Origin: Flavobacteriia bacterium | GTDB taxonomy: Bacteria > Bacteroidota > Bacteroidia > Flavobacteriales_D > Crocinitomicaceae | NCBI GenBank assembly: GCA_947446925.1 | Contig: CANFHU010000012.1 | Span: forward strand, 1-64,000 | Length of the DNA stretch: 64,000 bases | Reading direction: 5' to 3' | Shown here: one piece after another, positions 1 to 64,000 of the stretch | Layout: the number at the start of each line of letters is the position of its first letter | Numbering within the stretch: the stretch's first letter is position 1 | Notes under the pieces: model-generated | Told to the model about the DNA's origin: nothing | The model's input: the letters and a program-made list of their open reading frames with translations, nothing else | The model's database searches: none | Translations under genes and position numbers: made by a program

Positions 1-2
1 CT

Positions 3-440
3 TCGGAAGCCGATAATTCCATTTTGGATGGTGCAGCAGCTACTTCCATGGTCATCCGAAGTATAGATATGGATGTTAGTCCACTAAAAGTTGGCATGAC
101 TTACGCGATAAAAAACATTTTATTTGCAACAAATTCAAGTGTATTAACAGAACAATCTAAGTTCATTATCCATGAGTTTTCGAAATTTATGTTAGAAAAT
201 CAAAATATTGATATTGTAATACAAGGACACACCGATGATTTAGGAGATGCGTCAAAGAACTTAAGTTTATCTGAGGATCGTTCTAATTCTGTAAAACAAT
301 ATTTAATTAATCTTGGTGTTGATGCAAGTAGATTAGAAGCAAAAGGCTATGGTTCGACACAACCGAAAGTACCAAACGATTCGGAACAGAATAGAGCAGT
401 TAACCGAAGAACAGATTTTTTAATTAGTAAGATTCGGTAA
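3..440 (+). CDS. OmpA-family C-terminal domain protein (5' truncated)
   Basis: The reading frame is open to the left edge of the window, so this is the C-terminal part of a longer gene whose start lies outside. The visible part is an OmpA-like peptidoglycan-binding domain: a strand with NILFATNSSVL, the core GHTDDLGDASKN, the helix LSLSEDRSNSVKQYL, then GYGSTQP and the final NRAVNRR. In this family the conserved Asp and Arg of the core bind diaminopimelate of peptidoglycan, anchoring an outer-membrane protein or lipoprotein to the cell wall. The TTG at 24 is only an internal codon. The stop abuts the stop of the next, convergent gene with no base between them. Confidence 0.85.
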   Translation, partial: SEADNSILDGAAATSMVIRSIDMDVSPLKVGMTYAIKNILFATNSSVLTEQSKFIIHEFSKFMLENQNIDIVIQGHTDDLGDASKNLSLSEDRSNSVKQYLINLGVDASRLEAKGYGSTQPKVPNDSEQNRAVNRRTDFLISKIR

Positions 441-953
441 TTATTGTTTACCTGCAAAGAAATAATCGGACATTAGTGTAGAATTTCCGCTAGAGTGACA
501 AGCGATGCAGGAAACCCCCATACGAGATGCAGGTTCAATCACTGTGTTGTCTGCATTTAAATAGGACCATACCCATCCATTTTTATCGGCATATATGTTT
601 TTAGCATCTTTAAACATAATAGCAAATTTTTCTGGTTCTCCTTTGATGGAACTCATTTCATTTACAATAAGCGATCCTTCTGGGAAAAATGAACCTGGAA
701 CAACTAAGCCATTACTATCTAAAATTGTTGCTGCTAGGTCATTGTATTTTGTGCGAAGGTATTTCGATTTATGTCCAACTTCTTCAGGAGCCTCCAAGAA
801 TTCCGTACTAAAATTATAGTAAACAAATCCTTCTTTACGTTGTGCTTTCGTAAATAATTCTGCATCAAAACCAGAAGTTGTACGATCTTTAGAACATCCA
901 ACTAATAATGCAAATGAGAAAAGAGGTATAAAAAGAAAATTGCGCTTTGTCAT
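441..953 (-). CDS. Cytochrome P460-like heme lipoprotein
   Basis: About 170 residues counted from the Met of MTKRNFLF; an upstream Met at 992 would add 13 residues before the signal sequence and is less likely. The N-terminus is a lipoprotein signal peptide ending in the lipobox LLVGC. Near the C-terminus is one c-type heme motif, CIACH, followed by the DYFF segment that cytochrome P460-family proteins carry after their heme site. P460 proteins are periplasmic heme enzymes; some oxidise hydroxylamine, but the substrate here cannot be read from sequence. The family call rests on the CxxCH position and the surrounding motif. The gene is convergent with the OmpA-like gene. Confidence 0.6.
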   Translation of the reverse strand: MTKRNFLFIPLFSFALLVGCSKDRTTSGFDAELFTKAQRKEGFVYYNFSTEFLEAPEEVGHKSKYLRTKYNDLAATILDSNGLVVPGSFFPEGSLIVNEMSSIKGEPEKFAIMFKDAKNIYADKNGWVWSYLNADNTVIEPASRMGVSCIACHSSGNSTLMSDYFFAGKQ

Positions 954-1049
954 GATGCTTAAATTTAGGTTAAAATTAGGGATAAAATCCAATAAATTTT
1001 AATTGTATCTGTGAATTAATACAAAGTTGATTGTTAATTGACGTAGTTA

Positions 1050-2570
1050 TTATCTTTTTAAGAGTAATTTTTTTAATAAATCCAATGTTTGATTTGCTTC
1101 CACTTTTTTTCCATCGTGGTAAAAAACGATTACTTCAAATATATTTCCATTAAAAGCAAGATGGGCTACATTATCTGGACTGATGGTAAAACGACCAGCA
1201 ACTTTTTCTGTGTCCCAATCAATCGTTGGGTAGCAAACATATGCTAGTTCTGAACATACAATTTTTTCGGTCGTGTTTACATCAAAATTAAAATCATATT
1301 CTTTACCGAGTTGTCTAAATGATAATAGGAGTGATTCTTTAGCCAATTGAGGTGATGCTTGAATAACCTTTGGTCGAAGTATAAGTACGTCATCTACATT
1401 TAAGAAGTCTTCTAGGGTACTTAATTGAACCCCGCCGCGGAGTGCTTCTACAATTTGTTTGTTGTCCTTACACATTGGATTAGAAGTATCTGAACAGATA
1501 TCCTTTTGGTGTGGTCTAACATAGTCATTATTCCAAATATCTTTTTGGGTTAATTCTTCTTTTGATCCGACCCAGATCGCTACGTGTCCAAAATGGCCTG
1601 GGATAAATTTATCGGTTAATCGAAATGGCGTTTTTTCTAGTAGGATATCTAATGGAAGTAATTTTTCTTTCAGTTCTTTCAGTACCTCTTCCTTTTTATA
1701 TAATTTTCCTTTTCGAGTTTGTACTAATCCAATAGAATTCCCGAAGAATTTACTGACGTTATTACTGCTGTTAGCCGTTATTTTCGCTAAATAATCGGAT
1801 GTCATTGAACCAATCATTTTGAATTTTTCTTGGGAAAAAAGCGAAGGATCTAGATTTTTTAAATAATTAAAAGAAGGACTTGCAAGTACTACATCCGTTA
1901 GGTATTTGAAATCTTCATCTTTTGCTAATTCCGTGTTTTGTGTTTTTTCTTCAAAAAATGCGATACCTATTTGGATGGTTTTTTGATTTTCAATAGAATT
2001 AGCGGCAATGGTAATTTCAAGTAATTGATTTTTAGTGATTCCGAATCCTTGATCTGTTTCGTTTAAGAATTTACGAAGTGTTGGATTTTGTTCTAGAAGA
2101 AGAGAACCTAATAAATAATTATCGTATAATGTTAAAGCGGCTGCTAGGGATAGGATTACGGATTTTGTGCGTAATACATCGGGAACAATGTACTTTTCTT
2201 TTTCCCGTTTGGAAAGTTCTAAAGCACAACGGTATTTATTCGTTATTTCGTATAAATCGTTCCGTAATTTTAATGCTTTTTCGGTTTTGGTTCTCAAATA
2301 GTGAATAGTAGAAGCAGGAAGTGGACCATCTTCATTTTGTCTAATTTCCTCTGCTACGCGTGTCATTCCCGCTCTAACAGCTAAACTATATTCGACTAAA
2401 TCTCTAAAGTGATTGATTTCGTCGCGAAGTATGGAGTCATATTTTGGGATTTTAGCAATAAGTTCATCCCAACATTTTTCGCTATGCGAACGCTCTTTAT
2501 ATTCAATTTGAGCGTATGTGAATTGACAGCAGGTTATGGAGATCAATAAATATAGAGTACGAAAATTCAT
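1050..2570 (-). CDS. YiiX-like circularly permuted papain-fold hydrolase
   Basis: Exported protein of about 506 residues. The start is taken at the ATG of MNFRTLYLL rather than at a TTG four codons upstream. A signal peptide ends near FTYAQ. A long helical N-terminal part is followed by a C-terminal domain in which His comes first (GHFGHVAIWVG, near residue 325) and Cys later (IVCSELAYVCY, near residue 438). That order is typical of the circularly permuted NlpC/P60 (YiiX/YebB/poxvirus G6R-like) enzymes, which act on amide or ester bonds in cell-wall or lipid substrates. The substrate is unknown. The gene lies downstream of yajC, separated from it by a strong terminator, so it probably has its own promoter. 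Confidence 0.6.
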   Translation of the reverse strand: MNFRTLYLLISITCCQFTYAQIEYKERSHSEKCWDELIAKIPKYDSILRDEINHFRDLVEYSLAVRAGMTRVAEEIRQNEDGPLPASTIHYLRTKTEKALKLRNDLYEITNKYRCALELSKREKEKYIVPDVLRTKSVILSLAAALTLYDNYLLGSLLLEQNPTLRKFLNETDQGFGITKNQLLEITIAANSIENQKTIQIGIAFFEEKTQNTELAKDEDFKYLTDVVLASPSFNYLKNLDPSLFSQEKFKMIGSMTSDYLAKITANSSNNVSKFFGNSIGLVQTRKGKLYKKEEVLKELKEKLLPLDILLEKTPFRLTDKFIPGHFGHVAIWVGSKEELTQKDIWNNDYVRPHQKDICSDTSNPMCKDNKQIVEALRGGVQLSTLEDFLNVDDVLILRPKVIQASPQLAKESLLLSFRQLGKEYDFNFDVNTTEKIVCSELAYVCYPTIDWDTEKVAGRFTISPDNVAHLAFNGNIFEVIVFYHDGKKVEANQTLDLLKKLLLKR

Positions 2571-2581
2571 AGTTTTTGACA

Positions 2582-2611
2582 ATAAAAAAAGCCCATGAAA
2601 ATCATGAGCTT
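2582..2611 (-). terminator. Intrinsic terminator after yajC
   Basis: On the minus strand a 10-bp stem (AAGCTCATGA / TCATGGGCTT, one G-U pair) with a 3-nt loop is followed directly by a run of T. It sits just past the yajC stop and ends the nusB-DUF1573-yajC transcript. Confidence 0.85.
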
Positions 2612-2629
2612 AATTAAAACAATAGGTGA

Positions 2630-2905
2630 TTATGCTTTTCCTTCAGCGCCTAATAAGTCTGCTGAACTTTGAGAAATTGCAGATTTTTCAAAACGAATTT
2701 TACTACCTTCTGAATTAATTAAAACAGTAGTATCATTAATTTCTAAAATTTTACCGTGAACACCACCGATGGTTACAACTTTGTCGCCAGGTGCTAAGTT
2801 TTCACGGAATTTTTTCAATTCTTTTTGTTTTTTTTGTTGTGGTCTGATCATGAAAAAGTAGAACACTACAATCATCAACGGAATCATTACATAATTTGGA
2901 TTCAT
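2630..2905 (-). CDS. yajC: Preprotein translocase subunit YajC
   Basis: Small 91-residue inner-membrane protein. One N-terminal membrane helix ([13 protein letters not shown]) is followed by the family hallmark [10 protein letters not shown] and a small cytoplasmic domain with [14 protein letters not shown]. YajC associates with SecDF and supports Sec-dependent protein export. Length and motifs match the family fully. It is the last gene of a minus-strand group with the DUF1573 lipoprotein and nusB, an order common in Bacteroidota, and a hairpin terminator follows it. Confidence 0.95.
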
Positions 2906-2924
2906 GGTATTTATTTTTAGGTTA

Positions 2925-3317
2925 TTATTTACGAACTATTTCAGCGTTTATCGTTAGTTTAGTTAAAGAAGGTTCCGTATTTGCAATGATACGTACTCCT
3001 TTGCTTAACATTCCTTCTGCAGCATTGTCTGTACGAACAGTAGCGGATATTTTTCCTGTCTCTCCTGGTTCGATTGGATCTTCTGGAAATTCAGCAACTG
3101 TACAAGAGCATTCTCCTTTTACTTCCGCAATGATTAAAGGGTATTTCCCAGTGTTTTTAATCGTGAAATTTGCTTCTACTTCTTCGCCTAACATTACTTT
3201 TCCGGCATTAAACGTATCGTTTACAGAAAGTGTCGTTTTATTCCCTACCTCTAATTTATCATTAGATGTACAGGAAAACAAAAGTAAGCCAAGTGCTAAT
3301 AATGCTGTTTTTTTCAT
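2925..3317 (-). CDS. DUF1573 lipoprotein
   Basis: A 130-residue protein with a lipoprotein signal peptide (LLLFSC, Cys near residue 16) and a single DUF1573-type beta-sandwich domain: [22 protein letters not shown], split here as [11 protein letters not shown] and [11 protein letters not shown], then GECSCTV and [13 protein letters not shown]. Domains of this type occur between nusB and yajC in many Bacteroidota. Their biochemical role is not established; the fold resembles Ig-like or ASH domains used in binding. It is probably co-transcribed with its neighbours, since gaps of 19 and 57 bp separate it from yajC and nusB. Confidence 0.88.
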
Positions 3318-3374
3318 TGTGATTTAAATTAAAAAAGTCGAAAGTTACTAGTTTTTTGATGGATGTATCTATTA

Positions 3375-4304
3375 TTAGTCAATTAATCCTCTTCCTATTT
3401 TCTGTATTTTTTGTTCTTTATCTAAACGATCGATAGCTTTATCTAAAATACCATTGATAAATCCACTACTTTTTGGGGTAGAATAGAATTTAGATATTTC
3501 AATGTATTCGTTTAGTGTAACTTTTTTAGGAATATTATTAAATTCTTGTAGTTCCGTAATAGCCATTTTCATGAGTATGATGTCCATTTTTGCAATACGG
3601 TCTAACTCCCAGTTTTTGGTTAAATCGTCAATTAATAAGACGTTTTCATGGTCATTTGCAATGGTTTTTCTCAAAAGTGTTTTTACAAATGGAATTTCAT
3701 CCTCTGGATCTTTGAATAAAGGATGGATAGTAATGGATGCATCTTCAGTCGCTTGTTTGATGGATTTCAATGCGATACCACATGCAAGATCAATATCGTC
3801 TAACCAATGAATACTTTTTTCTTCAAAGAAATTATAGATCAATGGTGAGTTTGCAATTTCTGCTTTAAACAAAGCGACTACAAAATTTTTGTCTTCTTCA
3901 AACGTATTAGTTTCAGATTGCATGTAGTTAAAGAATAATTCACTTTCGCGTATTTGCTGCATGATTTTCTTAAACATTTCACGGTGTTCATCGCCAATCC
4001 AGTTTACTTTGTTTCTTTCTGATGCTTCACGAAGTTCTGCATTTTCTGTAATCAAAGTAATTACTTTGTTTTGCACAAAACGATCATTTGTGGATCTAGA
4101 TTTTAATTTACTCTCGGCAATTTTTTGCTCTTCTACATCCTTTAATTCTTCAAATGAAAGCAACAAGTACAAGTAAATGTCATAGATTCGCTCGATGGAG
4201 TTCATTAATTCTTTTTCGATTACTCTAAAATCATTTTCATTGGATTGAAAATAAGCGTAAAGCACTTGTAATACTTTGATTCGTAAGTGTCGTCTGTTTA
4301 ACAT
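3375..4304 (-). CDS. nusB: Transcription antitermination factor NusB
   Basis: A 309-residue protein, longer than the roughly 140-residue NusB of Proteobacteria but normal for Bacteroidota, where an N-terminal helical extension precedes the NusB domain. The N-terminus RRHLRIKVLQVLYAY carries the typical RNA-binding start. The C-terminal part has WELDRIAKMDIILMKMAI and VTLNEYIEISKFYSTPKS, then FINGILDKA, which is the diagnostic NusB core. NusB binds boxA RNA with S10 and prevents premature termination in rRNA operons. It is the first gene of the group with DUF1573 and yajC and is divergent from the ABC exporter gene. Confidence 0.93.
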   Translation of the reverse strand: MLNRRHLRIKVLQVLYAYFQSNENDFRVIEKELMNSIERIYDIYLYLLLSFEELKDVEEQKIAESKLKSRSTNDRFVQNKVITLITENAELREASERNKVNWIGDEHREMFKKIMQQIRESELFFNYMQSETNTFEEDKNFVVALFKAEIANSPLIYNFFEEKSIHWLDDIDLACGIALKSIKQATEDASITIHPLFKDPEDEIPFVKTLLRKTIANDHENVLLIDDLTKNWELDRIAKMDIILMKMAITELQEFNNIPKKVTLNEYIEISKFYSTPKSSGFINGILDKAIDRLDKEQKIQKIGRGLID

Positions 4305-4490
4305 GTAAGAAGGGTTTTGAATGTGTTTTTGACTTTAAAAGTAAGTTTACTTTTAGCAGTGGAACTAGATTTAGAATAAGTACTTTCAAGCATCCGAGTC
4401 AAAAAATAATATAGAACGAATAATAATTACTAATTGCTAACAATATTGTTAAATCATTCAATTAGTTTTGCAAAAATAGAAAAATATCAG

Positions 4491-6269
4491 ATGAAGTCAC
4501 TTGCTTATCTAAATAAATATTTAATTCTTTATAAATGGCGTATTCTATTAGGAGTATTGTTTATTTGTCTTTCCAATTATTTTGGGATTCAAATGCCTAA
4601 GATAGTGAAGAATGCAACGAACGACTTCTTAGAAGATGTCAAACATACTACCGATTTTAATTCCATTTTGTGGCTAAGTTTACGCTTGGCGGGGATGTAT
4701 TTACTGTATTCCATTTTGAAAGGCTTTTTCTTATTCTTGACAAGACAAACGATCATCATTGTTTCGCGTTACATTGAATATGATTTAAAAAATGAGATTT
4801 ATAAACAATACCATCGATTGAATTATTCGTTTTACAAAAAGAATACAACCGGTGATTTGATGAATCGTATCTCGGAGGATGTTTCACAGGTGCGAATGTA
4901 CTTAGGGCCAGGTTTAATGTATACCATAAATTTGGCGATACTTTCCGTAATGGCTATCTATACGATGATGCAAATCAATGTTTCTTTAACCTTGATTGTT
5001 TTGATTCCATTACCAATAATGTCCGTAATGATATACAAAGTTTCTAGTAAAATGAATGCTTTGAGTAAACTCGTACAAAAAGAACAGTCGTTATTATCTA
5101 CGATTGTACAAGAAACTTTTTCTGGTATACGGGTTATTAAAGCGTATTTACGGGAGTTAGAAATGCAACAAAAATTTGATGCTTCTTCCAATATGTATAA
5201 AGAGCGCACAATGAAACAGGTGCGTGTGAATGCATTGTTTATGCCTACGATTGTTTTCTTGATAGGGTTAAGTACTTTGTTAGCTATCTATTACGGAGGA
5301 TTATTGACCTATTCGAAGCAAATTACACCAGGGGATATCGTGGCCTTTATTTTTTACATTAACATGTTGACATGGCCATTTGCGAGTGTTGGTTGGGTAA
5401 CTTCTATTATTCAGCGAGCAGCAGCATCTCAAGAAAGAATTAATGAATTTTTAAATATAGAACCTGCTATTGTTAATCCAACGGATGCACCTTTTTCGCA
5501 AATTCAACAAGTAACATTTGATCGTATGACTTTTAACTACGAGGATAGTACTGACCCTGTATTATCGGATGTTTCATTTTCGTTTAAGGCGGGAGAGAAA
5601 ATCGGTATTATTGGTCGAACTGGAAGTGGGAAGTCTACCTTATTAAACATCTTGTTACGTCAATTAGATCCTACTTCAGGGAGTGTATTTATAAATAACG
5701 AAGATCTGAAAGAAATTAATTTAGAGGCATATCGTAAGCAAATAGGTGTTGTTCCGCAAGATGTTTTTCTGTTTTCAGATACGATAAAAAATAATATTGC
5801 TTTTGGATTGATAGATAATGAAGTGACGGAAGAAGCATTGGTGGAAGTTACGAAACAAGCCCATGTTTACCATAATATTATAGAATTTCCGGATGTGTTT
5901 GAAACGGTATTAGGGGAGCGTGGTGTGAATTTAAGTGGTGGACAAAAACAACGGGTGAGTATAGCCCGCGCATTGATTCGTAAACCAACTATGCTGGTGT
6001 TGGATGATTGTTTGTCTGCAGTAGATACGGAAACAGAAGATGTTATTTTGAAAGCAGTGGAGGATGCTTCAGAAGATCGAATCACCGTTATTGTAAGTCA
6101 TCGTATTTCTTCCTTGCGTTTTGTAGATCGAATTTATGTACTAGATCAAGGAAAGATTGTTGAATCTGGAACCGAAGCAGAATTAGTACAAAAAGGTGGT
6201 TTGTTTAAAGAGATGTATGATAAGCAGCGGAGTGATGGTCCTTCGAGAGCCTCAGGAACCGTGGGGTGA
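4491..6269 (+). CDS. ABC exporter half-transporter (permease + ATPase)
   Basis: About 592 residues from the ATG of MKSLAYLNKY; an upstream in-frame ATG at 4434 would add a non-family N-terminus. Six membrane helices (residues about 20-310) are followed by a nucleotide-binding domain with Walker A GRTGSGKST, the Q-loop VVPQDVFLF, signature LSGGQKQR, Walker B MLVLDDCLSAVD and H-loop VSHR. The residue after the Walker B Asp is Asp, not the usual catalytic Glu, as in the degenerate half of heterodimeric exporters such as BmrC or TM287. No partner half-transporter is next to it. The last dozen residues (from DGPSRASG) are encoded by a dispersed repeat, so the C-terminus looks recently altered. The substrate is unknown. 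Confidence 0.88.
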   Translation: MKSLAYLNKYLILYKWRILLGVLFICLSNYFGIQMPKIVKNATNDFLEDVKHTTDFNSILWLSLRLAGMYLLYSILKGFFLFLTRQTIIIVSRYIEYDLKNEIYKQYHRLNYSFYKKNTTGDLMNRISEDVSQVRMYLGPGLMYTINLAILSVMAIYTMMQINVSLTLIVLIPLPIMSVMIYKVSSKMNALSKLVQKEQSLLSTIVQETFSGIRVIKAYLRELEMQQKFDASSNMYKERTMKQVRVNALFMPTIVFLIGLSTLLAIYYGGLLTYSKQITPGDIVAFIFYINMLTWPFASVGWVTSIIQRAAASQERINEFLNIEPAIVNPTDAPFSQIQQVTFDRMTFNYEDSTDPVLSDVSFSFKAGEKIGIIGRTGSGKSTLLNILLRQLDPTSGSVFINNEDLKEINLEAYRKQIGVVPQDVFLFSDTIKNNIAFGLIDNEVTEEALVEVTKQAHVYHNIIEFPDVFETVLGERGVNLSGGQKQRVSIARALIRKPTMLVLDDCLSAVDTETEDVILKAVEDASEDRITVIVSHRISSLRFVDRIYVLDQGKIVESGTEAELVQKGGLFKEMYDKQRSDGPSRASGTVG

Positions 6270-6290
6270 GTGACGAGTGACGCGTGACGA
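6237..6290 (+). repeat. Composite repeat A, copy 1 (quasi-palindrome + heptamers)
   Basis: A 24-bp quasi-palindrome (GGTCCTTCGAGA followed by GCCTCAGGAACC, 6237-6260) and then three GAGTGAC-type heptamers. The same unit occurs at 14395 and, on the other strand, at 46442-46517. It overlaps the 3' end and stop codon of the ABC exporter gene. Confidence 0.8.
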
Positions 6291-6303
6291 ATATGCAGTA
6301 TAG

Positions 6304-6380
6304 GGATAAGGCATGCCTTATCCTAATAATTGTGGTTGGATAGGTTGTGTTTTTTACAAGGGATAAGGCATGCCTTATCC
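6304..6380. repeat. Two copies of a 20-bp perfect palindrome (REP-like family B)
   Basis: GGATAAGGCATGCCTTATCC occurs at 6304-6323 and again at 6361-6380, in the gap between the ABC exporter and the ABC-F gene. A near-identical palindrome with G/C in place of A/T lies at 62956-62977. Two close hairpins may act as a bidirectional terminator or RNA-stabilising element, and the sequence type resembles REP elements mobilised by RAYT transposases. Confidence 0.8.
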
Positions 6381-6417
6381 GTACTGGAAATAAAATAATT
6401 TTATAAAAAAATAAAAT

Positions 6418-8052
6418 ATGATATCAATTGATGCGATTGGGGTAGAATTTAGTGGAAAAACCTTATTTAGTGATGTGTCGTTTGTGATTAATGAAAATGA
6501 CAAAATCGCATTGATGGGTAAAAATGGTGCTGGTAAATCTACGTTGTTAAAAATATTAGCGGGAATAAATAAGCCGACTGCAGGTAAAGTTTCTGCGCCA
6601 AAAGAATATCGCATAGCGTATTTGCCACAACATTTGCTGACAGAAGATAACGCAACTGTATTTGAGGAAACAAGTAAGGCCTTTGCGTCTATTTTTGCCA
6701 TGAAGGATGAAATTGATACGTTGAATGAAGCATTGACTGTTCGAACAGATTATGAATCCGATGATTATATGAAAATCATCGAGCGTGTTTCCGAGTTAAG
6801 TGAACAGTATTATTCTATCGAAGAAATCAATTTCGATGAGGATGTTGAAAAAGTGTTACAGGGTATTGGGTTTTTACGTTCGGATTTTACACGTCCTACT
6901 TCTGAGTTTAGTGGTGGATGGCGAATGCGTATCGAGTTGGCAAAGATTTTACTGCAAAAGCCAGATTTGATATTACTGGATGAACCAACCAACCATATGG
7001 ATATTGAATCGATCCAGTGGTTAGAAGATTTCTTGATTAATAGCGCAAAAGCAGTAGTTGTAATTTCACACGATAAGGCGTTTGTGAATAATATTACCAC
7101 ACGTACGATCGAGGTGACAATGGGAAGAATTTACGATTATAAAGTCAATTATTCCATGTATTTGGAATTGCGTAAAGAGCGTCGTGAACAACAACAAAAA
7201 CAGTACGAAGATCAACAAAAGTTTATTGCGGAACAAACAGAATTTATTGAACGATTTAAAGGAACATTTTCTAAAACGTTGGTTGTTCAATCACGTGTGA
7301 AGATGTTAGAGAAATTAGATATTATAGAAGTGGATGAGGTAGATACTTCTGCATTGCGTTTGAAATTTCCTCCGGCGCCTCGTTCAGGAAATTATCCTGT
7401 TTCTGTAAGAGATTTGTCAAAATCCTATGGAGATCATGTAGTATTTAAAAATGCTGAAATTACGATTGAACGTGGGGAGAAAGTTGCCTTTGTAGGTAGA
7501 AATGGAGAGGGGAAGTCGACCATGGTGAAAGCGATTATGAAGGAGATTGATTTTGAGGGGACTATGGAACTAGGTCACAATGTTCAGATTGGTTATTTTG
7601 CACAAAATCAAGCGTCTTTATTAGATGAGTCGTTAACTATTTTTGAAACCATCGATCAAGCGGCAGAAGGGGATGCACGATTGAAAATTCGGGATATCCT
7701 TGGAGCATTTATGTTTGGTGGGGATGAGAGCACCAAGAAGGTAAAGGTTTTATCTGGAGGAGAGAAAACACGTTTAGCAATGATAAAGTTGTTGTTGCAA
7801 CCGGTCAATTTATTAATTCTAGATGAGCCAACGAATCATTTAGATATGAAAACAAAAGACATTATTAAAGATGCTTTGCGTGATTTTGATGGTACGTTGA
7901 TTTTAGTGTCGCACGACAGGGATTTCTTGGATGGATTAGCAAATAAGGTGTTTGAGTTTGGTAATCAGCGTGTAAAAGAGCATTTTGAGGACGTTACTAG
8001 TTTCTTAGCGAATAAGAAAATGGAAAGTTTGAAAGAGATAGAGAAAAAGTAG
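6418..8052 (+). CDS. ABC-F family ATPase
   Basis: A 544-residue soluble protein with two ABC domains and no membrane segment. Domain 1: Walker A GKNGAGKST, signature FSGGWRMR, Walker B LDEPTNHMD. A charged helical linker follows (RREQQQKQYEDQQ region, residues about 240-300). Domain 2: Walker A GRNGEGKST, signature LSGGEKTR, Walker B LDEPTNHLD. Both catalytic Glu residues are present. ABC-F proteins bind the ribosomal E site and relieve stalled or antibiotic-bound ribosomes; the YbiT/YkpA-like group best fits the length. The exact subfamily, and any resistance role, cannot be assigned by eye. The gene is preceded by two palindromes that separate it from the exporter. Confidence 0.92.
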   Translation: MISIDAIGVEFSGKTLFSDVSFVINENDKIALMGKNGAGKSTLLKILAGINKPTAGKVSAPKEYRIAYLPQHLLTEDNATVFEETSKAFASIFAMKDEIDTLNEALTVRTDYESDDYMKIIERVSELSEQYYSIEEINFDEDVEKVLQGIGFLRSDFTRPTSEFSGGWRMRIELAKILLQKPDLILLDEPTNHMDIESIQWLEDFLINSAKAVVVISHDKAFVNNITTRTIEVTMGRIYDYKVNYSMYLELRKERREQQQKQYEDQQKFIAEQTEFIERFKGTFSKTLVVQSRVKMLEKLDIIEVDEVDTSALRLKFPPAPRSGNYPVSVRDLSKSYGDHVVFKNAEITIERGEKVAFVGRNGEGKSTMVKAIMKEIDFEGTMELGHNVQIGYFAQNQASLLDESLTIFETIDQAAEGDARLKIRDILGAFMFGGDESTKKVKVLSGGEKTRLAMIKLLLQPVNLLILDEPTNHLDMKTKDIIKDALRDFDGTLILVSHDRDFLDGLANKVFEFGNQRVKEHFEDVTSFLANKKMESLKEIEKK

Positions 8053-8124
8053 ACTTACTGCTTGTTTTCAACAATTTGTATCTGATAATTCTACTAAGTA
8101 TCGATATATTGAGTTGGAAAAATA

Positions 8125-8658
8125 ATGAATTTTGTAGAAGTAAAATTATATTCTATGGAACAGGTAAGACTTATTCGCGTGGGGAGTGCAAGTGATAACG
8201 ATGTAGTAATTAATCATGAGGCAATAAATCCGTATCATTTAGAATTGTTTCAAGATGCACGTGGGAATGTTTTTCTTTCCGATTTAAAAACAGAACTGGG
8301 TACCTTTGTGAATGGACAAAAAGTAAAGGCTTTTTGTGCTTTGTCCATGAAGGATAAAGTGACCATAGCGGGCAAATTCATGTTTGATTGGACAAAGTTG
8401 GTTACTACGATGGATGTTTCTAAAAAAATCGCAACATTACGAAGTAACTTGGTCTATACAGAAAATCTCGAAAATAAAGTAGAGTTACCAAGTTTAGTGG
8501 CCGTTGAGGAGGAATATTTATTGGAGGACGCGCTTTTAGAGGACGCAACTTGGATTCAACGTTGGAATTATTTTTACACACATAATTCTTCTATCGTTCA
8601 TATCTTTGTGTTAAATATCGTCTTGTTTATATTGCTATATATTGCTTTTCTTTCTTAA
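8125..8658 (+). CDS. FHA-domain protein with C-terminal membrane anchor
   Basis: A 177-residue protein. Residues about 10-90 form a forkhead-associated (phosphothreonine-binding) domain: RLIRVGSASDNDVVI, INPYHLEL, LKTELGTFVNGQKV and a final strand FMFDW. The motif Arg-(x)-Gly-(x)-Ser-(x)4-Asp is close to the binding-loop consensus. The C-terminus has one hydrophobic helix (IFVLNIVLFILLYIAFL), so the FHA domain should face the cytoplasm with its tail in the membrane. It lies 75 bp upstream of a PP2C-like gene. This pairing suggests phosphoprotein signalling, but no Ser/Thr kinase is seen nearby. A second ATG at 8155 is an alternative start. Confidence 0.75.
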   Translation: MNFVEVKLYSMEQVRLIRVGSASDNDVVINHEAINPYHLELFQDARGNVFLSDLKTELGTFVNGQKVKAFCALSMKDKVTIAGKFMFDWTKLVTTMDVSKKIATLRSNLVYTENLENKVELPSLVAVEEEYLLEDALLEDATWIQRWNYFYTHNSSIVHIFVLNIVLFILLYIAFLS

Positions 8659-8733
8659 TTTAGCGCTTGGTTTATTTCATGTGTTTATTTGCAAAAATAG
8701 GTCTATTTATACCACTATCAATTTAAGTATAGA

Positions 8734-10131
8734 ATGAAAGTTTCGTATTGTTCAAAAACAGATTTAGGGTTAAAACATCCAATTAATTCGGATGCTTTAG
8801 GGGATAAAAAAACCAAGAACGGACATGTTTTTGTTGTTGCAGATGGAAGTCCTGTAGATGCAAATGGAAGTTTTGCTTCTCGTTTAGCAGTTCAAAGTAT
8901 CCTTGATTTTTTTGAAAAAGAAATTTTTGACAATGTATTTATTGGTATTAATCATGCCTTCCAATTTGCTAACGAACAGGTATATCGTGCTTCCATTTTA
9001 GAGGAAGGTTTAAAAGGGATTTTTGCCAGTGTAGCTGTGGTTTTAGTTCGCGAAGAAGGAGTTTATTATGCACATATTGGAAATGCACGTGTTTATTTAA
9101 AATCAGAAGGTAAGTTACAGCGTTTGACGAATGATCATGGGTATTTGGATGTACAATTATATCCAACAAATGATGTGGATTATTCAAAGCCAGTGGTGAA
9201 GTTGCCTAAAGCATTGGGGAACACCCCAAGTATTTCTCCAACTGTTTGTTTTTCTAAGTTAGATGTAGCTGCAGGGGATGTATTACTCGTTTGTACACAT
9301 GGTATTACCAAAGTTTTGGACGATAATTTCATTAATAGTAAAATAGAATACGCTTCTATCAACGCCAATATTTTAGAATTAGTAGATAGTGCAAAAGGAA
9401 AAAGTGTACCAGAAAATGTTACACTTCAATTAATTGCAGTTACCGAAGGGAATATTCAAAAAAGATTTATTTCAGCTACTAATACACAGAAAAATAATGT
9501 TGTTGATACTCCAACTAGTTCGGAGGGGAAAGTAACACAAGAACAAATAAATCTATTCAATAAAATAACTTTAGATAGAAATAAAACGATCAAAATTGGT
9601 GCTGCAATTATTGCAGTATTTGTTGTGATATGGTTTGTTTTCCGTCAACCGCATGATGATACAGATAAAGTATTGGACGATGCAGGTGAAATTATACAAA
9701 AAGATACTACAAATCAACACCAAGATTTAGAAACGTTGATGGAGTATGAAAAGCCTAAGAAAGCAGAAAAAGAAGAAGAGGAGGAAGAGGAAGAAACGGA
9801 AGAAGAGGTAACGGATGAGGAAGAAACAGCGACCGAATCTAGTGATGAAACAGAGGTAGAGGAGGCGACAACTCCGAAAGAAGAAGCAACTGTTGCACCA
9901 AAAGTTTCTGAGAAAAAAGAAGAGAAGAAAAAAGAGCCAAAGAAGGAAGAAAAGAAGAAAGAAGATAAGAAAGCAAAGTCTGGTAATTCTAAAAGTCATA
10001 CTGTCAAATCAGGTAATACGATCAATGGACTAGCAGCTGAATATGGTGTGAAGCCAGATGCAATACGTAAAGCAAATAACTTATCGGATGACAAAATTGA
10101 GATAGGCCAAAAATTGATTATCCCTCAATAG
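8734..10131 (+). CDS. Membrane-bound PP2C-like (probably degenerate) protein with LysM domain
   Basis: A 465-residue protein in three parts. Residues about 1-230 resemble a PP2C phosphatase: HPINSDA, FVVADGSP, HIGNARVYL and THGITKVLDD. The canonical GDSR motif is GNAR and the canonical SDG metal site is THG, so the second metal-binding Asp is lost and activity is doubtful. A single membrane helix follows (IGAAIIAVFVVIWFVF, near 285-305), then a long Glu/Lys-rich low-complexity stretch (about 345-415), then a C-terminal LysM domain (SHTVKSGNTINGLA to IGQKLIIPQ). The layout predicts a cytoplasmic signalling domain joined across the membrane to a peptidoglycan-binding module. It pairs with the FHA gene upstream. 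A hairpin terminator follows. Confidence 0.75.
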   Translation: MKVSYCSKTDLGLKHPINSDALGDKKTKNGHVFVVADGSPVDANGSFASRLAVQSILDFFEKEIFDNVFIGINHAFQFANEQVYRASILEEGLKGIFASVAVVLVREEGVYYAHIGNARVYLKSEGKLQRLTNDHGYLDVQLYPTNDVDYSKPVVKLPKALGNTPSISPTVCFSKLDVAAGDVLLVCTHGITKVLDDNFINSKIEYASINANILELVDSAKGKSVPENVTLQLIAVTEGNIQKRFISATNTQKNNVVDTPTSSEGKVTQEQINLFNKITLDRNKTIKIGAAIIAVFVVIWFVFRQPHDDTDKVLDDAGEIIQKDTTNQHQDLETLMEYEKPKKAEKEEEEEEEETEEEVTDEEETATESSDETEVEEATTPKEEATVAPKVSEKKEEKKKEPKKEEKKKEDKKAKSGNSKSHTVKSGNTINGLAAEYGVKPDAIRKANNLSDDKIEIGQKLIIPQ

Positions 10132-10152
10132 AATTTCCTTAAAATATATTTC

Positions 10153-10180
10153 AAAAAGACCTTTTTTTAAGGTCTTTTTT
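10153..10180 (+). terminator. Intrinsic terminator after the PP2C-LysM gene
   Basis: Perfect 11-bp stem AAAAAGACCTT / AAGGTCTTTTT with a 5-nt T loop, ending in a T run. It closes the FHA/PP2C pair 22 bp after the stop codon. Confidence 0.85.
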
Positions 10181-10205
10181 CGTTTAACTATTTAGTTACC
10201 TATTT

Positions 10206-11891
10206 ATGAAAAACACTTCTTTATTCCGAAAAAAAAAGGTAGAAGAGATACTCCTGCAAGTAAAGGCGGATGAAGAGGCAGGAAAACAATTAGGGAGACA
10301 TTTAACCTTAAAAGATTTAATTTCTTTTGGTATTGCAGCGATTATCGGTGCAGGGATTTTTAGTACCATTGGAAATGCTAGTCATGCTGGTGGTCCAGCA
10401 GTTATATTTTTGTTCTTATTTACGGCTTTAGCGTGTGGTTTTTCTGCATTTGCCTATGCTGAATTTGCTTCTATTATACCAGTTTCAGGGAGTGCATATA
10501 CTTATTCCTATGTTGCATTTGGGGAAATTGTCGCATGGATTATTGGATGGTCTTTAATCATGGAATATGCGATTGGAAATATTACGGTAGCAATTTCGTG
10601 GAGTGATTATTTTACAAGTTTACTTGCTAGTGGAGGTCTTGAACTCCCTGCTTGGATGCAGATGGATTATTTGTCTGCCCATGCAGGATTTGAGAGAGTG
10701 ACTGTTTTATTGAAGCAAGGAATACCACTACGTTCCTTAGATCTGCATGCGCAAACTGCATATAAGGCCTGGTTGGGTGCGCCTCGCATTGGTAGTTTTC
10801 ATTTTGTTGCAGATTTACCTGCGTTAGGTATTATTGTACTGATTACTTGGTTGGTTTATCGCGGAGTGCGTGAAACCAAACGTGCTAGTAATGTAATGGT
10901 ATTCATTAAATTATTTGTGATTTTATTGGTGCTAATAGTTGGTGCGTTTTATGTAGATGTCAAACATTGGCAGCCTTTTGCTCCAGAAAGTATCGGTGGG
11001 GTATTAAAAGGAGTATCGGCAGTCTTTTTTGCATATATTGGTTTTGATGCTATATCTACTACTGCAGAGGAATGTAAGAACCCGAAACGCGATTTACCAA
11101 AAGCAATGATGTGGTCCATCATCATTTGTACGGTTGTATATATTTTAATAGCGCTTGTGTTGACTGGTATGGTTGACTATAAGTTATTGAATGTAGGAGA
11201 TCCTCTATCCTTTGTTTTTGAAAAATTACATGTCACATGGATAGCAGGGATAATTGCAGTCAGTGCAGTCATTGCGATGGCGAGCGTATTGTTAGTATTT
11301 CAAATGGGTCAACCGCGCATATGGATGAGCATGAGTCGGGATGGATTATTACCTAAACGTTTTGCAAAGATTCATCCAACATATAAAACGCCAAGTTTTG
11401 CTACCATTGTTGTGGGGTTTGTGGTTGCTATTCCGGCGCTATTTATGAATTTGAAGATGGTGACGGATCTTTGTAGTATTGGGACACTCTTTGCATTTGT
11501 ATTGGTATGTGGTGGAGTTTTAGTAATGCAGACGCTTAAAGGTGGACCTCAAGCAAGTTTCAAAACACCTTATTTGAATGCAAAGTATGTTATGCCAGTT
11601 GTCGTTTTAATAATTGCAGGAATGATCTATACATTCGGAATAATGAATGTTACCATTTCGCAATGGGTGTTTATTGGAGTTACTTTACTGTTTAGTGGAT
11701 TAGCTTTCAAATATAATTTTTCTACAATTCCCTTGTTGGGGTTGTTAAGTTGTTTTTACATGATGACAGAGTTAGACGCCTCTAATTGGATTGGTTTTGG
11801 TGTTTGGTTGGTGATTGGATTGGTGGTGTATTTTGGGTATAGTAGAAAAAGGAGTTTACTTGGGAAAGTAGAGGGGGATGGAGAGAATTAA
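10206..11891 (+). CDS. APC-superfamily amino-acid permease (CAT type)
   Basis: A 561-residue integral membrane protein with about 12-14 hydrophobic helices. Helix 1 has the APC substrate-binding glycine motif IGAGIFSTIG, followed by GGPAVIFLFLFTALACG and AYAEFASIIPVSGSAYTYSY, typical of cationic amino-acid (CAT/YfnA-like) transporters. A long loop (about residues 140-195) sits between helices 4 and 5. The mid-region has FFAYIGFDAISTTAEECKNP, a strong CAT family signature. It probably imports an amino acid in symport with protons; specificity is not readable. It starts 74 bp after the PP2C gene but behind a terminator, so it is likely transcribed separately. Confidence 0.88.
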   Translation: MKNTSLFRKKKVEEILLQVKADEEAGKQLGRHLTLKDLISFGIAAIIGAGIFSTIGNASHAGGPAVIFLFLFTALACGFSAFAYAEFASIIPVSGSAYTYSYVAFGEIVAWIIGWSLIMEYAIGNITVAISWSDYFTSLLASGGLELPAWMQMDYLSAHAGFERVTVLLKQGIPLRSLDLHAQTAYKAWLGAPRIGSFHFVADLPALGIIVLITWLVYRGVRETKRASNVMVFIKLFVILLVLIVGAFYVDVKHWQPFAPESIGGVLKGVSAVFFAYIGFDAISTTAEECKNPKRDLPKAMMWSIIICTVVYILIALVLTGMVDYKLLNVGDPLSFVFEKLHVTWIAGIIAVSAVIAMASVLLVFQMGQPRIWMSMSRDGLLPKRFAKIHPTYKTPSFATIVVGFVVAIPALFMNLKMVTDLCSIGTLFAFVLVCGGVLVMQTLKGGPQASFKTPYLNAKYVMPVVVLIIAGMIYTFGIMNVTISQWVFIGVTLLFSGLAFKYNFSTIPLLGLLSCFYMMTELDASNWIGFGVWLVIGLVVYFGYSRKRSLLGKVEGDGEN

Positions 11892-12153
11892 ACACAAAGG
11901 TCACGAAGAGAATTTTGAAGTTTACTCGTTTTTGAGGTCGCAGAGGTTTTTGACTTTGTCAAAGGGAGATGGGGAAGTTATTTTATCGCAGAGGGCAAGG
12001 AGGGATTTATTGAAGGTAAGGCGTTTTTGAGGTCGCAGAGGTTATTGATTACGTCAAAATGAAGTGTATTTTAATTCAAGGTCGTTGGTTTGCTCTTTGT
12101 ACACTTAATTTTTCAATCTTGTAGATTATTTCTCAGCGTACTTTGTGTTAAAA
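11888..12153. repeat. Non-coding 266-bp element bounded by imperfect inverted repeats
   Basis: The left end, from TTAAACACAAAGG at 11888, and the right end, finishing at 12153 with CTTTGTGTTAAA, are imperfect inverted copies of about 24 bp. Inside, a 37-bp segment (beginning CGTTTTTGAGGTCGCAGAGG) occurs twice in direct orientation at 11927-11963 and 12022-12058. No ORF is supported. The left end overlaps the stop codon of the permease gene. It may be a decayed small repeat or MITE-like element. Confidence 0.55.
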
Positions 12154-12180
12154 GAAAACTTCCAGTAAATTCTTCAACTT

Positions 12181-12975
12181 TTAAGTAGCTTTTTCGTTTT
12201 TGATGATTTTCCAGAACAAGGCAGGCAAGAAACGCTTGATATAGACCGCATAAATTTCGCGGTTTCCAATTAACACTTCTTTTTTCTTGTTAGATACAGC
12301 TTTCAAAATTTTGGAAACACATACTGAAACAGGCATGCCAGTTGCTTGGTTGTGGTCCATTGCATTATGTTTTTCACCATTTCCATGTAATGCAGACATG
12401 GAGATAGGTGTATTTATTTTTCCAGGACACAAAATAGTTACTGCAATGTTGTTTTTCGCTTCTTCTAGCAGTAAACTTTCATAATATCCTTGAAGTGCAT
12501 GTTTAGATGCGCTGTAGGCAGAACGTAAAAAGAATCCGAATTTTCCAGCAACACTGGAAGTTACAATGATATGTCCGCTTTTTTGTTCTCTAAAATAAGG
12601 AAGTACGGTTTTTGAAAGTGCAATGTTGCCAAAATAATTGATTTCCATGATTCTGCGATCTACCTCGATGGATGTTTCATGTACCTCGGAACGTTGACTC
12701 AAACCTCCATTGTTAAATAACATATCAATTCTTCCAAAGCGTTTGATAATGGATTGACAAAGTGTAGGGAATTCGTTTTGATTTTCTAAATCGAGAGGTA
12801 GTACAATATGATGCTCTGGATGTTTCATTTTTGAAAGTACCTCTTGCAGCGACTCCTTATTTCTAGCAGAGAGTATCACCCGAGCATCTAACTGACTTAA
12901 TTGAATAGCAAGTTCTTCTCCAATTCCAGAAGAAGCACCTGTAATCCAACATATTTTATCTTTGAAATAATTCAT
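12181..12975 (-). CDS. Short-chain dehydrogenase/reductase (SDR)
   Basis: A 264-residue classical SDR. The N-terminal Rossmann motif is WITGASSGIGEELA, followed by the NNGG variant of the NNAG motif (MLFNNGGLSQ), the catalytic Ser region ITVTSSVAGK-like (IIVTSSVAGKFGF), and the catalytic YSASKHALQGYYESL with Tyr and Lys in place. LCPGKINTP follows. The Arg after the first beta-alpha-beta unit (SARNKESL) suggests preference for NADP(H). The C-terminal tail is basic and partly hydrophobic (FLPALFWKII), as in DHRS7-like SDRs that attach to membranes. The substrate is unknown. The gene is divergent from mscS. Confidence 0.88.
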   Translation of the reverse strand: MNYFKDKICWITGASSGIGEELAIQLSQLDARVILSARNKESLQEVLSKMKHPEHHIVLPLDLENQNEFPTLCQSIIKRFGRIDMLFNNGGLSQRSEVHETSIEVDRRIMEINYFGNIALSKTVLPYFREQKSGHIIVTSSVAGKFGFFLRSAYSASKHALQGYYESLLLEEAKNNIAVTILCPGKINTPISMSALHGNGEKHNAMDHNQATGMPVSVCVSKILKAVSNKKKEVLIGNREIYAVYIKRFLPALFWKIIKNEKAT

Positions 12976-13075
12976 GGGGTATTAATTGTAAAATGCGCGC
13001 GTATAAAGTTAAAGTATAAAATGAATAGTTGAAACTATCGCATTAAAATCAGAAATTTAACTTTCCATATTGGAC

Positions 13076-13106
13076 TTTCAACTTTCCACTTACTTTCTTA
13101 AATTTG
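13076..13106 (+). promoter_or_regulatory. Possible promoter for mscS
   Basis: TAAATTTG at 13099-13106 fits the Bacteroidota -7 box TAnnTTTG, with TTTC 19 bp upstream in place of TTTG. The ATG of the MscS gene is 22 bp further on. The match of the -33 box is imperfect. Confidence 0.4.
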
Positions 13107-13127
13107 TAGCACACTAACTACGAAAAG

Positions 13128-13961
13128 ATGAAGATTGGTTTGCAAGCAATTGAAAAGAAAATGTTTGGTTTCTCCATGGAAGAGATTGAAAAATGGGCAT
13201 TGAAAATAGGTACGGATTTATTGTTGTCCATTGTAATATTAGTTGCTGGTTTTTGGCTGGCTAATTTAGCATCTAAAACAATTCGTCGTGTTTTAAAACG
13301 TAGCCATACGGATGAAAGTTTGGTAACGTTTTTGTCTAGTTTGACTTCTACCGCCTTAAAGTTATTAGTCGTTGTTACAAGTATCACGCAGTTTGGTATC
13401 CAAATGACTTCGTTCGTGGCCTTATTAGGAGCAGCAGGTTTGGCTATCGGTATGGCGTTTTCGGGCACCTTATCGAATTTTGCTGGGGGAGTGATGATTT
13501 TGGTGTTCAAACCATTTAAAGTAGGGGATACGATTTTAGCGCAAACGGCACAAGGGGTTGTGAAAGAGATACAAATATTCAATACACATATTTATACACC
13601 AGATAATAAAGTAGTTATTTTGCCAAATGGACCAATTGCCAATGGAAATATTACCAATTTGACTAAGGCAGAAAGTAGAAGGGTGGAATTTGTTTTTCAT
13701 TTAGAATATGGGACAGATTTTGAAGAGGTAAAAACGAATTTGCTTACTTTGTTTTCAGAAGAAACACGTGTGCTTCAAGATCCTAAACCTTTTGTAGGGA
13801 TTGGAGCAATGACGACAACTTCGATTGAAATCCATGCGCGCGTATGGACGTTGACCGATGATCATTCTTCTGTTTTTTATGCGTTGAATGAGAAAGTCTA
13901 TACTGAGTTAACCGCTAAAGGCATTCAATTTCATCATGAAAATGCAGTAACAAAAGCGTAA
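13128..13961 (+). CDS. Small mechanosensitive channel, MscS family
   Basis: A 277-residue protein of the same size as E. coli MscS. Two N-terminal membrane helices (about residues 25-50 and 65-90) are followed by the pore helix GAAGLAIGMAFSGTLSNFAG and then the beta domain with KPFKVGDTILAQ, IQIFNTHIYTPDNKVVILPNG and NGNITNLT. The C-terminal alpha/beta domain completes the fold. The protein forms a heptameric inner-membrane channel that opens under membrane tension to release osmolytes. It is followed after 5 bp by a thioesterase, so the two genes are probably co-transcribed. Confidence 0.93.
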   Translation: MKIGLQAIEKKMFGFSMEEIEKWALKIGTDLLLSIVILVAGFWLANLASKTIRRVLKRSHTDESLVTFLSSLTSTALKLLVVVTSITQFGIQMTSFVALLGAAGLAIGMAFSGTLSNFAGGVMILVFKPFKVGDTILAQTAQGVVKEIQIFNTHIYTPDNKVVILPNGPIANGNITNLTKAESRRVEFVFHLEYGTDFEEVKTNLLTLFSEETRVLQDPKPFVGIGAMTTTSIEIHARVWTLTDDHSSVFYALNEKVYTELTAKGIQFHHENAVTKA

Positions 13962-13966
13962 TAAGT

Positions 13967-14389
13967 ATGTTTTCATCCGAATTAATAGCACAATATGCGC
14001 GAAGCAATCATTTTGGAGATTTGATTGGTATGCATTGCGAAATTCCAGAAATTGGAAAGGTAGATTATTATATCACGATTGAAGATAAACATCTGGCTAC
14101 GCCGATCGCAGCACATGGTGGTGTTATAGCATCCTTAATGGACGCAGCACTTGGAGTAGCATGTTTGAGTGCGGTTGTAAACGAGAATAAAGTAGTCTCC
14201 ACGTTGGAATTGTCGTTACGTTACTTAAAGCCAGCGGTATTAGGTGCGAAAATCGTAGCAAAGTCAAATGTGGTTTCCAAAGGAAATAGAATTCTAGTTT
14301 CAGAAGTCAAAGTATATGACGGAGAAACTTTAATCGCGATGGGGTCAGGGACGTTTAATGCGTATCCGAAGGAGAAAGCGGGATATTGA
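13967..14389 (+). CDS. PaaI-type hotdog-fold thioesterase
   Basis: A 140-residue single-domain hotdog protein. The conserved segment HGGVIASLMDAALGVACLS carries the HGG and the catalytic acidic residue (Asp of LMDAA) typical of PaaI-like acyl-CoA thioesterases. TLELSLRYLKPA and GNRILVSEVKVYD form later strands. It is expected to hydrolyse an acyl-CoA or aryl-CoA thioester in the cytoplasm. A link to the phenylacetate genes at 60.4 kb is possible but not shown, as the two loci are far apart. The gene starts 5 bp after mscS. Confidence 0.85.
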   Translation: MFSSELIAQYARSNHFGDLIGMHCEIPEIGKVDYYITIEDKHLATPIAAHGGVIASLMDAALGVACLSAVVNENKVVSTLELSLRYLKPAVLGAKIVAKSNVVSKGNRILVSEVKVYDGETLIAMGSGTFNAYPKEKAGY

Positions 14390-14394
14390 GTGAC

Positions 14395-14437
14395 GGTCCT
14401 TCGAGAGCCTCAGGAACCGAAGTGAGGAGTGACGCTT
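14395..14437 (+). repeat. Composite repeat A, copy 2
   Basis: The 24-bp quasi-palindrome (14395-14418) is identical to that at 6237, with one GAGTGAC heptamer just before it and one shortly after. It lies directly behind the thioesterase stop codon. Confidence 0.75.
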
Positions 14438-14487
14438 TGGGAGACAGAGAAAATGAAGAGTGATGGATGGTTTTGGAGAGGTATTTT

Positions 14488-14651
14488 GTCACCTCCCTTA
14501 ATCCCTCCTCGAGGAGGGAAACCTTATGTTTTGCAAAAAAAAATAAAAGAACTTAATGTTTTCGAAGTGAGCCGTAAATCGTCTCTCCCAGAGGTGAGAA
14601 AGTATTACTTTCGAAAACCAAGCCGTAGTGCAGGTGTCAGAGGGAGGTGAC
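14488..14651. repeat. 164-bp element with terminal inverted repeats
   Basis: Perfect 11-bp terminal inverted repeats GTCACCTCCCT (14488-14498) and AGGGAGGTGAC (14641-14651). Inside are a 16-bp palindrome CCCTCCTCGAGGAGGG (14503-14518) and a second pair of inverted arms around GTTTTCGAA / TTCGAAAAC. The element can fold into a long cruciform. No credible gene is inside; it may be a small non-autonomous mobile or REP-type element. Confidence 0.6.
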
Positions 14652-14661
14652 CTTTTTTATT

Positions 14662-15204
14662 CTAAAACAACTTCTGTAATTCGTTAATCAAAAACTCGTT
14701 TGTAATTTCAGTAGGCAGTTTTTCAAGTTGTGTAGCGATTTCAAAGATTTTTTGTGAAAGGTCTAAAGCGTTACCGTTTTCATCGATTTGACTACTCGCT
14801 AAGTTGATGATTTTGATGATTTCTTCTTTGGACTCTTTTACCATTTTCCAACCTTGAGGTGAGATGAAGATTTGTTGCGCAATGTTATGTTCAAATTCGC
14901 TACGAATGGTAGATAGAAGTTCTGCCTGAAGTTCCTTTGCTTGCATGCCATTTTGAAATTTTCGCATCACCAACGAATTTGGGGAAATACGTTCCATGAA
15001 CAAAATGATGCGTTGGTATGCTTCCACGCGATGTGGTAAGAAAAACTTAGCATTTTCATTGGTGTTTTTTACCGAAGGTGCAGGTGTTGCAACTGGAGTA
15101 GGTATTTCTACTACTTTCTGTTGTTGTGATTTTAATACATATACCAAGATAATAGATAAACTTAATGTTGGTACGATGATTCCGATGAGTGCTAAAATAT
15201 CCAT
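14662..15204 (-). CDS. Membrane-anchored protein of unknown function
   Basis: 180 residues, not recognised as a named family. One N-terminal membrane helix (MDILALIGIIVPTLSLSIILVYVL), given here only in outline as residues 1-25, is followed by a Pro/Val-rich linker (PTPVATPAPSV) and a helical soluble domain of about 130 residues containing RVEAYQRIILFMERISPN and QQIFISPQGWKMVKESKEE. The sequence is compatible with a cytoplasmic helical domain tethered to the inner membrane. Upstream of its start lies a six-fold heptamer repeat that could influence promoter spacing. Confidence 0.6.
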   Translation of the reverse strand: MDILALIGIIVPTLSLSIILVYVLKSQQQKVVEIPTPVATPAPSVKNTNENAKFFLPHRVEAYQRIILFMERISPNSLVMRKFQNGMQAKELQAELLSTIRSEFEHNIAQQIFISPQGWKMVKESKEEIIKIINLASSQIDENGNALDLSQKIFEIATQLEKLPTEITNEFLINELQKLF

Positions 15205-15212
15205 TTTTTAAA

Positions 15213-15254
15213 GAATTATGAATTATGAATTATGAATTATGAATTATGAATTAT
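15213..15254. repeat. Heptamer tandem repeat (GAATTAT)6
   Basis: Six uninterrupted copies of GAATTAT. The array runs from just upstream of the 14662-15204 gene into the last codons and stop of the nucleotidyltransferase gene at 15244. Confidence 0.95.
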
Positions 15255-15576
15255 GGTTTTCTTTCGTGTAAAATATTTGGCCTACACGGTCTATATGTTC
15301 TTGTAACGAAGGAGCGTTCAGTTTCGTATAAATAGAGATATCAAATAAATAAGGAGTGTTCAAATCGTCAATTTCCCAGTCGAGTTTAGAGAGCGTGTCC
15401 CGAGTTACTTTTTCTCCAAAGAGGGTGATGTCGATGTCCGAACCTGGGCGGTAATTTCCTTTTGCACGCGAACCATAAATAACTACTTTTTCAATTTCAG
15501 GATGTAAGCGAAATACCCCATTGATTTTATCAATCGTCGTTTGTTTTAGTCCGAATTTCAAAGATTCCGTTTCCAT
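15244..15576 (-). CDS. MNT-type nucleotidyltransferase (MntA-like)
   Basis: A 110-residue minimal nucleotidyltransferase. The active-site motif GSRAKGNYRPGSDIDI matches GS-x10-DxD exactly, followed by ITLFGE and a later acidic strand (YLFDISIY). In the MntA/HepT type of toxin-antitoxin system this protein AMPylates a Tyr of the HEPN partner and so neutralises its RNase activity. Its start codon overlaps the stop of the adjacent HEPN gene (TAATG), indicating translational coupling. The last residues are encoded by the heptamer repeat, so the C-terminus may vary. A non-toxin role, as first proposed for HI0073, cannot be excluded. Confidence 0.82.
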   Translation of the reverse strand: METESLKFGLKQTTIDKINGVFRLHPEIEKVVIYGSRAKGNYRPGSDIDITLFGEKVTRDTLSKLDWEIDDLNTPYLFDISIYTKLNAPSLQEHIDRVGQIFYTKENHNS

Positions 15577-15974
15577 TAGAGATATGTTTTCATTTTTGAA
15601 TAAAAATTTTCAAAAGCAGAAATATGATTATTTAAAATATTGTTAACTACTATTTCTGCATTTTCATGATCGTAGGTATGAACAGTGCGATTACGGTCAT
15701 TTACCATATTCATCCATGCATCTCCATTGTCGATTATGCCCATCTTAAATGCTTGTCGAATTGAATCTTTTGAACCATATATTTCATTATTCCCTTTTTC
15801 TAGAAGAAAATCTTTCATGACATTCCATCCAAGTTCATAGGTGTATTCAAAAGACTTGATTAAGCCTTGTTCTTCTCGAATATTTAATTTTTCAACGCTA
15901 GTAAAATTACGAAGTACAATTAGAGCTTTCTCATAATTCATAAAACGTTGTTTCCAGCGAATATCTTGTTCCAT
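15576..15974 (-). CDS. HEPN-domain protein (HI0074/HepT-like), partner of the MNT
   Basis: A 132-residue all-helical protein of the 'nucleotidyltransferase substrate-binding' (HI0074) family: DIRWKQRFMNYEKAL, FEYTYELGWNVMKDFL and DRNRTVHTYDH. The last segment contains R-x4-H-x-Y, the HEPN RNase motif together with the Tyr that MntA-type enzymes AMPylate. It probably forms a toxin-antitoxin pair with the nucleotidyltransferase that follows it (TAATG overlap). A second, closely similar HEPN gene lies 33 bp upstream. Confidence 0.8.
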   Translation of the reverse strand: MEQDIRWKQRFMNYEKALIVLRNFTSVEKLNIREEQGLIKSFEYTYELGWNVMKDFLLEKGNNEIYGSKDSIRQAFKMGIIDNGDAWMNMVNDRNRTVHTYDHENAEIVVNNILNNHISAFENFYSKMKTYL

Positions 15975-16007
15975 TTGTTTTAATTAAAGTTAGTTATCCA
16001 ATAGGTT

Positions 16008-16409
16008 TTAGAGGTATGTTTTCATTTTTCTTTCAAACGAAAGGAGTGCTGGTAGGTAGTGTTTAATTATCTTTTCGTATTCTTCTTCCAAAATAGATGC
16101 TTGATACGTATGTACAGTGTTATTTCTACTTTCAATCATTTCCATCCACACTTCGCCATTTTCAAGGATATTTTTATTAAACGCTTCCCGAGTAGCAGTT
16201 CGAGAACCTGTAATTTGATTTAAACCCTCATATTCCAGATAATCTTTTAAAACTTTCCAGGCTAATTCATGGGTAAATTCAAATCGTTGAATAATACCTG
16301 CTTTAATGATGTTTTCTTCCGTATTTGCAAATTTATCTACTCCTTCAACTAATTGTTTTAAGGCATTTTCAAAATTCATAAAACGTTGTTTCCAGCGAAT
16401 ATCCTCCAT
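16008..16409 (-). CDS. Second HEPN-domain protein (HI0074/HepT-like)
   Basis: 133 residues, clearly paralogous to the next gene: both begin with DIRWKQRFMN and share FEFTHELAWKVLKDYL and SRNNTVHTYQ, again with R-x4-H-x-Y intact. The first 30 bp of the two genes are almost identical at DNA level, consistent with tandem duplication. This copy has no nucleotidyltransferase of its own and may share the one at 15244. It lies directly downstream of the DUF3050 gene (16-bp gap). Confidence 0.78.
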   Translation of the reverse strand: MEDIRWKQRFMNFENALKQLVEGVDKFANTEENIIKAGIIQRFEFTHELAWKVLKDYLEYEGLNQITGSRTATREAFNKNILENGEVWMEMIESRNNTVHTYQASILEEEYEKIIKHYLPALLSFERKMKTYL

Positions 16410-16425
16410 TGGTGCGTGCGCTATT

Positions 16426-17220
16426 TTAATGTGTTTGAGCGATACGTTTTTTTGTTTGTATTGCTGTTAGTACGCCATCCCATAGTAATTTTCGTTGTTC
16501 CAAGGATGCTAAAATGTAGGATTCTGCTTCGTCCCAATGCGCATCGTTTGTTCCACATAATTCTTCTGTCATTTGAATTGCCAAGTGGCTATGGTGGTCT
16601 CCATCTACTTCGATATGTCTATCGAGGTAATATTTAATTGGTGCAATTTGATCTGGAAATTGTTTGTTTAATTCATTGACCAAGGCATAAAACATGTTTG
16701 GAATTAAATCTTCACGACCAAATGTAAAAATTGCTGCCTGTAAATAAGATTTATTTGTATGTATCGTTTGGAAGGTGAAACGTACAAAGTTTCGTACACT
16801 TTCTGGGGTATTACTAACTGCAAAACTCTCCTCCATATTTTGGGTGTTTTGTAGCGAATTACAAAAACCAAGGATTTCATCTGTCGAAGCATTTGCTTGT
16901 TGCATTGCGTCAAGGTAAAGTTCAAAATGACTTTTGCGAACACCATGTGCATCCACATCGGATTCTTCCCCAACGACAATTTCGTTGATTAAAAAACGCG
17001 TTTCAGGTGCGCCAGTAGGAAACCAAGGAGTTTCGACACATGTTAAGTTGCGTTGCAGCGATTTAAGCAAAGACATAAAATCCCAGACAGCATACACGTG
17101 ATGTTGCATGAATAACTGAATATCTTCCATGGTTTTAATTTCTTGAAACAAGGCATGGTTCACAATCGATTCACGAATTGGTTGAATTCTTTCTTTGATT
17201 TGCGTAATTCTTGGATGCAT
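16426..17220 (-). CDS. DUF3050 protein (heme-oxygenase-like fold expected)
   Basis: A 264-residue soluble protein. The sequence matches my memory of the DUF3050 family: an N-terminal IRESIVNHALF, then LQLFMQHHVYAVWDFMSLL-type segment (IQLFMQHHVYAVWDFMSLL), TRFLINEIVVGEESD and, near the C-terminus, YYLDRHIEVDGDHHSHLA. The conserved His and Glu residues in helices resemble those of heme-oxygenase-like di-iron or cofactor-binding proteins, but the function is not known. The gene starts 12 bp after the acyltransferase gene and runs into the HEPN genes, so the four minus-strand genes may form one transcript. Confidence 0.75.
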   Translation of the reverse strand: MHPRITQIKERIQPIRESIVNHALFQEIKTMEDIQLFMQHHVYAVWDFMSLLKSLQRNLTCVETPWFPTGAPETRFLINEIVVGEESDVDAHGVRKSHFELYLDAMQQANASTDEILGFCNSLQNTQNMEESFAVSNTPESVRNFVRFTFQTIHTNKSYLQAAIFTFGREDLIPNMFYALVNELNKQFPDQIAPIKYYLDRHIEVDGDHHSHLAIQMTEELCGTNDAHWDEAESYILASLEQRKLLWDGVLTAIQTKKRIAQTH

Positions 17221-17232
17221 AGCGTTAGGGTT

Positions 17233-18360
17233 TTATTTTTTATTTATATCACGTAATTTCATAAATGGAACTTCAATCATCACATACAAAAGATAAGATA
17301 GAACGATAGTTACCGCCCAAAATAAAAGGTATTCGTATTCCCAATAACTTGGAAGTACATGTTTGTGCAAGTAATTACCATGAAGTACATGCTTAATGAA
17401 AATATGTATCACAACGGTTAGGTTGGTTAAATACATAGAATATGAAATTAAACTGATAAACGTAACTGCTTTGCTTATTTTCGGAAAACGAAATTCTTTC
17501 CAATTTGTTAAAAAAGGTAAAGAGATAAAAACAATCAGTGATTTAATAATTGGAAGCCAGACGATGGAGTATTCACTGATGTTACTTGGGTTTTTGAATT
17601 TCAAATAGTATAATGCAACAAATGCTAAAATTGGAATAATGGCATAGTTTGCTTTGTTCCAAACTTTAGGAAAGTAGTACGCAACATATGCTGCCAATAC
17701 GCCAAACATAATGGAGTCAAGACGTGGTAAAACTTGTCGTGTAATTTGAAGGTTTAATTCTTCGAAATCGGTTAAATGTAATGTTCGATATAAATACAAA
17801 CGGTAACTAATAATAGCTATGATTCCAGCGATTAATACGATTAATGTCGTTGTTTTTACCGTCGCTTTACGTATCTGTAATGCAAAGAATAAAGCAATAG
17901 GTGTAAGTAAGTAAAACCATTCTTCGATACTTAAACTCCAGGATTCTGCGAAAAACAATGGTAATTTATGGTTTAAGTTTTGTGTGAAGATAAAGTAGCG
18001 ATACCAATCGGAGGGCACACGTTCTACTTTGAATGCAAACGTATATATTAATACTACTGTTAATATGATGAAATAAATAGGTGCGGTTCGAAGCCATCTA
18101 CGTGACCAAAAATTGAGTAGAACTGGAAACGTCGGTTTTTCTTTTTCTACAATTTTGATAAGAATTCCTCCAATTAAAAATCCACTTAACACAAAAAACA
18201 TCGCAACACCATCTAAGGTTATTTTGCGAATGATGTCTTTGTATGCTTCAGGAACTAAAATCGCACTGTGTCCAAAAACAACATATAAGATAGCAAACAT
18301 CCGTAATAAGTCTAAGCCAAATACGCGCGAATGTCCATAATTGATTTTTAAAAAATTCAT
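17233..18360 (-). CDS. Membrane acyltransferase, OafA/YrhL family
   Basis: A 375-residue integral membrane protein with about ten helices. The N-terminus has the acyltransferase-3 hallmark GLDLLRMFAILYVVFGH, with Arg and the catalytic His in place, and later FVLSGFLIGGIL, FWSRRWLRTAPIYF and ESWSLSIEEWFYLL. Proteins of this family O-acetylate (or succinylate) surface polysaccharides or lipids. The acceptor is not inferable here. It stands first in a minus-strand run with the DUF3050 gene. Confidence 0.9.
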   Translation of the reverse strand: MNFLKINYGHSRVFGLDLLRMFAILYVVFGHSAILVPEAYKDIIRKITLDGVAMFFVLSGFLIGGILIKIVEKEKPTFPVLLNFWSRRWLRTAPIYFIILTVVLIYTFAFKVERVPSDWYRYFIFTQNLNHKLPLFFAESWSLSIEEWFYLLTPIALFFALQIRKATVKTTTLIVLIAGIIAIISYRLYLYRTLHLTDFEELNLQITRQVLPRLDSIMFGVLAAYVAYYFPKVWNKANYAIIPILAFVALYYLKFKNPSNISEYSIVWLPIIKSLIVFISLPFLTNWKEFRFPKISKAVTFISLISYSMYLTNLTVVIHIFIKHVLHGNYLHKHVLPSYWEYEYLLFWAVTIVLSYLLYVMIEVPFMKLRDINKK

Positions 18361-18625
18361 CCAGTAGGTAAAAGTTATATCTCTAACAAATGTACTTATT
18401 AAAGTAGAAAATTGAAAATGAAAAACAATAAAGTAATATGGAAATTATTTTGTTAAATCGAACAACTATTTGTTGTGGATTGGAGTATCTATAACGCTTT
18501 CGGAGGGTAATGTAAATTGGGTAGGTGTTGTGTTCTGATATTTTTAAGAATTAATTTTGTAATTCATTGTTTTTCAGTAATTAATTTCGTAAATTAAACA
18601 TGTTATTCACCTAAATACTACGGTT
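18361..18625. other. Intergenic AT-rich region without a recognised gene
   Basis: Divergent intergenic space between the acyltransferase gene and the small membrane protein. No ORF longer than about 12 codons with a credible start and no clear promoter motif was found. Confidence 0.5.
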
Positions 18626-18742
18626 ATGGACGAGAACACAAAAGACGATAAAATCAAGATTTTTATCGCATATTCCATTATAATTATCGTGACCGTTATG
18701 GTTTTACTAGTAGCCTTTGGCGCTTTTGATACACCTAAATAA
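18626..18742 (+). CDS. Small membrane protein, 38 residues
   Basis: An ORF of 38 codons beginning ATG GAC GAG. The product has a charged N-terminus (MDENTKDDKIKIF) and one membrane helix (IAYSIIIIVTVMVLLVAF), ending in GAFDTPK. A strong hairpin terminator begins 27 bp after the stop, which supports its being a transcribed gene rather than chance. The family was not recognised. Short single-helix proteins of this type often modify larger membrane complexes, but nothing in the context identifies a partner. Confidence 0.55.
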   Translation: MDENTKDDKIKIFIAYSIIIIVTVMVLLVAFGAFDTPK

Positions 18743-18769
18743 CTTCGAAGATACATGTTTTAATAAAGT

Positions 18770-18800
18770 AAAAAGGCTGTCGAATAGAGACAGCCTTTTT
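18770..18800. terminator. Bidirectional intrinsic terminator
   Basis: Perfect 12-bp stem AAAAAGGCTGTC / GACAGCCTTTTT with a 7-nt loop, with T runs in both directions. It sits between the 38-residue gene and the convergent gene ending at 18816. Confidence 0.9.
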
Positions 18801-18815
18801 AGAATTGTGATTGTT

Positions 18816-19100
18816 TTAACTCACATATTCAACATCTAGTATACGTGATATTGGTATCCACATTCCTCCTTTGAGGCAAATAAATTTAGTTCCAGTTGCC
18901 CAGATGGTTGTCTCTACTTTTTTAGGACCTTCATCATCTTGGAAGTATATAATTACTTTAGAATGATGTATATTTCCTAGAAGTGTCGCTTTTTCAAGTC
19001 GTTGAATGATATCGTCGTGTTGATCCAATTCCAACTCCTTGTGAAAAGAAAGAGATGGTACTACTTCTTTTTCAATGCGTGTATAGTATAAATTTTCCAT
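18816..19100 (-). CDS. Conserved small protein of unknown function
   Basis: 94 residues, no signal peptide or membrane helix. The C-terminal half looks like a small beta domain: KVIIYFQDDEGPKKVETTI and WATGTKFICLKGGMWIPISR, followed by ILDVEYVS. The pattern of a short strand-rich domain that ends in a predicted binding surface recalls small Bacteroidota cytosolic proteins of unknown role. The convergent terminator at 18770 follows its stop. Function not assigned. Confidence 0.6.
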   Translation of the reverse strand: MENLYYTRIEKEVVPSLSFHKELELDQHDDIIQRLEKATLLGNIHHSKVIIYFQDDEGPKKVETTIWATGTKFICLKGGMWIPISRILDVEYVS

Positions 19101-19521
19101 GACTTTCGAGGTTAGGGTTAATACGTGTGTGGATTCTTGTTCACCTATAAATAATTAAAGTAGGTTACTAGAGAAACATTGAACCAGTAAGTATTCCTAA
19201 ATGATTCATAACATGTAAATTACTAATTTAAATTGGATTTTGCAAGTATTTGTTAATAATTAACCACTTGTTTTACAGGGGTATTCAATTTGAGTTAGTT
19301 GTTTATCTATTGAAAAACAATGGTTTAAGTTTTAATTGAAGAAAAGCTAAAAGTCTGTTTATTAACAATTAGTGTTTTTAATGAATGTTAGTTTGCACCC
19401 TGAATTGTTAATATCTGTGCTAGTTAAACTGTTTGAAGCGCACTTCATGTGTAAAAATCGTATTTTAATTATTAAAAATCAGACTTGTACTTCCAGATAA
19501 ACAAATGAATCTCCTTTAAAC
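19101..19521. other. 421-bp AT-rich intergenic region, nothing recognised
   Basis: Very AT-rich stretch between two minus-strand genes. It should contain the promoter of the 94-residue gene, but no clear TTG/TAnnTTTG pair, RNA gene or repeat was found by eye. Confidence 0.5.
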
Positions 19522-20001
19522 TTATAATAGTTTATGCCATTTTAAGATTTCGGCAAGTTTTGTATTGGATTTTGCTAACTCGCGAAGTACCGAAATAATT
19601 TTGCTTTGGTTCGATCGATTATTTTTCACTTTTAGCAGTTCATTATCCATGGCTTGTACTTTTAATTCCAATGGTTTTAACATCGTGCGACGATCCCATA
19701 GGGTAAATCCAATAATAACAGCACAAATAGCACCGAAGATACCAACCATATAACCGATGTAACTTAAGTGTTCTTCAAAATGTTTATCTACCTGCTCAAA
19801 TCGTTTATCTACCTGTTCAAAGCGCTTGTCTATTTGGTTAAAGCCATCCTCCATGCGCTTCTCTAAAGCCTCTAATTTTGTTTCTGTGCGTATCATACGT
19901 GCACGATCTTCGTCTGTGAAATTTTGCGCAAACGTATTGTTTATGTTTACAGAAACCAGTAAACTAAACAGGAGGAATCGGTATATAATTGTCTGTAACA
20001 T
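19522..20001 (-). CDS. Secreted or membrane coiled-coil protein of unknown function
   Basis: 159 residues. The N-terminal signal peptide ends at about TFAQ. Residues about 45-80 form a coiled coil with a 7-residue repeat unit (QIDKRFE, QVDKRFE, QVDKHFE) that is also visible as a 21-bp DNA repeat. A membrane helix follows (YMVGIFGAICAVIIGFTLW) and then a second short coiled coil (LKVQAMDNELLKVK). The topology suggests a periplasmic coiled coil anchored in the inner membrane. Similar stand-alone coiled-coil/TM proteins are common and mostly unstudied; no function is proposed. Confidence 0.6.
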   Translation of the reverse strand: MLQTIIYRFLLFSLLVSVNINNTFAQNFTDEDRARMIRTETKLEALEKRMEDGFNQIDKRFEQVDKRFEQVDKHFEEHLSYIGYMVGIFGAICAVIIGFTLWDRRTMLKPLELKVQAMDNELLKVKNNRSNQSKIISVLRELAKSNTKLAEILKWHKLL

Positions 20002-20503
20002 TCGTTTTAATTGTCAAATAGCAACTAGTATAAAATTACAAAAAAAATAAAAACACGCTACCAAACTTTTCAAAATCGCGTATAAATACGATGATTTTTC
20101 GAAGTATAAAAACCTGTAAACGTCTAATAACAGCAGTGAGTAATAAATAGTTCTTTTATCTATGATTTTAGATGCGGTAGTGAAGTAAAGAAGTTTGTGT
20201 TATTTCCGCCAAAAGTGTGTTTTTTATCCATTTTTGGCGGAAATATTTAGCGATATTAAACTTAATATCTTTAAAAGTTAGGAGCTTTAACGACTACTTT
20301 AAGTCTGTTTTTTTTATAGTTAAAGTAGTTGTATAACTTAAATTGAAATACAATTTCGGCGCTTAAACTGTTCTTTACTAGGTTTCCAACAATAGGTTTT
20401 GTTGTTAATAGTACCAAAATTGCTAGACAAAGCATATAGGTGAAAATACAAAACCCCTTGGTTTTAGTTTCCAAGGGGTCGAATGAAGTTTAGATTTACT
20501 CCT
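20002..20503. other. Intergenic region with inverted repeat and terminator
   Basis: Contains a perfect 13-bp inverted repeat (ATTTCCGCCAAAA at 20202-20214 and its reverse complement at 20232-20244) and, at 20452-20479, the terminator of the giant gene. A 67-codon minus-strand ORF at 20271-20474 begins inside the terminator stem and is not credible as a gene. Confidence 0.6.
20452..20479 (-). terminator. Terminator of the 2364-residue adhesin gene
   Basis: Perfect 9-bp stem ACCCCTTGG / CCAAGGGGT with a 9-nt loop, followed on the minus strand by TTTTGTATTTT. It lies 25 bp past the stop codon at 20504. Confidence 0.8.
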
Positions 20504-23500
20504 TTAATTATTCGCAATTGTCACTTTTACACGATCTACTACTACCTTGTTTTGGTTACTTATCTCTACTATATACAAACCTGTCACCGCGTTTGGTAAA
20601 TGGATTTCATAACTATTATTTCCGACGAATGCATCATAGGTATCTGAAAATATTACCTGACCAATTTCGTTTAGTAAATGTAGTGTGTAACTTGCATTGT
20701 TTTGTGCTTTTAAATCGACATGGATCAATTGATTCGTAACAGGGTTTGGGTATACATTTACGTCTATTTCAGAAGGAATTTGTGCTACGACTAATTTCAC
20801 GGATACAATGTCTGAATACGCAAACTTACCATCAAAATCGGTTTGTTTCAAACGGTAGTAAGACACTCCGGTATATGGATTCGCATCGTAGCCAAAGTAG
20901 TATTGATTCACTTTACTGTTTCCGGATCCTTTTTTCGTAAATACTTTCTCAAAAGTTTTACCATCCAAAGATCTTTCTACGGTAAAGAAATCATTGTTTT
21001 CTTCGGAACCTGTTTCCCAATCTAAACGTACCTTTTTGCCTTCTGTTTTTGCGGTGAAATTAATTAAAGTAATTGGTAATGCGCTTGGATCTTCTACACT
21101 GAAAGGGGAGAAGGAGGTGATAGAATCTCGGGAAATAGTGTAAAAGTCTCCTGAACTATTTGTTGCAGAAACAGGTGTAAATCCTGTGTCCCAAGAAGTA
21201 CCGTTCCAATGACCTATGTAACAATTTGTTCGAGTAAAATCTGGTAATTCTCGTGCAATATTCCATTGGAGTGTCATAGAAACGGTATAACCAGCACCAT
21301 TTGCACTCACATACCAACTTCTGTCGATACAATGATTTGTTTTAGGTGAACCTGAAGTTCCATTAGACAAACGACCTTGACCGATATAAACACTAATATC
21401 ACGAGTAGTTCCTGTATTGTTTAATGTGCATGGTGTGTAGTCATTTGAATTAGCAGAAAATCCAATCGGGAATACCTGTTTTCCTACAACTGCACTACTA
21501 CCTAAATCTCGTTGTATTACTTTACCAGATCCATTCGTGACGATAAAATTAGCATCATCATACCCACTAAATATCCCATTACTTCCTATTGTTAAATCGT
21601 AATTGTTTAATGTGAGTTTGGAGCCTCCATTAAATACAAAGTTTCCGTTAACCGTTATCGCACCACCCGCAATTTTTGAGGATGCATTGCTTATTGTTAC
21701 GTTACCATAGTTTTTTGCTGGTATTACTTGTGTACCAGTCGGAGCATTAAAATGTATGGTTGCCCCCACATCTATCGTGCCTAAAGTTGGTATAGTTGTA
21801 CTCGTAATCGTTAGTGTCATATTATTAGATACATCAATTGTACCACTTACTGGATTCGTATTAGTTATGGTAAAGTTTGTCGGATGAATTCCATCACCTA
21901 CGATAATTTTACTACTTGGATCTAGTGACCAACTAGCGTCGTTCGTTGGGGTAGTGGTAGTGTTGTGTAGAATGTAGAATGTTGTTCCGCCTACCGTCAT
22001 ACTAGATGGATGTGTTCCTGTTCCGTCAGGATTTGAACCCCAATTAGACATACTCGACATTGGTGAAATACCATTATAATAAAAAGTGGTAACGTCTGAA
22101 TGAATAGTTATATCTGTTGTAGCGCTTACTTGCGGACACCCACCACTCGTTGGTATGGTATACGTTATGGTGTAGTTACCAGGTGTACTTGAACTTGGAG
22201 TAACGGATCCAGTTGTAATGTCGATACTTAAACCAGTGGTAGAAGAATATAAACCGCCACTTGTACCGCTTAAACTAACAGTTTGACCCGCACCTTGGTT
22301 GGTGGTAAATGGGGAACCGTTATAGGTAATAGAAGCGGTTGGTAATGTTGTTACGGTGACATTTGTTTCTGAAGAAGTAGCACTACATCCACTTGCATTG
22401 GTAACAATTACGGAGTAATTACCTGTAGCGGTAACATTGATGCTTGAAGTTGTAGCGCCATTACTCCAAAGATAGGATGCACCTGCAGATGCGTTTAAGG
22501 TTACGCTTCCTCCACTACAAAAAGTAGTTGCTCCTCCTGCTGAAATGGTTGCTGTAGGTAATGGATTTACCGTTACAACCGCACTACCTGTTTTATCACT
22601 AGCGTTAGCAGTACAATTTGCATCGCTTAAAGCAGATACAGTATATGTTTTAGAAGATGATGGACTCACCGTAAAAGTATATGGACTGCTTGTAATTCCA
22701 GAAACGGATACAGGGGTTGTACCATCCGTATAGGTAAGGCTCCATGGTTGAGTACCCGTCAAAGCGATACTGATATAAGAAGAAGTAGCACCATTACAAA
22801 TAGTTTGATCTCCGGAAATCAGAGAAGTAGGACGCGCATTTACAGTAACCGTTGCACTACCTGTTTTATCACCAGCGTTAGCAGTACAATTTGCATCGCT
22901 TAAAGCAGATACAGTATATGTTTTAGATGACGAAGGACTCACCGTAAAAGTATATGGGCTGGATGTAATACCAGTAACAGAAACTGGTGTTGTACCATCG
23001 GTATAGGTAAGACTCCAAGGTTGAGAACCAGTCAAAGCAATACTGATATTAGAAGAAGTAGCACCATTACAAATACTTTGTGTTCCAGAAATTACGGATG
23101 TTGGTCCAGCTTTAGGAACTATTTCTCCAGTACTTAGAATCATTGCACCACACGAATAATTGTTAAATGTAATTTGACTCAGTTGTGTTGAATTCAAACC
23201 TGTCCCATCTGAGCCAATAAAAATTTGACGTCCACTTGTGTTTGCTGTACCTGCAACACCATTCCAATTGTATATTGTGATGGTGGAAGCATCCCATGTT
23301 TGACCACTACTTGCTTTAAAGTAGTATTTGTTAGCACCACTTGTTCCTAGGTTAATTGTAGTATTCACATCTAAATCTAACTGACCAGCAGAACTTGCTG
23401 TTGCCGTACCAGAACCTAAATCAAACAATCCTAAATTCAAAGTTACACCTGAAGTTGTGGTGGTTTGAATTACACCCGCTGATGCACTCACTGGTAAAGC

Positions 23501-26500
23501 ATTGGCAACGCCTAGGGAGATTGAACCGTTGGATAAAATTGTTTTACCCGTAAAGGTATTCACTCCAGAAAGCATTAAAGTACCAGCACCAGTTTTTGTT
23601 AAATTGCCACTTCCAGCAACAACACCTCCATAAGATAAGGTTTTTGTGCTTGACACATCTATTGATCCATTGGAAGTGCCTATTGTAATACCCCTATTTA
23701 AGGATAACGTAAAATCATTCGTAATTCCAAGAGTTCCACCATTTAAAGTTATGCTAGAAGCAGTTGTCGAACCAGGAACAGCACCTAAATTACCATCGGA
23801 AGAAATATTTAATGTTCCAGCATTTATTGTAGTATTTCCAGTATATGTGTTTGCGCCTGATAAGGTAAGTGTCTCGTTACCTATTTTTGTTAATGCATAC
23901 CCACCGCTTATTATTCCGCTTAATGTCAGACCTCCTGTTCCGGAAGAAGCCAAAGTAGCATTTCCTGTTAGGGTAATCGGATTTGCAAAAGTGGTTAATG
24001 AACTACCCGTGCTATTGAAAAGTGCACCTGAATTAGAAACTCCTGAACCTTGGATTTCAAAAGAACCCCAAGAATCTACGGTTTTGTTGTTTATATCTAA
24101 TGCTCCTCCATTTTCTATAACTACTTTATTTCCAGATGCTCCTGTCCATGTTGCGCCTGCTTGATATTGATGACCTTGTTGAATTATAAATATTTGACTT
24201 GTAGTTGTAAAGTCAGATGGATTATTTGAAGTTGTATATCTAGTTGAATTATAGTAATTATTTCCGCCACCTGTACCTGAACCTGAGGAAGAACTAACCT
24301 TCATAGATGTGTTTGAGTAAATTGCTACAACATTCCCCCAAAAAGTACCATCACTTTTATTTATAGTATCACCAACTGAGAAGTCTGAAAGAAAATTTGT
24401 ATTCGTTCCAGTTATTGTTGTTGATGATTTTGAAATTGTACCTGCTAGATTAGTTGCACACGAACCGGTTCGACAACTGTAATTGCTTCCAGACCTGTAT
24501 CTAGTCCAATTTGAAGTTGATTGAGAAGGAGTGTTAGAAGTAGAAGTTTTAGAATACCAAATTGATCCTGAAATACTTTCATATGCTCCTATATATTGAT
24601 TTGCATTAGGTCTAGAGATTTTAATTAAATCATTCTGAATATTAATATTTGCATCATTGTATAAATTCTTTCCTTTTTGAGATAAATAGGTTGATGATGT
24701 AGCTTGCCCATTGATATCTAGATAGATTGTATTTGATTGACCTGTTCCGTTAGTACCACTTGAATAGTTTGTAATTAAATTTCCAGTTCCATTTGTTCTT
24801 GACAAGGTAACTGTAGAACCTTCCCAGTTTGCAAAGGAGATAGAAGTAGTGTTAAATGTTATTGCATTAGCTGTTCCTCCTGTAGCCTGATAATAATTAT
24901 TATCATGATATATAGTTCCATTTGTTGGTACATATAAATTTTGACAATCTGTTCCACTTTTTATAATAAATATATTATTATATAAATAATACGTTCCGGT
25001 TGATAGGTTTAAATTCCTTAAATTGCTAGAAGTGCTTGATCTTATTTGATTATATAGAAATGTATTGCTGTAAATATAAGATGTCAAAGCACCAATTGAG
25101 ACTAAATGACCAGTATATGTTGCATATAAATTTGGCGTACTAATGAAGTTGTTATAAATCTTAAGTGTACCTGATGTGATTCCATCTAGAGAGAAAATTT
25201 TTGATTGAAGATCAGTACCGTTATGACCACTATTTGATAAGTTAGTAAACTTATTATGATTTATTGTAATTGTTAAGTTACTATTTGTTGAACTTACTAA
25301 ATAAGAAGATCCTTTTATTACACCAGAGCTAACTCCATTTACAATGTTATCTACAATATTTTCAGAAATTTGGATTGTTGTAGATGAACACATAATTGCT
25401 AAAGCACTAACATTTGTGTTTCCTGATCCTGTAGATTCATTACATTGTATTTTTTTTATTTCGTTGCCTTTAAGTAATGTTTGTGATGAGCCAGTTAAAT
25501 TTTGACCTAAATAAATACCATACATTATATTATCACCTGAAGCATTATTAATTACAGTACTATATTCACCATTACATTTAGAAGAAGTGCCACCAATATA
25601 ATTTTGATTTATTTGATATCCATCACCGGAATCAACAAAAATAAATGCATAATTATTAGTTCCAGCAGCTGAACCTCCAATTGAAGTAGTAAGATATATA
25701 CTATTACCTTGTATCATCCATGCATCCGAATTTGTATTAATATAAATTCCATCATCTCCAAAATCCCTCACCTCACAATTCGAAATCGTATTCGACGCAT
25801 TCACATACCCTGCCGACCCAGTCGATTCTATCGCATATTTCTGCGTACCACTATTCGGAAAAATGATACAATTATCAATGGTATTATTACTGTTTCCTAC
25901 CGAACTTGAAGTTCCAAAAAGTACCGTCGCTACAGTGGATGTACCAGCACTTTTGATATTCGTGTATTGTATCGTGTTGTTGGTTGCGCCCTCGTTAAAA
26001 CGAATAACATTACCGCTCGTTGTTGTATTATAAATTGTTAGAAAGTTCGTTGTCCCTGAACCACCTAATCTACCATCTATCGTTACATAATCTGCTCCAT
26101 TCATATCAATCAGCGCACTAGTAGAACTTCCGTCCATCGTAATTGCAGCGGTAACATTGCTTTTTGGTCTAATCGTTAACGTCGCTGAAGCGGAAGTATT
26201 AAGCCCGTAAAAGTTTATCGGATACGTTTCGTTTACTTCTTGTGTCGTACGATACGTTTCATCCAATTCCAAAATGACATTCCCTGAAATACATTCTTTT
26301 ATCGCAGCTAATGCTGCAGTAAGTGTAGTCCAATTCCCTCCAGATGCAAGTGTTCCAATCGTATATGTGCCACTGTACGTTGTTCCACATGTTCCACTTG
26401 TATATTCATAACAGCCAATGTCTGGATTCCCTTTACGCAAATTGGAAGCATAATCATCAATAGGAGGGGAGTTTGTAGTTGTACCGGCGTTGATACATGG

Positions 26501-27598
26501 GGAACTGCTTTGAAGCGTCATGTTCGTAGTACTTGTCACAAGTGGATTGGTGTTAGCTGCCAAACAATTTGTTGTTACATCTGCTGTGATTATACCATAA
26601 CAACAATTGATTAATGATGTGGTAGAAGACCCTGCATCATAAAAGTCTTTGCCAGTATTACTGTAAAGTATAGTATTGTAGATGTTGGCAATATATGCTG
26701 CATAAATACCATTTGTGCTACCTGCAGGACTTGTATTATTATAAACTGTTGAATTTTTAACAGTCAAAGTAGTATTGGCATTACCATAAATAACCCCATT
26801 GTGGCTTGAAGAATTAGATGTGTTTCCGTAAAATTGGCTGTTAATAATAATTAAATCTGAATTAGTACTACCATTAACTGCGATAGCTGAGCCGTTGTTT
26901 ATACCTGCACAGGAATTATTAGCGAATTTACATCTGGTTATATTTAGATTAATTTCTCCGGATGTCGTAGATGCATAGATAGCACCACCACTCCCTGATC
27001 CTGTAATGTCACAATTTTGGAAAGTACAGTTTGTAATGGTTGTGTTAAAAGTACTTGTTGTTGAAAAAAGAGTGATTGCAGCTCCATTTGATGAAGCAAC
27101 ATCACAATTGTCAAATAAACAGTTTGTTAAAATTAAACCATCAACCCCATCTGTATTTTGATTTATCCCTCTGGTATAATCTTTTATAGTGATTTTATCA
27201 ATCGTAATGTTGTCGTTGGTTGAATTAGTAATACCCATCCAAAGGCTTGTGTTATCTGAGTCAAAGATACTCGTTGGTGTTCCGCTAGACAATGCTGCCC
27301 CTTGAATCGTGAAACTTTCATCATCAGAACCAATGGCAATTCCTTTCTCTGTATACGTCCCTGCCGCCACATAAATAATATCCCCACTTCCCAAATTATA
27401 GGTGTCAAAAATACTTTGTATTGTTGCTTTTGGAGTACCAACTGCGGTTCCGTTATTTCCAACTGTCCCATTCGTCGCAACATAATAATTCGTTGCAAAA
27501 CTTTTTCCCGTGAAAAAACAAATAAATAGTAACATTAAAATGCCAATCTTCCCAATTCTAACGCCGTTTTTGTACTTTGTTTCTACCATTCCTTCCAT
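20504..27598 (-). CDS. Giant T9SS-secreted surface protein 1 (beta-helix, autotransporter-type and Ig-like repeats)
   Basis: 2364 residues. Signal peptide (hydrophobic IGILMLLFICFFTG, cleavage near KSFA). Residues about 37-1000 are Asn/Ser/Thr-rich parallel beta-helix repeats (TIQSIFDTYNLGSGDIIYVA at the start). Residues about 1240-1375 carry autotransporter-associated strand repeats (LSGANTYTGNTTINAGTLNI). Residues about 1495-1680 hold two near-identical Ig/PKD-like repeats (SICNGATSS). Further Gly/Ser/Thr-rich modules follow, and the C-terminus is a type A T9SS sorting domain (VNVYPNPV, GLYIVEIS). It should be exported by Sec and T9SS and attached to the surface as an adhesin. The last 200 residues are nearly identical to those of the other giant protein. 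The start may be either of two Met codons three apart. Confidence 0.85.
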   Translation of the reverse strand: MEGMVETKYKNGVRIGKIGILMLLFICFFTGKSFATNYYVATNGTVGNNGTAVGTPKATIQSIFDTYNLGSGDIIYVAAGTYTEKGIAIGSDDESFTIQGAALSSGTPTSIFDSDNTSLWMGITNSTNDNITIDKITIKDYTRGINQNTDGVDGLILTNCLFDNCDVASSNGAAITLFSTTSTFNTTITNCTFQNCDITGSGSGGAIYASTTSGEINLNITRCKFANNSCAGINNGSAIAVNGSTNSDLIIINSQFYGNTSNSSSHNGVIYGNANTTLTVKNSTVYNNTSPAGSTNGIYAAYIANIYNTILYSNTGKDFYDAGSSTTSLINCCYGIITADVTTNCLAANTNPLVTSTTNMTLQSSSPCINAGTTTNSPPIDDYASNLRKGNPDIGCYEYTSGTCGTTYSGTYTIGTLASGGNWTTLTAALAAIKECISGNVILELDETYRTTQEVNETYPINFYGLNTSASATLTIRPKSNVTAAITMDGSSTSALIDMNGADYVTIDGRLGGSGTTNFLTIYNTTTSGNVIRFNEGATNNTIQYTNIKSAGTSTVATVLFGTSSSVGNSNNTIDNCIIFPNSGTQKYAIESTGSAGYVNASNTISNCEVRDFGDDGIYINTNSDAWMIQGNSIYLTTSIGGSAAGTNNYAFIFVDSGDGYQINQNYIGGTSSKCNGEYSTVINNASGDNIMYGIYLGQNLTGSSQTLLKGNEIKKIQCNESTGSGNTNVSALAIMCSSTTIQISENIVDNIVNGVSSGVIKGSSYLVSSTNSNLTITINHNKFTNLSNSGHNGTDLQSKIFSLDGITSGTLKIYNNFISTPNLYATYTGHLVSIGALTSYIYSNTFLYNQIRSSTSSNLRNLNLSTGTYYLYNNIFIIKSGTDCQNLYVPTNGTIYHDNNYYQATGGTANAITFNTTSISFANWEGSTVTLSRTNGTGNLITNYSSGTNGTGQSNTIYLDINGQATSSTYLSQKGKNLYNDANINIQNDLIKISRPNANQYIGAYESISGSIWYSKTSTSNTPSQSTSNWTRYRSGSNYSCRTGSCATNLAGTISKSSTTITGTNTNFLSDFSVGDTINKSDGTFWGNVVAIYSNTSMKVSSSSGSGTGGGNNYYNSTRYTTSNNPSDFTTTSQIFIIQQGHQYQAGATWTGASGNKVVIENGGALDINNKTVDSWGSFEIQGSGVSNSGALFNSTGSSLTTFANPITLTGNATLASSGTGGLTLSGIISGGYALTKIGNETLTLSGANTYTGNTTINAGTLNISSDGNLGAVPGSTTASSITLNGGTLGITNDFTLSLNRGITIGTSNGSIDVSSTKTLSYGGVVAGSGNLTKTGAGTLMLSGVNTFTGKTILSNGSISLGVANALPVSASAGVIQTTTTSGVTLNLGLFDLGSGTATASSAGQLDLDVNTTINLGTSGANKYYFKASSGQTWDASTITIYNWNGVAGTANTSGRQIFIGSDGTGLNSTQLSQITFNNYSCGAMILSTGEIVPKAGPTSVISGTQSICNGATSSNISIALTGSQPWSLTYTDGTTPVSVTGITSSPYTFTVSPSSSKTYTVSALSDANCTANAGDKTGSATVTVNARPTSLISGDQTICNGATSSYISIALTGTQPWSLTYTDGTTPVSVSGITSSPYTFTVSPSSSKTYTVSALSDANCTANASDKTGSAVVTVNPLPTATISAGGATTFCSGGSVTLNASAGASYLWSNGATTSSINVTATGNYSVIVTNASGCSATSSETNVTVTTLPTASITYNGSPFTTNQGAGQTVSLSGTSGGLYSSTTGLSIDITTGSVTPSSSTPGNYTITYTIPTSGGCPQVSATTDITIHSDVTTFYYNGISPMSSMSNWGSNPDGTGTHPSSMTVGGTTFYILHNTTTTPTNDASWSLDPSSKIIVGDGIHPTNFTITNTNPVSGTIDVSNNMTLTITSTTIPTLGTIDVGATIHFNAPTGTQVIPAKNYGNVTISNASSKIAGGAITVNGNFVFNGGSKLTLNNYDLTIGSNGIFSGYDDANFIVTNGSGKVIQRDLGSSAVVGKQVFPIGFSANSNDYTPCTLNNTGTTRDISVYIGQGRLSNGTSGSPKTNHCIDRSWYVSANGAGYTVSMTLQWNIARELPDFTRTNCYIGHWNGTSWDTGFTPVSATNSSGDFYTISRDSITSFSPFSVEDPSALPITLINFTAKTEGKKVRLDWETGSEENNDFFTVERSLDGKTFEKVFTKKGSGNSKVNQYYFGYDANPYTGVSYYRLKQTDFDGKFAYSDIVSVKLVVAQIPSEIDVNVYPNPVTNQLIHVDLKAQNNASYTLHLLNEIGQVIFSDTYDAFVGNNSYEIHLPNAVTGLYIVEISNQNKVVVDRVKVTIANN

Positions 27599-27783
27599 CT
27601 TATTTCTTTTTATTTCCTGCGAATGATATTCAACATCAAACGCTTAACTAATTCTTTTTTTCTCTTCTACTTGTCTTCGTGTATTTCCGCTAAAATAAAA
27701 GCGAAAAAAAGAAAGAAATATTTGCGTAACCCTTGTTTTTGTTGTAATTTAATGGAAAGTAAGCGGAGAGAAATTTTCCCCGT

Positions 27784-27804
27784 GAAAGTCTAAACTAGAC
27801 TTTC
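27784..27804 (-). promoter_or_regulatory. Left copy of inverted site flanking the recombinase
   Basis: On the minus strand this reads GAAAGTCTAGTTTAGACT plus TTC, a 9-3-9 palindrome. The first 18 bases recur exactly on the plus strand at 29544-29561. It lies about 186 bp upstream of the giant gene 1 start. It is either a recombination site or an operator shared by both giant genes. Confidence 0.65.
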
Positions 27805-27826
27805 ATCCGAGCCTAATCGTTTCGGT

Positions 27827-27848
27827 AAAAGCACCCAAAAAGGGGTGC
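27827..27848 (-). terminator. Terminator of the recombinase gene
   Basis: On the minus strand, GCACCC / GGGTGC stem with a 6-nt loop followed by TTTT, 26 bp after the recombinase stop. It separates the recombinase transcript from giant gene 1. Confidence 0.7.
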
Positions 27849-27853
27849 GTTGT

Positions 27854-27873
27854 CAACCTATGAGGTTGTTTTT
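27854..27873 (+). terminator. Plus-strand terminator facing the recombinase 3' end
   Basis: CAACCT-atg-AGGTTG followed on the plus strand by seven T. There is no plus-strand gene to its left, so its role is unclear unless the segment changes orientation. Confidence 0.5.
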
Positions 27874-29136
27874 TTATTCAAAGAACGATTTATACGTGTT
27901 CGCCGTTAATTCTGCATCCAAGCGCAAATAGCGTAGGAAATTTTGCTCCGAACTGTGACCACTAAACTTCATGATCACATGACTAGGCATTCCAGCTAAA
28001 AACTTCAAGGTGCAAAAGGTCCTTCGCCCTGTGTGGGAGGAGATTAAGCTGTATTTTTTACGTGTTATAGCCACCGATTCCCCCTGAACTTTTTGGTAGT
28101 AGGTACTCGTTTCTACAATCCCTGCTTCTTTGCAAATTTCTTTCAGTAGTTTATTGAACGTGTGTATTTTAGTATAGGCATATTGTGGAAGTTCGCCTGT
28201 AGGATACGTTGCAAGGATCCGTTTTACGCGTTTGGAATACGGTATCAAAATGCGGTTGCTGTAACTCTGGTTGCGCGTTTTTTTAGGGTAAATTTCAAAT
28301 TGCCCTGGCTGACGTGTATGGGTTCCTAACTGACTCACATCGCTAAAACGCATCCCTGTTTCGCAACTCACTAAAAACAAATCCCGTACGGTTTTGCGTT
28401 CGCCACTCAGTGCTAACGTTTCCAATGCTTCCAACTCTTTCTCGGTCAAATACACGTGCTGTACTACTTCGGTGGCAGTATGCATGTGTTTCGTGGAAAA
28501 CTTCGCAATGTAGGCATGGTCAAAACACCAATTCAAAAATGCTTTCAGGTTCTTAAATTGCTTCCATACGGTATTCATTTGCAACCCTTTCGTGCCTTTT
28601 TGGTTGGTGGCGGTGAGCAACATATAACTGCGCATCTGCTCCACAAACCCCTGTTCGGAGTACTGCAAAGCATCAAAACTTACACGGATGCCACTCGTAA
28701 CTTCGGTTGCTTGCAAGTGCTTGCGTAAGGCATGGTCGTAGTCTTGGTGCGACTGCGTGGTTTTTTGTTTGTAAGCCACAAATGCGTCAAACAACTTCCA
28801 GAAATAAGCCGACTTTTCGGTAGTGCTACGTTGGTCTAAAAAAGCAGTGATATGTTGTTTAATCCCTTCCAAAGTAGGCGTTTCCTGCATTTTTGGCACT
28901 TCCTCCAAATACTGCAAAATCGTTGCCTCCAATGCGTCCAGACGTTGGTTAATGCTGTTTGTTCGTTCCTGGTCTTCGGGTGCCAATACGCGTTGTTTTG
29001 CTCGGTCCCAGTGACATACAAGCACGCGCTCCTTGGTACTCATGCGCAAGCGCTTGCCCTGAAAATGTACACTCAGTAATATGCTTGTTTCTTGCTTCGC
29101 GTGTAGCGTTCGAAGATTATAATTGACCGTTTTCAT
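27874..29136 (-). CDS. Tyrosine recombinase / phage-type integrase (Bacteroidota type)
   Basis: A 420-residue site-specific recombinase. The N-terminal arm-type domain (residues 1-100, HAKQETSILLSVHFQGKRLR) and SAM-like core-binding domain (about 105-220) precede the catalytic domain. There SCETGMRFSDVSQL gives the first catalytic Arg, SSHTGRRTFCTLKFLAG gives the His-x-x-Arg box, GHSSEQNFLRYLRL gives the third His and the nucleophile Tyr. The full R-H-R-H-Y set is present, so it should be active in strand exchange. No phage or transposon genes accompany it. It sits between two giant divergent adhesin genes and is flanked by an 18-bp inverted repeat, as expected for an invertase-like role. Confidence 0.9.
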   Translation of the reverse strand: MKTVNYNLRTLHAKQETSILLSVHFQGKRLRMSTKERVLVCHWDRAKQRVLAPEDQERTNSINQRLDALEATILQYLEEVPKMQETPTLEGIKQHITAFLDQRSTTEKSAYFWKLFDAFVAYKQKTTQSHQDYDHALRKHLQATEVTSGIRVSFDALQYSEQGFVEQMRSYMLLTATNQKGTKGLQMNTVWKQFKNLKAFLNWCFDHAYIAKFSTKHMHTATEVVQHVYLTEKELEALETLALSGERKTVRDLFLVSCETGMRFSDVSQLGTHTRQPGQFEIYPKKTRNQSYSNRILIPYSKRVKRILATYPTGELPQYAYTKIHTFNKLLKEICKEAGIVETSTYYQKVQGESVAITRKKYSLISSHTGRRTFCTLKFLAGMPSHVIMKFSGHSSEQNFLRYLRLDAELTANTYKSFFE

Positions 29137-29765
29137 GACGTAAGGTGTTCGTTTATAAAAACAACACTTCTAAAAAATCCTTTCCTCCAACGTGTTAACC
29201 TAGGTTAATATCTTATTAACAATGCCATCGTATCCCAAAAACCACTAATTCTATGATTATGAGTAAACTACTGTTTTTATAACAAACAATAGAAACTTCT
29301 AACTGTGAACAAAGTCTACATATTTAGCTTGCGTATGCAAACTATTTTTCGTAATATTATGTATATTTGTGTGTTAGATTTGTTGGTACTGCTTTCGCTT
29401 TTCGTGAAATTGCAAGCAACCTACCACACATCGAAACGTTTGATAAGAAAGACCGCGCAAACGAGCGTTGTCACTTTCCAAACGAAGGCTTCGAGGTAAA
29501 AGATAGATACGTAGCATGTTTACGAATGTTAATAGTTAGTTTTGAAAGTCTAGTTTAGACTGCTATTTTAAAATTAATTAATTGGTAAATAAGTGTTTAG
29601 TTGTTTTAGTGATTCGTTTTACTGCGTAGTTTTTGAAAAATTAAATTATACGTAGTATAACGTATAAAATTACGGTTTATTACAGTGTAAGTCGTTAAAA
29701 AAAAATAAAAGAATGTTAAATCTTCTAGTAGGTTGAAAAACAGACTAGAAACAACGATAAAAAAG
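29137..29765. promoter_or_regulatory. Upstream region of giant gene 2
   Basis: About 630 bp without a credible gene. It holds a plus-strand TATATTTG (29362-29369) that fits the -7 box but lacks a good -33 box, and the right copy of the 18-bp inverted site at 29544-29561. Two short ORFs here (29305-29499 and 29367-29558) overlap in different frames and show no domain or codon pattern; they are not supported. Confidence 0.5.
29544..29561 (+). promoter_or_regulatory. Right copy of inverted site flanking the recombinase
   Basis: GAAAGTCTAGTTTAGACT, an exact 18-base inverted copy of the site at 27787-27804. It lies about 205 bp upstream of the ATG chosen for giant gene 2. The palindromic right arm is incomplete here (GCT in place of TTC). 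Confidence 0.65.
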
Positions 29766-32700
29766 ATGAAAAATTTTACGAAATTTTTAGGAGGGAGTAG
29801 AAGTGGAGCACTAAGATTGTTGTTGGTGCTTGTGGGGATGGTTTGGGGAGTTGGGGCTTGGGGGGCTACATATTATTCCAAATCAGGAACAGCACCAAAT
29901 GTAAATACAAACTGGAATAGTAATAGAGACGGAACAAGTGGATCGACACCTGGTGGTTTTACTTCAGGTGATATATTTGTTATTCAAGGTTCTGCAAGTG
30001 CTCCAGGAGGAACAGCACATTCATTAACTACAACGGGAACCTGGTCGATTTCAGGTACAAGCTCAAAATTATGGATTGAAGGAGGAGCAACACTAACGGC
30101 TAGTCATTTAATTACTTTATCATCTTCAACTACTTGGCAAATAGATGCCAATGGAAAATATGTAAATAATCACTCAGGAGATATTTGGGCTAATACATTT
30201 ACTGGAATAGAATCATTCGATGCTTCAAGTACATTTGAATTTCAAGATTTACAAACTACTTACAATACTGGAACAAGTATGGCTTTAGAAGCATTAATGA
30301 CATCATCTTCTTGTAATTTTGGTAATATTTTATGGAATATTATTGCATCCAACAATACTAATTATAGAATTCGGCTATCTGGTGCTTCAACAAAAACAAT
30401 AAATGGCAATCTTACAATTGCTAGGACAGGAACATCTGGATCTTTATTTCTATTTGATAAAAGTACAGCAGGTAAATTAACAATTTCTGGAAATTTCATA
30501 CAGACTGGAGGTACTTTTTATGAAATTTATACTGGTGCAGGCACAAGTGGAACAATATTAGAAGTACTTGGTGATTTTTCACTTTCGGGTGGAATTTTTG
30601 ATTTAAATAATACTCCAGGTTCATATTCAGGTTCACTTTATATTGGTGGTAATTTTTTAATGACTTCAGGAACTTTACGAAATTCATCAAATACAACTTC
30701 AAACTGTGCTATCTATTTTACAAAATCAGGAACACAAACTTTTACCCAATCTGCAGGCACATTTACCACAACTTATATCCCTTTTACTGTAAATAGTGGC
30801 TCTTATCTTAAATTAGCATCAAATTTTAGTTTGTCAAATTCATTAACTGTATTAAGTGGTGGTTCTTTAGATATACCTAATCCATATTATACTACCGGAG
30901 CAGGCTCAACGATATTAAATTCAGGATCAAAATTGTATATTGGTCATGCTAGTGGTATTTATTCTTCTACAGCGACGGGTGCTGTTCAAACTACCACACG
31001 AACATTTAGTAATACTTATTTTGAATATAATGGTACAGCTGCACAAGTAACGGGTACAGGTTTACCTTCAATTCTTACAGGTACTTTAAAAATAAATAAT
31101 TCAGAAACAATTACATCTTCAAGCACAGGGGTGACCTTATCTCAAGCAACAACTATTTCAACAGGGGCATTAACACTAACATCGGGTATATTAACAACTT
31201 CAACCTTATTAACGATTACAAATACTGCAACTTCAGCAATTTCTGGTGGTTCATCAGCGTCTTACATTAATGGACCTGTTAAATGGAGTCTCAATAATTC
31301 AACAGGGGGATATATTTTTCCAGTAGGTAAGAGTGGAAAGTATTATCCATTTACAATTACAGCAGCAGCAGCAACTTCGCCTATTTTTCAAATTGAAGCA
31401 TATTCTTCTGGATCAGGAGGATCGATAACAGGTGGTACTGTTTCGACTACTGAACACTGGAAACTAATTGAGTCAGCAGGTACTACTGTGAATGGGATTA
31501 CCCCAAAATTGGAAAGTCCTGATTTTTCTTCCACGACTGGTCAAGTTGGAATATCTTCTACTGCTACATTGAATGGAAGTTATACTAGTTTGGGTGGTAC
31601 TGTAAGTGGTAGTTCAGTAACTGCAACATTATCATCTAGTTCTTTATCTGGTCTTACTAGGTATTTTGCTATAGTAGACGGTGCAAAAATATATTATTCG
31701 AAGAATGCAGCAGGAGCAGGGGCTGCCGCTCAAACCCTTGGCAATTGGAATAGTGACGCAACTGGTGCTGGAGGAGGTGTAGCACCTACAGATTTTACCT
31801 CTGATGGGTATAGTTTTGTCATACTCTCCGGTCATTCATACAAAGCAACTGCTTCATGGACAGGAAATGCGGGTGGTTATGTACAGGTAAATTCAGGGGG
31901 GGCTTTAGATCTAAATGCACAAACTATTTCAACATTTGGAACCGTAAAAATTGCTGGAACGGGTGTGAGTAGTTCAGGAGCATTATTTTCTTCATCTGCA
32001 TCAGCTTCCACACTTTCTTTACCAATTACTTTAACTGCAGATGCAACAGTTGGTTTTAGTAGTACTGGTGCAATTACATTTAGTGGAGTTATTGGCGGTG
32101 CATATAAATTAACTAAAACTGGTACACCTGTATTAACTCTATCTGGAGCAAATACATATTCAGGAGGTTTTACTTTGTCTGCTGGTACATTAAATATAGA
32201 TAATGATGCTGCTTTAGGAACAGGAACTTTCACTATAAGCGGAGGTACAGTGGATGCAATTACTGCAGCACGAAATATAACGAATGCGATGTCAGTTGGA
32301 GGGTCATTTACTTTTACAGGAACACAAAATTTATCTCAATCTTCAGGAGCTATTACTTTAACGGCAACACCAACGATTACAATTTCTGCAAAAATTCTTT
32401 CCCTTGGAGGAAATATTGGAGGTGCTTTTGGTATAGTACAGGCAGGTAATGGAACATTTACACTATCAGGAACCAATACATTTAGTGGCGGTTTTTCCTA
32501 CTCAAGTGCTACAGCTACGGGAACAACTAATATAAAAAGTTCTTCAGCTCTTGGGTCAGGTACCTTAACGGTTAATTCAAGTTCTTCATCGGCAAATCTA
32601 ATAGATAATAATTCAGGAAGTATAATTACTATTACGAATCCAATTTTAATTTCTAATACTTATCTAAATTTTGTTGGAACAAACAGTCTTAGTCAAACTA

Positions 32701-35700
32701 CAGGAGCAATTACTTTGTCCTCTTCAACAACTATTAATACAACTGCCAGTACATTATCTTTAACTGGAGTTATTGGTGAGTCAGGAGGTGCTAGGTCAAT
32801 TACTAAATCAGGAGGTTCTGGTATATTGTTATTAGCAGGTAATAGTACTTTTTCTGGAGGAGTCTCATGGACAACTACACAATCAGGGCGAATTATTATC
32901 AATAATAATAACGCATTGGGTACAGGTACTTTTACAATAACTGGAACAACTTATGGAACTGCTAATGCGAATTCAATCGATAATACTAGTGGAAGTATAA
33001 TAACGATTCCAAATGCTATAACTATATCTGGGAAGTATGCGTTTATAGGTTCTTATTCAATGGTGTTTTCAGGAACTGTAACAATTAGCACTACTGCTTT
33101 AAACCAAACAATTGTTGCAAATTCATTAACTATAAGTGGAGTATTAGCTGGAACAAGCGTTTCACTTGTAAAAGATGGAGTCGGTACTATGATATTAACA
33201 AACAATAATACGCAAACTGGTTCCACAAGTGTAGTTTCAGGTGTTTTAAATGTTCAGCATGCAAATGGTTTAGGATTAGCTGGAGTTACAGTTAGTAGTG
33301 GAGCCGCTCTTCAATTACAAGGTGGTGTTTCTATGGCCTCTGAAACTTTGAGTTTGTCAGGAACAGGAGTATCTTCGGATGGTGCGTTAAGAAGTGTTAC
33401 TGGAGCTAATACTTGGCAAGGATCAATTACATTGGCTGCTGCGTCTAGAATTAATTGTGATGCTGGTTCATTAACTATCTCTGGAACAACAACAAATTCG
33501 ACCTTTGATTTAACATTAGGAGGTTCTAGCTCTATAATTGTTTCAGGTGTGATAGGAAATGGGGCAGGAAATATAGTAAAAGATGGTACAGGATCATTGA
33601 CAATGTCTGCTGCTCATACTTACACTGGTTTAACAACAGTTAACAATGGTACTTTAAAATTAGGCGTTTCTTCTGCTGTTAGTACATCTGGTCCTTTGGG
33701 TACCTCTGCTACAGGTACAATTGTAGCTAGTGGTGGTTCATTAGATTTTAATGGCTTTTCGTTAACTAGTAGTTCTACTGAACCTATCACAATTAACGGT
33801 TCTGGTTATGGATCAATTGGAGCAATTACAAATGGAAGTAGCACAGGTTCTTCATGTGTTGGAACGATAAATTTAGCAGCTTCCTCAATTGTTCAATCAA
33901 CTTCAGGAAGTCTTACTTTTACAGGTAATGTTAATTTAAATAATTCATTAACACTTGATTGTTATAACGACATTACATTTAATACAGGTGTTATATCAGG
34001 CGCAGGAGGCATAATTAAAAGCAATTCACTAGCAAATATTACTCTTTCTGGTACAAATACTTTTACTGGTGGTGTTATTTTAAATGCAGGGATATTAAAA
34101 ATAGATAATAATTCAGCTTTAGGTACAGGTGCTTTAACAATTAATGGAGGTTTAATTGATGCTTTATCTTCTTCTAGAACTATTACAAATGCAATTTTAA
34201 TCAAAGCATCTTTTACATATGTAGGTTCCTCTTATAATTTAATTCAGAATACTGGATCTATAAGTTTATTTGCTTCTCCTACTATAACAATCTCCGGCAA
34301 TACACTAAGTTTAAATGGTGTAATTGATGAAGGAACTATTGAAACCTATACCTCAGGCATAAGTGATACTTGGACTTGTCCATCTGGTGTTTCTTCAGTA
34401 ACAGTTCATTGTTGGGGAGGTGGAGGTGGAGGGTCTGCTGCTTATGGAAATAGTGGTAAAGCTGGTGGTGCTGGTGGTACTTATTCATCGAGTTCAATTT
34501 CTGTAACTGCTGGCAATACTTATAATTTTACCATTGGTGATGGTGGTTCTGCTGGTACATACAATAATAATAATGCAATTTATGTTGAGGCATCAAGAGG
34601 AGGAGATACGTACTTTGGAAATACAAATGCAGGTAGTTCTTCAGGAGCTACGGTTATTGCAACTGGTGGTGGTTATGGTACTAGTGGAAATGTTGCTGGT
34701 ACTAGTTCAACTTCCAGTAATGTTGGTACAACTACATATTCTGGAGGAAATGGTTACACGGGTGGATCTAATAATCCTTGCGATCATTCTGGTGGTTGCC
34801 AAACAGGTGGAGGAGGAGGTGGTGGTGCCGGTAGCGGTAGTGCTGGTACAACTGCTTGTTTAGGAACCGGCGGGACAGGAACATATCCTGGAGGAAATGG
34901 AGGTCAAGGTAATTGTCAAGGTGCAGGTAATACGTATACATCAGTTTTTGCTCCAGGTGGTGGTGGTTCTGGTGCTAGTGCAGGTGCTAGTTCAAGTAAT
35001 TCTGGTGGTGTCGGTGCACCTGGTAAATTAATTATTGCTTACACAGTTTCAATTAAGTCTATAACTAAAAATGGTGTTGGAACATTATCTCTAGGGGGGG
35101 CTAATTTATATGGTGGAACAACAACTTTAAATGCAGGTACTTTAACTATTGGAGCTAATAATGCTATACCTGTTGCAGCAACTGGTGGAGGAGTAGTCTT
35201 AAATGGTGGTACTTTAAATGCTGGAAGCTATACCGTTGGTTCAAGCACTACAAATATGGGTACATTAACATTAGGAGGTACAGCTACTTTAGCACTTGGT
35301 ACAGGTACTTTGTATTTTGCTAATTCTACAAGTACAACTTGGTCAGGTTCGATGACTATCACAGGTTTTGTTTCAACTGCTGTAAATACTGGAGGTACAA
35401 CTGGAGGTAAGCTATTTGTAAACTACCAATCCGGAGGGGGGTGTAGTAATTGTGGTTTAAATTCTACGCAATTGGGATTATGCTCATTCAATACTGCTTT
35501 GATTGGAGGTGTTGCTGCTACTTATTCTGCAACTCAGATTGCATCTGGTGAGATTGTTCCAATAAGCGTAACAATTACGTTAGCATCAAATACGATTTCA
35601 TCAGCAAGTAGTTGTGCTTCCTCAACGAAAGTACCTATTCAAAGTTTTAGTTTAGCTGTTTCTGGTGGTTCTGGTAATTTAACAAATGTTGGTTTTACTA

Positions 35701-38700
35701 CTACAGGAACTTATGTGCAAGCAGATATTTCTAAATACCAACTTTGGTATGGAACAACAAATAGCATTGGTAGTGCAGCACAGTTAGGTACTGATTTAAC
35801 TTCATCAGGTGCAGCTGGAGCAAGAACATTTTCAGCTTTTACATCACCAACACTTACAAATGGAAATACATATTATTTTTGGATTACTGCCGATCTTTCT
35901 TCAAGTCCTACTGCAAGTAATACAATTGCTGTAAATGCTATTACTACTTCTGATTTAACCTCAACAAGTGCGAAAGCTGGTTCTACTTCTTCAGGAGGTA
36001 CGCAAACATTGAGAGGAGCTTTCTCCTCAGGAACGATAGCGTCCACAGGCGAAACGATATGTAATGGTGGAACACCAGCAACAGCAATAGGAAGTACTAC
36101 AGCATCCAGTGGAGGAGATGGAACAATAACTTATTCTTGGAGATCTTCTGCAGATAGTTATACAGCAGCAATCTCAGGAGCAACAAGTGCAACCTACACA
36201 CCGCCAGCAGGCTTAACGAGTACAACATCTTACCAACGCTATGCAAAAGATGGAACTTGTAATACAACTCCAACGGTATCCACAGGAACTTGGACAGTTA
36301 CCGTACGAACAGCTTTTACCTCAGGAACGATAGCGTCCACAGGCGAGACGATATGTAATGGTGGAACACCAGCAACAGCAATAGGAAGTACTACTGCATC
36401 TAGTGGTGGAGATGGAACAATAACTTATTCTTGGAGATCTTCTGCAGATAGTTATACAGCAGCTATATCAGGAGCAACAAGTGCAACATACACGCCACCA
36501 GCAGGCTTAACGAGTACAACATCTTACCAACGCTATGCAAAAGATGGAACTTGTAATACAACTCCAACGGTATCATCCGGAACTTGGACAGTTACCGTAC
36601 GAACAGCTTTCACCTCAGGAACGATAGCATCCACAGGTGAAACGATATGTAATGGTGGAACACCAGCAACAGCAATAGGAAATACTACAGCATCTAGTGG
36701 TGGAGATGGAACAATAACTTATTCTTGGAGATCTTCTGCAGATGCTTATACAGCAGCAATCTCAGGAGCAACAAGTGCAACATACACGCCACCAGCAGGC
36801 TTAACGAGTACAACATCTTACCAACGTTATGCAAAAGATGGAACTTGTAATACAACTCCAACGGTATCCACAGGAACTTGGACAGTTACCGTACGAACAG
36901 CTTTCACCTCAGGAACGATAGCATCCACAGGCGAAACGATATGTAATGGTGGAACACCAGCAACAGCAATAGGAAATACTACAGCATCTAGTGGAGGAGA
37001 TGGAACAATAACTTATTCTTGGAGATCTTCTGCAGATAGTTATACAGCAGCAATCTCAGGAGCAACAAGTGCAACCTACACGCCACCAGCAGGCTTAACG
37101 AGTACAACATCTTACCAACGCTATGCAAAAGATGGAACTTGTAATACAACTCCAACGGTATCATCCGGAACTTGGACAGTAACCGTACGAACAGCTTTTA
37201 CCTCAGGAACGATAGCATCCACAGGCGAAACGATATGTTCAGGTGGTACACCAACTGTGATTGGAAATTCAACTGCAGCAAGTGGAGGTGATGCATCGAT
37301 ATCCTATACATGGCGTTCTTCATCTGATTCCTATGTTTCTGCTATTTCAGGAGCAACCTCATCTACGTATACACCACCAGCAGGGTTAACTAGTACTACA
37401 AGTTATAGACGCTATGCAAATGACGGAACTTGTAATACTAGTCCATCAGTTGCTACAGGTACATGGACAGTAACCGTTACTGCAAATGTCACTCCTTCCG
37501 TTTCTGTTTCTGCTTCCTCTACTTCCGTATGTGCTGGTAGTTCGGTTACTTTTACGGCTACACCAACCAATGGAGGAGGTTCACCTTCGTATCAATGGAC
37601 ATTAAACGGTTCAAATGTTGGGACAGATGCAACTACTTATGTAAATAGTGGTTTGTCTTCCGGGGATGTTGTAACCGTGGTAATGACAGCAAACAATACT
37701 TGTCAAACTGCTTCTACAGCAAACGGAAATAGTATTACGATGTCCAATGCAAATGTCACACCAACGATTAGCATCTCAGCGGATAATGCAACTTCATGTG
37801 CTGGTTCCACGGTTACATTTACGACAAGTTCAACCAATGGTGGTGCAGGTCCAACCTATCAATGGAAACTGAATGGCGTAGATATTTCTGGAGCTACGAG
37901 TAGTTCTTATGCTGCTGCATCCTTTGCAAATTCAGATCAAGTTTCAGTTGTAATGACATCCAATGCAAGTTGTATTACAGCCTCAACGGCAACGAGTAAT
38001 ACAGTTACATTGTCGCGTAATGCACGCCCTACTACAGCAGTATTCGCAGGTGCAACTACGATTTGTAATGGTGCAAGCGCTAACCTAACAGTTACAATTT
38101 CAGGAGGTACTTCGCCATATAGTGTAGTATACACAGGAAACGGTGGAGGAACCGTAAGTACCTATACTTCTGGTAGTAATATTGCACAAGCACCAAGCAC
38201 TTCAACAACCTATGGTTTAACATCTGTAACAGATGCAAATGGTTGTACAGCAACAACGCCAAGTGGTACACCAACAATAACCGTAAATGCACGCCCTTCT
38301 ACCGCTGTTTTAGCAGGAACTACATCTATTTGTAATGGTGCAAGTGCAAATTTAACCGTAACAATTACGGGTGGTACATCTCCATATAGTGTCGTGTATA
38401 CAGGAAACGGGGGAGGATCCGTAAGTAGTTATACTTCTGGTAGTAATATTGCACAAGCACCAAGCACTTCAACAACCTATGGTTTAACATCTGTAACAGA
38501 TGCAAATGGTTGTACAGCAACAACGCCAAGTGGTGCACCAGTTATTACTGTAAACGCTTTACCAACAGCAACAATTTCTGCAGGAGGTTCTACTTCTTTC
38601 TGTAGTGGCGGTAGTGTTACATTAACTTCTTCCGCAGGTAGTTCCTACCTATGGAGCACAGGTGCTACTACTTCTAGTATTAGCGCAACCACCTCAGGTG

Positions 38701-41327
38701 CATATACCGTTACCGTAACAAATGCAAGTGGTTGTAGTGCAACTTCTTCTGCAACAACCGTTACAGTAACTACCGCGCCTAATGCAGGTGCTTTAAGTGG
38801 TACACAGGCAATTTGTTCAAACGGTTCAACTTCGTTCACTAGTTCTGGAGATGCAGGTGGTGCATGGTCTACAAGCAATGCATCCTACGCAACGGTAAAT
38901 TCCTCTGGTGTAATTACACCAGTAGCAGCTGGTACCGCAACAATCACCTATACCGTTACTGGTACAGGCGGTTGTTCCAACGCAACAGCAACAAGAACAG
39001 TGACTGTTACAGCGTTACCAACAGCAAGTATTACCTATAGCGGATCGCCATTTACCACCAACCAAGGTGCAGGACAAGCAGTAACATTAACAGGTACATC
39101 CGGTGGAGCATATACCTCTACAGCAGGGTTAACCATAGATGGTACTTCAGGATCCCTTACCCCAAGTTCGAGTACAATAGGTACGTATACAGTAACCTAC
39201 ACAATAGCATCCTCTGGAGGATGTAACGCAGTAACAGCAACAGCTTCTGTGGTAATCAATTCTGGAGCAACCACCTACTACTATACAGGTTCAGGGGATG
39301 TAAATGCACCAGCAAGTTGGACAGCAAACTCCAATGGTACAGCAGGTACCGTACCAACAGCGATGAATAGCGATGGGCATACCTTCTATGTATTAAATCT
39401 CGGTTCCAACTCCGCACCAATATTGAATGGTACATGGACATTAGGTACGGGTAGTAAAATCATTGTTGGAGATGGTACCAATGCAGTAAATTTTACAGTG
39501 CCTTATGCAATTTCTGGAGGTTCTATCGATGTGTCTAACAATGCCACATTGACTATAACTGCTTCGAGTGTCCCAACCTTAGGTACACTTGCTACTAGCT
39601 CTACCGTAAACTTTAATGCTACCGGGGCACAAAGCATTCCAGCAAAAACGTACGGAAACTTAATTGTAAATAATACTGCTGGTACGTCAGCGGCAGGTAC
39701 GGTTACTATTTCAGGGAATTTAACCTTAACAGCAGGAGCATTTACCCCGGGTGCTTCGTTAACGATAGCTGGGAACATCATCGATAATGGAGGAACATTT
39801 ACACACAATAATGGTACAGTAACCTTCACAGGAAGTAGTTCCAGTATTGGAGGTACGGATAATGCAGAAACCTTTTATAATGTCGTGGTGAACAAAACTG
39901 CTGGTCAAACATTAAGTATGAGTGGTAGTATGGCAACCTTGGCTATGAATGATTTTACACTTACTTCTGGAACATTCAGTGCACCAAGCACTTTAAATAT
40001 CACTGGAAATGTTTCTAACAATGGAGGAACTTTTACACACAACAGTGGAACGGTAACCTTATCAGGAGCAGGTAAAACACTTGGAGGTACCACAGGTAAT
40101 ACGTTCTATAACCTTACGGCAAACGGAGCAACAACCTTAGGTGCAGCGCAAACGGTAGACAACACGATGACCTTGGGTGCGCAAGTTACCTTAGGTACAA
40201 ATAACCTTACCATTGGTTCTTCGGGTATCATCAGTGGGTATAACACGTCGAATTATATTATTACAAATTCGACTGGTAAAGTGGTACAAAATGGTTTAGG
40301 AGCTGGAGCAGCTGCAGGGAAAAAAATATTCCCAGTAGGTACATTGAATAATGCCTTGACTCCAACCTACACTCCAATCATTGTCGATAACGCAGGTACT
40401 TCCGATAACTTCTCTGTGTACGTTGGAAACCACCGCTATACAGCAGGAGCATCTGGAAACATTACAACGCAACATGCGGTGGATCGCACATGGTTTGTGG
40501 ACGAAGCATCAGTAGGAGGTTCAGATGTCACCTTAACCATTCAATGGAATGCAGGGGAAGAATTGGAAGATAATACCAAACCAGGTTCTGCGTTTAACCG
40601 TTTGAATTGTTTTATATCACACTATACAAATAATGCTTGGGATAGTGGAACACAAACCGGAGCAACAGCATCTGGAAGTGGACCATATACTATTTCTAGA
40701 ACTGGCATCACTTCCTTCTCTCCATTTGGCGTAGAAGATCCAAGTGCTTTACCAATTACCTTAATTGATTTCACTGCCAAAGCAGAAAGTAAGAAAGTTC
40801 GTTTAGATTGGGAAACAGGTTCCGAAGAAAACAATGACTTCTTTACCGTAGAAAGATCGTTGGATGGTAAAAAGTTTGAGAAAGTATTTACGAAAAAAGG
40901 AGCTGGTAACAGTAAAGTCAATCAATACTATTTTGGCTACGATGCGAATCCATATACCGGTGTTTCATACTACCGTTTGAAACAAACTGATTTTGATGGT
41001 AAGTTTGCGTATTCAGACATCGTATCCGTTAAAGTAGCTGGAGAGCAAATGGATTCGGAAATTGATGTGAATGTGTATCCAAACCCAGTGACAAGTCAAT
41101 TGATTCATGTGGATTTGAAAGCACAAAACAATGCTACCTATACGATGCGTATCATCAACGAAATAGGGCAACAAATTTTCACGGACACCTACGATGCATT
41201 GGTCGGAAATAATACGTATGAAATCCATTTACCTAACGCGGTAACAGGAGTATACATATTAGAAATAAGTAACCAAAACGAAGTATTAGTAGACCGCGTA
41301 AAAGTGACGATTACATCCAACGAATAA
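29766..41327 (+). CDS. Giant T9SS-secreted surface protein 2 (repeat adhesin)
   Basis: About 3853 residues from the ATG of MKNFTKFLGG; a TTG 11 codons earlier is less likely. Signal peptide LLLVLVGMVWGVGAWG. Residues about 50-700 are Ser/Thr/Gly-rich strands. About 775-1310 hold autotransporter-associated repeats (LSGANTYSGGFTLSAGTLNI). About 1525-1760 form a Gly-rich domain beginning VSSVTVHCWGGGGGG. About 2084-2574 are five 98-residue tandem repeats (SGTIASTGETICNGG). About 2570-2925 are Ig/PKD-like modules, two nearly identical (TICNGASANLTVTI). The last 190 residues match giant protein 1 almost exactly and end in a type A T9SS sorting domain (VNVYPNPV). A surface adhesin is the best reading; the ligand is unknown. 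Confidence 0.85.
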   Translation: MKNFTKFLGGSRSGALRLLLVLVGMVWGVGAWGATYYSKSGTAPNVNTNWNSNRDGTSGSTPGGFTSGDIFVIQGSASAPGGTAHSLTTTGTWSISGTSSKLWIEGGATLTASHLITLSSSTTWQIDANGKYVNNHSGDIWANTFTGIESFDASSTFEFQDLQTTYNTGTSMALEALMTSSSCNFGNILWNIIASNNTNYRIRLSGASTKTINGNLTIARTGTSGSLFLFDKSTAGKLTISGNFIQTGGTFYEIYTGAGTSGTILEVLGDFSLSGGIFDLNNTPGSYSGSLYIGGNFLMTSGTLRNSSNTTSNCAIYFTKSGTQTFTQSAGTFTTTYIPFTVNSGSYLKLASNFSLSNSLTVLSGGSLDIPNPYYTTGAGSTILNSGSKLYIGHASGIYSSTATGAVQTTTRTFSNTYFEYNGTAAQVTGTGLPSILTGTLKINNSETITSSSTGVTLSQATTISTGALTLTSGILTTSTLLTITNTATSAISGGSSASYINGPVKWSLNNSTGGYIFPVGKSGKYYPFTITAAAATSPIFQIEAYSSGSGGSITGGTVSTTEHWKLIESAGTTVNGITPKLESPDFSSTTGQVGISSTATLNGSYTSLGGTVSGSSVTATLSSSSLSGLTRYFAIVDGAKIYYSKNAAGAGAAAQTLGNWNSDATGAGGGVAPTDFTSDGYSFVILSGHSYKATASWTGNAGGYVQVNSGGALDLNAQTISTFGTVKIAGTGVSSSGALFSSSASASTLSLPITLTADATVGFSSTGAITFSGVIGGAYKLTKTGTPVLTLSGANTYSGGFTLSAGTLNIDNDAALGTGTFTISGGTVDAITAARNITNAMSVGGSFTFTGTQNLSQSSGAITLTATPTITISAKILSLGGNIGGAFGIVQAGNGTFTLSGTNTFSGGFSYSSATATGTTNIKSSSALGSGTLTVNSSSSSANLIDNNSGSIITITNPILISNTYLNFVGTNSLSQTTGAITLSSSTTINTTASTLSLTGVIGESGGARSITKSGGSGILLLAGNSTFSGGVSWTTTQSGRIIINNNNALGTGTFTITGTTYGTANANSIDNTSGSIITIPNAITISGKYAFIGSYSMVFSGTVTISTTALNQTIVANSLTISGVLAGTSVSLVKDGVGTMILTNNNTQTGSTSVVSGVLNVQHANGLGLAGVTVSSGAALQLQGGVSMASETLSLSGTGVSSDGALRSVTGANTWQGSITLAAASRINCDAGSLTISGTTTNSTFDLTLGGSSSIIVSGVIGNGAGNIVKDGTGSLTMSAAHTYTGLTTVNNGTLKLGVSSAVSTSGPLGTSATGTIVASGGSLDFNGFSLTSSSTEPITINGSGYGSIGAITNGSSTGSSCVGTINLAASSIVQSTSGSLTFTGNVNLNNSLTLDCYNDITFNTGVISGAGGIIKSNSLANITLSGTNTFTGGVILNAGILKIDNNSALGTGALTINGGLIDALSSSRTITNAILIKASFTYVGSSYNLIQNTGSISLFASPTITISGNTLSLNGVIDEGTIETYTSGISDTWTCPSGVSSVTVHCWGGGGGGSAAYGNSGKAGGAGGTYSSSSISVTAGNTYNFTIGDGGSAGTYNNNNAIYVEASRGGDTYFGNTNAGSSSGATVIATGGGYGTSGNVAGTSSTSSNVGTTTYSGGNGYTGGSNNPCDHSGGCQTGGGGGGGAGSGSAGTTACLGTGGTGTYPGGNGGQGNCQGAGNTYTSVFAPGGGGSGASAGASSSNSGGVGAPGKLIIAYTVSIKSITKNGVGTLSLGGANLYGGTTTLNAGTLTIGANNAIPVAATGGGVVLNGGTLNAGSYTVGSSTTNMGTLTLGGTATLALGTGTLYFANSTSTTWSGSMTITGFVSTAVNTGGTTGGKLFVNYQSGGGCSNCGLNSTQLGLCSFNTALIGGVAATYSATQIASGEIVPISVTITLASNTISSASSCASSTKVPIQSFSLAVSGGSGNLTNVGFTTTGTYVQADISKYQLWYGTTNSIGSAAQLGTDLTSSGAAGARTFSAFTSPTLTNGNTYYFWITADLSSSPTASNTIAVNAITTSDLTSTSAKAGSTSSGGTQTLRGAFSSGTIASTGETICNGGTPATAIGSTTASSGGDGTITYSWRSSADSYTAAISGATSATYTPPAGLTSTTSYQRYAKDGTCNTTPTVSTGTWTVTVRTAFTSGTIASTGETICNGGTPATAIGSTTASSGGDGTITYSWRSSADSYTAAISGATSATYTPPAGLTSTTSYQRYAKDGTCNTTPTVSSGTWTVTVRTAFTSGTIASTGETICNGGTPATAIGNTTASSGGDGTITYSWRSSADAYTAAISGATSATYTPPAGLTSTTSYQRYAKDGTCNTTPTVSTGTWTVTVRTAFTSGTIASTGETICNGGTPATAIGNTTASSGGDGTITYSWRSSADSYTAAISGATSATYTPPAGLTSTTSYQRYAKDGTCNTTPTVSSGTWTVTVRTAFTSGTIASTGETICSGGTPTVIGNSTAASGGDASISYTWRSSSDSYVSAISGATSSTYTPPAGLTSTTSYRRYANDGTCNTSPSVATGTWTVTVTANVTPSVSVSASSTSVCAGSSVTFTATPTNGGGSPSYQWTLNGSNVGTDATTYVNSGLSSGDVVTVVMTANNTCQTASTANGNSITMSNANVTPTISISADNATSCAGSTVTFTTSSTNGGAGPTYQWKLNGVDISGATSSSYAAASFANSDQVSVVMTSNASCITASTATSNTVTLSRNARPTTAVFAGATTICNGASANLTVTISGGTSPYSVVYTGNGGGTVSTYTSGSNIAQAPSTSTTYGLTSVTDANGCTATTPSGTPTITVNARPSTAVLAGTTSICNGASANLTVTITGGTSPYSVVYTGNGGGSVSSYTSGSNIAQAPSTSTTYGLTSVTDANGCTATTPSGAPVITVNALPTATISAGGSTSFCSGGSVTLTSSAGSSYLWSTGATTSSISATTSGAYTVTVTNASGCSATSSATTVTVTTAPNAGALSGTQAICSNGSTSFTSSGDAGGAWSTSNASYATVNSSGVITPVAAGTATITYTVTGTGGCSNATATRTVTVTALPTASITYSGSPFTTNQGAGQAVTLTGTSGGAYTSTAGLTIDGTSGSLTPSSSTIGTYTVTYTIASSGGCNAVTATASVVINSGATTYYYTGSGDVNAPASWTANSNGTAGTVPTAMNSDGHTFYVLNLGSNSAPILNGTWTLGTGSKIIVGDGTNAVNFTVPYAISGGSIDVSNNATLTITASSVPTLGTLATSSTVNFNATGAQSIPAKTYGNLIVNNTAGTSAAGTVTISGNLTLTAGAFTPGASLTIAGNIIDNGGTFTHNNGTVTFTGSSSSIGGTDNAETFYNVVVNKTAGQTLSMSGSMATLAMNDFTLTSGTFSAPSTLNITGNVSNNGGTFTHNSGTVTLSGAGKTLGGTTGNTFYNLTANGATTLGAAQTVDNTMTLGAQVTLGTNNLTIGSSGIISGYNTSNYIITNSTGKVVQNGLGAGAAAGKKIFPVGTLNNALTPTYTPIIVDNAGTSDNFSVYVGNHRYTAGASGNITTQHAVDRTWFVDEASVGGSDVTLTIQWNAGEELEDNTKPGSAFNRLNCFISHYTNNAWDSGTQTGATASGSGPYTISRTGITSFSPFGVEDPSALPITLIDFTAKAESKKVRLDWETGSEENNDFFTVERSLDGKKFEKVFTKKGAGNSKVNQYYFGYDANPYTGVSYYRLKQTDFDGKFAYSDIVSVKVAGEQMDSEIDVNVYPNPVTSQLIHVDLKAQNNATYTMRIINEIGQQIFTDTYDALVGNNTYEIHLPNAVTGVYILEISNQNEVLVDRVKVTITSNE
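36016..37487 (+). repeat. Five tandem repeats of exactly 294 bp (98 codons) in giant gene 2
   Basis: The marker GAACGATAGC begins at 36031, 36325, 36619, 36913 and 37207, so the period is exactly 294 bp. Copies 1-4 are almost identical at DNA level and copy 5 is diverged. Each encodes an Ig-like module containing SGTIASTGETIC and SYQRYAKDGTCN. Confidence 0.95.
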
Positions 41328-41614
41328 CATCGAAATAGTTCTTTGTAGATTTCGTTTCGCTGCTGCTAGGAGCAGTTTACATACTGTACAAACACACCCT
41401 GAGGATAGCGAAGGGTGTGTTAAAGGAAAAGGTGAGAGAGCCAAGTATAGTAATAAAATGTAAAGGCCAGAAAATAGTGTTATTTACGTATAGTTTTCCT
41501 GAAATTATAGTTCAGTTTCGCTAAAAAAAAATATATTTGTAAAGGGTGGTACTATGCTTACAAAGTTACCATCGAAGACGTACCAAAGAGGGGAGTCAAA
41601 TTGTAAACCATTAA
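41328..41614. other. Intergenic region after giant gene 2
   Basis: Holds the perfect hairpin at 41391-41421 and, at about 41530, a TATATTTG that could be a -7 box for the small lipoprotein gene, without a clear -33 box. Nothing else recognised. Confidence 0.45.
41391..41421. terminator. Perfect 10-bp hairpin after giant gene 2, related to repeat A
   Basis: AACACACCCT / AGGGTGTGTT with an 11-nt loop (GAGGATAGCGA). It can end transcription of the giant gene although no T run follows. The core CCTGAGG...CGAAGG resembles the composite repeat A palindrome seen elsewhere in the window. Confidence 0.6.
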
Positions 41615-41887
41615 ATGAACGATATGAATATATACCATACCATAATCACCATATTAGGATTAGCTTTCGTTGTAGCTTGTACACCTTCTCCTAAAAAAGA
41701 AACTGAAAAAACGGTAAATCATAGTGAACATAGTAAACATGTAGCTCCGAAAAAGAATAAAAAAGAGTTAATCATGGACGAGTATCACGAAATGAAACGT
41801 GAATTAGAACCAAACGGGTATAAAATTACCACAGATAGTACGGATTACATTTACATCGACAACTCGGTAAAAATGAAATTCAACTAA
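41615..41887 (+). CDS. Small lipoprotein of unknown function
   Basis: 90 residues. The N-terminus has a hydrophobic signal and lipobox (LGLAFVVAC), followed by a His/Lys-rich stretch (HSEHSKHVAPKKNKKE) and a short C-terminal part (LEPNGYKITTDSTDYIYIDN). A second ATG three codons in is an alternative start. The lipoprotein would be anchored in the periplasm or at the surface. No family recognised. It lies between the giant adhesin gene and a LuxR-type regulator on the same strand. Confidence 0.55.
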   Translation: MNDMNIYHTIITILGLAFVVACTPSPKKETEKTVNHSEHSKHVAPKKNKKELIMDEYHEMKRELEPNGYKITTDSTDYIYIDNSVKMKFN

Positions 41888-42146
41888 GCTAAAAACGGTT
41901 CCTTTTTTAGTACAACGTACACAAAGCGTCAGTAGTATACCTACTGTTTCAAATCCACATAAACCTATTCTTTAAGAATCTGTATTTTCAGATTAATGAC
42001 ATTTTATTGTCTAAAATTTTCAACCTTAAAGAAACCACCCTTTTTCATCAAACTAGGTTTACTAAAATAGCAATTTAGCAACCACAGTGCGATGGATGGA
42101 ATGACTCAACCGTTTTTGTTTATTAATACTATTAAACCTCATTCCC

Positions 42147-42803
42147 ATGAAAATTAATACATTAATTATAAAGAACAACTCCATTCTTTCCGAGGGATTA
42201 TGTATACTTCTGGAACAGGATACAGTTTACCAAGTTTCAACGATTTCGTTGGAAACATTTCTAATAACTAAAAAAGAAGCGCTGCAATCCAACGCAATTA
42301 TTATTGCTGCATTACCATTAGAGAGTAGTGCGTATAAAACAGTATTGACCCAACTAAAACAATTAGAATTACCTGCATTGTTGGTGATGCCAACCAGTAC
42401 AATAAGTGATTTTCAACAAGTGGTAAAACACAAAATCAAAGGGTATATTTCCTTTGCGAGTGATTACGAAGAATTGACCGATGCCATTCATGCCATTGTT
42501 GCTGGTGCGAACTATTATTCCAAAGAATTAATCGCGCAGCTCAAAACGGTGCAAAAGCAAGCAACTTCGAAATCGGATAAAAAGTTTTCTACCCATTTAA
42601 AAATATCCAAGCGCGAATTGGAAATCATCCGATTGTTACAACAAGGCTTGCAGTCCAAACAAATTGCAGAAGCTTTAGGTATTAGCGATCGAACAGTGGC
42701 GAAACACCGAGAAAATATCATGAAAAAATGTAAGGTTAATAATGTTACCGAATTGCTTTATTTTCTTCAAAAAAACGAGGTTTTACTACCAGAATTTGAG
42801 TAG
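42147..42803 (+). CDS. LuxR/NarL-type transcription regulator with degenerate receiver domain
   Basis: 218 residues. The N-terminal 125 residues have the length and strand pattern of a response-regulator receiver, but the acidic pocket is replaced (LIIKNNSIL where DD is usual) and the phospho-acceptor position reads IIIAALPLE with no Asp. The C-terminal LuxR-type HTH is intact: LKISKRELEIIRLLQQGL, SKQIAEALGISDRTVAKHRE and IMKKCKVNNVTELL. It should bind DNA but not be switched by ordinary phosphorylation. Its position downstream of the giant adhesin gene makes it a candidate regulator of that locus, which is inference. A strong terminator follows. Confidence 0.8.
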   Translation: MKINTLIIKNNSILSEGLCILLEQDTVYQVSTISLETFLITKKEALQSNAIIIAALPLESSAYKTVLTQLKQLELPALLVMPTSTISDFQQVVKHKIKGYISFASDYEELTDAIHAIVAGANYYSKELIAQLKTVQKQATSKSDKKFSTHLKISKRELEIIRLLQQGLQSKQIAEALGISDRTVAKHRENIMKKCKVNNVTELLYFLQKNEVLLPEFE

Positions 42804-42831
42804 TTGATTCCAGTAGCGGCAGAGATGTAAG

Positions 42832-42866
42832 AAAAGGGTGTCCGAATTTTCGGGACACCCTTTTTT
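42832..42866 (+). terminator. Terminator after the LuxR-type gene
   Basis: GGGTGTCC / GGACACCC stem, flanked by A and T runs (AAAA before, TTTTTT after). It lies 29 bp past the stop. Confidence 0.9.
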
Positions 42867-43062
42867 ACGTGTATGAAATTAGTATTATGATATGTTTAAA
42901 AGTGCATTTTTATTGTAAATTAATTTGGGCAATTGCGATAAATAATATATCTTTATTTCGTAATAACTAGTTGATTAAATGAGTGTTAAGTAATAATACG
43001 TACTTTTTATTTAAGACGCTATGTTAGAAAAACAGGGAAAGTAACAACCATAACCAGTATAA

Positions 43063-43533
43063 ATGGAAACAGCAGAAAAACAAACACTTTTTGAATCTAC
43101 GTTCGAGATGCAAAAAGAAACCCTAGCTCAATTAATCGAGACAGGAAAAAAAGTAACCGAAATGTATAAGGAAAACAATCCATTGCAGTTCATGTTAAAA
43201 GCTACGAAAGTAGAAAATGTAGGAATGATGAATACGAAAGAGATTCAACAAACCTTACTTAACACAGCAACCGTTTTCTCCAAACAGTTACAAACACTTA
43301 CCAAATTACAAAGAGAGAGCGTAAAACTTTTTACGACAACACAAAAAGAGTGGTTGCAAAATGTAGAAACAAAAGAGAACAAACAATGGGTAGAGAAATT
43401 TGTTGAAATGAATGACTACCTAGAGCAAACATATGTTACCTTCGATGAGAATATTTCTAAATCTATCCACAATGGATTTGAGGTATATATGCAACAAGTG
43501 GAAAATAATACATTTATGAAAACGAATTGGTAG
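43063..43533 (+). CDS. Phasin-like helical protein
   Basis: 156 residues, entirely helical and rich in Gln, Lys, Glu and Thr, with no signal peptide or membrane segment. The amphipathic pattern (FEMQKETLAQLIETGKKVTE, LLNTATVFSKQLQTLTKLQ) and the length resemble phasins, which coat polyhydroxyalkanoate granules, but no PHA synthase gene is in the window. A general helical chaperone-like protein is an alternative. The gene ends at a bidirectional terminator shared with clpB. Confidence 0.45.
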   Translation: METAEKQTLFESTFEMQKETLAQLIETGKKVTEMYKENNPLQFMLKATKVENVGMMNTKEIQQTLLNTATVFSKQLQTLTKLQRESVKLFTTTQKEWLQNVETKENKQWVEKFVEMNDYLEQTYVTFDENISKSIHNGFEVYMQQVENNTFMKTNW

Positions 43534-43554
43534 TAATTCGTCTTTTCTAAAGAT

Positions 43555-43590
43555 AAAAAAACGAGTAGTTCGAAAGAGCTACTCGTTTTT
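43555..43590. terminator. Bidirectional terminator between the phasin-like gene and clpB
   Basis: Stem AAAAAACGAGTAG / CTACTCGTTTTT around an 11-nt centre, with A/T runs on both sides. It serves the two convergent genes. Confidence 0.9.
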
Positions 43591-43603
43591 GTTTGAATAT
43601 GGA

Positions 43604-46222
43604 TTAATTCAAGTTTGCTTCCAAAGCGTGGATTGGTTTACGAAACACAATCTTATGGTCAAAAACATCCATCACGACATTGTCAGAGGTGTCAATTGTT
43701 CCTGAAAGTAGCGCTTTCGATAGTTCGTTTAACACTTGTTTTTGAATCACTCGTTTCACAGGTCGTGCTCCAAATTGTGGGTCATAACCAACCTCAGCAA
43801 TGTGATCAAACGCATGTTCGGTAACTACTAATTTTATGTCTTTTTCTAGTAACATACGTTTTAGGTTGGTTAATTGAATTTCTACGATTTTACGCACATC
43901 TCCACGTGTTAATGGAGTGAACATAATTGTTTCGTCGATGCGGTTTAGAAATTCAGGTCGAATCGTTTGTTTGAGTAATTCCGTTACCAATAATTTTGCT
44001 TTTTCACCAGCTGCCTCTAATTCACTTTCCATTTTACCATCAAAGGTTTCTTGAATTAAATGAGAACCTAAATTGGAAGTCATGATGATAATGGTGTTTT
44101 TAAAGTTGACTAAACGACCTTTATTGTCCGTCAAACGTCCATCATCCAATACTTGCAAGAGAATGTTAAAGACATCTGGATGTGCTTTCTCGATTTCGTC
44201 TAACAGGATAATAGAGTAGGGCTTTCTGCGCACCGCTTCGGTTAATTGTCCGCCTTCATCGTACCCAACATATCCCGGAGGTGCACCTACCAAACGGCTT
44301 ACAGCGTGTTTTTCTTGGTACTCACTCATGTCGATACGCGTCATTGCATTTTCATCGTTGAATAAATATTCTGCTAATGCTTTTGCTAATTCTGTTTTTC
44401 CAACACCAGTTGTTCCTAAAAAGATAAACGAACCAATAGGTCTTTTGGCATCTTGTAAACCAGCGCGTGAACGTCTTACTGCATCCGATAATGCTTCAAT
44501 CGCTTCCGATTGACCAACCACACGTTTATTTAATTCATCTTCTAATTTTAAGAGTTTCGAACGTTCGGATTCAATCATTTTAGAAACAGGAATTCCGGTC
44601 CATTTAGATACCACCTCCGCAATTTCTTCCACAGAAACCTCTTCCTTAATCATTTTGGCGTGGAGTTGGATTTCTGCTAATTTCGCTTTGTTGGTTTCTA
44701 ATAAAGATTCGAGTTCTTTGATTTTACCATATCGAATTTCAGCAACCTTGCCGTAGTCGCCGGTGCGTTCTGCCGCTTCAGCATCCAATTTTGCATTTTC
44801 GATATCTTCTTTTGTTTTTTGAATTGCATCAATTACATCGCGTTCCGCTTGCCATTTCGCTTGAAAAGCATCGCGTTGTTGTTGTAGGTTAGCCAATTCT
44901 TTTCCGAGTAAGTCTAATTTTTTGGTGTCGTTTTCACGTAAAATAGCGGCTTTCTCGATTTCTAACTGCATGATTTTACGTTCTAATTCGTCTAATTCTT
45001 CTGGTTTAGAATTTATTTCCATACGAATTTTAGATGCAGCCTCATCAATTAAATCGATGGCTTTATCTGGTAAATGTCTGTCCGTAATATAGCGTTGTGA
45101 AAGTTCTACAGCAGCAATAATTGCGGCATCTTTGATGATAACCTTATGGTGGTTTTCGTATTTATCTTTGATCCCACGAAGGATAGAAATAGCATCTTCG
45201 GTGCTTGGTTCATCCACCAATACGGTTTGAAAACGACGAACAAGTGCTTTGTCTTTTTCAAAGTATTTTTGGTATTCATTTAAGGTCGTTGCGCCAACAG
45301 CTCGAAGTTCGCCACGTGCCAATGCAGGTTTTAAAATGTTAGCAGCATCCATTGCACCATCGCCGCCGCCTGCACCAACGAGGGTGTGGATTTCGTCGAT
45401 AAACAAAATGATTTCTCCTTCCGCTTGAATTACTTCTTTTACAACCGCTTTTAAGCGTTCTTCAAATTCCCCTTTGTATTTAGCACCAGCAACCAATGCA
45501 CCCATATCCAACGAGTAAACCGTTTTGGATTTTAAGTTTTCAGGAACATCTCCGTTGACAATACGATGTGCTAAGCCTTCTGCGATAGCGGTTTTACCAA
45601 CTCCAGGTTCTCCAATTAAGATTGGGTTGTTTTTCGTTCTTCGCGTTAATATTTGCAATACACGACGAATTTCTTCGTCCCTTCCAATGACAGGGTCTAG
45701 TTTTCCAGATTGTGCGAGTTGATTTAAGTTTTTCGCGTATTTTTCTAGCGATTGATAGTTTCCTTCCGGGTTGTTCGAAGTAACTTTTTCTCCGTTGCGT
45801 AAGTCCATAATTGCTTGTTTTAAGTTTTTTTGTGTGATACCATTGTCTTTTAAAAGTTTTCCAATAGCATCGTTGCTGTTAATTAAGGTGTATACCAATA
45901 ATTCAATGGAAACATATTGATCTTCAAATTCTTTTAGGTTTACGGTTGCTTCCTGTAATACCTTAGAGAATGCCTGAGTGGCGTGTAATTGTCCACCAGT
46001 TACTTTTGGGTATCCGCCGATAATACGATCTACTACCTGTGTTAAAGTTGTTTGGTTGACCTGTAATTTTTGGAGTAGGTAAGGGGTTACCTCTCTGTCT
46101 ACCTCCAAAATACCTTTTAGTAAATGCCCAGTGTCTATGGTTCCAAATCCACCATTAATCGCTTGTTGTTGCGCGCTTTGTATGGCTTCTTGTGATTTTA
46201 GTGTAAATTTTTCAAAATCCAT
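43604..46222 (-). CDS. clpB: ATP-dependent chaperone ClpB
   Basis: 872 residues, the full ClpB length. The N domain ([16 protein letters not shown]), first AAA+ module with Walker A GEPGVGKT and Walker [16 protein letters not shown], the coiled-coil middle domain (about residues 405-530), and the second AAA+ module with [17 protein letters not shown] and [20 protein letters not shown] are all present. The middle domain distinguishes it from ClpA and ClpC. ClpB cooperates with DnaK to pull proteins out of aggregates. No CIRCE element was seen upstream. The gene is divergent from proS. Confidence 0.96.
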
Positions 46223-46441
46223 CTTTTCTAGTTTTTGAGTTTCTTTTAACTATTCAAATTTAATTCCATAACAATAAATAAACTTGTAATCGGAATTTTT
46301 GTCATTTACATTAAGTTTCAAATGACTTTTTGTCTTGTTTATACAAAGATACAACCCCAATAAGGTAAATAATAAGATAAATATTAGGTTTTAAGCTGAT
46401 TTGTGTGGTTTGTTGCTTTAAGTTACATTTCTTCACCCGTC

Positions 46442-46517
46442 ACTCGTCACTCGTCACCCGTCACTCATCACCCGTCACTCGTCACTCAAAAACGGTTCCT
46501 GAGGTTCTCGAAGGACC
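46442..46517 (-). repeat. Composite repeat A, copy 3 (inverted; seven heptamers)
   Basis: On the minus strand the 24-bp quasi-palindrome (46494-46517, one base different from copy 1) is followed by seven GAGTGAC-type heptamers with single-base variants. It lies in the clpB-proS spacer. The upstream ORF extension of proS (46405-46560) reads through it and is not coding. Confidence 0.85.
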
Positions 46518-46560
46518 GTTTCACTCTTTTTATTATCTTTACATTTCAAATTTCAATTCT

Positions 46561-48036
46561 ATGTCAAAAAATCTACCTACGCGAAAAGAAGATTATTCTA
46601 AATGGTATAATGAATTAGTGGATCGTGCAGATTTAGCGGAGCATTCCGATGTACGTGGCTGTATGATTATCAAGCCTTATGGTTTTGCTATCTGGGAAAA
46701 CATGAAGGATGTGTTGGATGCTAAGTTTAAAGAAACTGGGCACTCGAATGCGTATTTTCCATTATTTATCCCAAAGTCCTTTTTGAGTAAAGAAGCGAAT
46801 CACGTAGATGGTTTTGCGAAAGAATGTGCAGTAGTTACCCATTACCGTTTGAAAAATGCGGAGGATGGTTCTGGTATTATTGTAGATCCAGAAGCAAAGT
46901 TGGAGGAAGAATTAATTGTTCGTCCTACGTCTGAAACGATCATATGGAATTCCTATAAAAACTGGATTCAATCCTATAGAGATTTACCGATATTGATTAA
47001 TCAATGGGCGAATGTGGTGCGTTGGGAAATGCGTACGCGTTTGTTTTTACGTACAACGGAGTTTTTATGGCAAGAAGGACATACGGCACATGCAACGAAA
47101 GCGGAGGCTATTGAAGAAGCAGAAAAAATGTTGGGTGTATATACGGATTTTGTAGAGAACTATATGGCAATGCCTGTAATTCGTGGGTACAAATCCGAGA
47201 GTGAGCGTTTTGCAGGAGCGGAAGAAACCTATTGTATTGAAGCGATGATGCAAGATGGAAAAGCTTTGCAAGCTGGAACTTCCCATTTCTTAGGGCAAAA
47301 TTTCGCGAAAGCATTTGATGTGAAGTTTGCAGATAAAGAAGGGAAATTAGAACATGTTTGGGCAACGTCTTGGGGTGTTTCCACACGTTTGATGGGTGCG
47401 TTAATTATGACGCATTCCGACGATGAAGGATTGGTTTTACCTCCGAAATTAGCGCCGATTCACGTGGTTATTATTCCGATCTATAAATCACAAGAAGAAT
47501 TTGAAGCAATTTCTGCAAAAGCAAAAGAACTAGTTGCTACGTTTAAAGCGCTTGGTATTCGCGTGAAGTTTGATGATGATGATAACCGTCGTCCAGGATG
47601 GAAATTTGCAGAATACGAAATGAAAGGGGTGCCAGTGCGTTTGGCGGTTGGACCAAGAGATTTAGCTGCAGGAAATGTGGAGTTGGTGCGTCGCGATACG
47701 AAAGAGAAAACCGTGGTTAGTTTAGAAGGAGTGGAGACACGCGTACAAGCCCTTTTAGAAGAAATTCAAGCAAATTTATTAAAACGTGCGCAAGATTTTA
47801 GAGTTGCGAATATACATAAGGTAGATACCTATGCAGAATTTAAAGAGCGTCTTGAAAAAGATGGCGGTTTTTATTTGGTGCATTGGGATGGTACGAAAGA
47901 AACAGAAGAAAAAATCAAGGACGAGACGAAGGCAACTATCCGTTGTATTCCATTAGATTCGCCGTATGAAGAAGGAGTGTGTATGGTGACAGGAAAACCA
48001 TCTACGCGTCGTGTAGTGATTGCTAAAGCATACTAA
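46561..48036 (+). CDS. proS: Prolyl-tRNA synthetase (archaeal/eukaryotic type)
   Basis: 491 residues from the ATG of [12 protein letters not shown]; the longer frame starting at 46405 is rejected because it translates a dispersed repeat. Class II core: [23 protein letters not shown], motif 2 with [20 protein letters not shown] and motif 3 with [19 protein letters not shown]. The C-terminal anticodon-binding domain follows and the protein ends in VVIAKAY, as in the ProS type without the bacterial editing insert. It charges tRNA-Pro. A gene of unknown function starts 3 bp after its stop. Confidence 0.95.
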
Positions 48037-48039
48037 ACG

Positions 48040-48735
48040 ATGTCTGTAAAAGAACTACACGATTCCGTATTGAAATTACTTCATGATAAAGTGACGTTGA
48101 AGCAAGATGTTTTAGCGCTTACAAAGAAATGGTTTAACGTTTTAAATGAAGTTATTGCTACGGAAGTTTCTAGTTTGAAGTTGGGATTGCGGGATCCGCG
48201 TATTCGCATGGAATTTGCATGTAAAAGCGAGTACGAAACGCGCGTAATGATTGGAAGTGATGCGTTAATTTTTCATTTGCATACAAATATATTTACGATA
48301 CCAGAAGAGAATCCGCTTTGGAAAGATACGTATGTGAAAAAAGATTTTTCCAGAGGTTATTTCGGAGTGATCTATGTGTATAATTTCTCGGCGCAGTCTA
48401 TTTTACAAAATCGTATTGGTGACGAAGGTGGTTTACTGGCACGTATTTATATTAATAAGGAGAATCATTTTGTTGTAGAAGGAGTGCAACAGGTTGCATT
48501 GCGTTTTCCGAAAATAGCCAGAAATATCCTTACGAAAGATATATTTGTAGAAATGTTGCATTTGTTGTTTTTGGGCGCGGTAAGTAATGATTTAATCATT
48601 CCACCTTATGATGCGGTGTCTGGAATCAATGTAGATCAGTTAAATGAATTGAGTGAGAATTTAGGTATCCGAACAAATAAAACACTGGGGTTTAGGTCTT
48701 CCAGTGCTACAGAAGGGGAGGAAGAATATGTGTAA
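48040..48735 (+). CDS. Conserved protein of unknown function, co-transcribed with proS
   Basis: 231 residues, soluble, with no signal peptide. The sequence is a mix of helix and strands (FNVLNEVIATEVSSLKLGLR, MIGSDALIFHLHTNIFTI, YFGVIYVYNFSAQSIL, RIGDEGGLLARIYI). No catalytic motif was recognised. It begins 3 bp after proS and so is probably translated from the same mRNA. Similar proteins occur in other Bacteroidota to my knowledge, but their function is not known. Confidence 0.65.
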   Translation: MSVKELHDSVLKLLHDKVTLKQDVLALTKKWFNVLNEVIATEVSSLKLGLRDPRIRMEFACKSEYETRVMIGSDALIFHLHTNIFTIPEENPLWKDTYVKKDFSRGYFGVIYVYNFSAQSILQNRIGDEGGLLARIYINKENHFVVEGVQQVALRFPKIARNILTKDIFVEMLHLLFLGAVSNDLIIPPYDAVSGINVDQLNELSENLGIRTNKTLGFRSSSATEGEEEYV

Positions 48736-48788
48736 AACACTAGAAAAAAAAGATTAAGAAAAAAAAATGCGTATTTATTGTGTTTTTT

Positions 48789-48819
48789 TTTGGAAAAACA
48801 AAAATAAGACCTATATTTG
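48789..48819 (+). promoter_or_regulatory. Bacteroidota promoter for the tRNA-Glu pair
   Basis: TTTG (48789-48792), 19-nt spacer, then TATATTTG (48812-48819), a textbook match to the Bacteroidota primary sigma consensus. It lies 40 bp upstream of the first tRNA-Glu. Confidence 0.8.
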
Positions 48820-48858
48820 CACACCAAAATCAGAGGATAACGTTCATTGATTTTATTT

Positions 48859-48930
48859 GGCCCATTCGTCTAGTGGTTAGGACGCCAGGTTTTCATCCTG
48901 GAAACAGGAGTTCGATTCTCCTATGGGCTG
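48859..48930 (+). tRNA. tRNA-Glu (TTC), first copy
   Basis: A 72-nt cloverleaf. The acceptor arm GGCCCAT pairs with ATGGGCT (one G-U), the anticodon stem CCAGG/CCTGG encloses TTTTCAT, giving anticodon TTC, and the T arm is GGAGTTCGATTCTCC. The discriminator is G; the CCA end is not encoded. Confidence 0.96.
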
Positions 48931-48952
48931 CTGAATTAGTAACAACTAATTT

Positions 48953-49024
48953 GGCCCATTCGTCTAGTGGTTAGGACGCCAGGTTTTCATCCTGGAAACA
49001 GGAGTTCGATTCTCCTATGGGCTG
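48953..49024 (+). tRNA. tRNA-Glu (TTC), second copy
   Basis: Identical in sequence to the first copy, 22 bp downstream of it. The pair is probably made from one transcript started at the promoter at 48789 and may be continuous with rpsT, whose start is 47 bp further on. Confidence 0.96.
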
Positions 49025-49071
49025 CAAGAAAAAGAACAAAGTTTCTTAACTAAATTTAAAAAATAACTATT

Positions 49072-49323
49072 ATGGCTAATCATAAGTCTGCTAAAAAAAG
49101 AATTAGATCCAATGAGTCAAAAAGACTTATTAACAAATACCAACATAAAACTACAAGAAACGCTTTACGTAAATTACGTGGTTTAACAGACAAAGCAGAA
49201 GCGCAAACATTATTTGTTTCTGTTTCTTCTATGATTGATAAGTTAGCGAAGAAAAACATTATTCACGCTAACAAAGCTGCTAACTTGAAATCAGGTTTAG
49301 CTGTTAAAATCAATAAATTATAA
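49072..49323 (+). CDS. rpsT: 30S ribosomal protein S20
   Basis: 83 residues, highly basic, as expected. The N-terminus [19 protein letters not shown] is diagnostic of S20, followed by [11 protein letters not shown] and the C-terminal [19 protein letters not shown]. It is a primary binder of 16S rRNA in the small subunit body. The gene follows the two tRNA-Glu genes and ends at a hairpin terminator. Confidence 0.97.
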
Positions 49324-49347
49324 TACACGATTTTTTTAGATAGATAT

Positions 49348-49371
49348 AGGGGGATTTGTTCCCCCTTTTTC
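49348..49371 (+). terminator. Terminator after rpsT
   Basis: AGGGGGA / TCCCCCT stem with a 5-nt loop followed by TTTTT, 24 bp past the rpsT stop. Confidence 0.88.
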
Positions 49372-49418
49372 TGTTTATAGACGTTTAAGAAAAGTTTGGT
49401 TTTGATTTAATCAAATGT

Positions 49419-51200
49419 ATGTCTAGCGACTATTCGATTTTAAAAGTTTGTTTTGTGAAAATTGTAAAATCTCTCTTTTTATGCTTTTTCTCGTTTGCTT
49501 CTTTTGCGCAAACGAATCTACTTTTACATAAAGTGGATACTTTAAAGGCAGATTTTCGTTCCGGTGGTAAATCCATTGATTCGTTAGATTTGTACTTTGC
49601 TGAAAAACAAACTACTCTGCCAGGAGGAACTCAAAATAATCCTTTCGGGAAAAATGGTGCTGATTACTTAAACTTTTTTCAAGCACTCGCTAAGCAATAC
49701 CGAACTACGAAAATAGCGACACCAATTTTTACAGCCTTGCCTCACCTTGGTTTTATGTATGGTATTGGTTCGGGAGGACAACAATATTTACATGCGGATT
49801 TTCAACAAACATTTCGTGGAAATATCCATTTAAATATGCAATACAATCGACAAGTAAGTACAACCTTGTATAAACAAAGCGATTTTAGTACAGATGCGTT
49901 TACGTTCAGTTTGGCGCGTTATGGAAAGCAATGGAAACACCTATTAGAAGGTTCATCTACGAATTTTGTTCGATCCCTAAATGGGGGAGTTAGTTCAGAT
50001 AATAAGATGTTAAATGCATATGGACTAGAGTATGCGCCAATCCACAAAGCCCAAGCGCAAGATTCATCCAATCGGTATTTTATCCAACATCAATCGGTGT
50101 GGAATTTTATACCGAACGATTCATTACAGGCGCTTGAAACAGGATTAATTTTTACCAATCAACTTCGGGTAGATCGCAGAATTTATCGCGAAAAGGATTC
50201 CATTTCTAGTTTATATCCATTTTTTGCGAATGCAACATTTACCCGAGATCTTTCGCAATGGTCTTTTTTAGAAAATGGGGTTTCTTATTTCTTGAAAACA
50301 AAAAAACACACTTCTGCATTTGGGATGAATCATGTATATTGGATATATAAGACAAACGCCTTTCAAATAAAAAATGCAATCAATATTACGTGGAATACCC
50401 TTTTGAATTTTGGAAGTACGAAGATCTACTATGCACTAATGCAAAACTTGGTAGGACAAGGCAAGCAATTTAGCCATACGATGCAATTAACCAGTACGCA
50501 AAAATATGGTGTACACCAATTGGAAATAATTAAAAGTCAATTAGTACCAGAGCCAGTGCAGCGTTTATATTTTGGGAATACCATTGCTTGGAAAATTCCT
50601 TCTGTAGAAAAACAAGGTTTGTTTGCAGTAACTTATACGTTTTCTGGCAAAAGTAAACGAAAGCCGATGGTGAAAATTGGGTATAAAGAAATGCAAAACA
50701 CGTATTTTTTAGTGAGGGATACCTGGCGAAACGATACGCTTACACACGTGCAACAGGTGTATTTGAATACATCGTGTGATCTTTCGTTAGGTAAATTTCA
50801 TCTTCAACCATCCATTACCTTAAATTATTTGAGCAAGCAGATGAAATTGTTGCCAAGATACGATGTGCGTGGTCGTTTTTTTTGGAAGTCAAAGTTAAAA
50901 AAGCGTGATTCGTACGAAGTGATTGTAGGTACAGAACTATATGCAAAGTCAGCGTATACTTTACTAAATTTTGAGTCACCTTGGGGTCTTTTTAGTGTGA
51001 ATAATCCTGCTTCATCGATGTACACTCCGGTGGTCCAACTCGATGCGTTTGTTGGAATTTCCATCGATGAATTACGCTTTTATTTTAAATACGAAAATAT
51101 CGATCATACATGGAATCCTGTAGCGAACCGTGTAGCGATAAATTATCCCGTAATGCCTAGAATTTTGCGTATTGGTTTGACGTGGGATTTTCTGAATTAG
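49419..51200 (+). CDS. Putative outer-membrane porin (Porin_10-like)
   Basis: 593 residues. A signal peptide ends at FASFAQ. The mature part starts with a disordered region (SLDLYFAEKQ) and then alternates short amphipathic strands with aromatic girdles: GNIHLNMQYNRQVSTTLYKQ, FTFSLARYGKQWKHL and, at the C-terminus, ELRFYFKYENIDHTW and ILRIGLTWDF, ending with a terminal aromatic. This is the pattern of Bacteroidota 'putative porin' proteins. It should form a beta-barrel in the outer membrane; substrate unknown. Its last 44 bp overlap the convergent acyltransferase gene. Confidence 0.78.
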   Translation: MSSDYSILKVCFVKIVKSLFLCFFSFASFAQTNLLLHKVDTLKADFRSGGKSIDSLDLYFAEKQTTLPGGTQNNPFGKNGADYLNFFQALAKQYRTTKIATPIFTALPHLGFMYGIGSGGQQYLHADFQQTFRGNIHLNMQYNRQVSTTLYKQSDFSTDAFTFSLARYGKQWKHLLEGSSTNFVRSLNGGVSSDNKMLNAYGLEYAPIHKAQAQDSSNRYFIQHQSVWNFIPNDSLQALETGLIFTNQLRVDRRIYREKDSISSLYPFFANATFTRDLSQWSFLENGVSYFLKTKKHTSAFGMNHVYWIYKTNAFQIKNAINITWNTLLNFGSTKIYYALMQNLVGQGKQFSHTMQLTSTQKYGVHQLEIIKSQLVPEPVQRLYFGNTIAWKIPSVEKQGLFAVTYTFSGKSKRKPMVKIGYKEMQNTYFLVRDTWRNDTLTHVQQVYLNTSCDLSLGKFHLQPSITLNYLSKQMKLLPRYDVRGRFFWKSKLKKRDSYEVIVGTELYAKSAYTLLNFESPWGLFSVNNPASSMYTPVVQLDAFVGISIDELRFYFKYENIDHTWNPVANRVAINYPVMPRILRIGLTWDFLN

Positions 51201-52161
51201 GATTTTTTTTAGATAACGTTAAAGGAAATCGTTTTTCAAATTTTTCTTTCAATTCTGCGCGTAATTCTTCCAGGTTTTCAGGTATATGACGTTTCCAACG
51301 GTTGTGCGACCAAAGCCAGTACTCTGGATTTTTATTAATGGATCGTTCCAAAAGTTTTGTGTGTTTTTCGGTAATTTCTCCATAAGACATCTCGCTAGGG
51401 TTCTCACAAATTAATTGAAAATCTACTTTGTAATAGCCTCTTCTACGTTTGTTAATCACGAAAAAAACAACCGCACTATTGTATTGATGCGCTAATTGTT
51501 CACAGCCAAAGAATACAGCTGTTTTTTGGTTCAAAAAGTTCATCCAATATGCTTTAAGTGAATTTCCTGGTGCTTGATCTGCTAATACTAATGTTGCGGT
51601 TGGTTTTGTGTGTGTTTCAGCTAAATATTCATGGACATTGTTAGCATGTAGTATTTTCATCCCAAATCTTCCTCTACGTTGGTTGAGTTTTTTATTCCAA
51701 AACGCATTAGATAAAGGCATCCCAATACCAGCGGCTTGGTGACGTAACAATAAGTTTTGAGCAGTGATCATCCATTCCCAATTGTTGTAATGCCCCGAAA
51801 CCAGAAGTACATTTTTTCCTTCTGCAAACAATCTGTTTACTAGGGTATGGTCTGAAACTTTAAAACGTTTGCGTAATTCGCGTTCGCTGATGGAGATGTT
51901 TTTGATGCTTTCTGCGAGTAAATCACAAAGGTGTTTGTAAAATGCACGGTTTATTTTTTTGCGGTGTCCATGCGAAGCCTGTGGAAACGATTTGAAAATA
52001 TTTTTACGAATGAGTTTTTTTCGGTAGGGAAACACATAGATAAGGAGTAGGTAGAAGAAATCGGTAAAAAGATAAATTACCCACAAGGGTAACAAGGAGA
52101 GCGGATATACTACAAAATAGTATATAAAAGCCGATGTTAGATAGGATATTTTGTTCCCCAT
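51157..52161 (-). CDS. Lysophospholipid/lipid A acyltransferase (LpxL/HtrB family)
   Basis: 334 residues. One N-terminal membrane helix (IYYFVVYPLSLLPLWVIYLF) precedes the acyltransferase domain with the catalytic HX4(D/E) motif in SGHYNNWEW, followed by LRHQAAGIGMPLSN, RFGMKIL and LVLADQAPGN, then FFGCEQLAHQYNSAVVFFVI. Enzymes of this family add a late acyl chain to lipid A, or acylate related lipids, at the inner face of the inner membrane. The start lies 25 bp inside the end of rarA on the same strand, indicating coupled expression. The 3' end overlaps the porin gene on the other strand. Confidence 0.85.
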   Translation of the reverse strand: MGNKISYLTSAFIYYFVVYPLSLLPLWVIYLFTDFFYLLLIYVFPYRKKLIRKNIFKSFPQASHGHRKKINRAFYKHLCDLLAESIKNISISERELRKRFKVSDHTLVNRLFAEGKNVLLVSGHYNNWEWMITAQNLLLRHQAAGIGMPLSNAFWNKKLNQRRGRFGMKILHANNVHEYLAETHTKPTATLVLADQAPGNSLKAYWMNFLNQKTAVFFGCEQLAHQYNSAVVFFVINKRRRGYYKVDFQLICENPSEMSYGEITEKHTKLLERSINKNPEYWLWSHNRWKRHIPENLEELRAELKEKFEKRFPLTLSKKNPNSENPTSNQYAKF

Positions 52162-53420
52162 AATTGTTTGATTTGTTCCGAAATCTCTTGTTCTTTGCGA
52201 CTACTACCAGCGTTAAAAAAGTTTGTTTGACTTAAAGCTTCCGGCATGTAATCTTGTTGTACAAAATTGTTTGTGTATTCGTGTGCGTATTTATATCCTT
52301 CCCCGTAACCGAGGTCTTTCATTAATTTTGTTGGTGCATTACGTAAATGAAGTGGTACAGGTAGATTCCCAGTTTGACTCACTGCTTGTTGTGCATGGTT
52401 AATTGCTTGGTAGGCAGCGTTCCCTTTTGGGGAAGTAGCTAAATAGATGACACATTGTGAAAGTATAATGCGTGACTCCGGCCACCCAATGGCTTGTACC
52501 GCTTGAAAAGTGTTGTTTGCCATAACCAAGGCAGTTGGATTTGCTAAACCTATGTCTTCACTTGCGGAAATTAGCAGTCTTCGTGCAATAAATTTCGGAT
52601 CTTCTCCGCCAGCAATCATGCGTGCTAACCAATATACCGCGGCATTTGGATCGCTACCACGGATGGATTTTATAAAAGCAGATGCAATATCGTAATGTAC
52701 CTCTCCGTCTTTATCGTAGATAGCCAAACTCTTGTTGGCGAATTTTTCGACAAGTGCATTCGTAACGACGATTTCTTTACCTTCATCACAATTCGAAATA
52801 ATTAATTCAAAAACATTTAAAAGTTTTCGGGCATCGCCTCCAGAGATCCCCAATAAAGCATTGGTTTCCTGTAACGTGATTTTTTTTGTTTTTAGAGATG
52901 AGTCCGTTTGAATTGCTTGTTTTAAAATAGCAAGTAACTCCTCTTGACTATGATTTTGTAAGGTGTATACCTGACAGCGGGATAGCAGTGCAGAAATAAC
53001 TTCAAACGATGGGTTTTCAGTCGTTGCTCCGATCAATGTAATTATTCCTCGCTCCACCGCATTTAATAATGAGTCTTGTTGCGATTTAGAAAAACGGTGA
53101 ATTTCATCAATAAATAAAATGGTACCCTTCTCTTGAAATAAGCCACCTTGTTCTACTTTTTGAATTACATCACGTACATCTTTTACACCCGAAGAGATTG
53201 CGGATAAAGTATGTATTGTACGATTTGTTTGTTTCGCGATTAAATACGCTAAGGTAGTTTTACCAACACCAGGTGGACCCCAAAGAATCATCGAAGGAAT
53301 TAGACCTTTCTCTAAACCAATACGAAAAGAAGATTCAACCCCAAGTAATTGAGATTGTCCGATGTAGTTATCCAATGAAATTGGACGCATACGTTCCGCT
53401 AACGGGATGGCTTGTTGCAT
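52137..53420 (-). CDS. rarA: Replication-associated recombination protein A (RarA/MgsA)
   Basis: 427 residues. AAA+ ATPase: MRPISLDNYIGQSQLLG at the N-terminus, Walker A GPPGVGKTTLAYLIA, Walker [17 protein letters not shown], sensor 1 GATTENPSF and Arg-finger region LLSRCQVY. The C-terminal clamp-loader-like domain contains SFIKSIRGSDPNAAVYWLAR and EDIGLANPTALV, which is diagnostic of RarA/WRNIP1. It acts at stalled replication forks. A matching promoter lies upstream. Confidence 0.95.
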   Translation of the reverse strand: MQQAIPLAERMRPISLDNYIGQSQLLGVESSFRIGLEKGLIPSMILWGPPGVGKTTLAYLIAKQTNRTIHTLSAISSGVKDVRDVIQKVEQGGLFQEKGTILFIDEIHRFSKSQQDSLLNAVERGIITLIGATTENPSFEVISALLSRCQVYTLQNHSQEELLAILKQAIQTDSSLKTKKITLQETNALLGISGGDARKLLNVFELIISNCDEGKEIVVTNALVEKFANKSLAIYDKDGEVHYDIASAFIKSIRGSDPNAAVYWLARMIAGGEDPKFIARRLLISASEDIGLANPTALVMANNTFQAVQAIGWPESRIILSQCVIYLATSPKGNAAYQAINHAQQAVSQTGNLPVPLHLRNAPTKLMKDLGYGEGYKYAHEYTNNFVQQDYMPEALSQTNFFNAGSSRKEQEISEQIKQLWGTKYPI

Positions 53421-53442
53421 ATATAAATAATCACCTTTAACT

Positions 53443-53474
53443 CAAATATAAGTATAATAACGGATAAAAGCAAG
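53443..53474 (-). promoter_or_regulatory. Promoter for rarA
   Basis: On the minus strand, CTTG, a 20-nt spacer and TATATTTG, close to the Bacteroidota consensus. The rarA ATG lies 23 bp downstream of the -7 box. Confidence 0.65.
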
Positions 53475-53550
53475 ACTTGTTATTCACAATTTCCAACGGT
53501 TTGTTGATATATTCTATACAAATCACCATATCTTTTTCTAATTGTACGTA

Positions 53551-53579
53551 GTTGTTTTGTTTCTATAATATTAACTTTG
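53551..53579 (+). promoter_or_regulatory. Promoter for the 53650 lipoprotein operon
   Basis: GTTG (TTG at 53552-53554), a 17-nt spacer and TAACTTTG (53572-53579). The start codon of the gene is 71 bp downstream of the -7 box. Confidence 0.6.
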
Positions 53580-53649
53580 CGCACTTGTTTTGAAGCGAAT
53601 GAACTTTCTTTCTAAACAAGGAAAAATTAGATAATTAAGTATATACAGA

Positions 53650-54831
53650 ATGAAATTAGGGTATAAGAGCATAGGGTTTTTGGTAGGGATGTTTATCGTT
53701 TCTTGTGGAAGTACATCCACTAAAAAGGTAGAAGAAAAAGAAGGTGAAAAAACTACTTTAAAACGACAAGAATCAAAAGCAGCGGTGGAGGAACCAAAAG
53801 ATTCTATTTACATAGATTCTTTTTTTACAGATGTAGCTTTAACTATAGGTGGTTTTGAAAATAATTTTGCGAAGAAACGTAAATTAGTAAGTTCTTATCC
53901 TGCAACAGTTTCTAAACAATTTTCAGGATTTACTAAAACTAAAATGGAACCGATTTCCAACTGGGTGACAGAAAATAAAATGATACCTGAAAATTATGCC
54001 TGCAAAACGTTATTCTATCCATTGGCTGGGGCGGACTTTGTATATGCAGATGCTTTTTTCTCGGATGTGCGTAACTACATTTTGGTTGGGTTAGAGAAAC
54101 CTGGGTATTTACCAAATTACGATCAGTTATCCAATACGGATTTACAAAATTACTTGAATCAAATTTTCAATAGTTTAGATATCTCCATGAAATCTGGATT
54201 TTTCCGTACTAAAAGTATGGCAGTTCAATTTAACCAAAAAACGGTGAATGGAACATTGCATTCTTTGTTGTTTTATTTGGCACGAAGAGGGAATAAGATC
54301 CGTAAAATTCGTCACTTTATCTTAAAAGAAAATGCAGTCATTAAATATACCTCCGGAACAGAAGGAATGTTTAGTCCAGGGCTGGATATCGAATTTTTAA
54401 CTGCAGATAACAAAGTGAAAAATTTATATTATTTCAATACAGACCTAAGTGATGCAAATACAAAAATTGATAATTTCTTCAATTGGGTAAGTACGTTTGG
54501 AGAACATCATACCATGTTGAAAGCGGCTTCTTATTTAAATTCACGTGATTATTTCTCTAAAACACGTAATTATATCTTAAAATCTTCGAATATGATCGTG
54601 CAGGATGATAGTGGAATTCCTTACAAATACTTTGTAGATGGCACTTGGGATGTGAAATTATATGGTGGTTACAAGAAAGTTATTCCTTTATTTTCATCGC
54701 GTATTCAACCAGATATGGTAAGAGCATATGCAGATACGACGAAATTAACGAGTAAATATTTACCATTTAGAATTGGGTACAATGTTGCAGTTGGAGAAAC
54801 AAATCTTCAGGTACTATACAAAAAGAAGTAA
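53650..54831 (+). CDS. Lipoprotein of unknown function
   Basis: 393 residues. Lipoprotein signal peptide (LVGMFIVSC, Cys near 19) followed by a Lys/Glu/Thr-rich linker (residues about 20-55) and a large globular domain: IGGFENNFAKKRKLVSSYP, VYADAFFSDVRNYILVGLEK, LHSLLFYLARRGNKIRKIRH and YLNSRDYFSKTRNYILKSS. No catalytic motif was recognised. A nearby promoter, a 15-bp gap to the permease gene and the overlap of the next gene suggest one transcript of three genes, so the lipoprotein may act with a permease and a serine hydrolase. Confidence 0.7.
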   Translation: MKLGYKSIGFLVGMFIVSCGSTSTKKVEEKEGEKTTLKRQESKAAVEEPKDSIYIDSFFTDVALTIGGFENNFAKKRKLVSSYPATVSKQFSGFTKTKMEPISNWVTENKMIPENYACKTLFYPLAGADFVYADAFFSDVRNYILVGLEKPGYLPNYDQLSNTDLQNYLNQIFNSLDISMKSGFFRTKSMAVQFNQKTVNGTLHSLLFYLARRGNKIRKIRHFILKENAVIKYTSGTEGMFSPGLDIEFLTADNKVKNLYYFNTDLSDANTKIDNFFNWVSTFGEHHTMLKAASYLNSRDYFSKTRNYILKSSNMIVQDDSGIPYKYFVDGTWDVKLYGGYKKVIPLFSSRIQPDMVRAYADTTKLTSKYLPFRIGYNVAVGETNLQVLYKKK

Positions 54832-54846
54832 CCACTCCCATTTTTT

Positions 54847-56160
54847 ATGGCAATAAAGAAAAAATTTAGTTTATATACTGCAATCATGGTGGTTGTTGCC
54901 AATATGATTGGTGCAGGTGTATTTACAAGTATTGGTTTTCAAGTACTGGATGTACAATCCGGTTCTGCGATTTTATTACTTTGGATTATTGGTGGTATCA
55001 TCGCTTTCTTTGGTGCATATTCCTATGCGATTCTTGGGACTTTTTATAAAAAAAACGGGGGGGAATATCTTTTTTTAAAATCTGCTTATTCCGAACAACT
55101 CGGTTTTTTATCTGGGTGGATTTCCTTTCTTTTAGGATTTGCAGCACCTATAGCAGCAGCATGTTTTGCGTTTAGTTCCTATTTTTCTGGGATGATACAT
55201 TCCGAACAACATGCGAATTTTTTCGGGATTCCAATGGTGACTGTGTATGCAGCGATCATTTTGTTTTTCATTACGTTAATGCATTCCCGAAGCCATAAAG
55301 TAAGTTCTGTTTTTCAAAATGTTTCCTCCACCATTAAAATTGCAATTTTAGTAATTCTAATTCTGATAGGACTTTTCTCGAAACACAAAGTAGCAGTTGA
55401 TTTTACCATCGGGGATAAATTTTTTACAGACATTTGGGATAAGATGTTTGCCTTGTGTTTATTTTTTGTCGGTTACGCCTATTCCGGGTGGAATGCAGCA
55501 GCATATATCGGAGGAGAAGTAGAGAATCCAAAGCGTAATGTACCTTTAGCCTTGATTATTGGAACAGGTACTGTTTCCATTTTATATGTTCTTTTGAATT
55601 ATGTTTTCTTAAAAAACATACCGATCGATCAGATGGCTGGACAATTGGATGTTGGGGTGATATTTGTAGAGAAAGTATTAGGGGAGACGTGGGGACGAAT
55701 TTTTGGTGGAGTTATTTCGTTTTTATTGATTTCTAGCATTTCCAGTATGGTATTAGCAGGCCCGCGCGTAACAAATGCTGTTGCTAAAGATTTCACCAAA
55801 TTGAATTGGTTTAGCGCCAATAATGAAAGTGGTATTCCAGTGCGTGCTTTATGGATTCAAGCGATAATTTCGTTTGCTTTTGTCGCAACTTCCTCCTTTC
55901 AGAGTTTGATTATTATGATTGGATTTGTATTGAATCTATTTACTATGTTGACCGTAATAGGTTCAATACGTGTGGGATTACGGATAAAAAATGTTAGTGG
56001 ATTAATAAACAAGATTGTTTTTCCTTTATTTCCAATAATCTTCTTGTTGTTCCAAACATGGATACTTATCTTTGGATTGGTCGATAAACCGAAAGAATCC
56101 TTGATTGGATTATGTATAACATTATTAGGAATACCAGTATATAGATGGGTAAAACGTTAA
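54847..56160 (+). CDS. APC-family amino-acid permease
   Basis: 437 residues, about 12 membrane helices. The N-terminal binding helix reads NMIGAGVFTSIGFQV and later segments include KKNGGEYLFLKSAYSEQLG, GYAYSGWNAAAYIGGEV and VPLALIIGTGTVSILYVLLN. The pattern is that of APC transporters of amino acids or polyamines. Substrate unknown. The following serine-hydrolase gene starts inside its last codons (16-bp overlap), so translation is probably coupled. Confidence 0.88.
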   Translation: MAIKKKFSLYTAIMVVVANMIGAGVFTSIGFQVLDVQSGSAILLLWIIGGIIAFFGAYSYAILGTFYKKNGGEYLFLKSAYSEQLGFLSGWISFLLGFAAPIAAACFAFSSYFSGMIHSEQHANFFGIPMVTVYAAIILFFITLMHSRSHKVSSVFQNVSSTIKIAILVILILIGLFSKHKVAVDFTIGDKFFTDIWDKMFALCLFFVGYAYSGWNAAAYIGGEVENPKRNVPLALIIGTGTVSILYVLLNYVFLKNIPIDQMAGQLDVGVIFVEKVLGETWGRIFGGVISFLLISSISSMVLAGPRVTNAVAKDFTKLNWFSANNESGIPVRALWIQAIISFAFVATSSFQSLIIMIGFVLNLFTMLTVIGSIRVGLRIKNVSGLINKIVFPLFPIIFLLFQTWILIFGLVDKPKESLIGLCITLLGIPVYRWVKR

Positions 56161-57422
56161 TCATAGTAGCATTATTTGTTTGTGGTAGTTTGTTTGGACA
56201 AGTTTCAACAACCTCGAGTGCATCTCGTATATTGCAGAATGTATTGGATTCTTTAGAGAATAAATATCCCAAAGTAATTGAAAATCCAGAAAAATACCGT
56301 TTCAAAATTGTATTTACAGAAATTAAGCGAACCAAAGAAAAGGTTAGTCTTGAAACGGTTGGTTTTCGAATGGATGAAAAAGAATATTTATATCCAGCAA
56401 GTATAGTGAAACTTCCAACCATTTTAATTGGTATGGAGGAATATAATAAGATACACAAAATTCGTTCGCGCGTAACCTATGAAACTTTGTTGAAGTTCAA
56501 TAAAGAAAAAGGATGTATGCCAACTGCTTTTTCCGTAAAGGTTGGTAATAAGTTGGAATACTATACCTTAGATTTGTTTACAAAACAAATGTTAGGTATT
56601 TCGGATAACGATGCATATAATCGTATGTTTGACTTTGTGGGACAACAGCAACTGAACCGACGATTGAAGGAATTGAAATATCAAGATGGAAAAATCATCC
56701 GTAAGTTTGTATTAAATTGTTCCTTAGACCAAAACAGAATTAGTGATTCGTATGTTTTTTTAGGGAGAAGAAATGAATGGTTATATAACCGTCGAGGAAT
56801 TACAAATCCGGATACAATTTTAACAGATTCAACGTACAAAATTGGTAAAGCATACGAAGGTTTGGATAAAAAAATTGTTCCTCGTCCGTTTGATTTCTCA
56901 CGTCAAAATAACCTTGAGTTAGTCGATTTACATAAAACATTGAATGGAGTTGTTTTTCCAAAGTCTGAATTTGCACACACGTTTGATATTACCGAAGAGC
57001 AACGCAAATATGTATTGCAAAATATGGGTAAATATCCTGCTGAATTCACGTTAGATTTTAATCCAAAAGATTTTCCAGCTACCTATAAAAAATATTTATT
57101 TTTCGGAAAAGATACAAATACGAACTATACAAATGACAGTTTGAGTCGTTTTCGTTCTTTCAATGTAGTTGGCTTATCCTTTGGATGTGCAATTGACGCA
57201 GCATACCTTGTTGATCTAGATACAGGAAAAGAATTTGTGTTAACGGTTGGAATCTATGCGAATGAAGACGAAGTCATTAACGATGCAAAATACGATTACG
57301 AAACATTAGCCTATCCATTAATGAAAGATATTGGTCTTTTGATCATGAACCAACTTCCGGAAAATAAAGAAAATGTAACGTTTTTGAGGGAGATGGTTGG
57401 AGAGATTGGTTTGAAGCGCTAA
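56145..57422 (+). CDS. Class A beta-lactamase-like serine hydrolase
   Basis: 425 residues, clearly longer than a typical class A beta-lactamase (about 290). A signal peptide (LIIVALFVCGSLFGQ) precedes a domain with the nucleophile motif SIVK in LYPASIVKLPTILIG and the SDN motif in LGISDNDAYNRMFDF. The third motif, usually K-S/T-G, is not obvious; the nearest segment is KEFVLTVGIYAN. The middle of the protein contains an insertion of about 110 residues. It may be a penicillin-recognising peptidase or esterase rather than an antibiotic-resistance enzyme. Confidence 0.75.
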   Translation: MGKTLIIVALFVCGSLFGQVSTTSSASRILQNVLDSLENKYPKVIENPEKYRFKIVFTEIKRTKEKVSLETVGFRMDEKEYLYPASIVKLPTILIGMEEYNKIHKIRSRVTYETLLKFNKEKGCMPTAFSVKVGNKLEYYTLDLFTKQMLGISDNDAYNRMFDFVGQQQLNRRLKELKYQDGKIIRKFVLNCSLDQNRISDSYVFLGRRNEWLYNRRGITNPDTILTDSTYKIGKAYEGLDKKIVPRPFDFSRQNNLELVDLHKTLNGVVFPKSEFAHTFDITEEQRKYVLQNMGKYPAEFTLDFNPKDFPATYKKYLFFGKDTNTNYTNDSLSRFRSFNVVGLSFGCAIDAAYLVDLDTGKEFVLTVGIYANEDEVINDAKYDYETLAYPLMKDIGLLIMNQLPENKENVTFLREMVGEIGLKR

Positions 57423-57428
57423 TTTTAG

Positions 57429-58046
57429 TTAATACTCCACATCTAAGTTAAACGTCTTTTGTAAGGTAAACAAATTGGGGTTTTTACGCGCTAAAGCATT
57501 GAAACGATCTTTTCCAGTTTGGTGTTTGACGTTTTCTTCTACATTTTCAGAAATACTGAAATCTACTGTAATTGACCAATTTTTAAGATTTTCACGTAAG
57601 TATTCGATCAATTCAGAAATGTGTGTTTGGATGTAATCAATTTGCACTTGGTTGTCCACTTCGTGATTGATGTGAAATTCTCCGATAATTTTTGGATCAC
57701 GTTTTACCATGGCTAAGTAAATCGTATCATTACCATCTTCCTTCATTTTAAAGGCAAATTTCTTCCAAAACATTTTAAGTTGATCGGTAGAGAAAGGAGT
57801 TTTTGGTCGGTTTGCATGATTCGCACCTCCTTCTATGGCATCTTCCACTTTTTTAGCGGTTAATTCCTTGATGGAAAGTAAGTTTGTTTGTACCTCTCCA
57901 CTGATTTTCTCCATGGATTTAGGTTCCTTTTTGAGGGAAATTTCCGCGTAAGAAGGGATGTTTGTAGGTGCTTTTACTGGTGTTGCAGGTGCATTTTTAT
58001 CTGCTTGACCAAAGAATGGAATTAGAGTAACGAAATCAGTTAATCC
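57429..58046 (-). CDS. dnaX: DnaX tau-specific C-terminal region (reached by -1 frameshift)
   Basis: This frame has no start of its own before 57914 but is open back into the A10 run of dnaX. Read from the -1 frame it continues as GLTDFVTLIPFFGQADKNAP and goes through a Pro/Ala linker to a globular C-terminal domain (FSTDQLKMFWKKFAFKMKE, DRFNALARKNPNLFTLQKT) like that at the end of Bacteroidota DnaX. Joined to the upstream ORF it gives a tau protein of about 575 residues, the usual length. The ATG at 57914 is an internal codon. A homopolymer sequencing error is the main alternative explanation. Confidence 0.8.
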   Translation of the reverse strand, partial: GLTDFVTLIPFFGQADKNAPATPVKAPTNIPSYAEISLKKEPKSMEKISGEVQTNLLSIKELTAKKVEDAIEGGANHANRPKTPFSTDQLKMFWKKFAFKMKEDGNDTIYLAMVKRDPKIIGEFHINHEVDNQVQIDYIQTHISELIEYLRENLKNWSITVDFSISENVEENVKHQTGKDRFNALARKNPNLFTLQKTFNLDVEY

Positions 58047-59155
58047 TTTTTTTTTTCAATCTCATTTTTAATTGAACAAATTTGCATGATGGCAAGTTCA
58101 ACTAGAAGTCGTTGATTTTTAGAAGCTTTATATTCTACATCTGCTTTACTTAGCACGCCCATGGCACGTAAGATAAAAGGTGTTTCAATTGCTTTTGCTT
58201 GTTCCGAGAATCGATTCTCGACACTATCACCAACTTCCAATAATTTTACAGTTCGCATGTCTTTACAAACTAATAAATTACGGAAATGGTCCGCTAAGCC
58301 AACAATGAAATTGTGACCATCAAATCCTTTTTCAAGAATATCATTGAATAACAATAAACATGCTGGAATATCTTCTTTCATCGCATTGTCTACGATACGG
58401 AAGTAATAATCGTAATCTAAGATGTTTAGGTTGTCGATAACTGCTTGATAGGTCAAATTATTTCCAGCAAAACTGACTATTTGATCAAAAATAGAAAGTG
58501 CATCACGAAGAGCTCCTTCCGCTTTTTGTGCAATCAAGTGTAATGCTTCCGAGTCAGCACTTATACCTTCTTTTACAGCGATGTAGGAAAGGTGATCAGC
58601 AATATCTTTGATTTTAATTCTATGGAAGTCGAAAATTTGACAACGGGAAAGAATTGTAGGAATAATTTTATGTTTTTCTGTCGTAGCCAAAATAAAGATG
58701 GCATGTGCAGGTGGTTCTTCTAATGTTTTCAAAAACGCATTGAATGCAGAATTTGATAACATGTGAACCTCATCAATAATATACACTTTGTGTGTACCAA
58801 TTTGAGGAGCGATGCGCACTTGGTTTACCAACTCGCGGATGTCATCCACCGAGTTGTTAGAAGCAGCATCTAGTTCATATACATTTAAAGAAGCACCAGA
58901 ATTAAAAGAAGTACAAGATTCACATTGATCACATGCCTCTATGCTTTCCGTACGATTAAAACAATTGATTGTTTTTGCTAAGATACGCGCAGTGGTTGTT
59001 TTTCCAACTCCACGAGAACCACAGAATAAAAAAGCTTGTGCCAAGTGATCAATTTTGATCGCATTTTTTAGAGTAGAGGTAATATGCCCTTGTCCCACGA
59101 CAGTGTCGAAGGTCTGGGGTCTATACTTTCTAGCCGATACTACGAAATCGCTCAT
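58040..59155 (-). CDS. dnaX: DNA polymerase III subunit gamma/tau, ATPase part (gamma form)
   Basis: 371 residues up to the in-frame stop. Clamp-loader AAA+: YRPQTFDTVVGQGHI, Walker A GSRGVGKTTTARILA, the four-Cys zinc module (CFNRTESIEACDQCESC region), Walker B VYIIDEVHMLSN, sensor 1 ILATTEKHKI and the SRC motif LSRCQIF. Domains II and III follow. The stop comes two codons after an A10 run (frame reads GAA AAA AAA AAG GAT TAA), the same position and heptamer (A AAA AAG) used for programmed -1 frameshifting in E. coli dnaX. The short product would be gamma, the frameshifted one tau. Confidence 0.93.
   Translation of the reverse strand: MSDFVVSARKYRPQTFDTVVGQGHITSTLKNAIKIDHLAQAFLFCGSRGVGKTTTARILAKTINCFNRTESIEACDQCESCTSFNSGASLNVYELDAASNNSVDDIRELVNQVRIAPQIGTHKVYIIDEVHMLSNSAFNAFLKTLEEPPAHAIFILATTEKHKIIPTILSRCQIFDFHRIKIKDIADHLSYIAVKEGISADSEALHLIAQKAEGALRDALSIFDQIVSFAGNNLTYQAVIDNLNILDYDYYFRIVDNAMKEDIPACLLLFNDILEKGFDGHNFIVGLADHFRNLLVCKDMRTVKLLEVGDSVENRFSEQAKAIETPFILRAMGVLSKADVEYKASKNQRLLVELAIMQICSIKNEIEKKKD
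58046..58056 (-). other. Slippery A10-G run in dnaX
   Basis: On the minus strand ten A followed by G, read in frame as AAA AAA AAG and containing the heptamer A AAA AAG. A -1 slip joins the gamma frame to the tau C-terminus; transcriptional slippage adding one A would have the same effect. No strong downstream hairpin was seen by eye. Confidence 0.75.
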
Positions 59156-59178
59156 TACTTGTTTTTTCTTTTGCGTAA

Positions 59179-59208
59179 CAAATGTACAAAGACTTTCGGA
59201 GATTCAAA
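59179..59208 (-). promoter_or_regulatory. Promoter for dnaX
   Basis: On the minus strand TTTG, an 18-nt spacer and TACATTTG. The dnaX start lies 24 bp downstream of the -7 box. Confidence 0.75.
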
Positions 59209-59365
59209 AGTATTACTTACGAACAAATATTATAATGAAATTAATTTATCGGACACTAGTGATATGAAAAACAAAAAATAGGACTTCTATATTGTATTAA
59301 ACCAGTTTTATATTGTTAGTTATATAATTTTAGAATTTTTAAATTTAATTTTTCAAATCCTCACC

Positions 59366-60139
59366 TCAATAAAATTTATCCTCGTTCCATTTGGATGGAT
59401 TTTTTTCAATATAATTTTGAATATTTTCAAAGGAAAATGTATTACGAATAATATGATCGTGATAATTGGATTGCCATTTAAATTTAGGGTTGATTTTCCG
59501 ATTATTTATGGTGACGATTCGTTTGTATTGATTTATTATCACGCCAATTGTGCCCGGTTTCCATTGTTCATTTTTCCCGCCGTTTTTCGGTTTTTCGGTT
59601 TCGATGTGTTTGGTTGATGTAGGGGTTGTTGGTGAAATATGGAATTGTTGTGGCGCGGATGCAATTGTCGGGGATGATGGTGATGCGATGGTTAACGGGT
59701 ATGGGCGTGACGATGTGGACGCGGTTGACGATGGGGACGCAGATACGCCCAATTTGGGCGTATCTACCCCATACCCGTCACACCCAACCGTCACGTCCCC
59801 GCCATTACATCCATTTCCCACAACGTATTCCGTTATATCACAACCATTTGTATTATTTGTTGTTTTATCAATTATCAATATCCCATGCGTATGGTTTGGC
59901 ATTACGACAAAATTTCCTAATTCAATGAATGGAAAATGTTTCGGGATATCCAACCAAAAACGGGTTGCGTTTTCACCTAATTCATTCAAATGCATTTCAC
60001 CATTTATAATTTTCCCGAAAAAATGTTCTCTATTTTGTGTACAGATGGTAATAAAATAGGCTGCATTGGTACTATAATCCCAATTTTTCAAACGATTGGA
60101 TGGAATTCGATATTTGTTTTTAAATTTTAATTCTGACAT
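59366..60139 (-). CDS. REP-associated tyrosine transposase (RAYT, HUH-Y1 family)
   Basis: 257 residues. IS200/TnpA-REP fold: NRLKNWDYSTNAAYFITICT at the N-terminus, the metal-binding HUH motif in VVMPNHTHGIL, and at the C-terminus SNYHDHIIRN and YIEKNPSKW, with the likely nucleophile Tyr in QNYIEKN. Between the HUH motif and the C-terminal part there is an unusual Ser/Pro/Thr/Gly-rich insert of about 75 residues encoded by DNA with long inverted repeats. RAYTs are single-copy domesticated transposases thought to spread REP palindromes; GTAG-headed palindromes occur elsewhere in this window. No insertion-sequence ends were found. Confidence 0.85.
   Translation of the reverse strand: MSELKFKNKYRIPSNRLKNWDYSTNAAYFITICTQNREHFFGKIINGEMHLNELGENATRFWLDIPKHFPFIELGNFVVMPNHTHGILIIDKTTNNTNGCDITEYVVGNGCNGGDVTVGCDGYGVDTPKLGVSASPSSTASTSSRPYPLTIASPSSPTIASAPQQFHISPTTPTSTKHIETEKPKNGGKNEQWKPGTIGVIINQYKRIVTINNRKINPKFKWQSNYHDHIIRNTFSFENIQNYIEKNPSKWNEDKFY
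59695..59778. repeat. REP-like nested inverted repeats inside the RAYT gene
   Basis: Outer arms ACGGGTATGGG (59695-59705) and CCCATACCCGT (59768-59778) are perfect inverted copies. Inside, 59741-59765 is a 12-1-12 perfect palindrome (arms AGATACGCCCAA / TTGGGCGTATCT). On the minus strand it begins GTAG. The segment encodes the low-complexity insert of the transposase. Confidence 0.85.
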
Positions 60140-60426
60140 ATTATACTGATTTTTAATTCATTCTTAATTGGTTTAAATTGAGTTTTTAAGGAGAATATTT
60201 TCCTCCTATTCATATTAAATTAGTGAAAAAGATGATTTAAAAAAATAGATATTTTAAAAAAAACAGACTGTTTTTACAGAAAATTTCAATGATAAATTTT
60301 ACTCTGTGATGGTATTTAAAATCAACAGTATTCTTGACAAAAATCAGTTTTTTCAATAGTCCATATCATAAACTTAGAATTTCTTTTCTGTCAATTTTGT
60401 AAGAAGAAAAATTAATCAAGAATAGT
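60140..60426. other. AT-rich intergenic region upstream of paaA
   Basis: 287 bp between the divergent RAYT and paaA genes. TTGACA occurs near 60335 and a CAATTTTG near 60395, but neither is paired with a convincing second promoter box. No PaaR/PaaX-type operator was recognised. Confidence 0.4.
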
Positions 60427-61365
60427 ATGGAATTGACCCAAGTAACAAAAGAAACGTTATTGAAAGAATTTCAAGCGAAGATAGATGCGGATGTAAAGAT
60501 TGAACCGAACGATTGGATGCCGGAAGATTATCGTACCCATCTAATTCGTCAGATTTCGCAACATGCACACTCGGAAGTGATTGGTATGCAGCCAGAAGGA
60601 AACTGGATTACGCGTGCCCCGAGTTTGAGAAGTAAAAAGATTTTGTTAGCGAAGATTCAAGATGAAGGTGGACATGGATTGTATCTATACAGTGCTGCTG
60701 AAACTTTGGGTGTGAGTCGTGATCAATTCATTCAATGGTTGCATGAAGGAAAGGCGAAGTATTCTTCCATTTTTAATTATCCAACCTTGAATTGGGCAGA
60801 TATAGGTGCGATAGGTTGGTTAGTGGACGGTGCAGCAATTACGAATCAAGTTTCCTTGCAACGCACGTCTTATGGTCCATATGCAAGAGCGATGGTACGT
60901 ATTTGTAAAGAAGAATCGTTTCACCAACGTCAAGGCTACGAAATCATGTGGAAAATGATGGAAGGAACGAAAGAGCAACGCGCAATGGCACAAGATGCGA
61001 TTAACCGTTGGTGGTGGCCAGCATTGATGATGTTTGGACCAAAAGATGGTGATTCTCCTCGTTCCAGTACCGCGATGAAGTATAAAATTAAGCGCGAAAC
61101 CAATGATCAATTACGAGAGAAATTTATCCAAAAAACAATTCCACAAGCACATTTAATTGGGTTAAACATTCCTGATCCTGCGATTTCGTTATTGGAAAAT
61201 GGAACGTATACGCACGGAGAAATCGATTGGAGCGAATTCTGGTCGGTGGTGAATGGAGATGGACCATGTAACAAACAACGATTAGATCACCATATTAAGT
61301 ACCACGAAGAAGGTGCATGGGTACGTGAATGTGCACAAGCATTTGAAGATTATTTAATGAAATAA
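60427..61365 (+). CDS. paaA: Phenylacetyl-CoA 1,2-epoxidase catalytic subunit PaaA
   Basis: 312 residues, as usual for PaaA. Ferritin-like di-iron protein: [38 protein letters not shown] and [19 protein letters not shown] supply the Glu/His iron ligands. [17 protein letters not shown] is a strong family signature. PaaA with PaaC, and PaaB, epoxidises the ring of phenylacetyl-CoA in aerobic phenylacetate degradation, with electrons from PaaE. In this operon paaA is followed by a GreA-like gene before paaB and paaC. Confidence 0.96.
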
Positions 61366-61375
61366 AATATATACT

Positions 61376-61825
61376 ATGAAAATCGATAAAGATGCATTGA
61401 AAAAAGTAATGATTTCCAATTATGAGAATATCATTGCAGAACTAAAAGAAGAGTTAGCAACCAAAAAAGGATCGTCTGATTTAGATGAGAACGATACCTT
61501 GGATCCAGAGGATTATTCGACACAAACTGTTTCGAACGTCATGGTGGATTTACTGAAAGAACAAGTAACAAAAACAGAGAAAGATTTGGAGCGTATTCAT
61601 CAAATTGATTTTTCACCGAAAGAGGAAGCAAGTGTTGGTGCATTGGTTACAACCGATATGTTTAATTTTTTTCTAGGAGTTGCGACAGTGCCTTTTTTGT
61701 ATGAACATAAACAAATCGTTGGGGTTTCAGTAAGTGCACCAATTTTTGTAAATATTAAAGGAAAAAAAGTAGGGGATACGTTTACTTTTTCAGGACATCA
61801 ATATACTATACACATGATTCAATAA
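61376..61825 (+). CDS. GreA/GreB-like protein inside the paa operon
   Basis: 149 residues. The N-terminal half is helical and charged (NYENIIAELKEELATKKG, VMVDLLKEQVTKTEKDLERI), compatible with an antiparallel coiled coil, and the C-terminal half is a small beta domain with GKKVGDTFTFSGHQYTIHMI, which resembles the FKBP-like C-terminal domain of GreA (GKKVGDTV and a following hydrophobic strand). Acidic residues at the coiled-coil tip (DENDTLDPED) could reach the RNA polymerase active site. It sits between paaA (10-bp gap) and paaB (13-bp gap), so it is part of the operon. GreA homology rests on the C-terminal motif and length only. Confidence 0.6.
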   Translation: MKIDKDALKKVMISNYENIIAELKEELATKKGSSDLDENDTLDPEDYSTQTVSNVMVDLLKEQVTKTEKDLERIHQIDFSPKEEASVGALVTTDMFNFFLGVATVPFLYEHKQIVGVSVSAPIFVNIKGKKVGDTFTFSGHQYTIHMIQ

Positions 61826-61838
61826 TAAACATTTAACG

Positions 61839-62132
61839 ATGAGTAATCAAGATACACAAGGACAACTTTGGGAAGTTTTTATTCAAAGTAAAGCAGGTCA
61901 GCCTTATAAGCATGCGGGGGCTGTACATGGGTATGATAAAAATATGGCAATTAATAATGCACGTGATACCTATACACGTCGCGGTGAAGGTACCGGCTTA
62001 TGGGTGGTTCTCAGTTCAGAAATAGTTGCGGTAACTTTAGAAGAAGACGCAAGTTTTTTTGAACCTGCGAATGATAAAATTTATAGACATCCAACGTTTT
62101 ATAATCTTCCAGAAGGAGTGAAAAATATGTAA
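61839..62132 (+). CDS. paaB: Phenylacetyl-CoA epoxidase subunit PaaB
   Basis: 97 residues, full length. WEVFIQSKAGQPYKHAGAVHG at the N-terminus, YDKNMAINNARDTYTRRGEG and LWVVLSSEIV are family hallmarks. PaaB is a small structural subunit bridging PaaAC dimers. paaC starts 2 bp after its stop. Confidence 0.95.
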   Translation: MSNQDTQGQLWEVFIQSKAGQPYKHAGAVHGYDKNMAINNARDTYTRRGEGTGLWVVLSSEIVAVTLEEDASFFEPANDKIYRHPTFYNLPEGVKNM

Positions 62133-62134
62133 TT

Positions 62135-62881
62135 ATGAATAAAGTACATGACTATTACTTACAAATTGCGGATAATGCGTTAATCTTAAGTCACCGTTTG
62201 AGTGAAAATTGTAGCAAAGGCCCTTTTTTAGAAGAAGATTTGGCAACTACGAATGTTGCCCTGGATTTCATTGGATTGGCTGAATCTATTTATGAAGAGA
62301 TAGCAAAACAACGTGGTAACTTTATTGGAGATGATTTCGCATACCGAAGAAATGAAAACGAGTATCGTAATGTGTTGTTGGTAGAAAAAGAAAATGGCGA
62401 TTTTGCCCAATTAATGACCCGACAATTTTTGATGGATGTTTTTAACTACCATTTCTTTTCCGCATTGACAGAAAGTAAAGATGCTTTCCTAGTTGCAATT
62501 GCCCATAAAACATTGAAAGAAGTAAAGTATCATGTGAAACGTAGTTCTGAATGGATGATACGTTTTGGAAAAGGAACAGAATTATCTAAGGAAAAAGCGA
62601 CAAGCGCATTACAAGCCCTTTGGGGGTACTCGAACGAGTTGTTTGAAAACTCTGCAGTAGATACTGAGATGTTAATACAAGGAATCGGTGTTGATTTATT
62701 CTTGCTTCACGAAGCATGGTTGGCTCAAGTACAAACTGTATTAACAACGGCAACGTTAGAGATTCCTACCAAATTTACCGTGTTTAGTGGAGGTAAAAAA
62801 GGAGTGCATACGGAATCATTTGGATATTTATTGGCGGAAATGCAATTTTTGACCAACAAATACCAGGATGCGGTTTGGTAA
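62135..62881 (+). CDS. paaC: Phenylacetyl-CoA epoxidase subunit PaaC
   Basis: 248 residues. All-helical ferritin-like fold without di-iron ligands in full, as in known PaaC: YYLQIADNALILSHRLSE, TTNVALDFIGLAESIYEE and KEVKYHVKRSSEWMIRFGKG. It forms the structural partner of PaaA. The operon ends here with a strong palindrome; paaD, paaE and the downstream pathway genes are not in the window and must lie elsewhere. Confidence 0.95.
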   Translation: MNKVHDYYLQIADNALILSHRLSENCSKGPFLEEDLATTNVALDFIGLAESIYEEIAKQRGNFIGDDFAYRRNENEYRNVLLVEKENGDFAQLMTRQFLMDVFNYHFFSALTESKDAFLVAIAHKTLKEVKYHVKRSSEWMIRFGKGTELSKEKATSALQALWGYSNELFENSAVDTEMLIQGIGVDLFLLHEAWLAQVQTVLTTATLEIPTKFTVFSGGKKGVHTESFGYLLAEMQFLTNKYQDAVW

Positions 62882-62889
62882 AAAACGCG

Positions 62890-62955
62890 CGGATAGGTTA
62901 AAAAAAACGTAGGGATAGGTTAAAAAAAACGTAGGGATAGGTTAAAAAAAACGTA
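62890..62955 (+). repeat. Three tandem copies of a 22-bp repeat next to the palindrome
   Basis: The unit GGGATAGGTTAAAAAAAACG plus TA occurs at 62890-62911, 62912-62933 and 62934-62955. The next partial unit is the left arm of the palindrome at 62944-62989. Confidence 0.95.
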
Positions 62956-62989
62956 GGGATAGGGCATGCCCTATCCCTACGTTTTTTTT
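62944..62989. terminator. Bidirectional terminator and REP-like palindrome (family B)
   Basis: Perfect palindrome built on GGATAGGGCATGCCCTATCC with arms extended to ACGTAG...CTACGT and A/T runs on both sides. It serves paaC and the convergent fabG. The core is the same as the palindromes at 6304 and 6361 apart from A/G and T/C changes, and begins with GTAG. Confidence 0.9.
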
Positions 62990-63001
62990 TATAAAAATTA
63001 A

Positions 63002-63748
63002 TTACATCAACATACCACCACAAACGTGAATAGTTTGTCCTGTAATATACGCTGACATATCAGACGCTAGGAATACAGTTGCATTAGCAACATCAATTGG
63101 GTTTCCACCTCTTTTTAAAGGAATAGAATTTCTCCATTCTTGTACTACTTTTTCGTCTAAAGCAGCAGTCATTTCTGTTTCAATAAATCCTGGTGCAATT
63201 GCGTTGCAACGGATGTTACGGGAACCTAATTCTTGCGCTACTGATTTAGTAAATCCAATTAATCCAGCTTTAGAAGCCGCATAGTTTGCTTGACCAGCGT
63301 TTCCACTAACACCAACAACAGAAGACATATTGATGATAGAACCTTTACGTGCTTTCAACATTGGTTTTTGTACCGCTTTTGTTAAGTTGAAAGCAGATTT
63401 AAGGTTTGTATTGATTACCTCATCCCATTGTTCTTCCGTCATTCGCATTAACAAAGTATCACGCGTAATACCAGCATTATTTATTAATACGTCGATAGTA
63501 CCATAGGTAGCCACTACATCATCAACTAATTTTTGCGCAGCATCAAAATTTCCTGCATCTGATTTGAATCCTTTCGCAACACCGCCGTTTGCAGAAAGTT
63601 CCGCTTCTAATGCTTTTGCTTTTTCTTCCGAAGAAATATATGTGAAAGCAACGATTGCTCCTTGTTTTGCGCATTCTTCAGCAATTGCTTTCCCAATTCC
63701 TCTAGATGCTCCTGTGATAAGAACCACTTTGTCTTGTAACAATTTCAT
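63002..63748 (-). CDS. fabG: 3-oxoacyl-[acyl-carrier-protein] reductase FabG
   Basis: 248 residues, the standard length. TGASRGIGKAIAEECAKQGA is the cofactor-binding motif, followed by INNAGITRDTLLMRMTEEQW (NNAG), SIINMSSVVGVSGNAGQANY with the catalytic Ser and Tyr, then AASKAGLIGFTKSVAQEL with the catalytic Lys, and IAPGFIETEMT. It reduces 3-oxoacyl-ACP with NADPH in fatty-acid elongation. The absence of other fatty-acid genes nearby is usual in this phylum. It is convergent with paaC. Confidence 0.92.
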   Translation of the reverse strand: MKLLQDKVVLITGASRGIGKAIAEECAKQGAIVAFTYISSEEKAKALEAELSANGGVAKGFKSDAGNFDAAQKLVDDVVATYGTIDVLINNAGITRDTLLMRMTEEQWDEVINTNLKSAFNLTKAVQKPMLKARKGSIINMSSVVGVSGNAGQANYAASKAGLIGFTKSVAQELGSRNIRCNAIAPGFIETEMTAALDEKVVQEWRNSIPLKRGGNPIDVANATVFLASDMSAYITGQTIHVCGGMLM

Positions 63749-63845
63749 AGGTTTGAATTTATTTTGGATGTAAAATTACACTTTTACCACTTTTATTCTT
63801 TTGTTTCGTGTTGATTTTTATACACTAAGGTATGTTTACGAGGAT

Positions 63846-64000
63846 TTAGTCGTGAAAATCTAAATCTTTATCGTGTGTTTCTGGAATTGTTAAAGTTGCA
63901 TAAATACCGATCGCGAAACAAATTACACCAACTGCAGCACCGGCCATTATAACATTGGTAGAAGGTTTTAAATAATCAAACAATAACGTCATTAATATTA
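63846..64000 (-). CDS. MFS transporter, C-terminal end (truncated by the window)
   Basis: The last 51 codons are visible. They encode a membrane helix (VIMAGAAVGVICFAIGIYAT) followed by LTIPETHDKDLDFHD and the stop. The PETHDKDLDF end is typical of Bacteroidota MFS sugar-type transporters. The rest of the gene lies outside the window to the right. Confidence 0.65.
   Translation of the reverse strand, partial: ILMTLLFDYLKPSTNVIMAGAAVGVICFAIGIYATLTIPETHDKDLDFHD

What the first reader, a model, noticed from the sequence alone, without database searches (positions are those of the whole stretch)
8125..10131. FHA protein paired with a trans-membrane pseudo-PP2C carrying a LysM domain
Domain order is PP2C-like (metal-site motifs changed to GNAR and THG), membrane helix, Glu/Lys-rich linker, LysM. 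The neighbour has an FHA domain and a membrane anchor at its C-terminus. In other bacteria FHA and PP2C domains work with Ser/Thr kinases, but none is seen here. A degenerate phosphatase joined to a peptidoglycan-binding domain could act as a receptor that senses the wall and recruits FHA-bound phosphoproteins.
Basis: partly seen in the sequence, partly recalled or inferred. Interest (0 to 1): 0.55.

Follow-up and report, generated by a model that had tools for sequence, protein, structure and literature searches.

The report
Dead phosphatase paired with dead FHA
Two neighbouring bacterial membrane proteins still look like parts of a phosphate-signalling switch, but the residues needed to bind or remove phosphate are gone, so they are probably kept as a structural link between the inner membrane and the cell wall.

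Summary
Window 8125-8658 encodes an FHA protein with a C-terminal membrane helix (conserved start at 8155). Window 8734-10131 encodes PP2C, membrane helix, Glu/Lys-rich linker and LysM. The pair occurs in 13 of 13 genomes of the genus. In all 13, two PP2C metal aspartates (GDSR and SDG) and the phosphate-binding Arg are gone; all 20 related PP2Cs compared keep them. Selection is strongly purifying (PP2C-domain dN/dS 0.04-0.07 among close species). The pseudo-PP2Cs form one clade (100/100) beside active PP2Cs; 20 of 22 active loci carry a Hanks kinase, 0 of 13 pseudo loci do. Some active relatives already end in LysM. Best reading: a phospho-signalling module that lost its chemistry and was kept as a phosphorylation-independent, peptidoglycan-tethered complex, analogous to the pseudokinase/FHA pair of type VIIb secretion. 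Recruitment of phosphoproteins by this FHA is unlikely. The FHA-PP2C contact and the client are inferred.

The parts
8155..8658 (+). Tail-anchored pseudo-FHA gene (the mechanical ORF starts at 8125; conserved start MEQV at 8155)
8173..8367 (+). FHA domain; the phosphothreonine Arg and Ser are replaced (13 of 13 genomes)
8581..8655 (+). C-terminal membrane helix of the FHA protein
   Evidence: hydropathy script; helix 145-166 of the 167-aa form in the model; conserved
8734..10131 (+). Pseudo-PP2C, TM, charged linker, LysM gene (465 aa)
8734..9453 (+). PP2C fold, residues 1-240; the GDSR and SDG aspartates and the motif-1 Arg are lost in 13 of 13
9577..9645 (+). Membrane helix, residues 282-304
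   Evidence: model; hydropathy
9646..9987 (+). Glu/Lys-rich linker, residues 305-418, mostly low confidence; the first 40 or so residues are well conserved
9997..10125 (+). LysM domain, residues 422-464
10153..10179 (+). Terminator-like hairpin followed by a T run, between PP2C and the permease gene
   Evidence: fold in script; a comparable hairpin in 10 of 11 loci
10206..11891 (+). APC amino acid permease; next gene downstream in 11 of 11 pseudo loci with downstream sequence; possible client (inferred)

Best explanation
The pair is a retired phospho-signalling module. The PP2C protein sits N-in/C-out in the inner membrane, with its non-catalytic PP2C fold in the cytoplasm and its LysM reaching peptidoglycan through the long charged linker. 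The tail-anchored FHA lies beside it and no longer reads phosphothreonine. The two most likely form a constitutive, phosphorylation-independent complex, by fold-fold and/or helix-helix contact, that links a cytoplasmic or membrane client to the wall. Shown: domains, loss of both active-site signatures, purifying selection, pairing in 13 of 13 genomes, and kinship with an active kinase/PP2C/FHA cluster. Inferred: absence of catalysis, topology, FHA-PP2C contact, wall binding, and the client (possibly the adjacent APC permease).
For: Pair in 13 of 13 genomes. GDSR Asp, SDG Asp and motif-1 Arg kept in 0 of 13 pseudo against 20 of 20 active proteins. FHA Arg and Ser kept in 0 of 13, against 86 (Arg or Lys) and 88 (Ser) of 89 other FHA domains. 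PP2C-domain dN/dS 0.036-0.067 for the window against six close species. 39 sites newly fixed in the pseudo clade. High-confidence PP2C and LysM folds. The FHA C-terminal helix is highly conserved. 0 of 13 pseudo loci against 20 of 22 active loci have a kinase in the fetched stretch. Precedent for a dead enzyme fold bound by dead FHA domains: the YukB FHA region copurifies with the YukC pseudokinase domain (PMC9600267, passages) and EssC FHA domains lack phosphothreonine residues (PMC4925161, passages).
Against: Asp20 and Asp37 are kept in 10 of 13 and the last Asp is Glu in 10 of 13, so a metal could still bind. The FHA Asn is kept in 3 of 13. No interaction was tested. The FHA model is weak. 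The terminator-like hairpin makes co-transcription with the permease doubtful. LysM binding was not tested, and in two genomes the gene is cut at a contig end before the LysM.
Confidence: 0.5

Rival explanations
1. The PP2C protein is still a phosphatase, or hydrolyses another phospho-substrate, with an altered metal site, acting on targets of the genome's other Hanks kinases.
For: Asp20 and Asp37 kept in 10 of 13, Glu at the last Asp in 10 of 13; two Hanks-kinase domains over cut-off in the genome; no other PP2C_2 in the genome.
Against: Two metal aspartates and the motif-1 Arg are gone in 13 of 13, and the SDG position holds five different residues; no kinase in the fetched stretch of any of 13 pseudo loci. 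PMC12002173 (passages) states that all known PPM phosphatases need two or three metal ions.
Confidence: 0.12
2. The pair regulates the adjacent APC permease, as a dedicated accessory complex that holds or gates the transporter relative to the wall.
For: The permease is the next gene in 11 of 11 pseudo loci with downstream sequence; in divergent members a second APC permease and a beta-lactamase-like hydrolase lie upstream. FHA-ABC transporters occur in the parent cluster.
Against: A terminator-like hairpin separates PP2C from the permease in 10 of 11 loci; the upstream genes differ between subgroups; neighbours of unrelated function can stay together for long.
Confidence: 0.2
3. The pseudo-PP2C binds and regulates a remaining Hanks kinase or SpoIIE-type phosphatase of the cell in trans, as the PPM pseudophosphatase TAB1 does with TAK1.
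For: Pkinase hits in 13 of 13 genomes (over cut-off in 12) and SpoIIE hits in 13 of 13. TAB1 is named a PPM pseudophosphatase in PMC12002173 (passages); its TAK1 role is stated in the abstract of PMC3245275 (listing).
Against: No kinase in the fetched stretch of any of 13 pseudo loci; no direct evidence.
Confidence: 0.13
4. The genes are decaying leftovers with no function.
For: Active-site drift: the SDG position holds five residues in 13 proteins.
Against: Intact frames wherever the gene is complete and pairing in 13 of 13; PP2C-domain dN/dS 0.036-0.067; 39 newly fixed sites.
Confidence: 0.03

Closest known systems
PPM/PP2C phosphatases of the Stp1/PstP/tPphA type
   Same: Fold and sequence kinship; membrane-anchored forms are known (recalled for PstP)
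   Different: Two metal aspartates and the motif-1 Arg lost in 13 of 13
Kinase/PP2C/multi-FHA cluster of sister genera in the same family (L039-L043, L149-L163)
   Same: PP2C-TM protein, some with LysM; short tail-anchored FHA in L040, L156, L157 and L158
   Different: There the catalytic residues are intact (21 of 22, the other cut) and 20 of 22 loci have a kinase; in the window's genus only the pair remains at the locus
PPM pseudophosphatases TAB1 and PHLPP2 (eukaryotes)
   Same: PPM fold with lost metal ligands (PMC12002173, passages)
   Different: Those are eukaryotic proteins; here bacterial, membrane-anchored, with LysM and an FHA partner
Type VIIb secretion pair YukC/EssB (pseudokinase) and YukB/EssC (FHA)
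   Same: Membrane-anchored dead enzyme fold with FHA domains lacking phosphothreonine residues (PMC9600267, PMC4925161, passages)
   Different: Kinase fold instead of PP2C; a secretion ATPase carries the FHA there; no sign of secretion genes beside the window pair
Mycobacterial FHA-ABC exporter Rv1747 with kinase PknF
   Same: FHA kinship (6cah is the best PDB match of the FHA); FHA-ABC proteins occur in the parent cluster
   Different: Rv1747 forms an operon with an active kinase (abstract of PMC3908365, listing); the window FHA is a separate tail-anchored protein with lost ligand residues

Membership tests
PPM/PP2C protein phosphatase | PP2C fold and sequence family | tested here: met
   PP2C_2 37.3 bits over cut-off 24; Z about 29 to tPphA
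PPM/PP2C protein phosphatase | Conserved metal-binding aspartates | tested here: not met
   GDSR Asp and SDG Asp in 0 of 13, DN Asp in 1 of 13
PPM/PP2C protein phosphatase | Phosphatase activity | not testable with these tools
   Needs an assay
FHA domain, phosphothreonine reader | FHA sequence family | tested here: met
   47.8 bits over cut-off 20.7
FHA domain, phosphothreonine reader | Conserved Arg, Ser and Asn of the phosphothreonine site | tested here: not met
   Arg 0 of 13, Ser 0 of 13, Asn 3 of 13
LysM domain | LysM sequence family | tested here: met
   52.6 bits over cut-off 20.9; pLDDT blocks 85-91
LysM domain | Binding to peptidoglycan | not testable with these tools
   Needs a pull-down
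Kinase/PP2C/FHA signalling cluster of sister genera | Hanks kinase in the same locus | tested here: not met
   0 of 13 pseudo loci in the fetched stretches; 20 of 22 active loci
EssB/EssC-like pseudoenzyme-FHA pair (works like) | FHA lacking phosphothreonine residues beside a membrane-anchored dead enzyme fold | tested here: met
EssB/EssC-like pseudoenzyme-FHA pair (works like) | Direct FHA-pseudoenzyme contact | not testable with these tools
   No multimer prediction or two-hybrid was available
EssB/EssC-like pseudoenzyme-FHA pair (member of) | Pseudokinase fold | tested here: not met
   The fold is PP2C
T3SS YscD cytoplasmic domain (PF16697) | Profile match specific to T3SS | tested here: inconclusive
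   36.1 bits over cut-off 33.2, but ordinary FHA proteins of L040 also score on it

The most novel reading that the evidence does not exclude
A bacterial pseudophosphatase receptor: a lineage stripped a Ser/Thr phospho-signalling module of its kinase, its catalysis and its phosphothreonine reader, yet kept the shell as an envelope-spanning, phosphorylation-independent transmitter of cell-wall state from LysM to a cytoplasmic FHA-PP2C complex.
Probability: 0.3. Interest if true: 0.7.

Novelty: new variant of a known kind. Interest (0 to 1): 0.5.

Why it matters
Pseudokinases are known in bacteria, but I found no report of a bacterial PP2C-type pseudophosphatase: the phrase 'bacterial pseudophosphatase' is in no paper of the library searched, and the listings of the related searches showed eukaryotic cases or other subjects. 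Loss of chemistry in both partners, with intact sister clusters for comparison, makes the switch from signalling to scaffolding directly testable. The same dead-enzyme plus dead-FHA logic in type VIIb secretion suggests a recurrent route.

Tried and rejected
RNA element between the genes: synonymous sites are unusually quiet at the 3' end of FHA (6 of 24 conserved codons vary, against 60 of 75 mid-gene), but the fold of 7 sequences shows 0 of 54 pairs with a two-sided change and Rfam gives no match near a family threshold. The quiet start of PP2C is matched by some other gene starts, which were compared in only 3 genomes, so it may be ordinary.

LysM gained together with the loss of catalysis: not supported, because three active relatives score LysM over cut-off. 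Among the first eight proteins scanned the six active ones showed none, so my reading of the L039 and L040 tails as LysM-like was not supported by Pfam.

The FHA model was too weak to search for folds. The promoter scan was near the shuffled expectation. In the tally the window reference copy was counted among 'others' (90); I subtracted it to get 89. L163 lacks two of the five PP2C motifs (21 of 22 had all five); it starts at a contig end.

The 22 active loci are all the non-pseudo rows that cover the PP2C domain. The two without a kinase are contigs of 4.2 and 3.2 kb. The 20 active sequences leave out those of L160 and L163. The dN/dS values quoted are for six close species; three more distant ones in the same call gave 0.22-0.32 for the PP2C domain, and the three most diverged were not computed.

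Full report
What is there. Window 8125-8658 (+) encodes an FHA protein with a C-terminal hydrophobic helix; the conserved start is at 8155. Window 8734-10131 (+) encodes PP2C, TM, Glu/Lys linker and LysM. AlphaFold2 on 13 rows gives PP2C and LysM blocks mostly above 90, a helix at 282-304 and a low-confidence linker. The PP2C part matches tPphA with Foldseek E 4.7e-16 and VIA-align Z about 29 over 211-213 residues at 2.4-2.5 A. The FHA model is weak, mean pLDDT 59.4.

Both active sites are degenerate. An HMM alignment to tPphA 2j82 places the residues. Across the 13 pseudo proteins, Asp20 is kept in 10, Asp37 in 10 (Glu in 3), the GDSR Asp in 0 (Asn 11, Ser 2), the SDG Asp in 0 (His 5, Asn 4, Ser 2, Tyr 1, Lys 1), the DN Asp in 1 (Glu 10, Gly 2) and the motif-1 Arg in 0. 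All 20 active relatives compared keep all six. The roles of these residues (metal ligands, phosphate contact) are recalled. In the FHA, Arg is Ser in 13 of 13, the SRxH Ser is Asn, Ala or Gly in 13 of 13, and the NGT Asn is lost in 10 of 13; His28 and Gly49 are invariant. In 89 other FHA domains, from the active clusters, Arg or Lys is kept in 86, Ser in 88 and Asn in 84. The short tail-anchored FHAs there are already drifting: L040, L156 and L157 have Tyr for Asn, and L158 has Ser for Arg and Thr for Ser as well.

It is conserved, not decaying. The pair is in 13 of 13 genomes of the genus. The window against six close species gives PP2C-domain dN/dS 0.036-0.067 with dS 0.54-1.25; three more distant members give 0.22-0.32. 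In the PP2C domain 36 sites fixed in the active set (19 or more of 20) are not fixed in the pseudo set (10 or fewer of 13), while 39 sites are fixed in the pseudo set (12 or more of 13) to a residue other than the active majority. In 9 of 13 genomes this FHA is the only FHA hit and there is no second PP2C_2. G251 and G254 carry in addition an intact PP2C with a kinase nearby. The own genome has two Hanks-kinase domains over cut-off, one with a hydrophobic stretch and one with leucine-rich repeats by my reading, and two SpoIIE-type phosphatase hits.

Where it came from. In 240 genomes of the family, the rows covering the PP2C domain are the 13 pseudo proteins and 22 others. In a tree of the 13, 20 active and 3 outgroup proteins the pseudo proteins form one clade, 100/100, stem 1.89; the tree flags long branches, and its root is for drawing only. 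Of the 22 others, 21 show all five motifs and one is cut at a contig end. 20 of 22 lie with a Hanks kinase and 21 of 22 with an FHA protein; among 13 pseudo loci none has a kinase in the fetched stretch. In L040 the cluster holds two kinases, an FHA protein with a zinc-ribbon-like start (my reading), a VWA-FHA, an FHA-M48 peptidase, an FHA-ABC exporter and a 140-aa tail-anchored FHA. LysM scores over cut-off in active L133, L134 and L140, and below it in L141; the other six of that scan showed none.

Surroundings. In 11 of 11 pseudo loci with downstream sequence the next gene is an APC permease, but 10 of 11 have a terminator-like hairpin with a T run in between, with different stem sequences in different subgroups. 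In the divergent members a serine hydrolase and a second APC permease lie upstream; the homologues in the window sit at 54847-57422, and the hydrolase there is of the Beta-lactamase2 family.

How it works, most likely. Positive residues before the helix and the acidic stretch after it suggest cytoplasmic PP2C and periplasmic LysM (inference from sequence). The FHA is tail-anchored beside it (inference). With no phosphothreonine reader and no catalysis, a phosphorylation-independent complex linking the cytoplasmic face to peptidoglycan is the best reading. The nearest precedent for the logic is type VIIb secretion: EssC FHA domains lack phosphothreonine residues (PMC4925161, passages), and the YukB FHA region copurifies with the YukC pseudokinase domain (PMC9600267, passages). 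For PPM pseudophosphatases see PHLPP2 and TAB1 (PMC12002173, passages). Against this reading: Asp20, Asp37 and Glu227 could still hold a metal, no interaction has been shown, and the LysM was not tested for binding.

Literature. Searches gave no bacterial PP2C-type pseudophosphatase and no PP2C-TM-LysM protein in the listings that I saw. The library is open-access only, and I read passages, not whole papers. In PMC2887360, PMC6213207 and PMC11270862 I searched for terms only.

Origin of the genomes. The 12 named relatives are metagenome-assembled genomes with conflicting taxonomic labels; I did not determine the family name.

Noticed in passing
window 8575-8665: The last 30 codons of the FHA gene vary little at synonymous sites (6 of 24 conserved codons, against 60 of 75 mid-gene, 7 genomes). 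The stretch holds TATCTTTG, which resembles the Bacteroidota -7 promoter element as I recall it; it may hold an internal promoter for the PP2C gene.
   Followed up: partly
L040 4214-19000 and the related loci L039-L043, L149-L163: A conserved family-wide cluster of Hanks kinases, PP2C, VWA-FHA, FHA-M48 peptidase, an LEA_2-domain protein and an FHA-ABC exporter. I found no paper with the terms FHA domain, PP2C, Flavobacteri and kinase together; its function may deserve its own study.
   Followed up: partly
window 15244-16409 (-): One small nucleotidyltransferase-like gene followed by two similar HEPT-like genes, by my reading of the ORFs; it looks like a MNT/HEPT toxin-antitoxin set with a duplicated partner.
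   Followed up: no
window 20504-27598 (-) and 29733-41327 (+): Two giant repetitive surface proteins (2364 and 3864 aa) with nearly identical C-terminal ends that look like type IX secretion sorting domains (recalled, not scanned).
   Followed up: no
L048 9301-10587 (-): By my reading a leucine-rich-repeat protein fused to a Hanks kinase domain in the own genome. 12 of 13 congeneric genomes have a Pkinase hit of similar strength (57-69 bits), but only the own copy was read.
   Followed up: no

Follow-up and report, generated by a model that had tools for sequence, protein, structure and literature searches.

A candidate invertible segment carrying an integrase-related tyrosine recombinase between two divergent giant genes in a member of the Crocinitomicaceae

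Gut Bacteroidales provide many documented cases of promoter inversion, whereas records from Flavobacteriia are sparse, with one positive species reported (PMC5903667). In Bacteroides fragilis, surface-protein promoters are inverted locally by Tsr tyrosine recombinases (Weinacht et al. 2004, as cited in PMC12632263). The H segment of Salmonella (966 bp) contains the gene of its recombinase, Hin, and segments of this kind are rarer than short intergenic switches (PMC5903667). In UPEC, the ipuS/IpuA system flips a promoter for the E. coli autotransporter UpaE (PMC6083910). Our literature search, which covered few subscription papers, returned no paper describing the switch arrangement considered here.

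The locus lies in a 64,000-nt stretch of contig CANFHU010000012.1 of a Flavobacteriia bacterium (assembly GCA_947446925.1; Crocinitomicaceae), the whole of which is called the window. The genome of the window is denoted G000, and G003, G116, and G238 are genomes of relatives. The main features of the locus are as follows.

27787..29561: proposed invertible segment of about 1.77 kb, bounded by a 19-bp exact inverted repeat and holding the recombinase gene, outward promoter-like boxes, and a terminator
27874..29136, minus strand: tyrosine recombinase, 420 aa, with Pfam domains Arm-DNA-bind_5, Phage_int_SAM_5, and Phage_integrase
20504..27598, minus strand: giant gene 1, 2364 aa, with PATR repeats and a T9SS type A sorting tail; ATG at 27598
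29766..41327, plus strand: giant gene 2, 3853 aa, with PATR repeats and a T9SS type A sorting tail; ATG at 29766
27787-27804 (minus strand) and 29544-29561 (plus strand): exact inverted repeat of the 18-mer GAAAGTCTAGTTTAGACT
27783..27805, minus strand: candidate left recombination site, a perfect 23-bp palindrome TGAAAGTC-TAGTTTA-GACTTTCA with its 7-bp centre at 27791-27797
29543..29561, plus strand: candidate right recombination site, TGAAAGTC-TAGTTTA-GACT, with its centre at 29551-29557 and a degenerate outer arm

From comparison of the sequences, we consider that the locus is probably a two-state promoter-inversion switch that alternates the two giant genes and is operated by a tRNA-Asp island integrase turned to this use. 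Its likeness to the Tsr systems is one of arrangement, namely a tyrosine recombinase of Bacteroidota next to a surface-protein promoter that is, or here would be, invertible. Whereas a Tsr gene lies outside its short invertible promoter, the window recombinase lies inside the segment, at each end of which another giant gene would be served by the promoter. With Hin it shares a recombinase gene within the (here proposed) invertible segment and, as predicted, a promoter reading out of it; however, Hin is a serine recombinase that controls one operon together with a repressor, whereas here two divergent giant genes would alternate directly. The UPEC system resembles the proposed switch in having a tyrosine recombinase flipping the promoter of an autotransporter-type surface protein, but its element measures 260 bp with 7-bp repeats, its recombinases are encoded outside or only overlap the edge, and it has one target operon. 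The island integrases of tRNA-Asp share the sequence family (35-44% identity), the three-domain layout, and a GTC-N7-GAC core with the window enzyme; their sites are direct repeats at tRNA-Asp 3' ends with islands, whereas the window recombinase lacks a tRNA site and is associated with inverted sites.

Recombinase, repeat pair, and giant genes

The recombinase is full length and is the sole gene between the repeat copies. All three domains (PF00589, PF17293, and PF13102) exceeded their gathering scores, and together with the R...H-x-x-R...H...Y residues they place it in the tyrosine recombinase/phage integrase family. The catalytic residues R263, H368, R371, H394, and Y403 are present by motif and are invariant across the four-member clade described below. 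The window genome contains one such recombinase. A search of solved structures by sequence gave no match, and an AlphaFold model built from four sequences had a mean pLDDT of 66, with values below 50 at the catalytic end.

The 18-mer of the preliminary description occurs exactly at the positions given there, and the repeat extends to 19 bp (27787-27805 and 29543-29561). That description had also called the sites partly palindromic around TAGTTTA, which holds, the left copy being a perfect palindrome that can be written as TGAAAGTCTA-GTT-TAGACTTTCA as well. The two copies agree throughout the inner arm and the 7-bp centre and into the first bases of the outer arm; the degeneracy of the right copy is confined to this outer arm. 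Distances of 186 and 205 bp from the sites to the starts of genes 1 and 2 had been claimed; the values found were close, at approximately 188 and 204 bp, respectively.

Dinucleotide shuffling of both intergenic regions (2000 replicates) gave longest shared inverted matches of 9.75 bp on average and 17 bp at most; none reached 19 bp. The repeat follows the layout GTC-N7-GAC (GAAAGTC-TAGTTTA-GACTTTC). When a shared inverted match and this layout, a rule derived from other loci, were required jointly, none of 20,000 shuffles for the window locus satisfied both. A spread of the 18-mer over many genes, as would be expected of a regulator site, was not observed in the 3.15-Mb genome, where the only two exact copies are those in the window.

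The giant genes are divergent, one on each side of the recombinase, and both have PATR/beta-strand repeats. The C-terminal 397 aa of gene 2 share 65% identity with gene 1. By signature, both products appear to be T9SS-secreted proteins. In view of their repeats and T9SS sorting tails they are putative adhesins, as they had been called earlier.

Expression signals and the proposed inversion

The signals around the recombinase gene are listed below.

29362..29369, plus strand: outward -7-like box TATATTTG, facing giant gene 2 and kept in G003
29375 and 29537, plus strand: further -7-like boxes TANNTTTG, inside the segment and toward gene 2
29454..29472, plus strand: leader element CGCGCAAACGAGCGTTGTC, 19 nt, located after the promoter-like box and ahead of the site, with an exact match in G003
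27831..27848, minus strand: hairpin resembling an intrinsic terminator (GCACCC-GGGTGC, then UUUU), located after the recombinase stop codon and before the left site
27847..27855, plus strand: candidate left arm-type recombinase site GCGTTGTCA (TGACAACGC on the minus strand)
29465..29473, plus strand: candidate right arm-type recombinase site GCGTTGTCA

The outward box reported at 29362 was confirmed on the plus strand and is conserved in G003. On the minus strand between 27599 and 29763 there is no TANNTTTG box, and hence none toward gene 1. Two outward -7 boxes were reached in 220 of 5000 shuffles, a mildly unusual count, and no clear -33 box was seen near the outward -7-like boxes; a sigma-70-type promoter scan is uninformative in Bacteroidota. 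From the conserved promoter-like box it is approximately 180 nt downstream to the right site, which lies within the leader. The leader element CGCGCAAACGAGCGTTGTC could fold as a small hairpin and may include an arm site of the recombinase. The 81-nt stretch that holds the terminator-like hairpin folds with a z-score of -4.9, and this hairpin is predicted to insulate gene 1 in the sequenced orientation, in which gene 2 is predicted to be ON and gene 1 OFF.

After inversion in silico, both sites and every coding frame stayed intact, the three -7-like boxes were on the minus strand upstream of gene 1, and the terminator would face gene 2. In the proposed mechanism, the recombinase would act on a pair of inverted core sites (GTC...GAC with its arms, 7-bp overlap TAGTTTA) and flip a 1.77-kb segment carrying its own gene, the outward promoter-like boxes with the shared leader, and the terminator. 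As sequenced, gene 2 would be transcribed, with gene 1 behind the terminator and lacking a promoter-like box; inversion would swap these roles, so that two giant secreted surface proteins would be expressed alternately. The enzyme descends from island integrases of the tRNA-Asp 3' end and would have been recruited with a new overlap sequence. The anatomy of the locus, the phylogeny, the site architecture, and the recurrence in G238 are read directly from the sequences; we infer that inversion occurs, that the boxes act as promoters, and that the products are adhesins.

Related integrases at tRNA-Asp and a clade without the tRNA site

A search of the family gave 19 recombinase loci (35-53% identity or more). 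A scan of genome contigs returned no loci when started from the single protein and 19 when started from the clade alignment. The relatives come largely from environmental metagenomes. Most family loci carry GCGGTC-YGGACGG-GAC approximately 200 bp upstream of the recombinase, and at least 20 related recombinases adjoin their own such site. This sequence is the 3' end of tRNA-Asp(GTC). Sister genomes have one copy proximal to the recombinase, many of them add a second at an intact tRNA-Asp, and where a contig holds two copies these have the same orientation; relatives in public genomes follow the same site rule. The simplest reading of the sister enzymes, at least 20 in number, is that they integrate islands at the 3' end of tRNA-Asp(GTC). 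The block of identity between the two ends comprises GCGGTC and the next seven bases, which suggests a 7-bp overlap between GTC and GAC. Lambda Int and IntDOT also use a 7-bp overlap. The window repeat has the same GTC-N7-GAC layout as this attachment site.

The tRNA-site sequence GCGGTCYGGACGG is absent beside the window recombinase, and its single copy in the genome belongs to an intact tRNA-Asp elsewhere (locus L087, G000:C7:19659-19733; those of the relatives are L084-L113). Since this tRNA-Asp is intact and there is no second site copy, the window genome apparently has no such island. The window recombinase belongs to the protein clade of the island integrases but has no tRNA-Asp 3' end with a direct repeat. 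Phage and plasmid collections yielded only distant integrases (<36% identity), and a search of viral contigs yielded no relatives. One genome of the same genus (G008:C15:34508-40149) has three tyrosine recombinase genes within 6 kb. An integron or cassette array had been considered for the relatives on account of variable sequence upstream of a constant GCGGTCTGGACGG, and was rejected: the constant part is the tRNA-Asp 3' end, each relative locus has one site, which tRNA-Asp explains, the enzymes have an arm-binding domain, and the loci do not form an attC array.

In a maximum-likelihood tree, G000, G003, G116, and G238 formed one clade (95/91) nested in the tRNA-Asp family (100/99). All four members are located beside giant surface genes and lack the tRNA site next to the recombinase. 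An additional search of one further family for members of this clade found only a tRNA-Asp type. The four have private GTC-N7-GAC palindromes in the flank, with these centres: TAGTTTA in G000 (two sites) and G003 (one), GGGAGGG in G238, and GGGGTTG in G116. The asymmetric TAGTTTA centre has the same orientation in its three sites in two species.

The closest relative, G003 (53% identity of the recombinase), has the same divergent giant gene, with AAAGTCTAGTTTAGAC in its leader. Of the right site, 16 nt are identical at the same place in G003; G003 has one clear site, and G116 and G238 have other centres. In the upstream alignment of G000 and G003, TATATTTGTNTGTTAGA is conserved, followed by CGCGCAAACGAGCGTTGTC and the site, just past which similarity ends. 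No second clear site and no second giant gene were found nearby in G003, a MAG of 84% completeness whose contig ends 1.9 kb past the recombinase. G116 has one site, on a 3.7-kb contig. There, the giant gene that follows the recombinase has its start codon and signal peptide in different frames (L068:3370-3440), in a stretch that contains the GTC-N7-GAC site; this mismatch stems from either misassembly or recombination.

The architecture is repeated in G238 (contig CAMAQX010000178.1, labelled Lishizhenia tianjinensis), which belongs to the same family as the window genome. Its recombinase is located between two divergent giant genes with related signal peptides (MALALALFVVGIGNVWGQ and FALTLAMLVVGIGGVWGQ), and is bracketed by AACAGTC-GGGAGGG-GACTGTT and ATAGTC-GGGAGGG-GAATAT, inverted in the two leaders and the only two in the genome. 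The 13-bp match alone was reached in 45 of 1000 shuffles, and jointly with the GTC-N7-GAC layout in 1 of 20,000. A centre that is shared inside each genome but differs from one genome to another fits the needs of a crossover region rather than those of an operator. Between the recombinase and giant gene 2 of G238, inside its proposed invertible segment, are a Uma2-like gene with an in-frame stop and a PIN-like/DUF433-like pair (L075:2234-2833 and 3000-3600), all named by eye.

TGACAAC flanks the recombinase on either side, in excess of expectation: two copies vs. 0.11 expected in G000, three vs. 0.06 in G238, and two vs. 0.08 in G116. It occurs once each in G026b and G012, and it forms repeats approximately 11 bp apart in G238 and in G026b/G012; in other relatives, the same place holds similarly spaced repeats of CCGTCCACGG or TGACCCCC. 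These TGACAAC-type, CCGTCCACGG, and TGACCCCC repeats may be arm-type sites. Upstream of the recombinases at loci L069-L081, the integrase promoters are covered, at about -60 to -20, by tandem repeats spaced approximately 11 bp (CCGTCCACGGTTCCGTCCACGG, TCTGACCCCCATCTGACCCCC), which are candidates for arm-type sites with autoregulation.

Competing explanations and implications

Inverted sites bound a segment next to its putative target genes, with the cognate recombinase inside, as in G238. The earlier proposal of an invertible switch gains from the site layout of the sister tRNA-Asp integrases, from the twin sites of G238, and from the conservation of box and leader in G003, all of which are comparative observations. 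The main rival is an inactive or one-sided system, in which the core sites are genuine but the switch no longer operates, or the enzyme employs them chiefly in the exchange or capture of giant genes rather than in regular inversion. Several observations are consistent with it: G003 and G116 each have a single site, the similarity of G000 and G003 stops past the site as if the sequence beyond had been exchanged, and the sister enzymes integrate rather than invert. The single detectable site of G003 in particular would suit a locked or one-sided system. Decay would have led to drift, however, whereas the window has two intact sites that match in overlap and inner arm, together with a full-length recombinase, and G238 holds two inverted sites with another overlap. 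We regard this rival as unlikely.

A shared operator, on which a dimeric regulator would bind the palindrome and control both giant genes together, the recombinase being incidental, was the simpler alternative offered at the outset. The perfect 23-bp palindrome of the left copy and the related C termini of the divergent paralogues would suit it. The palindrome does not recur at other promoters, however, having only its two genomic copies; the asymmetric centre is kept in one orientation in three sites of two species; and the right site lies in the leader, well downstream of the promoter-like box. The layout is moreover that of an integrase attachment site, which the G238 pair shares with a different centre. 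The operator is thus weakened to the point of being improbable.

Less probable still is a 5' leader RNA hairpin in both messages (10-bp and 6-bp stems, GUU loop) that would tune stability or translation. The left copy folds well (-15.2 kcal/mol, z -3.8), and both copies have the same sense relative to their own gene, but the right copy is no more stable than shuffles (z -0.98), no Rfam family was matched at gathering score, and the recombinase between the copies and the tRNA-site layout would be left unexplained. A small mobile element, i.e., a 1.77-kb unit inserted between the two giant genes, would account for the inverted repeats that terminate a one-gene unit but can practically be dismissed, as there is no target duplication at the ends, each genome has one copy, the conserved block of G003 has a site at one end only, and the integrase family leaves direct rather than inverted repeats.

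Beyond the window, the comparisons tilt moderately toward one or more domestications of this integrase clade in Flavobacteriales, yielding inversion switches that act in cis on giant T9SS-secreted proteins, kept the GTC/GAC contacts, acquired 7-bp overlaps of their own in each lineage, and give mutually exclusive expression of two proteins (2400-3900 aa). The link to tRNA-Asp would offer a rare view of an integrase becoming an invertase, with the same arms, a new overlap, and inverted sites, and the GTC-N7-GAC rule provides a search key for further switches. If the switch is real, attachment or phage sensitivity could vary within clonal populations of Flavobacteriales.
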